Below are positions 1 to 33,574 of a stretch of DNA of 33,574 bases, piece after piece (the first letter of the stretch is position 1; the number at the start of each line of letters is the position of its first letter). Made by a program: the position numbers and the translations under genes. The notes below the pieces were generated by a model. That model was given only the letters and a program-made list of their open reading frames with translations. It did no database searches and was not told the DNA's origin. This DNA comes from a virus. The stretch spans positions 1 to 33,574 of IMG/VR virus record IMGVR_UViG_3300048838_000602, one strand, 5' to 3'.

Positions 1-215
1 GTCAGCAGCCATTCCACGCAGATATCCAGCTTTTCCGCTATCTCGCGCGCTCGGGCCATTGTCGGGCTGCCGTCCGGCCTGTTCCATTCGGCAACGGACG
101 CCTGCGAGATGCCAAGCATTCGTTCTGCCAAGTACTTTTGCGTCGCCGGTAGGCCCTTCTCCTGCATAGCTTCCTTCGCCCGATCCCATACGGTTCGCTG
201 TGGTTTTTTTCGCAT
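1..215 (-). CDS. CI-like XRE-family repressor, N-terminal part (continues at 33574)
   Basis: Reading leftward from an ATG at 215, the frame is open to base 1 and encodes about 72 residues starting MRKKPQRTVWDRA. It holds a helix-turn-helix of the XRE type (QKYLAERMLGISQASVAEW), followed by the EIAEKLDICVEWLL segment typical of short CI-like repressors. It is divergent from a Cro-like gene across a 73 bp promoter/operator region, the classic phage switch layout. The gene is cut by the window edge. Joining base 1 to base 33574 continues the frame as TGSGG and stops at 33514, giving 91 residues. No C-terminal LexA/S24 peptidase domain is present, so inactivation by RecA-stimulated self-cleavage is unlikely. 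Family assignment is firm; its role as the lysogeny repressor is inferred from position. Confidence 0.88.
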   Translation of the reverse strand, partial: MRKKPQRTVWDRAKEAMQEKGLPATQKYLAERMLGISQASVAEWNRPDGSPTMARAREIAEKLDICVEWLL

Positions 216-253
216 CTTGGAAGTCTTGCAGCGCGCGAGACAGGTTCGACCTA

Positions 254-281
254 TTGACACTGAATAGGAATTCCCTATATT
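254..281 (+). promoter_or_regulatory. Early rightward promoter (pR-like)
   Basis: TTGACA at 254-259 and TATATT at 276-281 are separated by 16 bp, a near-consensus sigma-70 promoter. The Cro-like start codon lies at 289, only about 8 bp after the -10, so the leader is extremely short or absent. The promoter overlaps the operator palindrome and should be repressed by the divergent repressor and by Cro. A matching promoter for the repressor (pRM) was not clear by eye. Confidence 0.72.
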
Positions 282-284
282 CAG
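260..284. promoter_or_regulatory. Operator palindrome in the repressor/Cro intergenic region
   Basis: CTGAATA-GGAATTCC-CTATATTCAG is an imperfect inverted repeat: the arms CTGAATA and TATATTCAG flank a GGAATTCC core. It fills the space between the -35 and -10 of the rightward promoter and covers the -10, where a bound dimer would block polymerase. Operator function is inferred from symmetry and position between the two HTH genes. Only one clear copy was seen, unlike lambda's three per operator. Confidence 0.62.
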
Positions 285-288
285 CGGC

Positions 289-513
289 ATGGAATCCCTT
301 CGAGACTGGCTTGAGGCCACCGGAACCACTCAAGCAGCGCTCGCCAAGCAGCTTGGCGTATCGCAGCCGACCGTTTCCGACTGGGCGCGAGGCAACATAT
401 TCCCCGACGTCGAGAATCTGCGTCGGCTCAGCGCCACCACGGGCCTTTCATTCGACGATCTGATCGGTGCGCCAGAACGCAAGCGACGCTCAGCCCCACG
501 GGCTGCAGCATGA
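289..513 (+). CDS. Cro-like XRE-family transcriptional regulator
   Basis: A 74-residue protein with a helix-turn-helix at about residues 13-34 (TTQAALAKQLGVSQPTVSDW), followed by the helical LRRLSATTGLSFDDLIG segment common in small phage XRE proteins. It is divergently transcribed from the repressor and is the first gene of the rightward early operon, so it is placed as Cro, the switch protein that shuts off repressor synthesis. The stop overlaps the next start by 4 bp (ATGA), showing translational coupling. The promoter's -10 ends about 8 bp before the ATG, so the message may be nearly leaderless. An activator or second repressor role cannot be excluded from sequence. Confidence 0.85.
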   Translation: MESLRDWLEATGTTQAALAKQLGVSQPTVSDWARGNIFPDVENLRRLSATTGLSFDDLIGAPERKRRSAPRAAA

Positions 514-770
514 GCCTGCCTCTCAAAGACTTCCGCCTCGGCATCACCGAAGCCATCGACATCTGGCTCGACGCCGTTGCCGCCTCCACGGGTAGCGACA
601 AAGCCGCTGTAGCGCGTGACGTGCTGCGGGACTGGGCGCGACGCAAAGCTCATGAACACAAGGTAGCCATGCGCCGCATGGCCGCCAACGGACTGCAGCC
701 GGAGCTGGATGGATTCGAGATGGAAGACGCCGGAGTCGGCCGGAACCGGCCGGAAGGGGGGCGGAAATGA
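510..770 (+). CDS. Small ribbon-helix-helix-like regulatory protein
   Basis: An 86-residue protein whose N-terminal half fits a ribbon-helix-helix fold: a short strand (DFRLGIT), a first helix (EAIDIWLDAVAASTG) and a second helix (SDKAAVARDVLRDWARRK). This resembles Arc/MetJ-type DNA-binding proteins. The C-terminal tail is polar and ends in a basic, glycine-rich stretch. It overlaps the Cro-like gene and the next ORF by 4 bp at each end, so it is co-transcribed and coupled. By position (after cro, before replication) it may take the place of lambda CII as an early regulator, but no CII homology is visible. The DNA-binding fold is a moderately confident inference; the target is unknown. Confidence 0.72.
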   Translation: MSLPLKDFRLGITEAIDIWLDAVAASTGSDKAAVARDVLRDWARRKAHEHKVAMRRMAANGLQPELDGFEMEDAGVGRNRPEGGRK

Positions 771-973
771 TCCGCGCCATCCTGAAACCGATCGAGGAGG
801 GCGCCGGCCGCGGCGCCGTGTTCGCGGTCATTGGTGCCGACCACCTGGACAGCGCTGCCCTGGCGACGATCGCCCGGGCGCTGAGCGCTGCCCTGGAAGT
901 CAGGACTTCATCGTATCGCGCTGGCGAATCTCCGAATGCTGACACGCCGAGCACCGATAGGTGTCCGCCATGA
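767..973 (+). CDS. Small early protein of unknown function
   Basis: A 68-residue ORF starting MIRAILKPIEEG, joined to the preceding gene by an ATGA overlap. I do not recognise a family. The first 45 residues are rich in Ala and Gly with amphipathic character; the rest (SYRAGESPNADTPSTDRCPP) looks disordered. Its last 74 bp overlap the end of the convergent zinc-ribbon gene on the other strand, so the two transcripts would be antisense over their 3' ends. The coupling to the upstream gene is the main reason to believe it. The C-terminal tail may simply be read-through to the next available stop. Confidence 0.5.
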   Translation: MIRAILKPIEEGAGRGAVFAVIGADHLDSAALATIARALSAALEVRTSSYRAGESPNADTPSTDRCPP

Positions 974-1190
974 CGCCCAGCCGGCCGAACATCGGATCGG
1001 TGGTGCTGCTCACGCACTCGAACGTGCGGGCAAGGCAGACCGGGCAGGCATTGCGGGCGCCCCCCGCGAGCTGCGCCTCGAGCTCGGCCACGCGGGCCTT
1101 CAGGCGCTCAACCTCGTCGGGCAGCGAGCTGATCCGCTTCCAGATGGGGATGCGCTCGAGTGCGCGCATCACGTCCTCGATCATTCCCAT
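900..1190 (-). CDS. Coiled-coil protein with C-terminal zinc ribbon
   Basis: A 96-residue leftward protein starting MGMIEDVMRALERIPIW. An upstream in-frame ATG at 1220 exists, but the ATG at 1190 has a GAGGT ribosome-binding site at a good distance. Residues of about 20-42 form a leucine-heptad helix (LPDEVERLKARVAELEAQL). The C-terminal half holds two Cys-x2-Cys knuckles (CPVC and CSAC) about 34 residues apart, a rubredoxin-like zinc ribbon. It is the second gene of a leftward pair, 10 bp after the membrane-protein gene. Function is unknown. Being divergent from the replication operon and outside the lytic transcripts, it could be expressed in the lysogen. Confidence 0.75.
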   Translation of the reverse strand: MGMIEDVMRALERIPIWKRISSLPDEVERLKARVAELEAQLAGGARNACPVCLARTFECVSSTTDPMFGRLGVMADTYRCSACQHSEIRQRDTMKS

Positions 1191-1200
1191 GGTCGCTACC

Positions 1201-1398
1201 TCAGTAGGACGTCCCGCCACCGAACAGAGCGGTCAGCATCAGGCTCAGAAAGAGACCCACCATCCCGACGATGAGCGCCGCCGGTATGGCGGCGATGATG
1301 AACTTGATGATCAGCATCATCAGCTCGAAGAATCCGATGCTCACGCCCGTGATTTCGACGCGCACCGGCCCGCGGTTGACCTCTTTCTCGTTGGCCAT
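1201..1398 (-). CDS. Small membrane protein, possible lysogenic conversion or superinfection-exclusion factor
   Basis: A 65-residue leftward protein. After a polar N-terminus (MANEKEVNRGPVRVEITG), residues of about 22-60 are almost wholly hydrophobic, long enough for a two-helix membrane hairpin. An AGGGGG ribosome-binding site precedes the ATG. It heads a two-gene operon with the zinc-ribbon gene. Small membrane proteins expressed next to the immunity region often act in superinfection exclusion; that role is inferred from position and size only. It is not a typical holin candidate, since it lies outside the late operon. Confidence 0.75.
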   Translation of the reverse strand: MANEKEVNRGPVRVEITGVSIGFFELMMLIIKFIIAAIPAALIVGMVGLFLSLMLTALFGGGTSY

Positions 1399-1425
1399 AC
1401 GTCCCCCTGTCTTGTTCTGAGGCCC

Positions 1426-1453
1426 AGCCTAGCACAGCCCTCCGGCCGGTCAC
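1426..1453 (-). promoter_or_regulatory. Possible promoter of the leftward two-gene operon
   Basis: On the minus strand GTGACC (1453-1448) and an extended -10, TGC-TAGGCT (TAGGCT at 1431-1426), are 16 bp apart, 28 bp upstream of the ATG at 1398. The -35 matches consensus at 4 of 6 positions and the -10 is weak but extended. The match is plausible, not compelling. Confidence 0.35.
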
Positions 1454-1552
1454 GGGCGGCTCCATTGTCAGCCGGAAACCGGGTGGGAACACGGCCCGGC
1501 CAGGCGGTGGAGTCGCCCTTTAGATGAACCACATGTCGCAGGGGGGGCGGCC

Positions 1553-2422
1553 ATGAGCGGCTGGATCAAGATCGAGAAGGACCTGCCGGCATCGATCCGA
1601 TTCCGGCGTGTCGTAACGCGGCTCAAAGAGCGTAACGCGTTACCCGGTGTGACGGATTGTGACGACGCAATGCTCACAACGTTACTGCTCGGCGCGCTCA
1701 TGAGGCTGTGGATATATGCCGATACCCACATCGCCGCCGACAACACGATCGAGGGCACGGCGGAGGAAATCGACGCCCTGGTGGGTCTGCCCGGTTTCAC
1801 TCAGTCCATGCCTGATGACTGGCTGGTCGAGCGTGGGGGCGGGCTGGTTGAACTGCCAGATTTCCTTGAGAAAAACGGCACATCCGCGAAGCAGCGGCAG
1901 GACGCCGCGCGCCGCCAGGCGGAGTTCCGACATCGGCGGAAGTTGCACGGCGTAACGGACATGTCACGCGACGTAACGCAGCGTAACGCGCGTAACGATG
2001 CTAGACCAGACCAGAAGAGACCAGAAGAGACCAGACCAGAAGAACGTAAGAACGCGCGCGCGCGGGCGCGGGCTCCACGTGAAACCACGGACCCGACCCG
2101 AGCCGCATTCCTGCGCGCCCAGGCGGCCTACCCGGCAGGCACGTACCCGGCCTCGGTGTGGATCAACGCCGAGCGCGAGTTCTACCGCCGCTGCGAGGAG
2201 GGCGCCACGCCCGATGAGCTCGAACTCGCCGCCGCCGCGTACGCGCAGCAGCAGCAGGCCTGCGGCAACGTGGGCCAGCAGTTCGTGCGCAGCCCCGCGA
2301 AGTTCTACGACGCCGAGGGCATGTGGCGCGGCCCGTTCCCGATTCCGAAAACGAAGGCCGAGGTCGCCCAGGACGCGAACCTCACGGCCACGCAGCAGTG
2401 GCTGTCAGGAGCCCGGACATGA
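1553..2422 (+). CDS. O-like replication initiator
   Basis: A 289-residue protein, the first gene of the replication operon, with AGGGGGGGCGG just before the ATG. The N-terminal 120 residues (GWIKIEKDLPASIRFRRV..., then a GLPGF-containing segment) resemble the winged-helix DNA-binding part of phage O/DnaT-like initiators. Residues of about 130-175 form a very basic, low-complexity linker. The C-terminal part (TDPTRAAFLRAQAAYP..., then FVRSPAKFYD) is a compact domain likely to contact the helicase loader. The DNA for residues of about 20-37 and 133-164 carries repeated CGTAACG sites and a purine-rich repeat, as the origin lies inside lambda O. The stop overlaps the downstream loader start by ATGA. 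The initiator role is inferred from architecture, neighbour and internal repeats. Confidence 0.75.
   Translation: MSGWIKIEKDLPASIRFRRVVTRLKERNALPGVTDCDDAMLTTLLLGALMRLWIYADTHIAADNTIEGTAEEIDALVGLPGFTQSMPDDWLVERGGGLVELPDFLEKNGTSAKQRQDAARRQAEFRHRRKLHGVTDMSRDVTQRNARNDARPDQKRPEETRPEERKNARARARAPRETTDPTRAAFLRAQAAYPAGTYPASVWINAEREFYRRCEEGATPDELELAAAAYAQQQQACGNVGQQFVRSPAKFYDAEGMWRGPFPIPKTKAEVAQDANLTATQQWLSGART
1612..1997 (+). other. Putative replication origin: CGTAACG iterons inside the initiator gene
   Basis: CGTAACG occurs six times in direct orientation, starting at 1612, 1631, 1951, 1972, 1982 and 1991; the last four lie within 47 bp at spacings of 21, 10 and 9 bp, close to whole helical turns. 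A perfect palindrome GTAACGCGTTAC sits at 1632-1643, another CGTTAC at 1680-1685, and TGTGACG repeats at 1648 and 1658. A purine-rich direct-repeat tract follows. This copies the lambda layout, with iterons in the linker-coding part of O. Origin activity itself is inferred. Confidence 0.62.
2004..2039 (+). repeat. Purine-rich GACCAG direct repeats next to the iterons
   Basis: GACCAG starts at 2004, 2009, 2019, 2029 and 2034, mixed with AGAA, giving a strongly strand-asymmetric purine-rich tract in an otherwise very GC-rich gene. It lies directly downstream of the clustered iterons and upstream of an alternating GC tract. It could be the unwinding element of the origin. It encodes the charged linker DQKRPEETRPEER of the initiator. 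Confidence 0.6.
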
Positions 2423-2916
2423 ACCACGCCGACAAGCTCGAGTTTGCCCAGATCGTGAACGGCATGGCGGCGATCAAGCCCGGCGGGAAGCTCACGCCCG
2501 AAGGGCTCGAGGTGTACTGGCTCGCGCTGCAGGGCTGGAGCCTGCGGGACTTCCGCGACGTCGCGGCGCACCTGGTGCGCAGCTGCGAGTTCATGCCGAA
2601 CCCGTACCACTTCGAGCAAGCGCGCAAGGCCGCACTGCCGGCGCCCGGGGAAGCGTTCGCGATCGCGCTCACGTGGGTTCGCCAGGGCCGCTACCGCCAC
2701 GAGTCGTGTGACCCGCAGGTCGAGGCCGCGGTGAGGGCGATCGGCGGCTGGCAGGTCCTGGCGATGGCGAGCGACCAGGACGTGCAGTACCTCGAGCGGC
2801 GCTTCGCCGAGCACTACGCCGATCTCGGCGAGCGCACCGAGACGCGCAGTGCGCTGCCGGCGCTCGCAGGCCCCCAGCGCGTGGCGGCCCTGCTGGGCCC
2901 GAGGCCCGCACCATGA
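2419..2916 (+). CDS. Helicase-loader-like replication protein (lambda P / G39P position)
   Basis: A 165-residue protein starting MNHADKLEFAQIVNGM; the ATG overlaps the initiator's stop by 4 bp, so the two are coupled. The N-terminal 75 residues (KLTPEGLEVYWLALQGWSL, then a helix ending in MPNPYHFEQA) match the small helical domain seen in phage loaders of the G39P type, which recognise the replicative helicase. There is no Walker A motif, so it is not a DnaC-like AAA+ loader. Position directly after an O-like gene supports a P-like role, bringing host DnaB to the origin. The exact helicase partner is inferred. An in-frame upstream GTG/ATG would lie within the initiator gene and is not needed. 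Confidence 0.7.
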   Translation: MNHADKLEFAQIVNGMAAIKPGGKLTPEGLEVYWLALQGWSLRDFRDVAAHLVRSCEFMPNPYHFEQARKAALPAPGEAFAIALTWVRQGRYRHESCDPQVEAAVRAIGGWQVLAMASDQDVQYLERRFAEHYADLGERTETRSALPALAGPQRVAALLGPRPAP

Positions 2917-3242
2917 GGCTCACGCCCGAGCAGAACCGCGATCGCTGGCGCCGCGAGATCCTCGGGATGCTGATGGCCGATGCGCACCTGCTCGAGCTCG
3001 TGCCGCGGGACTCGCAGCGCGTGACCGATCTGCCCGAGCCGCCGCGCACGCAGGTCGTCCAGCTCGCCCGCGAGCTGCTCGACTGGGCCTGCGACAAGCA
3101 GGCGAGGGCCCACTGGCGAGATCCGCTGGTGCGCCAGCACATCGCCGGAAAGCTCTGGGATGGCCTCAAGGAGCACTCGACCAAATGGGCCGCCACCCAG
3201 GCCGCGCGCACCGACTACGACACGCAGAAATCACTGTTCTGA
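2913..3242 (+). CDS. Hypothetical early phage protein
   Basis: A 109-residue protein starting MRLTPEQNRDRWRREILG, coupled to the loader gene by an ATGA overlap. It appears mostly helical and highly charged, with Trp/Arg-rich segments (LLDWACDKQARAHWRDP, then IAGKLWDGLKEHSTKW). No family is recognised. Placement in the replication operon suggests a part in DNA metabolism or host takeover, but nothing in the sequence decides this. Confidence 0.7.
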   Translation: MRLTPEQNRDRWRREILGMLMADAHLLELVPRDSQRVTDLPEPPRTQVVQLARELLDWACDKQARAHWRDPLVRQHIAGKLWDGLKEHSTKWAATQAARTDYDTQKSLF

Positions 3243-3272
3243 CCGCACACCACACATCGACGGGGAGGATCC

Positions 3273-3515
3273 ATGGCCAAAGACACCGCGCGGCGACCGA
3301 GGCTCGAGCTCGGCCAGGAAGTGCGCATCGCCACCACCGGCCGGCCGGCCGTGATCAAGGCCTGTGCGCGCGAGCACGGCTGCGCCTGGCGCTACTGTGT
3401 GCGCTACCACACCGACCTCGGGGCGATCTGCGATATCTGGTTCGGCGTCGATGATCTGGTCACCGGAATACCCAGCCATCCCGAGGTGGCGCCAGCAATC
3501 GGTGACCCGCTGTGA
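3273..3515 (+). CDS. Small hypothetical protein with clustered cysteines
   Basis: An 80-residue protein with GGGGAGG upstream of its ATG. It opens with a basic stretch (MAKDTARRPRLELGQ), then seems to form a beta-rich domain (EVRIATTGRPAVIKAC). Four Cys lie between about residues 30 and 53 (AC, GC, YC, IC) with His and Trp nearby, perhaps a small metal-binding or DNA-binding fold. The stop overlaps the next gene's GTG start by 4 bp. Function unknown. Confidence 0.68.
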   Translation: MAKDTARRPRLELGQEVRIATTGRPAVIKACAREHGCAWRYCVRYHTDLGAICDIWFGVDDLVTGIPSHPEVAPAIGDPL

Positions 3516-4075
3516 TCTCCCTCTCGAGCCGCGAGGCAACGCTCGGCCCGAAGTACTCGGGCGCGGCCCCGAAGGAGAGCGGCGAGCCCGACGAGCAGAG
3601 CACGCTCAAGTTCGAGCTCGCCGGCATCGAGCTCGACCAGAACGAACTCAACGCGCTGCTCGCCGAGCCGCACGCCTGGCGCTCGCTCTACGACACGAGC
3701 GGACCTGTCGCGCGTCCCTACCTCAAGTGCCTCAAGTGCCTCGAGCTGAAGGACAAGGTCAAGGGCGCATTCGTCGGGATCCTCTGGAGCACGGGCGGCA
3801 AGGGCCCGGTGTTCACCGACGCGACGCTCAAGAAGCTCGAGCTCGAGCTCGGCGACGAGGGCATCACGCGCCTGTCCTGCCAGGTCGAGGTCGAGGCGGT
3901 GCTCGACAAGACCCTGCTCGCGCTGCTCGAGCGTCTCGGCCAGACGATCATGGTCGAGATCCGCGCCGAACAGCACCTGGCGCAGCAGGACCTGCCGCTC
4001 GCGAACCGCTTCGGCGTCGATGAGCAGCCTGAACCACCGCCGGCGCGCAGTGCCTCCCGCCGCCGGCTGAACTGA
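3512..4075 (+). CDS. Hypothetical early phage protein
   Basis: A 187-residue protein with a GTG start that overlaps the previous stop (GTGA). It has a polar N-terminus, a central region (LKFELAGIELDQNELNALLAEPHAWRSLYDT) and a long charged helical region (LKKLELELGDEGITRL...). The C-terminal tail (EPPPARSASRRRLN) is basic and disordered. Two near-repeats, LKCLKCLELKD, stand out in the middle. I do not recognise a family. Its position between replication and nuclease genes would suit a DNA-binding or recombination-linked role, but this is only positional. Confidence 0.7.
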   Translation: MISLSSREATLGPKYSGAAPKESGEPDEQSTLKFELAGIELDQNELNALLAEPHAWRSLYDTSGPVARPYLKCLKCLELKDKVKGAFVGILWSTGGKGPVFTDATLKKLELELGDEGITRLSCQVEVEAVLDKTLLALLERLGQTIMVEIRAEQHLAQQDLPLANRFGVDEQPEPPPARSASRRRLN

Positions 4076-4076
4076 C

Positions 4077-4565
4077 ATGGCCCTGCGCGCCAACGACCTG
4101 CCGGACTCGATCCTCGCTCGCCTGCCGGAGAGCGAGTTCGCCGCCTACGAGCGCGGCAAGAAGAAAACCCAGCAGGAATCGCGCGAGGACGAGTTCGCCT
4201 TCCAGCTGAAGGCCTGCAAGTTCCCGCCGGTGGCGCGCCAGCACCGCTTTGCCGAGTCGATCGGCCGGCAGTGGCGCTTCGACTTCGCCTTCCCGACCGT
4301 GATGCTCGCGGTGGAGATCGAGGGCCTGGTCGTCACGCAGATGCATGAGCGGGTGGGTGGGAAGCTGCGCGTGCGCACCGTGGTGACAGGCCGGCACGCC
4401 ACGATCACGGGCTTTCGCGAGGACATCGAGAAGTACAACACCGCGGCCATGCTCGGCTGGACCGTGCTGCGGTTCGAGCAGAAGCAGGTCCAATCCGGAG
4501 CGGCGCTCGCACTGACGCGCCGACTCCTCGAAACCAAAGGGTGGGTGCCTGATGACCGAAGATGA
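4077..4565 (+). CDS. PD-(D/E)XK nuclease, DUF559/Vsr-like
   Basis: A 162-residue protein with the layout of small PD-(D/E)XK nucleases. An N-terminal acidic helix carries E38/E40 (ESREDEFAFQLK), a core strand carries RFDFAFP (D69), the next strand carries LAVEIEG (E80, E82), a RHAT segment lies near residue 106, and the helix-strand EDIEKYNTAAMLGWTVLRF completes the fold. Such enzymes cut DNA with divalent metal ions. In phage early operons they are often proposed to resolve branched DNA or to nick host DNA. Its stop lies 14 bp inside the next gene. The nuclease fold is well supported; the substrate is not. Confidence 0.82.
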   Translation: MALRANDLPDSILARLPESEFAAYERGKKKTQQESREDEFAFQLKACKFPPVARQHRFAESIGRQWRFDFAFPTVMLAVEIEGLVVTQMHERVGGKLRVRTVVTGRHATITGFREDIEKYNTAAMLGWTVLRFEQKQVQSGAALALTRRLLETKGWVPDDRR

Positions 4566-4902
4566 CGCGAACCCCGACCAGATCGATCCGCGCGTGGTGC
4601 AGGCGATCCGTGACCTCGAGGACGAACAGTACGAGGCCTCGACGAGCTTCCCGCAGCCGCATTTCCGCACGAATCTGGCGCGCCGCCACCGCTTCGACGC
4701 CGTGAACCGCCCGCTGGATGCGCGCGAGGCCGAGCGTCTCACCCAGGCCGAGCGAGAAGAGGAGCTCGAGTTCTACCGGCGCCGCCAGGACGACCAGGAC
4801 GCCGATGCGCGCATGGTGCTCATGGCGCTGTGGGCCGGAATCATGCTGCTCGTCTTCTTCGGGTTGCTCGTCTGGGCCCTGTTCTTCCACAACCCGGGAT
4901 GA
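4552..4902 (+). CDS. Membrane-anchored hypothetical protein
   Basis: A 116-residue protein with a long, highly charged N-terminal region (acidic start MTEDDANPDQIDP, later coiled-coil-like AREAERLTQAEREEELEFYRRRQDD) and one strong C-terminal membrane segment (VLMALWAGIMLLVFFGLLVWALFF, about residues 88-111). This makes it a C-tail-anchored protein with the bulk probably in the cytoplasm. It overlaps the nuclease gene by 14 bp and the next gene by 4 bp. Role unknown; it could tether replication or takeover proteins to the membrane. Confidence 0.75.
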   Translation: MTEDDANPDQIDPRVVQAIRDLEDEQYEASTSFPQPHFRTNLARRHRFDAVNRPLDAREAERLTQAEREEELEFYRRRQDDQDADARMVLMALWAGIMLLVFFGLLVWALFFHNPG

Positions 4903-5279
4903 TCGACGGGCAACGATTCCATCCGCAGGTCTCGCACCTGCTGCGCTGGGCGAAGTGCGTCGAGTGGCAGGGCAAGGCTCTCCATCCGACCTGGCTGCTG
5001 CGCGTGTGCGAGATCGGCGCGCCCTGGGCGGCGCTGCCGCTGCTGCAGCTGACGATCCCGGTCAACCCCTGGCCGGGCCTGTACCTCGAGGTCAAGCCGC
5101 TGGGCACCCGCATCGCGAGCGAGCAGCTCGCCCGTCACGAGCTGCTGCGCATGGCCGGCTACCGGGTCGCGGTATGCGAGACGGCAGACAGCGCCGCAGA
5201 GCTCATCCGCACCTACCTGGCCCGCGGGCGCTACCCCATCATCGAGCGGGGCCTGCGTCCCGCGCCGCGGGGCCGGTAG
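4899..5279 (+). CDS. VRR-NUC domain protein
   Basis: A 126-residue protein starting at an ATG that overlaps the previous stop (ATGA). The C-terminal two thirds match the VRR-NUC family: a GLYLEVK strand (E64, K66, the ExK of the fold), then EQLARHELLRMAGYRV with the conserved Gln (Q76), then DSAAELIRTYLARG. In standard members a Pro-Asp precedes the ExK by some 15-20 residues. Here the matching place reads GAPWAALPLLQL, with no obvious Asp, so catalysis may be altered or lost. These proteins act on branched or flapped DNA. It is the second nuclease-fold protein in this operon. The family call is good; activity is in doubt. Confidence 0.78.
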   Translation: MIDGQRFHPQVSHLLRWAKCVEWQGKALHPTWLLRVCEIGAPWAALPLLQLTIPVNPWPGLYLEVKPLGTRIASEQLARHELLRMAGYRVAVCETADSAAELIRTYLARGRYPIIERGLRPAPRGR

Positions 5280-5656
5280 TGGCGCTGCCTCCCGAACTGC
5301 TGCCGGTCGACCGGATCCTGCAGCAGTGGGCGATGTCCGTGACGGGCGGCGGCTACGAGCCCTGGGCAGAGACAGTCGTCGCCAAACCGCCACCGCTGCC
5401 CGAGGATCTCGCGCTCGAGGTGGACCAGGTGATTTGCCACTCACCGAGAAAGATTCGCATTCTGTTGTCTGACTGGTATTGCACACCGAAACCGGTCGAT
5501 GTGATCGCGCGCAGAATCGGCTGCACTCGCCAATCCCTCTACACGCATTTCCGGGCCGCTTTGTGGTACCTGCGGGGCGTTTTCGAATCGAAATCGATAC
5601 TTTCGAGATATCTGGCCCGCGCCAATCGGCATCGAAAATCTGTTGTCTCGCGCTGA
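5279..5656 (+). CDS. Q-like late antiterminator
   Basis: A 125-residue protein with a GTG start overlapping the previous TAG (positions 5277-5281). The N-terminus RILQQWAMSVTGGGYEPW resembles the opening of the P22/phage Q antitermination family. The C-terminal half (HSPRKIRILLSDWYCTPKPVDVIARRIGCTRQSLYTHFRAALWYLRG) is a sigma-region-4-like helix-turn-helix common in Q and RinA-type late regulators. It ends the early operon, and a promoter with a terminator directly behind it begins 8 bp after the stop. In this arrangement Q loads onto polymerase at that promoter and lets it pass the terminator into the late genes. A transcription-activator mode (RinA/ArpU-like) is the main alternative. Confidence 0.82.
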   Translation: MALPPELLPVDRILQQWAMSVTGGGYEPWAETVVAKPPPLPEDLALEVDQVICHSPRKIRILLSDWYCTPKPVDVIARRIGCTRQSLYTHFRAALWYLRGVFESKSILSRYLARANRHRKSVVSR

Positions 5657-5663
5657 CGACCTC

Positions 5664-5691
5664 TTGCATCCGAAAAAGCGCTCTGTATGAT
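5664..5691 (+). promoter_or_regulatory. Late promoter (pR'-like)
   Basis: TTGCAT at 5664-5669 and TATGAT at 5686-5691 are 16 bp apart; both boxes are one base from consensus. The promoter begins 8 bp after the Q-like stop and is followed within about 30 bp by an intrinsic terminator. In lambda-type phages this pair is the target of Q. A Q-binding site would be expected in or near the spacer; none can be named by eye. Confidence 0.78.
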
Positions 5692-5720
5692 TCGGCATCA
5701 GAGCTTGGAGTACTGTCTGT

Positions 5721-5745
5721 AAAGCCCGCCGCGCGCGGGCTTTTT
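5721..5745 (+). terminator. Intrinsic terminator behind the late promoter (tR'-like)
   Basis: AAAGCCCGC and GCGGGCTTT form a 9 bp stem with a 5-nt loop (5721-5743), ending in a T-run TTTTT (5741-5745). The short leader between the promoter and this terminator would give an RNA of only about 45-50 nt without Q. The region 5746-5831 holds no gene I can support. Confidence 0.88.
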
Positions 5746-5831
5746 CGTTTCTGAAGGTCGGCCGCAAGTCCCCGTGGCCGTTCCTGCCTTGCCCCGGCCT
5801 CGTGCCGGGCCCTTATTCCCGAGGAGGCCTC

Positions 5832-6428
5832 ATGCGCCGCATCCACGCGTGGCTGATCGCCGCGCTGTTCTCCGTGTCCGTCGCGTTCGCCCAGGCCGGC
5901 GGCGTGATCACCTTCACCGCGCAGACCACCACCGGCGATGGCACCGTCACGCCGGTGCTGACCTGGTCGACCGCGCCGGCGGCGAGCTCGTGTACCGCGA
6001 GCGGCGACTGGTCGGGCGCCAAGGGCGCCGCCGGCACCGAGACGCTCGCGCCGATCATGAGCTCGGCGACGTACAACCTCACCTGCACCTGGGCGGACAC
6101 GACCGCGACGCTCACCTGGACGGCGCCGACGAAGAACACCGACGGCAGCAATTACACGGATCCGGCGGGTTACCGCATCGAGTACGGCCAGAGCGAGGCG
6201 CTCGGGCAGTCCCGGGCGGTGCCTGATCCGGCGGCAACCAGCTACGTGTTCACCGACCTCGCCGCGGGCACCTGGTACTTCGGCATGCGCACCGTGAACC
6301 AGCGCGGCGCGGAGTCCGAGCGCACGAACCTCGTCAGCAAAACGCTCGGCACGGTCGACACGACCCGGGCAGTCGCGATCGTGGTCAACCCGGTTCCGGA
6401 GGCGGCCTCGGACTTCGAAGTGCGCTAA
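5832..6428 (+). CDS. Secreted fibronectin-type-III-like protein
   Basis: A 198-residue protein; the ATG at 5832 has GAGGAGG upstream and is chosen over a start 30 bp earlier. Residues 1-22 are a clear signal peptide (MRRIHAWLIAALFSVSVAFAQA, cleavage likely after AFA or AQA; shown here as a whole because it is one segment of basic start, hydrophobic core and small residues). Residues of about 100-180 resemble a fibronectin type III domain: LTWTAP, YRIEYG, YVFTDLAAGTWYFGMRTVN. It is the first gene of the late operon. A Sec signal peptide is unusual for a virion part, so it may act in the periplasm or on the cell surface, or as an adhesion or exclusion factor. Function is inferred only from the fold. 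Confidence 0.75.
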   Translation: MRRIHAWLIAALFSVSVAFAQAGGVITFTAQTTTGDGTVTPVLTWSTAPAASSCTASGDWSGAKGAAGTETLAPIMSSATYNLTCTWADTTATLTWTAPTKNTDGSNYTDPAGYRIEYGQSEALGQSRAVPDPAATSYVFTDLAAGTWYFGMRTVNQRGAESERTNLVSKTLGTVDTTRAVAIVVNPVPEAASDFEVR

Positions 6429-6431
6429 TCC

Positions 6432-7616
6432 ATGACCAAGGCAGCGCAGGCGAAAAGCTGGACGCTGCACGAGTGGGCGGACGGCAGCCATCGGTCGTGG
6501 CCGGAGCCAGAGGGGCCGACGTGGCTGCCGGCGCTCGGCCAGTGGGGGACGATCTCAGGCAGTACGCTCGATCTGTCGAGCGATTGGAACAGCTCGGACT
6601 ACACGACTGTCATCGCGTATTCGGGCGCGATCGTCAACACGGTCGGCGTGTATATCGGATCGACGTTCGTGTCGGGGACGTGGCATGTCATTTGCGGGCA
6701 GGGCCACAGCGACGGTTCGCGGTTCAGCGTCTACGCGTTCGGTCCGATGGAGAGCGATTCGCCCGCGTGGCACATGCTGCGCGACGCGCCGGGCTCTCCG
6801 CCGACGAATACGGCGCAGGACGGCAGCGGCAATCCGGTCGCTCGGCACACGTACAACACGCTCTGGTTCGATCCGGTCAACAACCGGATGGGATCGATCG
6901 GCGGGATAGCTCGCGCCACGGATGCCGGCACGTTCACGACTTCACATTACTTCGATTTCACCATCAGCGCGCCGATGAGCAATTCGCCGTGGGGTACGTT
7001 GTCGAGTTCCGGGTTGATCGATGGTGCGGATTTCACCGCCTATGATCCTGCGACGCACAAGGTCTGGTATCACCCATACGTCTCCGGCGCGGTCGGACTG
7101 TACGACGTGGCGAGCAATACTCACACGTCGGACACGTTCAAATCGCCTAGCTTCTCGAACCCCACCGGAGAGATGAGCGCGCTCGATACCGAGCTAGGCA
7201 TTTGGGGGATTTTCTACAACGGCGGCGTCAACTTTTTCCGGACCAACAACGGCGTCAGCAACGACTACTACGTGCCATCGACGAGCGGCACCGCGCCTAC
7301 CGGTGCGAAGAGCGTGCTATACGACCCGGTCGACAAGCGGTTCGTGGTGTGGAATGGCAATGGTCGCCAGTTGTTCTATTTGACGCCACCCGCGACGAAT
7401 CCGTACGCGGGCGGGAACGCGTGGGTGTGGTCGAGTGATACCGCGAGCGGTGACACTCCATCTGGCGCGGCGGGCACAGTGGACGCCGAGCCCGGCGAGA
7501 ACGGGACTGATACCGGAACCTACGGTCGATTTGCGCTGATCAGCGGTAGTGGCTGGCGTGCATATACGCTGCTGAACCGCGCGGGCGATCCTATCTATGC
7601 CAAACGGGTGGCGTAA
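6432..7616 (+). CDS. Propeller-like structural or accessory protein
   Basis: A 394-residue protein, 3 bp after the FnIII gene's stop. It is rich in Gly, Ser, Thr, Trp and Tyr and in short strands with regularly spaced motifs (AYDPATHKVWYHPYVSG, LYDVASNTHTS, LYDPVDKRFVVWNGNGRQLFYL), typical of a Kelch/beta-propeller fold. There is no signal peptide. The DNA is less GC-rich than neighbours, with codon choice unlike the rest of the phage and none of the CTCGAG words seen elsewhere, which suggests later acquisition. Its ATG-TAATGG junction couples it to the fibre gene (1 bp overlap). A receptor-binding or virion decoration role is likely, but this is inference. Confidence 0.7.
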   Translation: MTKAAQAKSWTLHEWADGSHRSWPEPEGPTWLPALGQWGTISGSTLDLSSDWNSSDYTTVIAYSGAIVNTVGVYIGSTFVSGTWHVICGQGHSDGSRFSVYAFGPMESDSPAWHMLRDAPGSPPTNTAQDGSGNPVARHTYNTLWFDPVNNRMGSIGGIARATDAGTFTTSHYFDFTISAPMSNSPWGTLSSSGLIDGADFTAYDPATHKVWYHPYVSGAVGLYDVASNTHTSDTFKSPSFSNPTGEMSALDTELGIWGIFYNGGVNFFRTNNGVSNDYYVPSTSGTAPTGAKSVLYDPVDKRFVVWNGNGRQLFYLTPPATNPYAGGNAWVWSSDTASGDTPSGAAGTVDAEPGENGTDTGTYGRFALISGSGWRAYTLLNRAGDPIYAKRVA

Positions 7617-9736
7617 TGGCGGTCACGGTCACCGGCACGCCAGTCGCGATCACGAGCACGTCGCAGTCGGTGACGGTGCCGAGCGGCTGCAAGGCGGCGG
7701 TCTTCACGTGGTCGTATTACAACGCTGCCAGCGGCCACGGACTGGCGTCGGCTACACTGAACGGCGCGGCGCCTGACGCCACAGCCGAGATCGCGACGCA
7801 GATTGGCGGATCGGACGCGCCTGCAACCGGCATTGCAGTGTTTTTAAATCCGGCGTCTGGATCGCAGACGTTCGCGCATTCGTTCGATGCCGCGACCACC
7901 GAAGGACCAGCGCGAGCGCTGACGTTTCTCACCGCTGACGGTGCCATAGCAGTACGCGGCTCGTTGGGCGTCGACTCGGATTTCAGCAGCAACGCTGCGA
8001 GCGTCGCGCTCACCGGGCTGACGGCTGGCGATCTGGTCGTCGCGATGGACCAGAAGTTCGCCGCAGACCCGGCGAATCAGTCAGGCTGGACGAGCCTGCT
8101 GACAGGCAACGTCAACAACGAGCACTTCCGTGTGCGCAGCATTGCGGCCTCGGGTTCGTCGGTTACCGCAACCGCGCAGGGGCCGAACTATTCGTCGATA
8201 GCCGCCGGGGCGTTCTACGACGCGGGTGTCGCATCGCCAACGATCACTGACGTCGACACCGACGAGATCGTGCTCGACGGTCAGACGAGTGTAGCCGTCA
8301 CCGGTACGGCGATGGGCACCACGAACGCGGATCGCGCGTTCACACTGCGACAAGCCAGCACGTCGGTCCCGCAGACCGAGACCGGCACCGGCACCGCGAC
8401 CGCTGCGACGCTGACGATTGTCACGGAACAGAGTGGCGCGGACATCAAGTTCGGCGCGGCGACGCTACGAGCGACGCGCACGAGCGACAGCGCCTTCGGC
8501 GAGTTGGCCATCACGGTCAACCCGCCGAGCGGCCAGCTCTACGTCGACGTCGGCACGCCGAACGCCACCGCTGCGAATCGCATCACGGCCGTCGCGGATA
8601 TCGCTAGCGGCGATCAGATTCAGTATCGCGGTGTGGGTGGTGGATCAGCGCCGACTGGGCTGACGATCAACACCGACGCGACGTGGCAGTTCAGCTCCGG
8701 CAACACGCCGGCCTCGTTCGATGTGCGGGTGTGGGACGCCTCGGACGCGACCTGGGGCGCGTGGGCGACGCAGAGCGTTGGCGCCATCAGCCTGACCGTC
8801 AATGACGCGACGCATGGTCACGCCGTTGATGCGCCGGCGCTGAGCCAGGCGAATACGCTCACGTCGAACGATGGCCTGCACGGGCACGCGGCCGACAGCC
8901 CGAGTCTCACCCAGGGCCACGTGCTGAGCTCGAACGAGGCGACGCACGGGCACGCCGTTGAGAGCCCGACGCTCACGCAGGCGACGGTGCTGTCCGCCGA
9001 CGAGGCCGCGCATGGCCATACAGCTGACTCGCCCGCGCTGGCCCAGGCGAATGTGCTCACGGCCCACGATGCCACGCACGCCCATCTGGCCGATGTGCTG
9101 GATCTGATTCAGGCGAACGTGCTCGAGGTCGACGACGCCCTGCACGCGCAGCTCGCGGACTCGCCGACGCTGCTCGCCGGTTTCGCCCTGTCGGTGAGCG
9201 AGGCGACGCACGGGCACCTGGCCGAGAGCGTCTCGCTGATCCAGGCGCGCACGCTGAGCGTGGACGAGGCTGCCCACGCGACCTCTGCGGACAGCCCGAC
9301 CCTGTCGACCGAGCTGAACCTCGCGGTGGCGGACTCGAGCCACGGCCACGCTGCTGATGCGGTGACGCTGATCCAGGCGCACGTCCTCGACATGGACGAT
9401 GCGACGCACGGCCACACGGTAGAGCAGGTCGCGCTGAGCTTTGGCTTTACGGTGACGGTGGCCGATGCGCTGCATGCGCAGCTCGCCGACAGCCCGACGC
9501 TCACGGTGGGCTACGTCCTGGCAGTGGCCTCGGCCCTGCACCTGCATGAGGCCGGGGTCGTGGATCTCACGCAGGCCGGGACGCTGATCGTCTCGGACGC
9601 CCTGCATGCGCACCTGGCCGACACGGTGGCGCTGCGCCGGCCAGGCGCGGTCGACGCGGAGACGGTGTTCGTCGTGAGAAGCCAGCAGCGCACCTACATC
9701 GTCGCGAGCGCCACACGCATCCACACGGTTCATTGA
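7616..9736 (+). CDS. Large fibre-like protein with 13 HxH repeats
   Basis: A 706-residue protein in three parts. Residues 1 to about 205 form a beta-rich head (VPSGCKAAVFTWSYYNAAS), probably a jelly-roll. Residues of about 206-390 contain two beta-sandwich-like segments (SPTITDVDTDEIVLDGQ and GQLYVDVGTPNAT). Residues 393 to about 678 are 13 tandem 22-residue repeats, each with Leu-x-Val-x-Asp-Ala, His-Gly-His and Ala-Asp-Ser-Pro positions. HxH motifs in T4 gp37 and related needles bind iron along a trimer axis, so this looks like a long metal-stapled fibre. The tail ends VVRSQQRTYIVASATRIHTVH. The head is low in GC, the repeats high. The fibre role is inferred from architecture and late-operon placement. 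Confidence 0.78.
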   Translation: MAVTVTGTPVAITSTSQSVTVPSGCKAAVFTWSYYNAASGHGLASATLNGAAPDATAEIATQIGGSDAPATGIAVFLNPASGSQTFAHSFDAATTEGPARALTFLTADGAIAVRGSLGVDSDFSSNAASVALTGLTAGDLVVAMDQKFAADPANQSGWTSLLTGNVNNEHFRVRSIAASGSSVTATAQGPNYSSIAAGAFYDAGVASPTITDVDTDEIVLDGQTSVAVTGTAMGTTNADRAFTLRQASTSVPQTETGTGTATAATLTIVTEQSGADIKFGAATLRATRTSDSAFGELAITVNPPSGQLYVDVGTPNATAANRITAVADIASGDQIQYRGVGGGSAPTGLTINTDATWQFSSGNTPASFDVRVWDASDATWGAWATQSVGAISLTVNDATHGHAVDAPALSQANTLTSNDGLHGHAADSPSLTQGHVLSSNEATHGHAVESPTLTQATVLSADEAAHGHTADSPALAQANVLTAHDATHAHLADVLDLIQANVLEVDDALHAQLADSPTLLAGFALSVSEATHGHLAESVSLIQARTLSVDEAAHATSADSPTLSTELNLAVADSSHGHAADAVTLIQAHVLDMDDATHGHTVEQVALSFGFTVTVADALHAQLADSPTLTVGYVLAVASALHLHEAGVVDLTQAGTLIVSDALHAHLADTVALRRPGAVDAETVFVVRSQQRTYIVASATRIHTVH
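8792..9649 (+). repeat. Thirteen tandem 66-bp (22-residue) coding repeats
   Basis: The repeats keep an exact 66 bp period with no indels. At each period a Leu is followed by Asp/Glu-Ala, then His-x-His (mostly HGH, some HAH, HAQ, HAT, HLH), then Ala-Asp/Glu-Ser-Pro and Leu-x-Gln-Ala. DNA identity between copies is moderate, so the array is old or under purifying selection, unlike a recent slippage array. Copies 6, 8 and 11 have lost the second His. Confidence 0.92.
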
Positions 9737-9745
9737 GGCACCAGC

Positions 9746-9964
9746 ATGAAGACGATCGAGATCCTCTCAGACATCCGCGACGCGAGCGGCGTCTACTTCA
9801 AGGGCGAGACGCGCGTCGTGCCAGTGGAGATCGCGCACTACTTCGCGATGCAGGGCTGGGCTCGCGCCGCTGATCTGCCCGCCGGCACGCCTGACCTGTC
9901 CCCCAAAACCCTCGCCGTGGATGCGGGCCGGCACGGCCACGCCGCGACCAACCCCTCGGAGTAA
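9746..9964 (+). CDS. Small virion-associated protein ending in an HxH-repeat remnant
   Basis: A 72-residue protein 9 bp after the fibre gene. Residues of about 15-40 (VYFKGETRVVPVEIAHYFAMQGWARAA) match a short domain found at the end of several phage structural proteins, with Gly-Glu, Val-Pro and a helix ending in GWA. The last 20 residues (LAVDAGRHGHAATNPSE) copy the consensus of the fibre repeat, Leu-x-Val-Asp-Ala followed by HGHAA. This suggests it was once joined to the fibre or that the repeat acts as a portable trimer tag. Function unknown. Confidence 0.7.
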   Translation: MKTIEILSDIRDASGVYFKGETRVVPVEIAHYFAMQGWARAADLPAGTPDLSPKTLAVDAGRHGHAATNPSE

Positions 9965-9970
9965 GAGCAC

Positions 9971-10336
9971 ATGGGCAAAGCAACCCCGGACGCCATTCTC
10001 GACGCGATGGCCGACGCCATCATCGCCGCCGCGACCACGCTGTACGTGTGCTCGACCGAGCCGGCCAACTTCGCCGGTATCGCCGCAGTCGCACTCGCCG
10101 ATGTGGCGATCGACTCGGGTGATTTCACCAAGGGCAATGGTGACGTCTCGGGCCGCAAGGTCACGATCGGGCAGCAGTCGAACGTCCCGATTGACGTCAG
10201 CGGCACCGCGGGCCACATCGTGCTCGCGAGCGCCAGCGTCCTGCTCTACGTGACCACCTGCGGTTCGCAGGCGCTGACGAACGGTGGCACGGTCACGGTG
10301 CCGGCGTTCGACATCGAAGTGGCCGACCCAACCTGA
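9971..10336 (+). CDS. Small virion protein of unknown function
   Basis: A 121-residue protein, starting MGKATPDAILDAMADAI with AGAG upstream. An N-terminal helix is followed by alternating strands and short acidic turns (TLYVCSTEPANFA, VTIGQQSNVPIDV, HIVLASASVLLYVTTC, GTVTVPAFDIEVADP), giving a compact beta-sandwich. Similar short proteins lie next to fibre and head genes in other siphoviruses, but I cannot name the family. Its place between fibre and gpZ-like genes suggests a virion part. Confidence 0.7.
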   Translation: MGKATPDAILDAMADAIIAAATTLYVCSTEPANFAGIAAVALADVAIDSGDFTKGNGDVSGRKVTIGQQSNVPIDVSGTAGHIVLASASVLLYVTTCGSQALTNGGTVTVPAFDIEVADPT

Positions 10337-10343
10337 TTCGGCC

Positions 10344-10865
10344 ATGGCCGACTGCTATCCGCTCCTGACCGTTTGCCAGCGCCTGAACGCGCGGCTGCGC
10401 TACGGATTCGACTGGACGCGCGACTTTGCGCGTCGGCGCGAGCCTGGCAAACCGCATCCGCTCGGCACTCGCATCCGCATCACCGAGCTCGGCAGGCGGG
10501 ACACCGGCCTCGAGTACGAGAGCTCGGGCGGCACCTCGAACGGCCTCGATAACGCGAAGATCGCCTGGCCGACGGCACCAGGCGGGACTGTCGTCGACGG
10601 CACGATCACCTGGACGGCCCATGCGCTGAGCGCTGCGAGTCTCACCGAGGAGATCACCTCGAGCACGTGGGCGGCGCCCGTGGGCAGCGGAATCGTGGTC
10701 GATGGCGAGGTGCTCGACAATGATCCCGGCCTGCAGCGCACGCTGGCGTTCATGGACACCACCGGCGCCGAGTCCGGGCAGACCTACGATGTCGTGAACA
10801 CCGTCGTGACCTTGCCCGACACCGCGCGGTACGAGGCGGTAGTCCGGATCACGGTCGATCCCTGA
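10344..10865 (+). CDS. Hypothetical structural protein
   Basis: A 173-residue protein; the ATG at 10344 is chosen over an in-frame start 60 bp earlier inside the previous gene. The N-terminal 45 residues are basic (CQRLNARLRYGFDWTRDFARRREPG); the rest is beta-rich (GTRIRITELGRRDTGLEYESSGG, GTVVDGTITWTAHAL, EITSSTWAAP) and ends YEAVVRITVDP. Its TGATG junction overlaps the next gene's ATG. It could be a tail or neck accessory protein; no family is recognised. Confidence 0.68.
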   Translation: MADCYPLLTVCQRLNARLRYGFDWTRDFARRREPGKPHPLGTRIRITELGRRDTGLEYESSGGTSNGLDNAKIAWPTAPGGTVVDGTITWTAHALSAASLTEEITSSTWAAPVGSGIVVDGEVLDNDPGLQRTLAFMDTTGAESGQTYDVVNTVVTLPDTARYEAVVRITVDP

Positions 10866-11641
10866 TGTTCCGCGTCCGCCTGGATGCGAGCTCGCTGATA
10901 CGCGAGTTCACCGATATCGAGAAGCGCCAGCTCCCGTACGCCACGATGCGCGCGCTGAACGATGCCGCATACCAGACGCGCCAGGCGTGGCGGGATGCCA
11001 TGCCGAAGGTGTTCGATCGCCCGACCAGGATGACGCTGAACGCCATCCTGTACAGGAAGGCCACGAAGGACCGGGTGTATGCCGAGGTCTTCGTGCGGGA
11101 CTACGCTCTCAAGGGCACGCCCCCAGCAACCTACTTGCTGAGCAACGTCATAGGTGGTCAGCGCGGCCAGAAGCCCTATGAGCGCTTGCTGCGCGATCGG
11201 CCGGGTGTGCTAGGACCCGGCGAGTACACCGTGCCGGGCAAAGGCATAGAACTTGATCAGTACGGTAACGTACGCGCTGGCATTATCAACGCCATGCTTT
11301 CGGACCTGGCCGCGCGGCGAGATCCGAAACAGAACGCGACGCCGAGGAGTCGCCACAGGCGGCAGCGCCGGGGAGACATCGCGAAGCGATCCATTTACTT
11401 CTATAGCGCTGGCCCAGCGGCTGATCGTGGAGATGGCCGGCCACAGCATTTGCCGCGCGGCATCTACCGGCGCACGCGCACGGGCTTCGGCAGTTCACTG
11501 AATTCGGCGCTGCGCATCGTCAACGCCGCACGTTATAAGCCGAGCTATCCAGTGTTCGATCTGGCCGAGCAGATCTTCCGCGCTCGCTTCGCTGCGCTGT
11601 TCGAGGCACACATGACGCTAGCGACGGCGGGAAGGCTATGA
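10865..11641 (+). CDS. gpZ-like minor tail / tail-completion protein
   Basis: A 258-residue protein overlapping the previous stop by 1 bp. The opening (LIREFTDIEKRQLPYATMRALNDAAYQTRQAWRDAMPKVFDRPTRMTLNAI) fits the pattern of lambda gpZ-type minor tail proteins, in which a helical N-terminus precedes a beta-rich, very basic centre (PRSRHRRQRRGD) and a C-terminal helix (YPVFDLAEQIFRARFAALFEAHM). Lambda Z lies between FII and U. Here the matching place is held by another gene, and this one lies just before the terminase genes. The family call rests on pattern rather than a clear signature. Confidence 0.6.
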   Translation: MFRVRLDASSLIREFTDIEKRQLPYATMRALNDAAYQTRQAWRDAMPKVFDRPTRMTLNAILYRKATKDRVYAEVFVRDYALKGTPPATYLLSNVIGGQRGQKPYERLLRDRPGVLGPGEYTVPGKGIELDQYGNVRAGIINAMLSDLAARRDPKQNATPRSRHRRQRRGDIAKRSIYFYSAGPAADRGDGRPQHLPRGIYRRTRTGFGSSLNSALRIVNAARYKPSYPVFDLAEQIFRARFAALFEAHMTLATAGRL

Positions 11642-11747
11642 GGCGTTGCCGTGGCGTTCGCGGGTCCTTCCGGGGCACCCCCACTGCGGGTTATCCGGTC
11701 CGCGATTTTTTTGGATGTGAGATCGAAAAAGTTGCTTGCTTCTTGCC
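11642..11747 (+). other. Probable cos (packaging) region
   Basis: This 106 bp has no gene. It lies directly before the small terminase, where cos lies in lambda-like phages. It has partial dyads (CGCGG at 11658 side with CCGCG at about 11698, and a CCGGGG-CA-CCCCC core at about 11671-11683), then ATTTTTTTGG and GATCGAAAAAG. The region is markedly unlike the coding DNA on either side. The cut positions cannot be placed by eye. Confidence 0.5.
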
Positions 11748-12332
11748 ATGACGCGATGGCCGCAGTGTAGCGCACGTGAGTTCGCCGAGCTCTTCGGCGT
11801 CTCGCACCAGGCGGTAAGCGAGTGGATCGACGCCGGGATGCCGTGCCGGCGGAAAAAAGCTGGCAAAGGAAGCCGGGTCACGATCGATCCGAAACTCGCC
11901 GCGCCGTGGGTTTTCTCACGGCGCCAGCCGAAAGGTTCAGAGCGCGAGCGGCTCGCGAAGGAGCAGGCCGACAAGTTCGCGATCGAAAACGCACGCGCTC
12001 GCGGCGAGATCGTACTCGTCGGCCAGATTGCGGAAGTTTTCTCAATTCTCGGCGCGGAGTTGGCGGCGCGCCACGACGCTGTGCCGGGCCGGGTAGCCAG
12101 TGAATTTGCAGGAACCACCGACGCCGCAGTCATCAGGCAGCGACTCCTCGACGAGCTCCGGGATGTCAGAGCCGCCGTTGGTGACGCAGTCACAAAGCTT
12201 GCGGAATCTTTCGGCGCCGCTGATGACGATGGGGCTGATCCTGAAGCCCCCGCCGAACCGCAGCGCGAGCGAGTGGGCAGATCAAAGCCGCGTGCTCCCG
12301 CTCGGAAGCGCCGAGCCAGGAAGGTTTCGTAG
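11748..12332 (+). CDS. Terminase small subunit (Nu1-like)
   Basis: A 194-residue protein. The first 55 residues hold a winged-helix/HTH of the Nu1 type (CSAREFAELFGVSHQAVSEWIDAGMPC, then a basic turn and VTIDPKLAAPW), which binds cos DNA and starts packaging. The middle is helical (AKEQADKFAIENARARGEIVL, LGAELAARHDAVPGRVASEF), suited to oligomerisation and large-subunit contact, and the tail is very basic (RSKPRAPARKRRARK). The ATG at 11748 is preferred over a TTG 12 bp upstream. The 3' part overlaps the large subunit in another frame by roughly 100-230 bp, depending on the start used. Confidence 0.85.
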   Translation: MTRWPQCSAREFAELFGVSHQAVSEWIDAGMPCRRKKAGKGSRVTIDPKLAAPWVFSRRQPKGSERERLAKEQADKFAIENARARGEIVLVGQIAEVFSILGAELAARHDAVPGRVASEFAGTTDAAVIRQRLLDELRDVRAAVGDAVTKLAESFGAADDDGADPEAPAEPQRERVGRSKPRAPARKRRARKVS

Positions 12333-14142
12333 TCGTCGAACCCCCTACATGCTGCCGATCATGGCGGCCTGTGAGGACCCCCGTTACAAACGGGTAGTCG
12401 TCATGTGCGGTTCGCAGATGGGCAAGACCGCCAGTCTGCTGAACCTGATCGGCAAGAAGCTCGATGATGATCCGGCGCCGATCCTCTACTTCGGCCCGAC
12501 AAAGTCGAACGTCGATGGGGTGATCGAGCCGCAGGTCGATCAGATGCTGCGCGGCTGCGACAGCCTATGGCGCAAGACGCTGCAGGGCCGCAAGGCGCAG
12601 AAGCTCGTCAAGCGCGTCGCCGGCGTGACGCTGCGACTGGCCTGGGCGGGATCGGCTACCGAGCTCGCGTCTCAGCCCGCCCATAGCGTGCTGATCGACG
12701 AGGTCGATCGCATGGAGCCGATTCCTGGCGAAGGTGACCCGGTCACCCTGGCGGAAGCGCGCATCGCGACGTATCCGGATGGGCGCCTGATCATCACGTC
12801 GACGCCGACCGAGGGAAACGTCACGTCGTCGAAGCATCCCAAGACCGGCATCGAGCATTGGGATGTGGCGGAAGCGGAGGACCTGCAGAGCCCTGTCTGG
12901 CTGCTGTGGCAGGAGGGGACCCGGTTCGAGCTGGCTGTTCCCTGTCCTGCATGTGGTGATTACTTTGTCCCGCGATTCAAGCTCCTGACCTGGCCGGAGA
13001 AGTGCACGCCGAAGCGAGCCCTGAAGGAAGCGCGCCTTGCCTGCCCTTGTTGCGGGGACCTGATCGGCGACGAACACCGTCGGAGCATGGCTGATGCCGG
13101 GGAGTTCCTGGCGCCAGGGCAGTCGATAGTGGATGGCGAGGTCTTTGGTGATCCGCCCGATTCGGACACTGCCAGTTTCTGGATATCCGGGCTGCTCTCA
13201 CCCTGGAGAAGCTTCGGGCAGCGTGCAGCGGACTGGCTGCGCGCTTCCCGATCGGGCGACCAGGAGCGCGTCCGATCGACGATCAACACGCGCTTCGGTG
13301 AACTCTACAAGGCGGGGGCCGATGCGACGCCCTGGGAAGAGGTGCGCGGGCTATGTGGAGCGTACTCGATGGGCTCGGTGCCGGCAGCAGTGCGGGCGCT
13401 CACGTGCGGTGTCGACGTCCAGAAGAACCGGCTCATCTACGTGGTGCGCGGTTGGGGCCTGCGTGGCGAGTCCTGGCTGATAGACGAGGGCGAGATCTGG
13501 GGCGAGACCGAGCAGGAGGCCGTCTGGCTCGAGCTGTCCGAACTGCTCGACCGAGACTGGGCCGGCAAGCGCATCCGCCGCATGGCGGTCGATTCGGGGT
13601 ACAGGCCGGGCGACAAATGGCGCAGGCCTGACCACCTGGTCTACTCATTCGCCTTGCAGCACAAGGCGCGGGTGATTGCGACGAAGGGTCACGACACGCT
13701 GTCGAGGCCGCTCGCGCCGTCCCTCATTGACGTGACGTTCCGCGGAAAGACGCTGAAGCAGGGCCTGCAGCTCTGGCACATGGACTCCGACTATTTCAAG
13801 TCCTGGGTGCATGGTCGCTTGCTCTGGCCGGTGGATCAGCCCGGCGCCTGGCACCTGCCGCAGGATGTCACCGACGAGTACTGCCAGCAGCTCACCGCCG
13901 AGGCGCGCGTGGTGAAACCCTCTGGCAAGTGGACCTGGGTGAAGGTGCGTCGCGAGAACCATCGCCTCGACTGCGAGGCGCTCAACGTCGCGGCTGCGCA
14001 TTCGATGGGGCTGCATCGGCTGCAGCGCAGCGTCCAGTCGCCGGCGGCAGCCACTGGTGGCGAGCAAGCAAGCGATCCGCCCGCCGCTGACCGACCGCGA
14101 CCAGTCAGAACGTTTCAACGCAAAGGGTGGTTCAGGAAATGA
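12163..14142 (+). CDS. Terminase large subunit (gpA family)
   Basis: About 659 residues from the ATG at 12163; ATGs at 12100 and 12223 are alternatives, and the conserved region begins near SASEWADQSRVLP. It has a Walker A motif, GSQMGKT (near 12411), a Walker B, VLIDEVD (near 12690), a SAT-like STPTEG, and a zinc-binding pair (CPACGDYF and CPCCGDLI). The C-terminal nuclease domain shows GVDVQKNRL, RRMAVDSGYR and a DCEALNVAAAHSMGLH end, fitting the cos-cutting endonuclease. It powers DNA packaging into the prohead by ATP hydrolysis with the Nu1-like partner. Its length matches the family. Confidence 0.95.
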   Translation: MSEPPLVTQSQSLRNLSAPLMTMGLILKPPPNRSASEWADQSRVLPLGSAEPGRFRSRRTPYMLPIMAACEDPRYKRVVVMCGSQMGKTASLLNLIGKKLDDDPAPILYFGPTKSNVDGVIEPQVDQMLRGCDSLWRKTLQGRKAQKLVKRVAGVTLRLAWAGSATELASQPAHSVLIDEVDRMEPIPGEGDPVTLAEARIATYPDGRLIITSTPTEGNVTSSKHPKTGIEHWDVAEAEDLQSPVWLLWQEGTRFELAVPCPACGDYFVPRFKLLTWPEKCTPKRALKEARLACPCCGDLIGDEHRRSMADAGEFLAPGQSIVDGEVFGDPPDSDTASFWISGLLSPWRSFGQRAADWLRASRSGDQERVRSTINTRFGELYKAGADATPWEEVRGLCGAYSMGSVPAAVRALTCGVDVQKNRLIYVVRGWGLRGESWLIDEGEIWGETEQEAVWLELSELLDRDWAGKRIRRMAVDSGYRPGDKWRRPDHLVYSFALQHKARVIATKGHDTLSRPLAPSLIDVTFRGKTLKQGLQLWHMDSDYFKSWVHGRLLWPVDQPGAWHLPQDVTDEYCQQLTAEARVVKPSGKWTWVKVRRENHRLDCEALNVAAAHSMGLHRLQRSVQSPAAATGGEQASDPPAADRPRPVRTFQRKGWFRK

Positions 14143-14360
14143 GTGGCATCACGCTGGCGCAAGCCCAGGCACAGCTCGACGCATTGCTGGCCGCGCAGGT
14201 CGGCGCCGAGCTGACCGTGCGCTTCGGTGAGCGGTCCGTGACGTACCAGTCCATGGAAGATCTACTCAAGGCGATCGACTACTGGAACAGGATGGTCACG
14301 CAGCTGCGCCGTGGCTCTCGGGTGAGCTACTCGGTCGCGGGCTTCCGGAGCTGCCGTTGA
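14139..14360 (+). CDS. gpW-like head-tail joining protein
   Basis: A 73-residue protein starting MSGITLAQAQAQLDALLAAQ, overlapping the terminase stop by 4 bp. Its shape fits gpW: an N-terminal helix, a short hairpin (LTVRFGERSVTYQS) and a second helix (MEDLLKAIDYWNRMVTQLRRG). gpW stops DNA leaking from the portal after packaging and prepares the head for the tail. The order terminase-W-portal matches lambda. Confidence 0.88.
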   Translation: MSGITLAQAQAQLDALLAAQVGAELTVRFGERSVTYQSMEDLLKAIDYWNRMVTQLRRGSRVSYSVAGFRSCR

Positions 14361-15892
14361 ACTGGTTCGATCGCTATGTGGTGGCGCCGGTGGCGCCCCG
14401 CATGGCGCTGCATCGGGCCGCCGCGCGCCGCGCGCTTAAGGCCTATTACGAGGCGGACGAGGAAAGCCGCCTGCGCAAGAAGCCGAAGGATCGGCGCTCG
14501 GGGGATGCACAGAACGAGCGCGCAAACATCGGCATGCGCGCCAGCGCGCGCCATCTCGACCAGAACTTCGACATCGCTTCGGGCGTGCTCGACATTCTTG
14601 AGACGAACATCATCGGTCGCGGTGTACAGCCCGAGCCGCAGGTGCTCCTCACGAGCGGCGAGCCGGCCACGGAGTTCAACAGCCACCTGATGCGCCTGCA
14701 CGACCTCTGGGCGCACGAACACGACGTGACGGGCCAGTTCCACCTCTACGAGGGGCAGCGCTTGATGGTGCGCTCCTGGGCGCGTGACGGAGATGTCTTC
14801 GCGCAGAAGCTCATCGGAAACGTACCTGGGCTCACCTACGGCACGGTGTTGCCATACGCGCTCGAGTACCTTGAGGCGGACTTCGTCCCGGATGACTTGA
14901 ACGATGCGAGCCGCCGCATCACCCAGGGGATCGAGCGCAACGCGTGGGGTCGTACGATCGCCTTCCACGTGCTCAAGGAGCACCCGGGCTCGACCCTGAG
15001 CTTCAAGCTCGAAGCGAAGCGCATCCCGGCCCAGTCCATGGTGCACCTGAAGCTGGTGAAGCGATTCCACCAAGCGCGCGGTGTGACGCTCTTCGCGTCG
15101 GTGCTCAACCGTTACGGCGACATCAAGGAGATCGATGAGGCGGAAAGAGTCGCCGCCAAGGTCGCCGCCTCGATGGCCGCCTACATCAAGAAGGCCACGC
15201 CAGACATGTACGAGGCGGCGGTCGATGAGATGGGCCAGCCACGGGCCCGCAACATGGAGTTCATGGCGGGCATCGTCTTCGATGACCTGCAGCCCGGCGA
15301 GGAGATCGGCACGATCGACACGCGCCGGCCGAACAATGCGCTGATCCCGTTTCGCGACTCACAACTGCGCGCGGCGGCGGCCGGAACCAAGGTCTCGTTC
15401 TCGTCCTCATCGAAGAACTACAACGGCACCTACTCGGCGCAGCGTCAGGAGCTCGTCGAGCAGTGGGGCATGTATCAGGGCCTCGGATCGAGCTTCGTAT
15501 ACCGGGTGGCCCAGCCAGTGTGGGACGGCTTTATCGACGCGGTGGTCGCCTCCGGTGCAATCGAGATCCCGCGCAACGTCGATCGGGAGACTCTCTACGA
15601 CTGCGTGCATACCGGCCCTTCGATGGTCTGGATCGATCCGGTGAAGGAGACCGAGGCGCAGGTGATGCAACTCAAGTGGGCGCTCAAGGCTCGCAGCCGA
15701 ATCATCCGCGAGCGTGGCGACAACCCGGACCAGGTCAACCGCGAGATCGAGCGCGATCGCAAGGAGCGCGAGCGCCTTGGCATCGAGTTCCTCGACCTCC
15801 AGCAAGCCGACCCGCAGCCAGAGCGTGAGGACGATCCCGACGAGGGAAATCCCGGCCAGGGCGAAAATGAAAACGGAGCCAGCAACGCATGA
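14357..15892 (+). CDS. Portal protein (lambda gpB family)
   Basis: A 511-residue protein with a TTG start (TTGA overlaps the gpW stop). It shows the lambda-type portal layout: MNWFDRYVVAPVAPRMALHRAAAR, then NERANIGMRASARHLDQNFDIASGVLDILETNIIG, a central domain with VRSWARDGDVFAQKL, and HVLKEHPGS and HLKLVKRFHQARGVTLFA segments. The C-terminus is acidic (REDDPDEGNPGQGENENGAS). It forms the dodecameric ring through which DNA is packaged and ejected. The weak TTG start and the overlap suggest that its level is set by coupling to gpW. Confidence 0.93.
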   Translation: MNWFDRYVVAPVAPRMALHRAAARRALKAYYEADEESRLRKKPKDRRSGDAQNERANIGMRASARHLDQNFDIASGVLDILETNIIGRGVQPEPQVLLTSGEPATEFNSHLMRLHDLWAHEHDVTGQFHLYEGQRLMVRSWARDGDVFAQKLIGNVPGLTYGTVLPYALEYLEADFVPDDLNDASRRITQGIERNAWGRTIAFHVLKEHPGSTLSFKLEAKRIPAQSMVHLKLVKRFHQARGVTLFASVLNRYGDIKEIDEAERVAAKVAASMAAYIKKATPDMYEAAVDEMGQPRARNMEFMAGIVFDDLQPGEEIGTIDTRRPNNALIPFRDSQLRAAAAGTKVSFSSSSKNYNGTYSAQRQELVEQWGMYQGLGSSFVYRVAQPVWDGFIDAVVASGAIEIPRNVDRETLYDCVHTGPSMVWIDPVKETEAQVMQLKWALKARSRIIRERGDNPDQVNREIERDRKERERLGIEFLDLQQADPQPEREDDPDEGNPGQGENENGASNA

Positions 15893-18018
15893 GCATCAAT
15901 GCCAACGCCGCCATGCGCGGCATCAAGATCGTGGCCCTCGCCAACAAGAAGGCGGAGATCCTGATCCACGAGCCGATCGGCGAGAACTGGTACGGCGATG
16001 GGCTCACCTCGAAGCGCTTCATCGACGAGCTCAAGGCGCTCGGTAAGGTCGACGAGATCCACGTCCGCATCAACAGTCCGGGCGGTGCGGTGTTCGATGG
16101 CATCGCCATCTACAACGCCCTGAAGGCCCACGAGGCGAAGAAGGTCGTGACCGTCGAGGGGCTCGCCGCCTCCGCGGCGTCCTTCATCGCCATGTGCGGG
16201 GACAGCATCCACATGGGGGCTGGCTCAATGATGATGGTCCACAACCCGTGGACCTTCGCCATGGGCGACGCGGACGACATGCGCGAGACCGCCGACATGC
16301 TCGACAAGGTCGGCGATTCCCTCATCGATATCTATCACCTGCGCACGAAGATCGCGCGCGACGAGATCGAGAAGCTGCTCGATGCGGAGACCTGGCTGAC
16401 CTCGGCGGAGGCTGTCGAGCGCGGATTTGCCGACACCCGGGATGAGGATGCCGAAGAGGAGGGCGAGGAAGCCTCCGCGGCCGCGCGCGCCGAGCACCTC
16501 GCCAAGTTCAAGAAGTTTTCCGAGGGCTGCCTGAAGGCGGCCACGGATGTTCCGCTGCGGGTTGCCGCAGAAATTTTCCATTCGGCCAACGCCGATGCAA
16601 CTGAGGAGACCGAGATGGCTCAGACCGTAGGAGCGTCGGCCAACCACGCCGACAAGAAGACGACCACCGACGTCGTGGACCAGCCCGAAACGAAGGCCAA
16701 GGTCGATGCGGCGGTCGCCGAGGCCCTGGCCCGCGAGGCCGCGCGCGCGGGAGAGATCCGCACGCTCTTCGCGAGCTTCCCGCAGTTCAACACGCTGCGC
16801 GATGAGTGCGTGACAGACCAGAAGGTGACGATCGATGCAGCGCGCAAGCGCCTGCTCGACGAGCTCGGCAAGGCCAGCACGCCGACCGCCGGAGATGCAA
16901 ACGTTCAGCCCGGCACCGATGCCCGCGACAAGTTCCTCGCCGGCGCCGAGGCGGCGCTGCTCGCGCGCGCCGGGATCGAGAAGCGCGAGGCGGGCAACGA
17001 GTACAACGGCATGAGCTTCGCGGACCTTGCCGCCCACGCGCTGCGGGCCCGCGGCGTGTCGGTGCGCGGCTTCACCAAGGACGCGACCGCGCGCAAGGTG
17101 CTGGCTTCGCACACCACGAGCGACTTCCCCTCGCTCCTGGCCAACACCGCCGGCAAGGTGCTGCGCAAGGCCTACGCGTTGGCGCCGGTCACCTGGAACC
17201 GCTGGTGCAAGACCGGCTCGGTGTCGGACTTCAAGCAGAACAGCCGCATCACGGTCGGTTCGTTCAGCTCGCTGGCGACCAAGATCGAGGGCGGTGAGTA
17301 CCAGCAGGGCACGATCAAGGAAGAGAAGGAAACCATCCAGGCGCTCACCAAGGGCCGCTTCCTGCAGCTCAGCCGCGAGATGATCGTGAACGATGACCTG
17401 GGCGGCTTCACCGATCGAGCCCGCAAGATGGGTCGCGCCGCGGCGCGCACCGTCGAGGCTGACGTGTACACGCTGCTCACGAGCGCCGCGGGGGCGGGTC
17501 CGACCATGTCGGATGGTGGCGCGTTCTTCAACGCGACGGCGATCACCACGGCTGGCGGTCACGCGAACCTCACCAGCTCGGGCACTGCGATCACAGTGGC
17601 GAACATCGCCATCGGCGAGGCGGCGATGATGGCGCAGAAGGACAAGGGACTGAACGACTTCGTCGTCATCCAGCCCCGCGTGCTGTTGTGCGCGCCGACG
17701 AAGAAGCAGATCGCCTGGGAAGTCGTGAACTCCCTCACGGACGTGGCGCAGAGCAATTCTGCCAAGCGAAACTACGTGCAGGCGCAGTTGAACCTCGAGG
17801 TGGTCTCGAGCCCGTACCTGTCGGGCAACCCCTGGTATCTGTTCGCGGACCCGGCGGACACCGAGGCCTTCGAGGTCGCGTTCCTGGACGGCGTGCAGGA
17901 GCCCTTCATCGACGAGGAGATCGAGTTCATGACCGATGCCCTCAACATGAAGGTGCGCCTCGACTATGGCATCGCCGCGATCGACTGGCGCGCGGGCTAC
18001 CGCAACGCCGGCGCCTGA
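15889..18018 (+). CDS. Fusion of ClpP-type prohead protease, scaffold region and major capsid protein
   Basis: A 709-residue protein overlapping the portal stop by ATGA. Residues of about 10-185 are a ClpP-like serine protease: INSPGGAVFDG, a Ser in GLAASAAS (S95), a His in MMVHNPW (H118) and an Asp in GFADT (D182) give a complete triad. Residues of about 190-400 are acidic and helical, as in a scaffold. Residues of about 405-709 match the Mu gpT-like capsid fold (GRFLQLSREMIVNDDLGGF, RAAARTVEADVYTLL). The protease should free the capsid domain and remove scaffold. An internal ATG at 16615 with GAGGAG upstream could add scaffold-capsid chains without protease. No stop or frameshift breaks the frame. 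Confidence 0.9.
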   Translation: MSINANAAMRGIKIVALANKKAEILIHEPIGENWYGDGLTSKRFIDELKALGKVDEIHVRINSPGGAVFDGIAIYNALKAHEAKKVVTVEGLAASAASFIAMCGDSIHMGAGSMMMVHNPWTFAMGDADDMRETADMLDKVGDSLIDIYHLRTKIARDEIEKLLDAETWLTSAEAVERGFADTRDEDAEEEGEEASAAARAEHLAKFKKFSEGCLKAATDVPLRVAAEIFHSANADATEETEMAQTVGASANHADKKTTTDVVDQPETKAKVDAAVAEALAREAARAGEIRTLFASFPQFNTLRDECVTDQKVTIDAARKRLLDELGKASTPTAGDANVQPGTDARDKFLAGAEAALLARAGIEKREAGNEYNGMSFADLAAHALRARGVSVRGFTKDATARKVLASHTTSDFPSLLANTAGKVLRKAYALAPVTWNRWCKTGSVSDFKQNSRITVGSFSSLATKIEGGEYQQGTIKEEKETIQALTKGRFLQLSREMIVNDDLGGFTDRARKMGRAAARTVEADVYTLLTSAAGAGPTMSDGGAFFNATAITTAGGHANLTSSGTAITVANIAIGEAAMMAQKDKGLNDFVVIQPRVLLCAPTKKQIAWEVVNSLTDVAQSNSAKRNYVQAQLNLEVVSSPYLSGNPWYLFADPADTEAFEVAFLDGVQEPFIDEEIEFMTDALNMKVRLDYGIAAIDWRAGYRNAGA
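16603..16617 (+). promoter_or_regulatory. Internal ribosome-binding site and ATG within the protease-capsid fusion
   Basis: GAGGAG (16603-16608) lies 6 bp before an in-frame ATG (16615), codon 243, with the product MAQTVGASANHADKK onward. This would give a 467-residue scaffold-capsid protein in addition to the full chain. Lambda makes Nu3 by the same means from inside C. Use of the start is inferred from the signal alone. Confidence 0.6.
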
Positions 18019-18041
18019 TCAGGCGCGCTGACGGCAACAAG

Positions 18042-18063
18042 AAGGGCCCTTCGGGGCCCTTTT
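18042..18063 (+). terminator. Intrinsic terminator after the capsid gene
   Basis: AAGGGCCC-TTCG-GGGCCCTT is an 8 bp GC-rich stem with a stable UUCG tetraloop, followed by TTTCATTTCT. A perfect palindrome GCGCCTGATCAGGCGC (18011-18026) overlaps the capsid stop just before it. In a Q-modified late transcript it would be passed; it may act as an mRNA 3'-end stabiliser or processing point for the highly expressed capsid message. Confidence 0.75.
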
Positions 18064-18088
18064 CATTTCTCCCTGAAGGAGTATCGAA

Positions 18089-18460
18089 ATGACCGACAAG
18101 TTTGTCGCCCGTGGCGACGTGATGAACTACACGGCTGGCGGGGCGATCACGTCCGGCCAGGTCGTGGTAACCGGCCACACGCTGGGTGTGGCACTCAAGA
18201 GCGGCGGTTCTGGCGATGTAATCCCGGTCGCCATCGAGGGTGTGTTCGAACTGCCCAAGGTGCCTGCGGCAGTGTTCGCTATCGGTGAAAAGCTGGTGTT
18301 CGACGTCTCGGCGGCCTCCGGTGCCGGCGAGTTCGACGATTCGTCGGCCTCGCCCGCGACCGGTGACATTACCGGCGGTGCGGTTGCCATGCGCGCAGGG
18401 CTCAACGCCGAGACGACCTGCCTCGTGAAGCTCACCCCGGGCAACGCGACGCGGACCTGA
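18089..18460 (+). CDS. DUF2190-like head decoration protein
   Basis: A 123-residue protein with AAGGAG upstream. The pattern (FVARGDVMNYTAGGAITSGQVVV, GHTLGVALKSGGSGDVIPVAIEGVFELPK, EKLVFDV, GAVAMRAGLN) is that of DUF2190 proteins, compact beta-tulip folds found after the capsid gene of many siphoviruses. They trimerise on the capsid surface and stabilise expanded heads, as lambda gpD does. The place directly after the capsid terminator supports this. Confidence 0.85.
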   Translation: MTDKFVARGDVMNYTAGGAITSGQVVVTGHTLGVALKSGGSGDVIPVAIEGVFELPKVPAAVFAIGEKLVFDVSAASGAGEFDDSSASPATGDITGGAVAMRAGLNAETTCLVKLTPGNATRT

Positions 18461-18463
18461 TCG

Positions 18464-18781
18464 ATGTCGATCGAGCAGATCGACTCGAGGGTCAATGCGG
18501 CCTCGCTCCGAGTCTTCGGGGAGGCCGCAACCTTCGAGCAGGGTGGCAACGCTCGCGTCATATTCACCGATCAGCGTAGTGCAGTCATGCTCGGCCTTGC
18601 GCCTGCGGATGCCCCCGCGCCGGTGATCAGTCTCACGATGACCGAACTTCAGCGCCTCGGTGCGCAGGAGGGTTCGACGGTTGTGGTGCGCGGGATTTTG
18701 TACACCCTGATGGAGGGCGGCTCGGACGCCGTGGCGGATGCGGGCGGCATGGCCCACCTGCGCATCCGCCAGTACGCATGA
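18464..18781 (+). CDS. FII-like head-tail attachment protein
   Basis: A 105-residue protein starting MSIEQIDSRVNAASLRVFGEAATF. The layout, an N-terminal helix and then beta strands (ARVIFTDQRSAVMLGL, VISLTMTELQRLGAQEGSTVVVRGILYTLM), ending LRIRQYA, fits the lambda gpFII attachment family. It closes the head and makes the platform for the tail. The stop overlaps the methyltransferase-fusion gene by ATGA, so the insertion of that gene kept the operon coupled. Confidence 0.8.
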   Translation: MSIEQIDSRVNAASLRVFGEAATFEQGGNARVIFTDQRSAVMLGLAPADAPAPVISLTMTELQRLGAQEGSTVVVRGILYTLMEGGSDAVADAGGMAHLRIRQYA

Positions 18782-20055
18782 CCCGCAAGACGGAGATCGA
18801 CAAGTACAACGAGGCCTACAGCCACGACGAGTACCGGATGGGCGAGGCCCGAAAGTGGGCGGCGCTGCGCGATCTGCAGAGCCTGCGCGGCGGCTCGCTG
18901 CTCGACGTCGGCTGCGGGCGCGGCGAGGTGCTCGAGCTCGCCCGCGACCTGGGCTTCGAGCCGGTGCAGGGCACGGAGGTCGTGCCGGCGCTGCTGGGCG
19001 AGGGGGTGCGCTACGCCGAGGCGCACGAGCTGCCCTTTGCCGACGGCGCGTTCGATCACGTGACCTGCTTCGACGTGCTCGAGCACTTGCTGCCCGAGGA
19101 CACCGAGGCCGCGCTGCGCGAGCTCGCGCGGGTGGCGGCGAAAACGGTCACGATCACGGTGGCCGACTACCCGCACGTGTTTCGGGGCGTCGACCTGCAC
19201 GTGAACCGCCGCAGCTACCCCGAGTGGGCGCAGCTGCTCATGCAGGTCTTCGGGCACTCGCGGGCGCGCTGCCTCGGCATGGCCGGCGCCTCGCAGGCCT
19301 GGCGCATCACGCTCGAGGCGCAAAAGCGCAGCCCGATGAAGCGCCTGCGCCGGCCCGAGCCTGCGCGGCGCGCGGATTTCGAGGCGACGCTGCGCGGCCG
19401 CCATCGCGGCGCGACCTTCATCGTGCTGGGCGGTGGCTCGTCCCTGGCCGCGCAGATGGCCGGCGCGCCGCCGGCGCTGCGCATCAGCGCCAACGAGCAC
19501 GGGTGCCTGTGGGGGCCGTGTGATTACGTTTCGGCGATGGATGACATCGCGGACAAGGTGCGCGCCTTCGGCATTCCGGTGATCGGACGCGACCCGAACA
19601 CCTGCGACTACCTCGCGCAGCCGTTTCCGAACGTGCGCTGGACCGGCACGCAGGCCGTGTACCACGCCTACGTGATGGGCGCGCACCTGGTGCTGCTCGC
19701 CGGCATGGACCTCTACCAGGATCTGCCGGAAGGCACGCCGGGCGGTCGGCGCACGCCGCTCGAGACGCACCTCGAGGCCTGGCAGGTGATCAAGGACACG
19801 CTGCCGGTCCCGGTGAGGGCCCTCGGTGGGCCCCTCGTCGACGTCTTCGGCCTGTATGACCCGGCCGAGGTCGTGCCGGCGCCGGGCGTGCTGCCGCGCA
19901 TCGAGCCGGTGAACACGGTCGAGACCTGCCTCGTGCGCACGCTCGCCGGCGGCGCGCTGCTCGGCCGGCGCTACGTCGCGGGCCAGCGCCTGTGGATCCG
20001 ACCTGACGAGCTGCGCGCGGCCGCGGCCGCGGGCCTGGTGGAGAGTCTATCGTGA
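18778..20055 (+). CDS. SAM-dependent methyltransferase fused to a DUF115/GT42-like domain
   Basis: A 425-residue protein. Residues of about 25-185 are a class I methyltransferase: motif I LLDVGCGRGE (41-50), and CFDVLEHLLP (97-106) typical of the methyltransferase-11 group. Residues of about 210-365 look like a second Rossmann domain: FIVLGGGSSLA (214-224), RISANEHG and CDYVSAMDD (235-256), and TGTQAVYHAYVMGAHLVLLAGMDLY (289-313), the pattern of DUF115 and GT42 sialyltransferase-like proteins. Residues of about 396-425 (RRYVAGQRLWIRPDELRAAAAAGLVE) resemble a short domain seen on phage virion proteins. It lies between FII-like and tail-terminator genes. A role in modifying a virion protein, glycan or nucleotide is inferred; the substrate is unknown. 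Confidence 0.72.
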   Translation: MTRKTEIDKYNEAYSHDEYRMGEARKWAALRDLQSLRGGSLLDVGCGRGEVLELARDLGFEPVQGTEVVPALLGEGVRYAEAHELPFADGAFDHVTCFDVLEHLLPEDTEAALRELARVAAKTVTITVADYPHVFRGVDLHVNRRSYPEWAQLLMQVFGHSRARCLGMAGASQAWRITLEAQKRSPMKRLRRPEPARRADFEATLRGRHRGATFIVLGGGSSLAAQMAGAPPALRISANEHGCLWGPCDYVSAMDDIADKVRAFGIPVIGRDPNTCDYLAQPFPNVRWTGTQAVYHAYVMGAHLVLLAGMDLYQDLPEGTPGGRRTPLETHLEAWQVIKDTLPVPVRALGGPLVDVFGLYDPAEVVPAPGVLPRIEPVNTVETCLVRTLAGGALLGRRYVAGQRLWIRPDELRAAAAAGLVESLS

Positions 20056-20486
20056 ACCCGCTCGCGCTCGAGCTGATCATCCGCGCGAGGCTGCGCGAGC
20101 AGATCCCGACCGTGACGATCGGCTCGGTGGCGTCCTTCGCCGGCGCGCTCGATCCCACGAGGATCGTGCCGCTCATCTGGGTCCAGCCGGCGGAGGGCGA
20201 GGCCGTCGACAACCGCGGACAGGGCCGCGCGGCGCTCGACCTGCAGCGCTGGACGGTCTTCGTCGCCACGGCCGCGGTGCCCGACAAGCTGTACGCCGAC
20301 GCCTCGTTCCAGGAAGCCGGCGAGCTGATGGGGCAGGTCCTGACGGCGCTTATCGGCTGGCGACCTGAACAGCCCGGCTACAGCGCCTTTCGGTATGCGG
20401 GCCGGCCACCGCCGGCCATCGAGCTCGGCTGGGCGGCCTTCCCGATCACGTTCGAGTGTCACGCCCCGCTCATCAACATCACCTGA
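20052..20486 (+). CDS. Tail terminator-like protein (gpU position)
   Basis: A 144-residue protein with a GTG start overlapping the previous stop (GTGA). It begins NPLALELIIRARLREQIPTV and has beta-alpha alternation (IVPLIWVQPAEGEAV, QRWTVFVATAAV, helix QEAGELMGQVLTALIGWRP, IELGWAAFPITFECHAPL), typical of the gpU/Mu gp37-type tail-terminator fold. It stops tail-tube growth and joins the tail to the head. The place before the tube protein matches lambda order. Confidence 0.75.
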   Translation: MNPLALELIIRARLREQIPTVTIGSVASFAGALDPTRIVPLIWVQPAEGEAVDNRGQGRAALDLQRWTVFVATAAVPDKLYADASFQEAGELMGQVLTALIGWRPEQPGYSAFRYAGRPPPAIELGWAAFPITFECHAPLINIT

Positions 20487-20500
20487 CCAGGAGAGTTTCA

Positions 20501-21271
20501 ATGGCTGAGAAGTACTACTACGGCCAGGGCCGCGTTCACGTCGCGTCCTTCGGCAGCGCGGCCTACCGTTGGGTGGGTGACGTGTCGGCGCTCTCGATCG
20601 GCTTCGAAGTGCAGAACATCGACCACTTCGAGTCCTACAGCGGGCAGAAGAACCGCGCGCGGCGCCTCGCGCTGCAGACCGATGGCACGGTCAACATCAC
20701 CATGCATCAGATGGATCGGGACAACCTGGTGCTCGCGCTGCGCGGCACGGGCACGGACATCCCGGCCATCACCACGGCGACCGCCACGCACGCGATCGCC
20801 GCCGCGGCCGCCGGCGACATCATGTTCCTGCCGCACATCCGCATCAATCGCGGCTCAGGCGTCACCTTCACGGTGGTGGACGCGAACACCACGCCGTTGT
20901 CGCTCACCGAGAACACGCACTGGACGCTCGATGCCGACACCGGCAAGCTCACGTTCGTCCTCGTGCCGACCGCCGCGGTGTTCCCGCTGACCGTCACCTA
21001 CGAGTACGGCGCCCAGGACCAGCTCGCGCTGCTCAACACGGCCGCTCCGGTGGTCTCGATCGTCTACGAGGGTATCAACCTCGCCGAGAGCAACGCGCGC
21101 TCGCGCGTCGAGCTTTACCGCCTGTCCATGAACCCGCTCGAGGAGCTGCAGCTCATCAACGCCGATGCGTTCGGTGCGTTGACGATCTCGGCGGCCATGG
21201 AGGCCGACGGCACCAAACCGGCTGGCGGCACGCTCGGGCAGATGGGCCGCATCCTCGAGTTCGCCGCGTGA
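20501..21271 (+). CDS. Major tail tube protein
   Basis: A 256-residue protein with AGGAGAG upstream of the ATG at 20501. It starts MAEKYYYGQGRVHVASFG and has the beta-barrel pattern of siphovirus tube proteins, with a cluster (VSALSIGFEVQNIDHFESYSG, then KNRARRLALQTDGTVNITMHQM) typical of this class. Residues of about 120-180 (GVTFTVVDANTTPL...) look like an inserted surface domain. It stacks as hexamer rings around the tape measure. The next gene starts at an overlapping GTGA. Confidence 0.85.
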   Translation: MAEKYYYGQGRVHVASFGSAAYRWVGDVSALSIGFEVQNIDHFESYSGQKNRARRLALQTDGTVNITMHQMDRDNLVLALRGTGTDIPAITTATATHAIAAAAAGDIMFLPHIRINRGSGVTFTVVDANTTPLSLTENTHWTLDADTGKLTFVLVPTAAVFPLTVTYEYGAQDQLALLNTAAPVVSIVYEGINLAESNARSRVELYRLSMNPLEELQLINADAFGALTISAAMEADGTKPAGGTLGQMGRILEFAA

Positions 21272-21696
21272 TCGAGCGCTTCGGCGCTCGCTCGTTCGAA
21301 CTCACTGACCTCGAGCGGGTGACGTTCGCGCAGGCCGCCTGGCTGCTGGCCCTGTCCGAGGGGATCGATCTCGATCAGCTCTGGCAGCGCGAGGGCGAGA
21401 GCGAGGCGGACTACGCCCAGCGGCTGCGCTTCGAGACGCTCGACCCGGCGAGCATGCCGATGGTGCTCGCCGGGTATCTCGTCCCCGAGGGCCAGCGGTG
21501 GAGCCGCGAAGGCGCGCGCGCCACCGCCGAGCACCTCGAGCAGGTGACCGACCCGCAAGAGCACGTGCGGCTCATCGCGCTCGCCGGCCAGGTGCTGCCG
21601 GATTTTTTCGGGCGTGCGCTGGCCTGCCTGGTGAGTTCCCTCACCTCTACCGCAGCCAGCGCGCAAGCCGGAAAGGTCAACGGTGCCGCGAACTGA
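21268..21696 (+). CDS. Tail assembly chaperone (gpG-like)
   Basis: A 142-residue protein with a GTG start overlapping the tube stop. It is helical and acidic (FELTDLERVTFAQAAWLLALSEG, EGESEADYAQRLRFETLDP) and fits the gpG class that coats the tape measure during tail assembly. A TTTTTTC slippery site at codons 112-114 allows a -1 shift giving the longer GT form. The zero-frame end (LACLVSSLTSTAASAQAGKVNGAAN) is low complexity, as expected for an end that is only used without shift. Confidence 0.85.
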   Translation: MIERFGARSFELTDLERVTFAQAAWLLALSEGIDLDQLWQREGESEADYAQRLRFETLDPASMPMVLAGYLVPEGQRWSREGARATAEHLEQVTDPQEHVRLIALAGQVLPDFFGRALACLVSSLTSTAASAQAGKVNGAAN

Positions 21697-21944
21697 TCGA
21701 TGCCGGGCCCTGGTCGGAACTTGTCATGGTGCTCGCGGGCCACGACTACGACCGGGCCCTGCAGATCCTCGACTGGCCGGTGCGCGCAGGCCTTGAGGCG
21801 TTCATGGCGCGCCTGCGCGACGAGGCGGCCGTCGAGTTTCGGCACAGCACGCTCGTGTGGGCGCTGCTCGCGCCGCACCGCAAGAGCAAGTCGAAACCTC
21901 CCGCCCTGCCGGAGATCCTGAAGGACAGCCATGGCGACACGTGA
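21268..21944 (+). CDS. Frameshifted tail assembly chaperone (gpGT-like)
   Basis: Joining 21268-21609 to 21609-21944 by a -1 shift gives about 225 residues. The added T part begins RACAGLPGEFPHLY and continues with CRELIDAGPWSELVMVLAGHDYDRALQILDW, then VEFRHSTLVWALLAPHRK. This ORF has no good start of its own after the shift site, and its stop overlaps the tape-measure start by 14 bp, exactly where G-T lies in siphoviruses. The GT form binds the tube protein through T and the tape measure through G. The shift is inferred from the site, reading frame and gene order. Confidence 0.85.
21603..21609 (+). promoter_or_regulatory. Programmed -1 ribosomal frameshift site
   Basis: TTTTTTC is read in the zero frame as T-TTT-TTC, a canonical X-XXY-YYZ heptamer. 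After slipping, both tRNAs can re-pair on TTT-TTT. The -1 frame stays open from here to 21944, and the zero frame closes at 21696. It is the only such T-run in this GC-rich gene. A stimulatory RNA structure downstream was not resolved by eye. Confidence 0.88.
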
Positions 21945-24465
21945 GATCAAGGTCCGGCTGACGCCCGAAGGCCTCGCGGAGGTCATCGGCGCGATCCGCA
22001 AGGTGCAGACCGAGGCGAAGGAGGCCAGCACTTCTGCGACGAGCAGCACGAAGGCGCTCACGACCGCGCTCGGCGGGCTGCGTCGCGTGATGGGCGCCAT
22101 GGGGCTCGGGCTGTCGGTCGCCGGCATTGTGGCCTTCGGCCGCGCGGTGGCGAAGTCCGCGACGGAAACTGTCGATGCGGCAAAGCGCATTGGCGTCTCG
22201 GCCGAGGAATTCTCGCGCCTGCAGATAGCTGCGCGCGCGGCGGCGGGTAGTGACGGCCTGGGCGCGCTCGAGGCCGCGGCGCGCACCCTGCAGCGCAATC
22301 TCTCGAACGCGCTCTCGAACCCCACCGGGGAGGCTGCGCGCGCGTTCCAGCAGATCCGCATCGAGGCGCGCGAGTTCCAGAAGCTCTCGCTCGAGGACCA
22401 GTTCGCGGTCGTGGCCGATGCGGTCAAGGACCTGTCGAACCAGGAGGATCGGCTGCGGGCCGTGATGGACCTTATGGGCAAGAGCGCAGCGAGCCTCGTG
22501 CCGCTCTTCGCCGAGGGCGGCACGGAGATGAAGCGCGTCGCCGACGAGGCCCAGCGCGCAGGGCGCGTGCTCAGCAACGAGACGGCCGCCGGGATCGATC
22601 GCGCCGACAAGGCGATCAAGCGTCTGAAGTCCACGATCAGCCGGACGGGACGCGATGCCCTCGGCAGTGTCGTGGCCACGGTGTTCGAGGCCTACGACGA
22701 GCTGACGAAACCGGAGGCGGAGAAGATCGCCCGCGATCTGGCGCTCTCGCAGGAGTCGCTGCAGCGAGCCCTGAAGGCCGGCGATGCGGGCACGATCGCG
22801 CGCCTCGAGGAGCGCATCCGGGCGCTGAAGGATGCGCAGACGGCGCTTGAGATCTCGTCTCGAGGTGGCGGGCCTTCGACTCGTCGCCTCTCGACGCGGC
22901 GAGCCGCTACGGCGGACGATGGCACCGATCGCTCCCAGCTCGCCAAGATCGAGACGCCCGAAGAGCGCCGAGCCCGCCTCGAGCTCGCGCGTGCGCGCAT
23001 CCAGGACGCGCAGAAGATCGCCGACGCCGAGCGTGCGATCCGCGCCCAGGCCGACGAGCAGGCCTACAAGGACGGGCTGATCAGCCTCGAGGCCTATTAC
23101 GTGCGCCGGCGCGAGCTGGCGCAACAGGCCGGAGCAGCCGAGGTGCAGGCGCTGCAGGCGCAGATCGGGCTGATCCAGCAGCAGGACGTCGAGACCGACT
23201 CCGAGCGCACGCGCCAGGCCGGGCAGGTCGATCAGCTGCGCGCGCAGATCGCCGTGCGCCGCCTCGAGCTCGAGCGCGAGCTGGCGCAGCTCATCGGTCA
23301 GCAGGCCGAGGAAGGCAGGAAGCTCGCCGAAGACCAGCTCGAGGTCGCGAACCGACTGGACGAGATCGAGGGCAATCGCCACGCGGCCTTCCAGCGCAAC
23401 CTCGCCGAGGAGATCCGCCAGCTCGAGCGCCTCGGGGCGCAGATCGGCCTCACCAGCGCCGAAATCGAGGCGCAGGCCGCGCGGCTGAGGACGTCACTTA
23501 CCGCGGGGTTCAATTTCGAGCAGGCCTCGAGCGCCGCGACGAGCGCGCTCGAGGCGTTCAACCGTGACGCAGAGCAGATCCGCCGCGACCAGGAGGCGGG
23601 CCTGCTCACGCAGCTCGAGGGCGAGAACCGCCTCATCGAGCTCGCACGCGAGCGTCTCGAGGTGCTGCGGGCGGTGTCGGCTGAGTCGATGCGCGCCGCG
23701 CTGGCGACGGGCGACCCGGCGCTCATCGCCCAGGCCGAGCAGCAGGCGGCCTCGGTCGCGCAGATCGCCGCCTCCTTCCACGCCGCGACGAACTCCGCCG
23801 CGCGCTACCGGCAGGGCCTCGAGAGCGGCCTGCAGGACGGCCTCACGGGCCTGGCTGCTAACCTCGCCGCGATCGAGTCGCTCGAGGACGCGTTCCGCCA
23901 GCTCGCGCTCACCGTCGTGCAGTCGCTCGCGCAGATCGCCGCCGAGCTGCTCGCCAAGCAGGCCACGCTCGCGATCCTGCGCGCGTTCGGCGGCCTGGGC
24001 GGCGCGGGCGCCGGCGCCACGGGTGGCCCCGTCGAGGGCTACGCCACCGGCGGGCGGGTGCGCGGCAAGCGGCTGAACATCCCGGGGCCGGACAAGATCC
24101 CGGCGATGCTGCAGGAGGGCGAGTACGTCGTGCGCCGGCGCGTCGCGACGAACCCGCTGATCGCCGGCTTCCTGCGCGACCTGAACTCGGGCGCGATCTC
24201 CCCGCAGCAGCTCGCGCTGGGACTGAGCCCGCCGCGGGGCTACGCGACCGGCGGCTCGGTCAGCCTGGTCGCGGCGCAGTCCGAGGCGGCCGCGGCGGAT
24301 CTCACGCGCGGCGGCGCCACACAGACGAACGCGCGCCTCGAGGGCGTGCTCGGCCTCGAGGAGGGACTGGTGTTCAAGCAGCTGAACTCTGACGCGTTCG
24401 ATGACCTGCAGCTCTACCGCCTGAGCCGCAATCCGGCGAAGTTCCGCAGCGCGCTGGGCCTGTAA
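21931..24465 (+). CDS. Tail tape measure protein
   Basis: An 844-residue protein, starting MATREIKVRLTPEGLAEVIG. It is mostly long coiled-coil helix (for example EEIRQLERLGAQIGLTSAEIEAQAARL), with a glycine- and alanine-rich hydrophobic segment near residues 43-77 (ALGGLRRVMGAMGLGLSVAGIVAFG) that may enter the host membrane. The C-terminal part repeats GYATGG (ATGGRVRGKRLNIPGPDKIPAMLQEGEYVVRRR), as in many tape measures. It sets the tail length; at about 0.15 nm per residue this predicts a tail near 125 nm. It is the largest gene after the distal tail genes and dense in CTCGAG words. Confidence 0.93.
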   Translation: MATREIKVRLTPEGLAEVIGAIRKVQTEAKEASTSATSSTKALTTALGGLRRVMGAMGLGLSVAGIVAFGRAVAKSATETVDAAKRIGVSAEEFSRLQIAARAAAGSDGLGALEAAARTLQRNLSNALSNPTGEAARAFQQIRIEAREFQKLSLEDQFAVVADAVKDLSNQEDRLRAVMDLMGKSAASLVPLFAEGGTEMKRVADEAQRAGRVLSNETAAGIDRADKAIKRLKSTISRTGRDALGSVVATVFEAYDELTKPEAEKIARDLALSQESLQRALKAGDAGTIARLEERIRALKDAQTALEISSRGGGPSTRRLSTRRAATADDGTDRSQLAKIETPEERRARLELARARIQDAQKIADAERAIRAQADEQAYKDGLISLEAYYVRRRELAQQAGAAEVQALQAQIGLIQQQDVETDSERTRQAGQVDQLRAQIAVRRLELERELAQLIGQQAEEGRKLAEDQLEVANRLDEIEGNRHAAFQRNLAEEIRQLERLGAQIGLTSAEIEAQAARLRTSLTAGFNFEQASSAATSALEAFNRDAEQIRRDQEAGLLTQLEGENRLIELARERLEVLRAVSAESMRAALATGDPALIAQAEQQAASVAQIAASFHAATNSAARYRQGLESGLQDGLTGLAANLAAIESLEDAFRQLALTVVQSLAQIAAELLAKQATLAILRAFGGLGGAGAGATGGPVEGYATGGRVRGKRLNIPGPDKIPAMLQEGEYVVRRRVATNPLIAGFLRDLNSGAISPQQLALGLSPPRGYATGGSVSLVAAQSEAAAADLTRGGATQTNARLEGVLGLEEGLVFKQLNSDAFDDLQLYRLSRNPAKFRSALGL

Positions 24466-25331
24466 TGCCGCACCAGATCGGATTCGTCGACGACACGAGC
24501 CAGCTCGCGCATTACGAGATGCTTGATGCGATCCATGACCTGGCCGACGACAACGGCTGGACGATCGAGCGCTACGACACCGGCGGCACGGATCACGAGG
24601 TGATCATGTCGGCCCCGGGTTACACCGGCCCGGATGGCGCGGTGCCGATGTATTGCGGCGTGAAGTCCTATCACTCGGTCCCGAGCGACTATTACAACCT
24701 GCTCTTCGGCGTCTTTACGGGCTATGTGTCTGCCAACTCCTTCGAGACTCAGCCCGGAGTGAGGCTCTCGGGCGTGCCGGCGCACAACCAGCGCATCGAC
24801 TACTGGATGACGATCAACGATCGCCGTCTGGCGCTTGCGATGAAGGTGGGCACCCCCGTCTATGAGAGCGCGTACATGGGCTACTTCCTGCCCTATGCGA
24901 CGCCGCGCCAGTATCCGTACCCCGTCGTCTGCGCCGGTATGCTCACGGGAGCTGCGGCGACGCGCTTCTCGGATGGCTCGCACAGCATGGGCTTTCGCGG
25001 CAACAGCGCAGCGCTGGGTGCCCGCAATACCGCCGGGGCCTGGCTGAATCTGTACTGCCACCCATGGGGCAACAACAACATCATGAACAGCGGGACGTCC
25101 AACTACTCGACCCGCCCGAGTGGGACAACCTACCCGCTGCTGCCCGTCGTGCTGCACGACAACTCGGCGAACGTGTTCGGGGAGCTCGAGGGCATCTACG
25201 CCATCACGGGCTTCGACAACGCCGTGGAGAACACGCTCGACATCGGCGGCGATGACTACGTGGTCATCCAGGACGTGGCGCGCACCGGGTTCATCGACTA
25301 CTACGCGATGAAGCTGGACCCGAACCCGTGA
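24465..25331 (+). CDS. Distal-tail or fibre-associated virion protein, family A
   Basis: A 288-residue protein overlapping the tape-measure stop by 1 bp. It belongs to a phage virion family with the pattern of a helical start (LAHYEMLDAIHDLADDNGWTIERYDTGG), then VPMYCGVKSYHSVPSDYYNLLFGVFTGYV, then YWMTINDRRLALAMKVGTPVYESAYMGYFLPYATPRQYPYPVVCAG. This family follows the tape measure in several siphoviruses. The exact role is unknown, but tail tip or side-fibre attachment is the usual proposal. The C-terminus ends TGFIDYYAMKLDPNP. Confidence 0.75.
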   Translation: MPHQIGFVDDTSQLAHYEMLDAIHDLADDNGWTIERYDTGGTDHEVIMSAPGYTGPDGAVPMYCGVKSYHSVPSDYYNLLFGVFTGYVSANSFETQPGVRLSGVPAHNQRIDYWMTINDRRLALAMKVGTPVYESAYMGYFLPYATPRQYPYPVVCAGMLTGAAATRFSDGSHSMGFRGNSAALGARNTAGAWLNLYCHPWGNNNIMNSGTSNYSTRPSGTTYPLLPVVLHDNSANVFGELEGIYAITGFDNAVENTLDIGGDDYVVIQDVARTGFIDYYAMKLDPNP

Positions 25332-25341
25332 GGACTCGCTA

Positions 25342-26259
25342 ATGGCTCACGTCACCGGCTCGGCCGGCAGCATCTCGGCGCTGATGTCGTCGATTCGCTC
25401 GGCTTGCACGGGCAACGGCTGGACGCTCTCTGGCAATGTCCTGCACAAGGGCGATGTCCACATCGAGACGACCGTGGTCGATGAGACGATTTGCTTCCTC
25501 GGCGGCACGGGGGTCGATGGTGGCAACAACCTGACCGGCCCCGGTCCTTCGGTCGTTCGGGTCGCCTTCAATCTCGCCAGCATCACCGTCTCGTACCCGG
25601 TGACCTACGAGTTGCACATCAACACCTCGCCGGACGAGGTGTACGTGGTCGTGAACTACAACACCAACGACTTCCAGTGGGCGGCGTGGGGGCAGTCCGA
25701 CATCGCGGATATCGGTGGGACCGGCGTCTGGTATGCGGCGGCGTGCAACAACCTGCCGGGGCCAACCGGGCAGTGGATCGGGGGCCCGAACGGCGCCAAC
25801 ACCGGCAACCAGACGCTCATGCATGGGCTGTTCTACAACACGACGTCCTTTACCGGCGCGCCGCTCAACAGCATTAATTCGTTCATCCATAACGGCATCG
25901 ACGCTGTGGGGTGGACGCCGCCGAATGGCTCAACGCCGACGGCCTGGGCGTGGTCGGCGGTTGCGCCGCTGCTGAATCTCTTGCCGAACACGTGGAACGA
26001 CCAGACGGTCCTGCTGCCGATGCCGGTGTTCAAACCGCGCAGCTCGGGCAACAAGGTCAGCTTGCTGGCCGATCTTCGCCACGTGCGCCTGTGCCGGGTC
26101 GACTACCACAACCCCGGGGACATCATCACCCTGGGTACAGATCAGTGGAAGCTGTACCCCTGGTACCGCAAGAACACCGCAGGCCGAAACGGAAGCAGCG
26201 GGTCGCCGATTACGCACTCCGGCACGATGGGCTTCGCGGTGCGTTACACGGGGTCCTGA
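25342..26259 (+). CDS. Distal-tail or fibre-associated virion protein, family B
   Basis: A 305-residue protein, 10 bp after the previous gene. The start (SISALMSSIRSACTGNGWTLSGNVLHKGDVHIET) is built like that of the preceding protein, a helix then a GW-T strand, so the two may be distant paralogues. The rest is beta-rich (VTYELHINTSPDEVYVVVNYNTNDFQWAAWG) and ends FAVRYTGS. It is likely part of the tail tip, by position and likeness. The function is not known. Confidence 0.72.
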   Translation: MAHVTGSAGSISALMSSIRSACTGNGWTLSGNVLHKGDVHIETTVVDETICFLGGTGVDGGNNLTGPGPSVVRVAFNLASITVSYPVTYELHINTSPDEVYVVVNYNTNDFQWAAWGQSDIADIGGTGVWYAAACNNLPGPTGQWIGGPNGANTGNQTLMHGLFYNTTSFTGAPLNSINSFIHNGIDAVGWTPPNGSTPTAWAWSAVAPLLNLLPNTWNDQTVLLPMPVFKPRSSGNKVSLLADLRHVRLCRVDYHNPGDIITLGTDQWKLYPWYRKNTAGRNGSSGSPITHSGTMGFAVRYTGS

Positions 26260-26261
26260 TC

Positions 26262-27971
26262 ATGGCGGTGATTGCCGGCCAGGTCGTGAACTCCGGGCTG
26301 GGTAGCGTCGAGAACGTCCTCATCGGCCTCGGCCTGAATGCCTTCGCCGTCGATTACTGGCCGCCGTATGAGTCGATCTGCGGCGCCGGCGCCCAGGGCA
26401 GCTTGACCTCGCAGCTGCCGGTGTCGGCCAGCAACGCGCACGCCATCTCCGGCCAGGTCGCGCGGCAGTTCTCCGACGACTACTACCACCGCATCCACAT
26501 CACGCCGCGGGTGCTGGCGCTCGGGAACGTCGTCTCCACACAGATCGAAGAGATCGACGTCTGGAACAGCTACCTCGAGCCGATGACGCTGAACGGCATC
26601 GACGGGACGGCCGAAGGGTTCTCGATCGACGGCCCGGACACGTTCCCGATGGTCTTCGGCGCGCGCGACTGGGATATCTGGGAGGTCACGGTCGCGCCGG
26701 ACGGACCGCCCACCGTCGATGTCACGGTCACCTGGGACTTCGACGACCCGGCGAACGACGTGCAGCTGCTCGTCACCGGCGCGCGCATCGTGCTCTGGGG
26801 CTTCCAGCCGAACTGGGCGACGCCGATCCTCGAGCGGCTCGTGTGGAACACAGACCTGCTGCAGAGCGATACCGGCGCCGAGCAGCGCCGGCAGAACAGG
26901 CTCGCACCGCGCCGCTCCTACGAGGTGCGCTTCGTCGTCGAGGGCCGAGAGCGCTCCATGGCCGACAACATGATGCATGGCTGGGGCGGCAAGTCCTGGG
27001 CGATGCCGGTCTGGCACGACGTGCAGGTGCTCACCGGGCCGGTCTCGCTCGGCGCGACGTCGATCACCTGCGAGACCACCGGACGCGATTTTCGCGCCGG
27101 CGGCATCGCGGTGCTGCGCGGCCAGGCGGCCGATCAGGCCGAGACGGTCGAGATCGACACTGTCGGGCCGACTGCGCTCACGCTCGTGCGCCCGACGCTC
27201 GCGGCCTGGCCCGCCGCGACGAAGTTCTACCCGGCGCGCTCGGCCCTGTTCGCCGAGCAGCCCGCGCGCACGCGAAAGACCGACCGGGTCGAGGAGATCG
27301 CCGCGACGTTCCTCGTGAACGAGACCAGCGACTGGCCGGCCACGTCGTTCGCGACCACCTACCGCAGCCACCCGGTGCTCGAGCAGCGCCCTGACGAGGC
27401 GCAGGACCTCACCGGCACGTTCGAGCGCCTGCTCAGGACGCTCGACAATGGCGCCAGCCTGCCGTTCATCGTCGACAGTGCCGACGAGCCCTTCGAGGTG
27501 CGCGAGCATGCGTGGTTCGCCGCCGGGATCTCCGAACACTCGGCGCTGCGCTCGGTCATCTATGCACTCGCCGGCCGGCTGCAGTCGGTGTGGGTGCCCA
27601 CCCACGCGCAGGATCTGGTCCTGCTCGAGACGACGGGGGCGGCCTCCACGGCGCTCACCGTCGAGCACACGGGCTACACCCGATTCGGCCTCGGTGTAAA
27701 CGGCCGCCGGGACATCCGCATCGAACTGGTGAACGGCACGGCGATCCACCGGCGCATCAGCGCCGCCCAGGAGCTCTCCGCCACGCGCGAGCAGCTCTCG
27801 ATCGACACCGGCCCGGGCGTCGAGATCTCGCCGGCGAACGTGCTGCGCATTTCGTTCATGGCCCTCATGCGCGGGCAGTCCGATGAGGTCGAGATCGAGC
27901 ACCTCACGGACATCGCCGGCGTCGCGCGTGCGCGCGTCACGCTGCAGGCGCTGCGGGATGACGTGTCATGA
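26262..27971 (+). CDS. Distal tail protein-like large structural protein
   Basis: A 569-residue protein starting at the ATG at 26262, 2 bp after the previous stop; an in-frame upstream extension lies inside that gene and is ignored. It is beta-rich, with VDYWPPYESICGAGAQG, QFSDDYYHRIHITPRVLALGNVVSTQIEEIDVWNSY, and a later segment on coordinates and angles (DLTGTFERLLRTLDNGASLPFIVD) typical of distal tail/baseplate parts in lambda-like and YuA-like phages. It lies where lambda has M, between tape measure and L. It probably starts the tail hub. Confidence 0.75.
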   Translation: MAVIAGQVVNSGLGSVENVLIGLGLNAFAVDYWPPYESICGAGAQGSLTSQLPVSASNAHAISGQVARQFSDDYYHRIHITPRVLALGNVVSTQIEEIDVWNSYLEPMTLNGIDGTAEGFSIDGPDTFPMVFGARDWDIWEVTVAPDGPPTVDVTVTWDFDDPANDVQLLVTGARIVLWGFQPNWATPILERLVWNTDLLQSDTGAEQRRQNRLAPRRSYEVRFVVEGRERSMADNMMHGWGGKSWAMPVWHDVQVLTGPVSLGATSITCETTGRDFRAGGIAVLRGQAADQAETVEIDTVGPTALTLVRPTLAAWPAATKFYPARSALFAEQPARTRKTDRVEEIAATFLVNETSDWPATSFATTYRSHPVLEQRPDEAQDLTGTFERLLRTLDNGASLPFIVDSADEPFEVREHAWFAAGISEHSALRSVIYALAGRLQSVWVPTHAQDLVLLETTGAASTALTVEHTGYTRFGLGVNGRRDIRIELVNGTAIHRRISAAQELSATREQLSIDTGPGVEISPANVLRISFMALMRGQSDEVEIEHLTDIAGVARARVTLQALRDDVS

Positions 27972-28783
27972 CGTTCGATGCGCGCGAGAGCAGCCTCGAG
28001 CTCGGCCAGCCGGTGCGGCTCTACGAGTTCCACCGCGGGGTCTACCGCTGGCGCTACACCGACTCGGACCGCGTGCAGACCTACCTGTTCCAGGACTTCG
28101 AGCCCGCGCCGATCTCCGACGACGGCGTGCGCCAGTCCGAGCAGTCGGGCGCCGATGCGCTCACGGTGACGGCGCCCTTCGACCTGCCCGTCGCTCAGCT
28201 CTACCGCGGAGCGCCGCCGGCCGAGGAGGTGGGGCTCATCGTGCGCGACATGCACTATGGCGACGCCGAGGCGCCAATCCGCTTCCTGGGCGCGATCGAG
28301 GGCGTGCGCTGGCCCTCGCCGGAGCGGGCAATGCTCACCTGCAGGTCGCTCGCGGCGTCGCTCAAGCGCGCCGGCCTGCGCCTCGCCTGGGAGCGAGGCT
28401 GCACGCACTCGCTCTATGACCGCAACTGCACGGTCGACCGCAACAGCTTCGCCACCCCCGGCGCCGTGACCACGAAGACGGGCACGACGATCGAGGCGGC
28501 CGCGTGGGATGCCCTGGCCGACGGCTACTTCTCCGGCGGTTACGTTGAGTGGGATGTGGGCCTCGGCGGCACCGACCGGCGCGGCATCGAGGGGCACGTC
28601 GGAGGCGTGCTCACGCTGCTCGGGGGCACAGACGGGATCGACGTCGGCATGACCGTGACGGCCTACGCCGGCTGTGCGCGCACGATCAGCGTCTGTACGT
28701 CGAAGTTCTCGAACTCGGATAACTACGGCGGCATCCCGCACATGCCGGGCAAGTCACCCTTTGACGGCACACCGGTGTTCTGA
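27968..28783 (+). CDS. DUF2163/BR0599-type tail hub protein with four conserved Cys
   Basis: A 271-residue protein overlapping the previous stop by ATGA. It has the DUF2163 start (MTFDARESSLELGQPVRLYEFHRG) and the BR0599 end, CARTISVCTSKFSNSDNYGGIPHMPG. Cys145 and Cys154 (ERGCTHSLYDRNC) and Cys236 and Cys243 (GCARTISVC) form the four-Cys set that in lambda gpL and gene transfer agent hub proteins holds an iron-sulfur cluster. It should form the trimeric hub at the tail tip beneath the distal ring. The cluster is inferred from the family, not seen. Confidence 0.86.
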   Translation: MTFDARESSLELGQPVRLYEFHRGVYRWRYTDSDRVQTYLFQDFEPAPISDDGVRQSEQSGADALTVTAPFDLPVAQLYRGAPPAEEVGLIVRDMHYGDAEAPIRFLGAIEGVRWPSPERAMLTCRSLAASLKRAGLRLAWERGCTHSLYDRNCTVDRNSFATPGAVTTKTGTTIEAAAWDALADGYFSGGYVEWDVGLGGTDRRGIEGHVGGVLTLLGGTDGIDVGMTVTAYAGCARTISVCTSKFSNSDNYGGIPHMPGKSPFDGTPVF

Positions 28784-28785
28784 CC

Positions 28786-29016
28786 ATGTGGTTCAACCTC
28801 TTCATCCTGGTTGCGTCCTACGTGATCTCGGCGGCGCTGGCGCCGAAGCCGCAGAAACCAAAGCCCGCGGCGTTCGATGACATCGAGTTCCCGCAGTTCG
28901 AGGAGGGCACGCCGCAGGAGGTCATCTTCGGCGACGTGTGGACGGAGTCCTGGATGGTGCTCGGCGTCGGCAACTACCGCACCGAGGCGATCCGCGCCAA
29001 GGGCGGCAAGAAATGA
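28786..29016 (+). CDS. Small tail-tip protein with hydrophobic N-terminus
   Basis: A 76-residue protein 2 bp after the hub gene. An N-terminal hydrophobic stretch (MWFNLFILVASYVISAAL) is followed by PKPQKPKP, then a segment (FEEGTPQEVIFGDVWTESWMVLGVGNY) like the start of gpJ-type proteins in which EGTP and FG are conserved. In this position it resembles the small genes between L and J. It may be a membrane-active or ejected part; function is not known. Confidence 0.75.
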   Translation: MWFNLFILVASYVISAALAPKPQKPKPAAFDDIEFPQFEEGTPQEVIFGDVWTESWMVLGVGNYRTEAIRAKGGKK

Positions 29017-29234
29017 CGATCGTCACCGTCGAGCATCTCTACAGCGTGCCGAACTACCAGGGCCGCGTCGGCTTCTGCGGCCGCGGCGCGCGCGCGTTCT
29101 TCGAGCGCCACGGCCTCGACTGGCTGGCGTTCGTGCGCGAGGGCCTGCCGGCAGAGACCTTCCTCGCCACAGGCGACGCCATGGCGAGGCGGCTCGTCGA
29201 GCACGCCCAGCGGGTGAGCCGTGGGCAGCAGTAG
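29013..29234 (+). CDS. Small tail-tip accessory protein
   Basis: A 73-residue protein, ATGA-coupled to the previous gene, chosen at the ATG at 29013. It has the pattern of a small conserved phage protein found before the tip gene: a short strand (TIVTVEHLYSVPN), CGRGARAFFERHGLDWLAFVREGLPAETFLATGDAMARRL. Its last 14 bp overlap the GTG start of the tip protein. Function is not known, but conservation of place suggests tail-tip assembly. Confidence 0.78.
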   Translation: MTIVTVEHLYSVPNYQGRVGFCGRGARAFFERHGLDWLAFVREGLPAETFLATGDAMARRLVEHAQRVSRGQQ

Positions 29235-31383
29235 CAGCCAGACGATCGGCTATCGGTACTTCTTCGGCATCCACATGGGGCTGTGTCGCGGGCCGGTGGA
29301 CCAGCTCGTCGCGATCAAGGTCGGCGATCGCGTCGCCTGGACCGGCAATATCACGGGCAACGCCAGCTTCAAGATCGCCGAGCCGGAGCTCTTCGGCGGC
29401 GACAAGGGCGAGGGCGGCATCGTCGGCTGGGTCGACGTGATGATGGGCGGCTCGGCCCAGGCGGTGAACACGGACCTCGCCGCCATGCTCGGCGGCACGG
29501 TGCCGGCGTTTCGGGGCGTCGCCTCGCTCTTCTACGACGGGCAGATCTCGAGCTTCAACCCCTACCCGAAGCCCTGGGCGGTGCGCGTGCGCCGCGCGAC
29601 GGCCGGCTGGGACGGCACCGTGTGGAACTCGGCCGACGCGGTGATCTCGCTCGAGAGCAACGCGATCCGGGCCATGAACCCGGCGCATATCGTCTATGAG
29701 GTCCTGACGAACCGGGACTGGGGCCGCGGGCTCTCGTCCTCGCACCTCGACCTCGACGCGTTCGGCACTGCCGCCGACACGTTCCTCGCCGAAGGCCTCG
29801 GGCTGTGCCTGCGCTGGACGCGCACCGACAGCATCGAGAACTTCCTCATGTCGGTCCTCGACCACGCCGGCGCCGCCCTCTACCCGGATCGCACGACCGG
29901 CCTGCTGAAGCTCGTTCCGATCCGCGGCGGCTACGATCCGGACGCGCTGCCGCTGTTCACGCGCGACACCGGGTTGCTGAGCGTCCTCGATGACGACAAC
30001 GCCTCGCAGACGGTGGCGGTCAACGAGGTGATCGTCCGCTACCGCCGCCCGCAGGACAACAAGGACGGCCAGGTGCGGGCCCAGAACCTCGCCTCGATCC
30101 ATGCGATCGGCAAGATCTCGACGTCGGTCGATTACCCGGGCCTGCCGACCGCGGCGCTCGCCGCGCGCGTCGCCCAGCGCGAGCTGCGCTCGGGCTCAGG
30201 CTTCATCAAGCGCTTCAAGCTGCGCTTCGATCGGCGCGGCTACGGCATCGCGCCGGCGAGCCTGTTTCGGATCTCTGACCCGACGCGCGGGATCGCGAAC
30301 ATGGTGCTGCGCGCCGGGCGCATCGAGGAGGGCGCCACCGGCGACGGGGCGATCACGATCACGGCCCTGCAGGACGTCTTCGGCCTCGGCGCCACCGCCT
30401 ACGTCGGCGCCCAGGACAACCAGTGGACGCCGCCGAACACGACGCCGACCGCCGTCGCCACGCGCCGGCTCCTCGAGCTGAACTACCGAGAGCTCGCCCG
30501 CACGGTGGATCCGGCGAACCTCTCGGGACTGGCGGTCACCGCCGGCTACCTCGGCATCGTGGCGCTGAAGCCGACCTCGCTGTCGCTCTCGTACACGCTG
30601 CTTGCGCGCGTCGGCGGCTCCGGCGACTACACCGAGCGCACCCCGGACGGCGCCTTCACCCCGACGGGCCTGCTCTCGGGCGACCTCTCGGTGACCGGCA
30701 CGAGCGCGACCGTCGTCTCGGCGACCGATCTCGCCCTGGTCGAGGTCGGCACGGCGGCCGTGATCGATGACGAGGTGATCCGCGTCGACTCGATCGACGT
30801 CGATACCGGCGCGATCACCTTCGGGCGCGGCTGCGCCGATACCGTGCCGAAGCCCCACGCCGCGGGCTCGCGGATCTGGTTCTTCGAGAACTACGCCGGG
30901 GCGGACTCGACCGAGTACACGAGCGGGAGCGCGATCTGGGCGCGCCTGCTCACGAACACGAGCACCGGTCAGCTCGCCGAGGGCTCGGCGGGCTCGGACA
31001 GCCTCACCATGGCGCAGCGCCAGTACCGCCCGTACCCGCCGGGCAATCTCACGGTGAACACCGAGGACTACCCGGCCGCGATCACCGGAGACCTGGCGCT
31101 CACCTGGTCGCACCGCGACCGGCTCACCCAGGCCGACCAGCTCGTCGACACCGACGAGGGCGACATCGGCCCTGAGGCGGGTGTCACCTACACGGTGCGG
31201 ATCTACGACGGCGTGACGCTCGAGCGCACCTATTCGGGAATCAGCGGCACCAGCCAGACGTATTCCAACACCGATGAGCTCGCCGACGGCGGCCCGTTCG
31301 ATCCGATCCGCTTCACCGTGCATGCCGTTCGCGATGGCCTCGAGAGCGCCCAGGGCCTCGAGTGGGAAGTCGAAAGAACGTAA
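29221..31383 (+). CDS. Tail tip protein (gpJ/GTA-type central spike)
   Basis: A 720-residue protein with a GTG start. Its N-terminus GSSSSQTIGYRYFFGIHMGLCRGPVDQLVAIKVGDRVAWTG is typical of the gpJ-like tip/'putative phage tail protein' family, followed by domains with LFYDGQISSFNPYPKPWAVRVRR and NPAHIVYEVLTNRDWGRGLSS. The C-terminal 150 residues hold a fibronectin-like domain (PPGNLTVNTEDYPAAITGDLALTWSHRDR, then TYTVRIYDGVTLERTYSGIS). It recognises the receptor or carries fibres. Length is shorter than lambda J (about 1130). Confidence 0.9.
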   Translation: MGSSSSQTIGYRYFFGIHMGLCRGPVDQLVAIKVGDRVAWTGNITGNASFKIAEPELFGGDKGEGGIVGWVDVMMGGSAQAVNTDLAAMLGGTVPAFRGVASLFYDGQISSFNPYPKPWAVRVRRATAGWDGTVWNSADAVISLESNAIRAMNPAHIVYEVLTNRDWGRGLSSSHLDLDAFGTAADTFLAEGLGLCLRWTRTDSIENFLMSVLDHAGAALYPDRTTGLLKLVPIRGGYDPDALPLFTRDTGLLSVLDDDNASQTVAVNEVIVRYRRPQDNKDGQVRAQNLASIHAIGKISTSVDYPGLPTAALAARVAQRELRSGSGFIKRFKLRFDRRGYGIAPASLFRISDPTRGIANMVLRAGRIEEGATGDGAITITALQDVFGLGATAYVGAQDNQWTPPNTTPTAVATRRLLELNYRELARTVDPANLSGLAVTAGYLGIVALKPTSLSLSYTLLARVGGSGDYTERTPDGAFTPTGLLSGDLSVTGTSATVVSATDLALVEVGTAAVIDDEVIRVDSIDVDTGAITFGRGCADTVPKPHAAGSRIWFFENYAGADSTEYTSGSAIWARLLTNTSTGQLAEGSAGSDSLTMAQRQYRPYPPGNLTVNTEDYPAAITGDLALTWSHRDRLTQADQLVDTDEGDIGPEAGVTYTVRIYDGVTLERTYSGISGTSQTYSNTDELADGGPFDPIRFTVHAVRDGLESAQGLEWEVERT

Positions 31384-31395
31384 CCGGAGGCCCTG

Positions 31396-31839
31396 ATGCC
31401 GACCTGGATCCTCGACCTCGTGCGCCCACCGGACGATTCCGACCCGCGCATCGTGCGCCGGTGGCGCTGGAACGTCGCAGTGCTGCTGCTGTTCGGGTTC
31501 TTGTTCGCCGTGTGGACCCGCACGCCATGGGGCTATGTGCTCGCGTCTGATGCCGAGCAGAAAGTGCAGGCCGCCGTCGAGCCGCTGCAGAAGCAGATCG
31601 GCGAGGTGCGGCAGGCCGTCGAGGACGTCGCGGACGAGACCAAGGACCTGAAGCGCCTGCTGCTGCGCAAGCTCGCCGCGGACCTCGAGCGCGAGATCGT
31701 CGATGCGCAGATCCGCAAGTGCAAGGCCTCGAGCCTCGACTCCGCCGAGTATTTCCGCGCCCAGCTCTCGGAGAAGCAGATGGCGTACTACGAGCTGACG
31801 CACCGCGAGTACAAGCCGCCGAGCTGCGCCGAGATCTGA
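31396..31839 (+). CDS. Membrane-anchored coiled-coil protein, possible i-spanin
   Basis: A 147-residue protein with GGAGG upstream of the ATG. A charged start (LDLVRPPDDSDPRIVRRWRW) is followed by one membrane segment (VAVLLLFGFLFAVW, about residues 27-42), then a long coiled coil (EQKVQAAVEPLQKQIGEVRQAVEDVADETKDLKRLL). One inner-membrane anchor and a periplasmic coiled coil of this size fit an i-spanin such as Rz, next to the endolysin gene. The match to Rz is structural, not sequence-based. The lipoprotein at 32598 could be its partner. Confidence 0.7.
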   Translation: MPTWILDLVRPPDDSDPRIVRRWRWNVAVLLLFGFLFAVWTRTPWGYVLASDAEQKVQAAVEPLQKQIGEVRQAVEDVADETKDLKRLLLRKLAADLEREIVDAQIRKCKASSLDSAEYFRAQLSEKQMAYYELTHREYKPPSCAEI

Positions 31840-31840
31840 C

Positions 31841-32371
31841 ATGACGCCGAAGCAGCTGCGCGCCGTGATGCCGAATGCGGGATCACGGGCGGACACCTAT
31901 GCCGCACCGCTGACGGCCGCCGCGGCCGAGTTCGATATCAACACCCCGCGCCGCCTCGCCGCGTTCATCGCACAGATCGCGCACGAGTCGGGTGAGCTGC
32001 GCTACGTGCGCGAGATATGGGGCCCGACCGCCGCGCAACGCGGCTACGAGGGCAGGGCCGATCTCGGCAACACCCAGCCAGGCGACGGCCGGCGCTTCAT
32101 GGGCCGCGGTTTCCTGCAAATTACCGGTCGCAGTAACTACCGCGCCGTCGGCGCTGCCCTGGGCGTCGATCTGCTCACCGCGCCCGAGCGCCTCGAGGAG
32201 CCCGAGCTCGCCGCCCGCAGCGCCGGGTGGTTCTGGCGCGATCGCGATCTCAACCGCATGGCCGATGCCGATCAGTTCGCCGCGATCTCGAGGCGGATCA
32301 ACGGCGGCTACAACGGCATCGACGATCGCATTGCCTGCTGGCTGCTCGCGCGCGACGTCTTCGGCGTCTGA
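31841..32371 (+). CDS. GH19 chitinase-like endolysin
   Basis: A 176-residue protein starting MTPKQLRAVMPNAG. It has the GH19 catalytic pattern: IAQIAHESGELRYVREIW with the proposed acid Glu49, then RFMGRGFLQITGRSNYRAVGAALG, and SAGWFWRDRDLNRMADADQFAAISRRINGGYNG. It hydrolyses peptidoglycan glycan strands. There is no signal peptide, so release depends on a holin. It starts 1 bp after the spanin-like gene's stop. Confidence 0.92.
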   Translation: MTPKQLRAVMPNAGSRADTYAAPLTAAAAEFDINTPRRLAAFIAQIAHESGELRYVREIWGPTAAQRGYEGRADLGNTQPGDGRRFMGRGFLQITGRSNYRAVGAALGVDLLTAPERLEEPELAARSAGWFWRDRDLNRMADADQFAAISRRINGGYNGIDDRIACWLLARDVFGV

Positions 32372-32412
32372 CCCCTAACGATTTCCCCGTTGCCTGCAAA
32401 GGAGACACTGCC

Positions 32413-32598
32413 ATGACCTTCTGGATAAACGCCAACAAAACGAAGTTGCTGGGCGTCCTGATCATCATCGTGAGCTTCATCCAGGCCGATGCCGGGCTCG
32501 TCGATCTGATCGGCGCCACGGCCTACGCCTGGACGATGCGCGTGTGCGGCCTGCTCGCGCTCATCTTCGGCTTCCTCAACAACCCGGAGAAAGAGTGA
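32413..32598 (+). CDS. Small holin-like membrane protein
   Basis: A 61-residue protein with AAAGGAG before its ATG at 32413. Two hydrophobic segments (LLGVLIIIVSFIQADAGLV and AYAWTMRVCGLLALIFGFL), a short polar loop and a charged end (NNPEKE) match small class II/III-type holins. It lies directly after the endolysin. It should form membrane lesions that release the endolysin. It could instead be an antiholin. Its stop overlaps the next ATG by 1 bp. Confidence 0.78.
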   Translation: MTFWINANKTKLLGVLIIIVSFIQADAGLVDLIGATAYAWTMRVCGLLALIFGFLNNPEKE

Positions 32599-32939
32599 TG
32601 CGCGTCGCTTACCGCAACTTCATCGCGCTGTTCGCACTCGTCGCGCTGACCGCCTGCGCCTCCTGGGGCATCCCGGCGCCCGAGACGTTCAATGCGAAGG
32701 CCGCCGCGGCCTACACGAGCGTCACCGGCGCGCGCCAGACGACGCTCTCGCTGCTGCAGGCCGGCCACATCTCGGCCGAGGATGCCGAGAACGTGAACAG
32801 CCAAGCCGACAACCTGCGCCAGGCGATCGACATCGCCCTGCAGATCTACCCGACCGAGCCCGGTGAGGCCACCGACAAGCTCGAGGTGACCATCCGGGCC
32901 CTGCAGATCCTTACCGCCTACCTGGAGCAACGCCGATGA
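32598..32939 (+). CDS. Lipoprotein, possible o-spanin
   Basis: A 113-residue protein starting MRVAYRNFIALFALVALTACASWG. The lipobox (ALTAC, Cys20) follows a hydrophobic signal segment, so it is likely exported, lipidated and placed in the outer membrane. The mature part is helical and polar. It lies next to holin and endolysin genes, fitting an o-spanin role, although it lacks the proline richness of Rz1. A lysogen surface or exclusion role is the alternative. Confidence 0.75.
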   Translation: MRVAYRNFIALFALVALTACASWGIPAPETFNAKAAAAYTSVTGARQTTLSLLQAGHISAEDAENVNSQADNLRQAIDIALQIYPTEPGEATDKLEVTIRALQILTAYLEQRR

Positions 32940-33145
32940 GCACCAGCAACAACGTCGGGCTGCTCCTGCAGCTGATCCTCACCGGCCTGCAGCAGCTCGA
33001 GCAGTACCGCCAGATGATGGTCCGGGCCCAGACCGAGGGGCGCGACATCACCGAGGACGAGCTCGCCGAGCTGGCCTCGCGTGACGACGCCGTGCGCGCG
33101 GCGCTCGAGGCGGAGATCGCGCGGCGGCGCGCGGGTGGCGGATGA
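32936..33145 (+). CDS. Small helical hypothetical protein
   Basis: A 69-residue protein, ATGA-coupled on both sides. It is helical (NNVGLLLQLILTGLQQLEQYRQMMVRAQTEGRDITEDELAELASRDDAVRAALEAEIARRR), with an amphipathic start and an acidic-basic end. It may modulate lysis or holin timing, by place. Function unknown. Confidence 0.72.
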   Translation: MSTSNNVGLLLQLILTGLQQLEQYRQMMVRAQTEGRDITEDELAELASRDDAVRAALEAEIARRRAGGG

Positions 33146-33438
33146 GCGAGAACCGCGACAGCTGCGATATGCACCGAGTCGCAGACGAAGATGCCGTTCT
33201 GGCCGGCGGGCCAGGGACATTCTGCATTCAGCGCGAAGAGGGCGAGACTCGATTGGCGTGTCGGCTACCAGATGGCTGCTTCATCGAGATCGCCATTCGC
33301 CCATTGCCGCCCGGTGCGCATCCGCAGCCGTCGTGGGAATGGGACGGAAACGAGGATAGGCCGACGCTCTCGCCCTCAATTCACACGCACGGCCGCTGGC
33401 ACGGCTTCTTCCGGGCCGGACGCATGGTCAGCTGCTAA
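33142..33438 (+). CDS. DUF6527-like small protein
   Basis: A 98-residue protein overlapping the previous stop by ATGA. The C-terminal half, with PSWEWDGNEDRPTLSPSIHTHGRWHGFFRAGRM, has the W-W-D-G-N...P-T-L-SPS and HGF pattern of the DUF6527 family of small phage and bacterial proteins, possibly metal-binding through its His and Cys. It is the last rightward late gene and converges on the repressor. Function is unknown. Confidence 0.78.
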   Translation: MSENRDSCDMHRVADEDAVLAGGPGTFCIQREEGETRLACRLPDGCFIEIAIRPLPPGAHPQPSWEWDGNEDRPTLSPSIHTHGRWHGFFRAGRMVSC

Positions 33439-33470
33439 ATCCGCCGGAATCGATCGATTAAGAGGTCGCA

Positions 33471-33508
33471 CCGGCCAGAAACACCCCTATATAAGAGGTG
33501 TTGGCCGG
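33471..33508. other. Long hairpin between the last late gene and the repressor end
   Basis: CCGGCC (33471-33476) pairs with GGCCGG (33503-33508) and AACACC (33480-33485) with GGTGTT (33497-33502), with a 3-nt bulge and a TATATA-bearing loop. It lies between convergent genes, so it may end transcription from both sides, although there is no clear T-run. It could also be a recombination or attachment structure; nothing else supports that. Confidence 0.5.
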
Positions 33509-33513
33509 GCGGC

Positions 33514-33574
33514 CTACCGCAGCCGAGGGCCCTGCCCACGCGGGAAATAGATCCGCTGCACGCCCCCGCTACCA
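33514..33574 (-). CDS. CI-like repressor, C-terminal part (continues from base 1)
   Basis: If base 33574 joins base 1, the leftward repressor frame carries on as Thr-Gly-Ser-Gly-Gly-Val-Gln-Arg-Ile-Tyr and ends at TAG (33516-33514), 19 residues after the joining codon. EWLLTGSGG across the join is the usual sequence of short XRE repressors. This makes a complete 91-residue protein with no peptidase domain. The 33439-33513 gap holds only the hairpin. The join is inferred from reading frame and motif. Confidence 0.82.
   Translation of the reverse strand, partial: GSGGVQRIYFPRGQGPRLR

Follow-up and report, generated by a model that had tools for sequence, protein, structure and literature searches.

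A 22-residue repeat with an exchangeable residue pair, linked to a partner gene with a predicted neck-like fold, in a putative phage appendage cassette

The 706-residue protein encoded at 7616-9736 of the window, by which is meant the whole stretch of DNA analysed, a virus record of 33,574 bases, is read here, with a probability of roughly 0.5, as an appendage whose shaft of 22-residue units, perhaps a beta-solenoid, has a core strand that is exchangeable and probably buried, and is anchored through the product of the gene at 9971-10336. The features on which this reading draws are as follows.

7616-9736, plus strand: putative appendage (fibre- or whisker-like) protein of 706 residues, comprising an N-terminal part, a 13-copy repeat shaft and a short C-terminal tail; from the open frame and its translation
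7616-8791, plus strand: N-terminal 392 residues, without a family in Pfam and PHROG scans
8792-9649, plus strand: repeat array, 13 units of 22 residues, consensus LxVxDAxHxHxADxxxLTQxxx, with HxH in 10 of 13 units
9650-9733, plus strand: C-terminal tail, 28 residues, low model confidence
9746-9964, plus strand: small gene between shaft and partner, for which the other repeat loci yielded a single relative, in L129 (E 7e-13)
9971-10336, plus strand: partner gene, 121 residues, proposed anchor or adaptor, from its linkage to the array and its fold resemblance
10284-10865, plus strand: possible second adaptor, from a weak match to the GP4 fibre-tail adaptor (Pfam Gp77; 20.6 bits, cut-off 27)
10865-11641, plus strand: annotated 'minor tail protein' from PHROG 1924 (E 4e-61), with the cassette on one side and the terminase on the other
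12100-18018, plus strand: terminase large subunit, portal and fused head protease and major capsid protein, a head module adjoining the cassette

The frame at 7616-9736 is open, and its start overlaps the stop of the gene at 6432-7616 as TAATG. Residues 393-678 divide into 13 units, each of exactly 22 residues (66 bp), without insertion or deletion, just as a preliminary description of this DNA had it for 8792-9649. The periodicity is far beyond chance, since the best self-match of the array at offsets of 5-60 was 0.446, compared with 0.197 at most in 2000 shuffles; self-identity was 0.386 at offset 22 and 0.406 at offset 44. The window contains two instances of a pattern of four HxH motifs at 66 bp spacing, whereas 100 shuffles gave none. 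The motifs that had been assigned to each unit (Leu-x-Val-x-Asp-Ala, His-Gly-His and Ala-Asp-Ser-Pro) stand as a consensus and not unit by unit: His8 is present in all 13 units, Leu1 in 12, Ala6 in 11, His10 and Ala12 in 10 each, Asp13 in nine, Val3 and Asp5 in eight each (with Glu at position 5 in four more), and HGH, Ser14 and Pro15 in only seven each. The few copies said to lack the second histidine were identified as units 6, 8 and 11, which read HAQ, HAT and HAQ, respectively. The copies are well diverged, with mean pairwise identities of 43% (protein) and 55% (DNA) and a pN of 0.42 versus a pS of 0.53, and Tandem Repeats Finder recovers only two of the 13. No Pfam or PHROG family matched the 706-residue protein at E 0.1, sequence searches of the PDB gave no match for the whole protein or for a profile of the repeat, and plasmid sequences likewise gave none.

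On the head side the window encodes a terminase of gpA type, a portal of lambda type and a protease fused to the capsid protein; on the tail side it has a tape-measure protein, a major tail protein bearing an Ig-like domain, and tail assembly and tail proteins. An endolysin is encoded as well. This combination of head genes with a tail and tape-measure gene set identifies the virus as a long-tailed phage; no sheath gene was seen among the window proteins scanned, which are part of the gene set. Relative to the terminase gene the repeat gene is upstream, and 16-20 kb separate it from the genes for tail assembly and tail proteins (25911-31383). In locus L129 the relative of the small gene at 9746-9964 is also directly upstream of a partner gene. 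An HGH near the end of the 9746-9964 product resembles a stray half repeat; it was treated as a chance occurrence, the L129 protein, which is the only relative found, being without HGH.

A profile search with the repeat consensus, which the preliminary description had proposed, was run on viral loci collected by two DNA patterns, one encoding D-A-x-H-G-H-x-A-D and the other four HxH at 66 bp spacing, and taken from among the matches listed for both. The window-unit profile matched 74 frames in 71 loci, with 770 distinct units. Histidine was present at position 8 in 98% of these units, and this apparent conservation was rejected as a sampling artefact because the loci had themselves been selected by HxH patterns; in the partner-anchored sample described below the value is 66% (720 of 1090). 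The four-HxH DNA pattern also matches unrelated histidine-rich repeats, and at least 118 stretches carrying it were listed in genome_contigs, of which none was among the 74 profile-matching frames. Scans of the relatives against Pfam and PHROG returned no family clearly covering the repeat. The Pfam NosD family (PF05048; cut-off 23.6 bits) gave 27.5 bits for L177 and 23.3 bits for L191, with no single stretch passing and the window protein unmatched.

When the window genes were compared across the repeat loci, 9971-10336 recurred beside the repeat gene. By profile it was detected in 50 of the 71 repeat-bearing loci (a set that includes the window and a near copy, L001 and L002, the phage Mae-JY22, and a few contigs that are duplicated or nearly alike), in every case on the same strand as the repeat gene, and in none of 165 other viral or 118 bacterial loci. 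Each of the 21 repeat loci in which it was not detected breaks off, at one end or both, no more than about 1.5 kb from the repeat gene, and so may simply be truncated. The association also holds in the reverse direction. Scans of viral contigs yielded more than 300 partner relatives each (302-357); among the best 80 from the first scan an array was present in 59 loci, and over all partner-anchored loci in 97 of 125 distinct ones, rising to 64 of the 68 in which the partner is flanked by over 4 kb in each direction. One of the four full-flank loci that fell below the array threshold, L395, had given a weak array in an earlier pass. The only named isolate found, Microcystis phage Mae-JY22, carries both the repeat gene and the partner, and was the single record among 50,697 phage records in which a translated search detected the repeat cassette.

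The partner protein is predicted to have a fold of the phage neck or connector type. Its structure model is confident (pLDDT 95.4, pTM 0.86), and the best match of that model in the PDB was the neck of Shigella phage Sf14 (9c39_K; Z 10.7, rmsd 2.6, 105 residues aligned), followed by the Bas63 connector (9mt4_L; Z 10.4, rmsd 2.6, 104 aligned), tail fibres of phage 7-7-1 (9rkv_A; Z 8.6, rmsd 3.2, 118 aligned) and the HFTV1 tail (Z 7.0). Matches to A511 gp105, the GP4 fibre-tail adaptor, phi812 and Bxb1 (Z 6.2-6.6) are at the level of an unrelated methyltransferase, CARM1 (Z 6.2). In Foldseek, 9c39_K and 9mt4_L were returned at probability 1.00, although with weak E values of 0.002-0.003, and the PDB matches as a whole come from neck, baseplate, fibre and tail-tip proteins alike. 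A comparison with predicted viral proteins placed an uncharacterised podovirus protein first (E 1e-7), minor tail and tail-collar proteins ranking below it. A partner sequence profile found no relative in the PDB, the two matches being near E 1, and the Sf14 and Bas63 chains share only 12-13% identity with the partner in the structural alignments; one partner relative matched a PHROG of head or virion structural type weakly (E 3e-4). The Sf14 neck, in a phage with a contractile tail, carries whiskers in two sets, which an adapter attaches (PMC11821841). A further comparison is with the adaptor of podophage GP4 (8JOU, Pfam Gp77). The partner aligns to 8jou_a with Z 6.5, against 6.2 for the unrelated CARM1, and with a Foldseek E of 0.41 (probability 0.82); GP4 is a short-tailed phage, and the Gp77 match of 10284-10865 is below cut-off. 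Given its fold and its linkage to the array, the 9971-10336 product may serve as the anchor of the shaft to the virion.

Of the 174 first and second neighbours of cassette loci, 121 proteins were scanned. The commonest known families (ranked from the first 25 of 156 PHROG and the first 25 of 38 Pfam families) were portal (up to nine members), head morphogenesis (five) and terminase (four), with Neck1 and head proteins also common; proximity to head and neck genes is a further likeness to the Sf14 and Bas63 systems. The N-terminal parts of the relatives are variable, and among the 70 scanned seven were LamG lectin-like, with single cases of a GDSL lipase and an M14 peptidase. Taken together, the partner fold, the neighbouring head and neck genes and the N-terminal modules suggest a neck or head appendage able to carry binding or enzymatic modules, although a place on the tail side is also conceivable. 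The 'minor tail protein' gene next to the cassette is an observation that would fit a tail-side place. Thus, of the fibre shaft put forward in the preliminary description, the appendage shaft is supported, by the partner linkage, the partner fold, the virion-gene neighbours and the exchanged N-terminal modules.

The metal chemistry ascribed to that shaft fared less well once arrays were gathered by way of the partner gene. For this second sample, three partner-alignment scans were carried out, from each of which the best 80 of the 302-357 relatives were taken, giving 183 new loci (some contigs twice) with 125 distinct partners; five earlier loci were left out. Positions 8 and 10 were masked during array detection, and the control gave no array in 2589 shuffled frames. 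Residue frequencies in this sample, such as the 66% for His8, are not population estimates, since HxH loci supplied most of the sequences behind the partner alignments, each scan contributed no more than its best 80, and the sample leans to relatives of HxH phages. Even so, HxH was present in only 551 of 1090 units over 96 distinct arrays, where it is the commonest state. The pair occupies at least 80% of units in 38 arrays and fewer than 20% in 37, with 21 arrays between; nine of the 37 low-HxH arrays still have histidine as the commonest residue at position 8, and 22 of the 96 have no histidine at position 8 or 10 in any unit. Replacement often runs through a whole array. Examples are QxQ (L365, L383, L455 and L456), LxL (L498, L496, L494 and L401), FxY or YxY (L452 and L457), SxS (L445, L443 and L448), IxS (L469) and HxV (L436), along with NxN and mixtures (L464 and L478). 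Leu1 and Leu17 are kept whatever the HxH content (Leu1 in 91, 80 and 86%, and Leu17 in 83, 80 and 85%, of units in high-, middle- and low-HxH arrays, respectively). HxH is thus one of several states of a residue pair and not a defining feature of the shaft.

Exchange of this kind has apparently happened repeatedly. Mapping the HxH or non-HxH state on a tree of the partner required 22 changes by parsimony, of which at least nine are forced by well supported branches, compared with 31 on average for shuffled labels; the state is thus somewhat clustered yet often switched, on a tree that has few columns and in which exchange of shaft genes between phages also counts as change. Within an array, the residues at these positions tend to be of one type. 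The fractions of histidine at positions 8 and 10 co-vary over 102 arrays (r 0.75), and an index of uniformity, calculated as the identity of copies within an array minus that between arrays, was 0.67 at position 8, 0.60 at 10, 0.48 at 12 and 0.37 at 6, with all other positions at 0.30 or less. Bootstrap intervals for positions 8 (0.58-0.75) and 10 (0.52-0.66) were clear of every position except 8, 10 and 12, while that for position 12 (0.41-0.56) overlaps position 6. The uniformity is still seen between copies separated by four or more units, and in the 47 most-diverged arrays the index is still 0.60, 0.49 and 0.36 at positions 8, 10 and 12, the next being 0.28. Positions 8, 10 and 12 are, in short, uniform inside an array and different between arrays. 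Adjacent copies, on the other hand, showed no excess likeness at position 10 (z 0.21) and little or none at most positions, with some at position 7 (z 3.5) and a weak signal at position 8 (z 2.2); copies without His10 formed 30 adjacent pairs of 731, versus 25 expected, indicating little or no clustering. A strict copy-on-copy ladder might have been expected to give a neighbour excess at position 10, and its absence counts to that extent against one. Uniform arrays could also arise by amplification of a founder unit together with constraint on single sites.

It is solely from the substitutions that residues 8 and 10 are taken to point inwards. Residues 8, 10 and 12 alternate along one strand and can all be aliphatic, hence their probable burial. 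The opposite arrangement, in which HxH would lie on the outer face of a solenoid as a regular surface lattice binding metal, sugar or another ligand, is very unlikely: small residues predominate at positions 9 (A/G/S) and 11 (T/A/S), which could point inwards instead, but LxL, IxL and FxL replace HxH in L401, L494, L496 and L498, which would hardly be expected of exposed positions, and position 12, on the same face, is A, V, I or L in 87% of units. A flexible low-complexity linker with no fixed fold is scarcely credible, for despite strong divergence of the copies and moderate model confidence, the arrays of many phages retain Leu1, Leu17 and the spacing of 22.

A parallel beta-solenoid with the histidines inside is the most likely fold of the array, although it is not settled. 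AlphaFold2, run on the array as a single chain with 32 relatives, returned a solenoid with 22-residue coils and, in the first units, strands at 22-4, 8-13 and 16-17 (mean pLDDT 72.3, pTM 0.61); pLDDT was 69-84 over residues 1-280, no residue reached 90 and the model is poor from about residue 285. Foldseek found nothing better than E 0.44 in the PDB. A second aligner placed the model on CBA120 tailspike 3 (6nw9_C; Z 21.0, rmsd 3.4, 286 residues aligned) and on other beta-helix proteins at Z 16-20, values that for a repeat may reflect only a common arrangement. The likeness to right-handed beta-helix proteins (tailspikes, GH110, NosD) is accordingly one of model alignment, and is accompanied neither by a significant Foldseek match nor by a single passing NosD stretch. 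The fold is left as likely because AlphaFold2 over-predicts solenoids for repeats: for perfect repeats it gives confident but unrealistic ones, and for the diverged-repeat Pfam families tested four methods agreed (PMC11795689). It should also be noted that the inner positions of such a solenoid would combine array-wide uniformity at 8, 10 and 12 with no neighbour excess at position 10.

Many solved phage fibres are trimers, and the strongest competitor to the solenoid, albeit a rather doubtful one, is a trimeric beta-fibre with no need of metal, in which residues 8, 10 and 12 would face the three-fold axis as exchangeable rings of histidine, glutamine, leucine or tyrosine. An axis of this type would bring like into contact with like without any stacking of successive units, which fits the finding that adjacent copies are not matched at position 10, and unit-length variants are mostly even (24, 20, 26 or 18 residues in 58 cases, versus 25, 23 or 19 in 18), as is the case for hairpins or for strands whose facing is preserved. 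Alone, however, the trimer leaves unexplained why each array tends to one type, and the single chain is modelled as a solenoid, even if that prediction is biased.

Less probable again is the metal-stapled trimeric needle of the preliminary description, in which HxH from three chains would hold one iron per unit on the axis, with ten filled and three empty sites in the window array. HxH is indeed the commonest state, with histidines that co-vary between positions 8 and 10, and phage precedents exist: T4 gp37 and gp12 of Alteromonas phage R22Y are reported or proposed to bind iron via HxH, although for R22Y gp12 the iron comes from the authors' prediction and docking, read as a trimer (PMC11705849). 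The tip of the T4 long tail fibre shares with the window protein the presence of repeated HxH in a phage appendage protein, but an iron-trimer architecture would be hypothetical for the window array, and the HxH of gp37 are irregular, with gaps of 141, 32, 14, 37, 14, 9 and 9 residues. The supposition that the window spacing is longer than that of gp37 is therefore only partly right, the gp37 gaps being both longer and shorter than 22. The repeat profile, which scores below zero against gp37, gives no sign of kinship. R22Y gp12 and the V19 gp4 fibre come closer, with four HxH each at 22-residue spacing, but their between-pair segments are of another type (HxHxIxDIxGL). R22Y gp12 scored 11.4 bits with the long A2 repeat profile (E 2e-5, only three sequences being searched), which could reflect a distant tie, compared with 1.0 bit for the three-unit profile; V19 gp4 scored 0.2 bits and 1.0 bit or less, respectively. 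Because a 22-residue HxH period has been read as an iron trimer in R22Y, the metal idea retains some plausibility for HxH arrays, that of the window included, yet it still cannot explain the arrays without histidine. As a general principle of the shaft, the metal ladder is not supported, in view of the 37 low-HxH arrays beside the same partner, and of the 22 that keep repeat and partner with no histidine at either position. The repeated switching of the state on the partner tree, between nine and 22 times at least, and the solenoid form of the single-chain model also weigh against the needle.

Returning to the buried-core shaft, the 706-residue protein would be a rod-like virion appendage, be it a neck whisker, a head fibre or a side fibre, of a long-tailed phage. 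Its variable N-terminal module, which could be sugar-binding or enzymatic in some relatives, would be borne on the shaft of 22-residue units, and the 121-residue partner would help to fix the appendage to the virion. Each unit would contribute hydrophobic Leu1, Val3 and Leu17 and a strand at residues 8-12, in which residues 8, 10 and 12, and to some extent 6, would share one face, be buried and meet their like. The resulting inner line could consist of histidine, glutamine, leucine or isoleucine, phenylalanine or tyrosine, or serine or asparagine, tending to one type per array; in the window phage it would be mostly His-x-His, with glutamine or threonine at position 10 in three copies. A solenoid with histidine inside would not need metal. 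Of this picture, the repeat itself, the pairing of the two genes, the replacement of HxH and the likeness of units within arrays are shown, whereas burial, stacking, the solenoid, the role as anchor and the site on the virion are inferred.

Searches of the literature on 22-residue repeats in phages recovered, among the papers listed, no description of the repeat or the cassette, and those on HxH phage fibres recovered R22Y and others but likewise no description of the cassette. The exchangeable core of a two-gene appendage cassette is the unexpected outcome, no account of it having turned up in the libraries and literature searched. That it is widespread, with whole arrays switched together many times between histidine, glutamine, leucine, tyrosine or phenylalanine, and serine or asparagine on the same 22-residue frame and anchor, is put forward more tentatively, at somewhat less than even odds. 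The pairing of shaft and partner genes would offer a compact mark by which such appendages might be recognised. The series of arrays also bears on the question of whether an HxH motif in a phage fibre signals bound iron, a notion employed in work on marine iron cycling (PMC11705849). If the reading is correct, a rod with an HxH core could respond to pH or metal, whereas the leucine and tyrosine forms would be fixed, and the array series would amount to a natural experiment on the cohesion of such shafts, in which inner residues swapped on a kept frame would test what stabilises beta fibres.

Two further coding regions of the window were noted, as follows.

6432-7616, gene of 394 aa, with a TAATG overlap with the start of the repeat gene
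18778-20055, protein of 425 aa, located between the head genes and the tail genes

The 394 aa product had no family match in Pfam or PHROG, and no relatives were found among the other repeat loci at an E-value of 1e-4. For the 425 aa protein, nothing beyond weak similarity to phage methyltransferases was found (best E-value 0.0005).

Downstream of the repeat gene, the 3' end of the small gene at 9746-9964 (+) encodes a stretch (9911-9958; LAVDAGRHGHAATNPS) that is similar to positions 1-16 of the 22-residue repeat. Since the one relative found for this gene, in viral locus L129, ends without a LAVDAGRHGHAATNPS-like stretch, the likeness between the two sequences is probably due to chance.

Within the repeat units themselves, an additional His is present at position 21 (LTQxH) in 32-40% of cases, regardless of the state of the HxH pair at positions 8 and 10. 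One locus, L191, has three separate frames with 22-residue repeats (2643-7977), two of which have only two units each, near the frame end. The tails, i.e. the C-terminal stretches that follow the last unit, end in a second short repeat in the proteins of L408, L398, L464 and L371, with a period of ∼9-10 residues and the pattern R-x-hydrophobic-x-hydrophobic. At least two matches to this motif were found in 14 of the 90 arrays with a complete end, compared with 5 of 2000 random stretches; the tail of the window's repeat protein has one match.

His pairs are nearly or wholly missing from the arrays of L464, L478 and L463, in which dissimilar 22-residue units alternate, in threes as judged by eye, an arrangement that would mean a 66-residue super-repeat.

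Follow-up and report, generated by a model that had tools for sequence, protein, structure and literature searches.

What does a methyltransferase joined to a glycosyltransferase-like domain do among the genes that build a phage particle? This question is raised by a viral record of IMG/VR (IMGVR_UViG_3300048838_000602), whose 33,574 nucleotides are referred to below as the window. The gene at 18778-20055, on the plus strand, encodes a protein of 425 aa that consists of a methyltransferase (MT), a GT42/MptE-like domain and a C-terminal mini-domain, as determined from its open reading frame, Pfam, and structure and profile searches. A first-pass annotation had described an MT with a GCGRG motif joined to a second Rossmann-like domain, tightly coupled to the genes on both sides and lying between an FII-like gene and a tail terminator gene. 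We found all of this to hold. The frame is open, the motifs GCGRG, GGGSSL, DYVSAMDD and AGMDLY are all present in its translation, and Pfam and the structural models agree with the two-domain architecture. The gene overlaps its upstream neighbor by four bases (ATGA, 18778-18781) and its downstream neighbor by four bases (GTGA, 20052-20055). The GC-content at the three codon positions presents the pattern of a coding gene, similar to the neighboring genes, both in the MT part (0.74/0.44/0.97) and in the remainder of the frame (0.76/0.52/0.91). An identical 425-aa protein was found on two further IMG/VR contigs and fusions in the reverse order exist elsewhere, which rules out a chance fusion or a sequencing artefact.

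The two flanking genes, also on the plus strand, are a lambda FII-like head-tail attachment protein upstream (18464-18781; Phage_attach PF05354, E = 9.4e-8; phrog_82, E = 4.8e-6) and a tail terminator downstream (20052-20486; Phage_tail_terminator PF23840, E = 7.8e-21). They are preceded on the same strand by a head maturation protease fused to the major capsid protein (15889-18018; phrog_133, E = 1.5e-178) and a head decoration protein (18089-18460; phrog_122, E = 2.2e-19), and followed by a major tail protein with an Ig-like domain (20456-21271; phrog_807, E = 4.8e-58). Terminase, portal and tape measure genes are also present in the module. The tail terminator gene additionally matches phrog_209, which PHROGs labels as “portal protein”; against the Pfam match, this label looks wrong. 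In the coliphage mEp213, the slot between the gene at the FII position and gpU is filled by gpZ, and it is this slot that the fused gene occupies in the window. A minor tail protein encoded before the terminase (10865-11641; phrog_1924, E = 4.1e-61) is weakly gpZ-like, with E = 0.001 to the gpZ of mEp213 in a single comparison. In the close relative L030, the MT and GT42-like pair precedes the FII-like gene and so stands one gene further upstream than in the window, as fits an accessory cassette that shifts its place in the module.

Other parts of the window presented features of their own. The products of the adjacent genes 24465-25331 and 25342-26259 both match the same region of the profile phrog_687, a structural protein (E = 1.7e-60 and 1.4e-28, respectively), and these genes may be old tandem paralogues; BLASTP between the two products detected no significant similarity. 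Upstream of the packaging genes, a fibronectin type III protein is encoded at 5802-6428, followed by two large proteins (6432-7616 and 7616-9736) that match nothing in Pfam or PHROGs. The three proteins are possibly tail fibre-like.

The first domain (residues ~1-180; 18778-19317, plus strand) was identified as a class I SAM-dependent MT from Pfam, an AF2 model, Foldseek and VIA comparisons, and invariant columns. Residues 42-121 match Methyltransf_11 (E = 8.8e-14) with a score of 52.4 bits, above the Pfam cut-off of 21.2, and the glycine-rich loop of motif I is present (LLDVGCGRG), the combination by which class I enzymes of the Methyltransf_11/23/25 families are recognised. The other motifs are the acidic E67, a motif IV-like CFDVLEH and a conserved LH at 140-141. 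The model (pLDDT 94.9) is that of an ordinary small class I methyltransferase: it aligns to class I MTs with Z of about 17-20 in VIA, and Foldseek returned more than 1,200 PDB matches at E<=0.001, which are small-molecule-type MTs and do not discriminate the substrate. Matches in Pfam and NCBIfam were likewise limited to generic small-molecule-type MT families, with none to a DNA-methylase family. Among the top matches of the sequence search are RebM and AtmM, which act as sugar O-methyltransferases in indolocarbazole pathways; AtmM is deposited as a D-glucose O-methyltransferase.

The MT belongs to a family with a clear signature, invariant over 38 members (E6, Y10, Y19, D43, G47, P86, D99-V100, E102-H103, H141 and W150), and pairs of members show dN/dS of about 0.24-0.40, indicating purifying selection. 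Its relatives in viral contigs reach 74% identity, whereas the best cellular relatives are 25-55% identical, mostly over only part of the domain; a recent origin from a host is therefore not visible. A pattern scan of 84,980 species genomes yielded no close relative. The family is also nearly absent from cultured phages, where a single weak match was found in a Mesorhizobium phage.

The second domain (residues 199-366; 19372-19875, plus strand) was assigned to a GT42/MptE-like (DUF115) Rossmann-like fold based on an AF2 model, structural alignments, a profile match to CstII and residue conservation. In Pfam, the window's domain alone has no match, including to PF01973. Among 44 aligned members of its family, 33 match PF01973 (MptE-like) at E<0.1, with a best value of 1.9e-6, and the highest score among the relatives shown is 26.1 bits, below the gathering cut-off of 34.6 bits; one of the 44 matches PF06002 (CST-I; E = 0.012). 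In addition, 22 members match phrog_4603, which is named alpha-2,3-sialyltransferase. The fold was modelled from an alignment of the window and IMG/VR rows only (pLDDT 90.3, pTM 0.78). In a Foldseek search with this model, GT42 sialyltransferases rank first (best E = 2.1e-4). VIA-align gave Z of 11.6 for CstI (161 residues, 3.4 A), 11.4 for CstII and 9.9 for a Pasteurella GT42 (9c08). For comparison, the MptE HPPK of M. jannaschii (8sd5_A) aligned with Z 10.6 (134 residues, 2.9 A), the cell-division protein SteA with Z 10.6 and thiamin pyrophosphokinases with about 8.5. A profile of 40 sequences of the domain, searched against the PDB, retrieved CstII with E = 2.6e-6, and GT42 was the only significant match; 5mu5, which we take to be Maf, was at 0.033. 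The family thus combines the GT42 fold with a significant sequence relation to GT42.

The domain shares with the GT42 sialyltransferases a Rossmann-like fold, a GxGPSL-type start, the N31 position, an SG and the pattern LG..EI.L.G.D.Y. It differs from them in being only 10-19% identical, in carrying D at the position of N51, in having no demonstrated equivalent of H188, and in its fusion to an MT in a different setting. The conserved residues are N239, D255, T289-G290, G309, D311 and Y313, of which N239 and Y313 align to N31 and Y156 of CstII, and D255 replaces N51 in 40/40 aligned sequences. The active-site residues of CstII are N31, N51, Y156, Y162 and H188; the loop around Y162/H188 differs. 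Many relatives carry a Y-x-H segment (RYWH, HFHG) that is absent from the window and from L014-L018 and L020, which makes transferase activity in the window uncertain. The GT42-like part of the window has also diverged faster (dN/dS of about 0.7 against L030, a value near saturation), whereas the comparison of L029 and L030 gives 0.32, indicating purifying selection. The transferase half of the window's protein may be altered or inactive.

The first-pass annotation had read this domain as GT42/DUF115-like. Structure prediction and comparison with the DUF115, GT42 and methyltransferase families point to GT42 as the best assignment for the second domain and to a class I MT for the first, and, as regards fold and superfamily, the GT42/DUF115 reading is correct. 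The central domain of Maf (pfam01973) has been described as CstII-like (PMC11339370), which allows DUF115, MptE and GT42 to be regarded as a single superfamily and makes the original guess an apt one. Relative to the Maf flagellin glycosyltransferases and archaeal MptE (PF01973 MptE-like/Maf_flag10), the phage domain presents weak family matches and a structure similar to 8sd5, but it is short and without the N- and C-terminal domains of Maf. The “virion-type” C-terminal tail mentioned in the same annotation is also a fair description. Residues 382-425 (19921-20052, plus strand) form a mini-domain with Foldseek matches in BFVD of about 45 residues to small phage proteins of the DUF7210 type, and the VIA matches cover model residues 181-226. 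A similar extension exists in the relatives L014-L020, L029 and L030.

We then analyzed the distribution of the two domains in viruses by searching IMG/VR separately with each of them and dereplicating the loci at 85% identity. This resulted in 55 viral loci, including the GenBank phage ctUtU524. Both families are present in 38/55 loci, with four loci containing only the MT and 13 only the GT42-like family; several of the latter are on contigs cut off close by, and some MTs escaped the gene caller (as in L029 and L011). The MT and the GT42-like domain are within two genes of each other in 36 loci, compared with 16.9 on average, and never more than 27, in 2,000 shuffles of gene order. These shuffles were made within loci and keep both genes in the locus, which makes them a conservative control; the locus counts are approximate, being based on simple gene calls in which some starts are surely wrong. 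Among the 38 loci, the GT42-like gene is upstream in 23 and the MT in 12, the window is the only MT-GT42 fusion, and two loci present GT42-MT fusions (L047, L061). The pairing of MT and GT42-like domains is not a one-off.

Further enzymes accompany the pair. GT2-like genes were found in nine loci and GT8-like genes in six. Fusions of a GT2-like domain to the MT are present in L036, L038, L062 and L093, and a fusion of a GT8-like to the GT42-like domain in L022 (a weak GT8 match in Pfam, E = 0.0025). Pfam also identified an FkbM methyltransferase (L058; E = 7.1e-18), a second MT (L006), and both a GT2 (E = 8.7e-7) and a Sulfotransfer_2 domain (E = 1.4e-16) in L099. In that last locus, the Sulfotransfer_2 enzyme (4770-5318) is encoded in a phage head-tail module, beside the GT2, an MT and two GT42-like genes. 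The cassettes are flanked by families of head closure Hc1, tail terminator, head-tail adaptor, tail completion and major head proteins, and the virion genes around them vary: some are lambda-like with a protease-capsid fusion, others carry one of several major head protein families, and others encode tail tubular proteins. Since the surrounding virion genes differ, it is the cassette rather than the host module that recurs. The co-divergence of the MT with its neighbor was weak (Spearman 0.24; maximum of 0.28 in 2000 permutations) and we do not take it as evidence.

Counterparts exist in cultured phages. In D3, the capsid gene has orf7 (of the phrog_4603 type) after it, and the methyltransferase orf13 lies ahead of the HK97 gp10 gene and the tail terminator gene; in PAJU2, gp10-gp11-gp12 lie between head closure and terminator. 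The GT42-like genes of D3 and PAJU2 match the domain-2 profile with E = 6e-39 and 7.6e-37, respectively. Their MTs match the MT profile weakly (1.8e-4 and 1.5e-3) and also match Methyltransf_23. As in the window, a GT42-like gene, which in both of these phages is of the phrog_4603 type, and an MT are thus contained in the stretch from capsid to tail terminator (orf7-orf12-orf13 and gp10-gp12), but the enzymes are in separate genes and the MT is only distantly related. The genes beside the cassette MTs, D3 orf12 (L185, 7748-8575) and PAJU2 gp11 (L186, 6540-7367), have no Pfam match; by eye, they look like GT9 heptosyltransferases. In P1 (L187), the pmgO-pmgP stretch contains two GT42-like ORFs (4944-5606 and 5504-6130), and the position of pmgQ is taken by a GT8-like ORF (6801-7502; E = 1.3e-27); we assigned these gene names by gene order. 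The P1 pmg genes are annotated with a “putative morphogenetic function” and pmgO, pmgP and pmgQ are nonessential (PMC10695390). The P1 region resembles the cassettes in its GT42-like and GT8-like ORFs and differs from the window in that no MT of the window's family was found in the stretch examined and in that it is not between head closure and terminator. Queries with GT2-like and RYWH-type GT42-like sequences found no match among cultured phages.

Together, we favor the interpretation, to which we give a probability of roughly 0.55, that the fused gene encodes a late, bifunctional carbohydrate-modifying enzyme that adds a methylated glycan, most likely to a component protein of the phage particle itself. 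The enzyme would be made late, together with the head and tail proteins. Its GT42-like half would transfer a sugar from a nucleotide-activated donor, possibly a nonulosonic acid, or extend a glycan, and its MT half would methylate this sugar or the finished glycan using SAM. The acceptor would be a particle protein such as the capsid, decoration or major tail protein, the last of which (20456-21271) is a possible target, and the virion would leave the cell with a coat of methylated glycan. A transferase and an MT, with GT2, GT8, sulfotransferase and FkbM enzymes as optional partners, are what a pathway for the assembly and capping of a glycan would consist of. That the gene lies among those for virion assembly and is tightly coupled to its neighbors suggests a particle protein as acceptor. 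Cassette content and position are joined by a precedent: cluster O mycobacteriophages are reported to modify capsid and tail tube with an O-methyltransferase and three glycosyltransferases (PMC11600133). In gene content and position, the cassettes fit what is seen in mycobacteriophages with glycosylated virions (Che8, Corndog, Myrna). No nucleotide-sugar synthesis gene was seen and no second glycosyltransferase was found among the window proteins scanned, so the host would have to supply the donor and any first sugar. The first-pass annotation had proposed a system that glycosylates and methylates a virion part: the enzyme pair and the carbohydrate partners of related loci support the chemistry, and the virion target is what we infer from position. 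Against this interpretation stand the generic MT fold, which does not fix the substrate, the replacement of N51 by D255 throughout the family, and the missing Y-x-H segment and faster divergence of the window's GT42-like part.

Some of these features could be read differently. Phage glycosyltransferases often change the O-antigen, and the GT8 genes of pelagimyophages have been interpreted likewise (PMC7029224); the enzyme might similarly alter LPS, capsule or another glycan of the host surface, late in infection or in lysogens, leading to superinfection exclusion or easier release. We consider this unlikely because the gene is translationally coupled to the FII-like and tail terminator genes and the location is the same in several virion types, from which a function at assembly is expected; the sialyltransferase-like gene of D3 also sits in the structural module. 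Phage glycosyltransferases and methyltransferases are also well known from DNA hypermodification, and packaged DNA is a conceivable substrate for late gene products, so that the protein might modify phage DNA before or during packaging. The earlier suggestion of a nucleotide-modifying enzyme was of this kind and found no support: no DNA-methylase, TET/JBP or other base-modification family was detected in the window proteins scanned, the MT itself included, and the cassette partners in other loci are carbohydrate enzymes rather than base-modifying ones. We regard this reading as very improbable.

Two further readings concern the second domain itself and are both quite unlikely in our judgment. 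The similarity to the M. jannaschii HPPK and to thiamin pyrophosphokinases, the naming of PF01973 after MptE, and D255, which appears MptE-like rather than CstII-like, would fit an MptE-like diphosphokinase or another nucleotide-dependent small-molecule enzyme whose product is methylated by the MT. However, the profile search of solved structures retrieved GT42 and not MptE, and the partner genes are glycosyltransferases, a sulfotransferase and sugar-type MTs. Alternatively, the window's copy may be partly decayed or repurposed, its GT42-like half being an inactive binding or assembly part and the MT alone being active, as its missing Y-x-H segment, faster divergence, GGGSSL in place of GGGPSL and DUF7210-like addition could indicate. 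Yet the frame is open with a coding GC3, N239, D255, G290, D311 and Y313 are kept, and the six phage relatives that also lack Y-x-H mostly keep the other motifs.

Extending the methylated-glycan interpretation beyond the window is more tentative. It is possible, at somewhat less than even odds, that unrecognised and widespread virion-decoration cassettes coat many unrelated tailed phages, each built from a GT42/MptE-like transferase and a dedicated viral MT and diversified by GT2, GT8, sulfotransferase or FkbM enzymes. P1 and D3 would then hold counterparts of these cassettes, and the window a single-chain version. Cassettes of this class were not described in the available papers on MptE-like phage proteins, 6-hydroxymethylpterin, or sialyltransferases in head-tail modules. 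Evidence for virion glycosylation has so far come mainly from a small number of mycobacteriophages, with shielding from antibodies reported (PMC12363180). If our proposal is true, glycosylation of the particle would be common across tailed phages and would affect adsorption, stability and antibody recognition. It would also provide a function for the “putative morphogenetic” genes of P1 and the sialyltransferase-like genes of D3.
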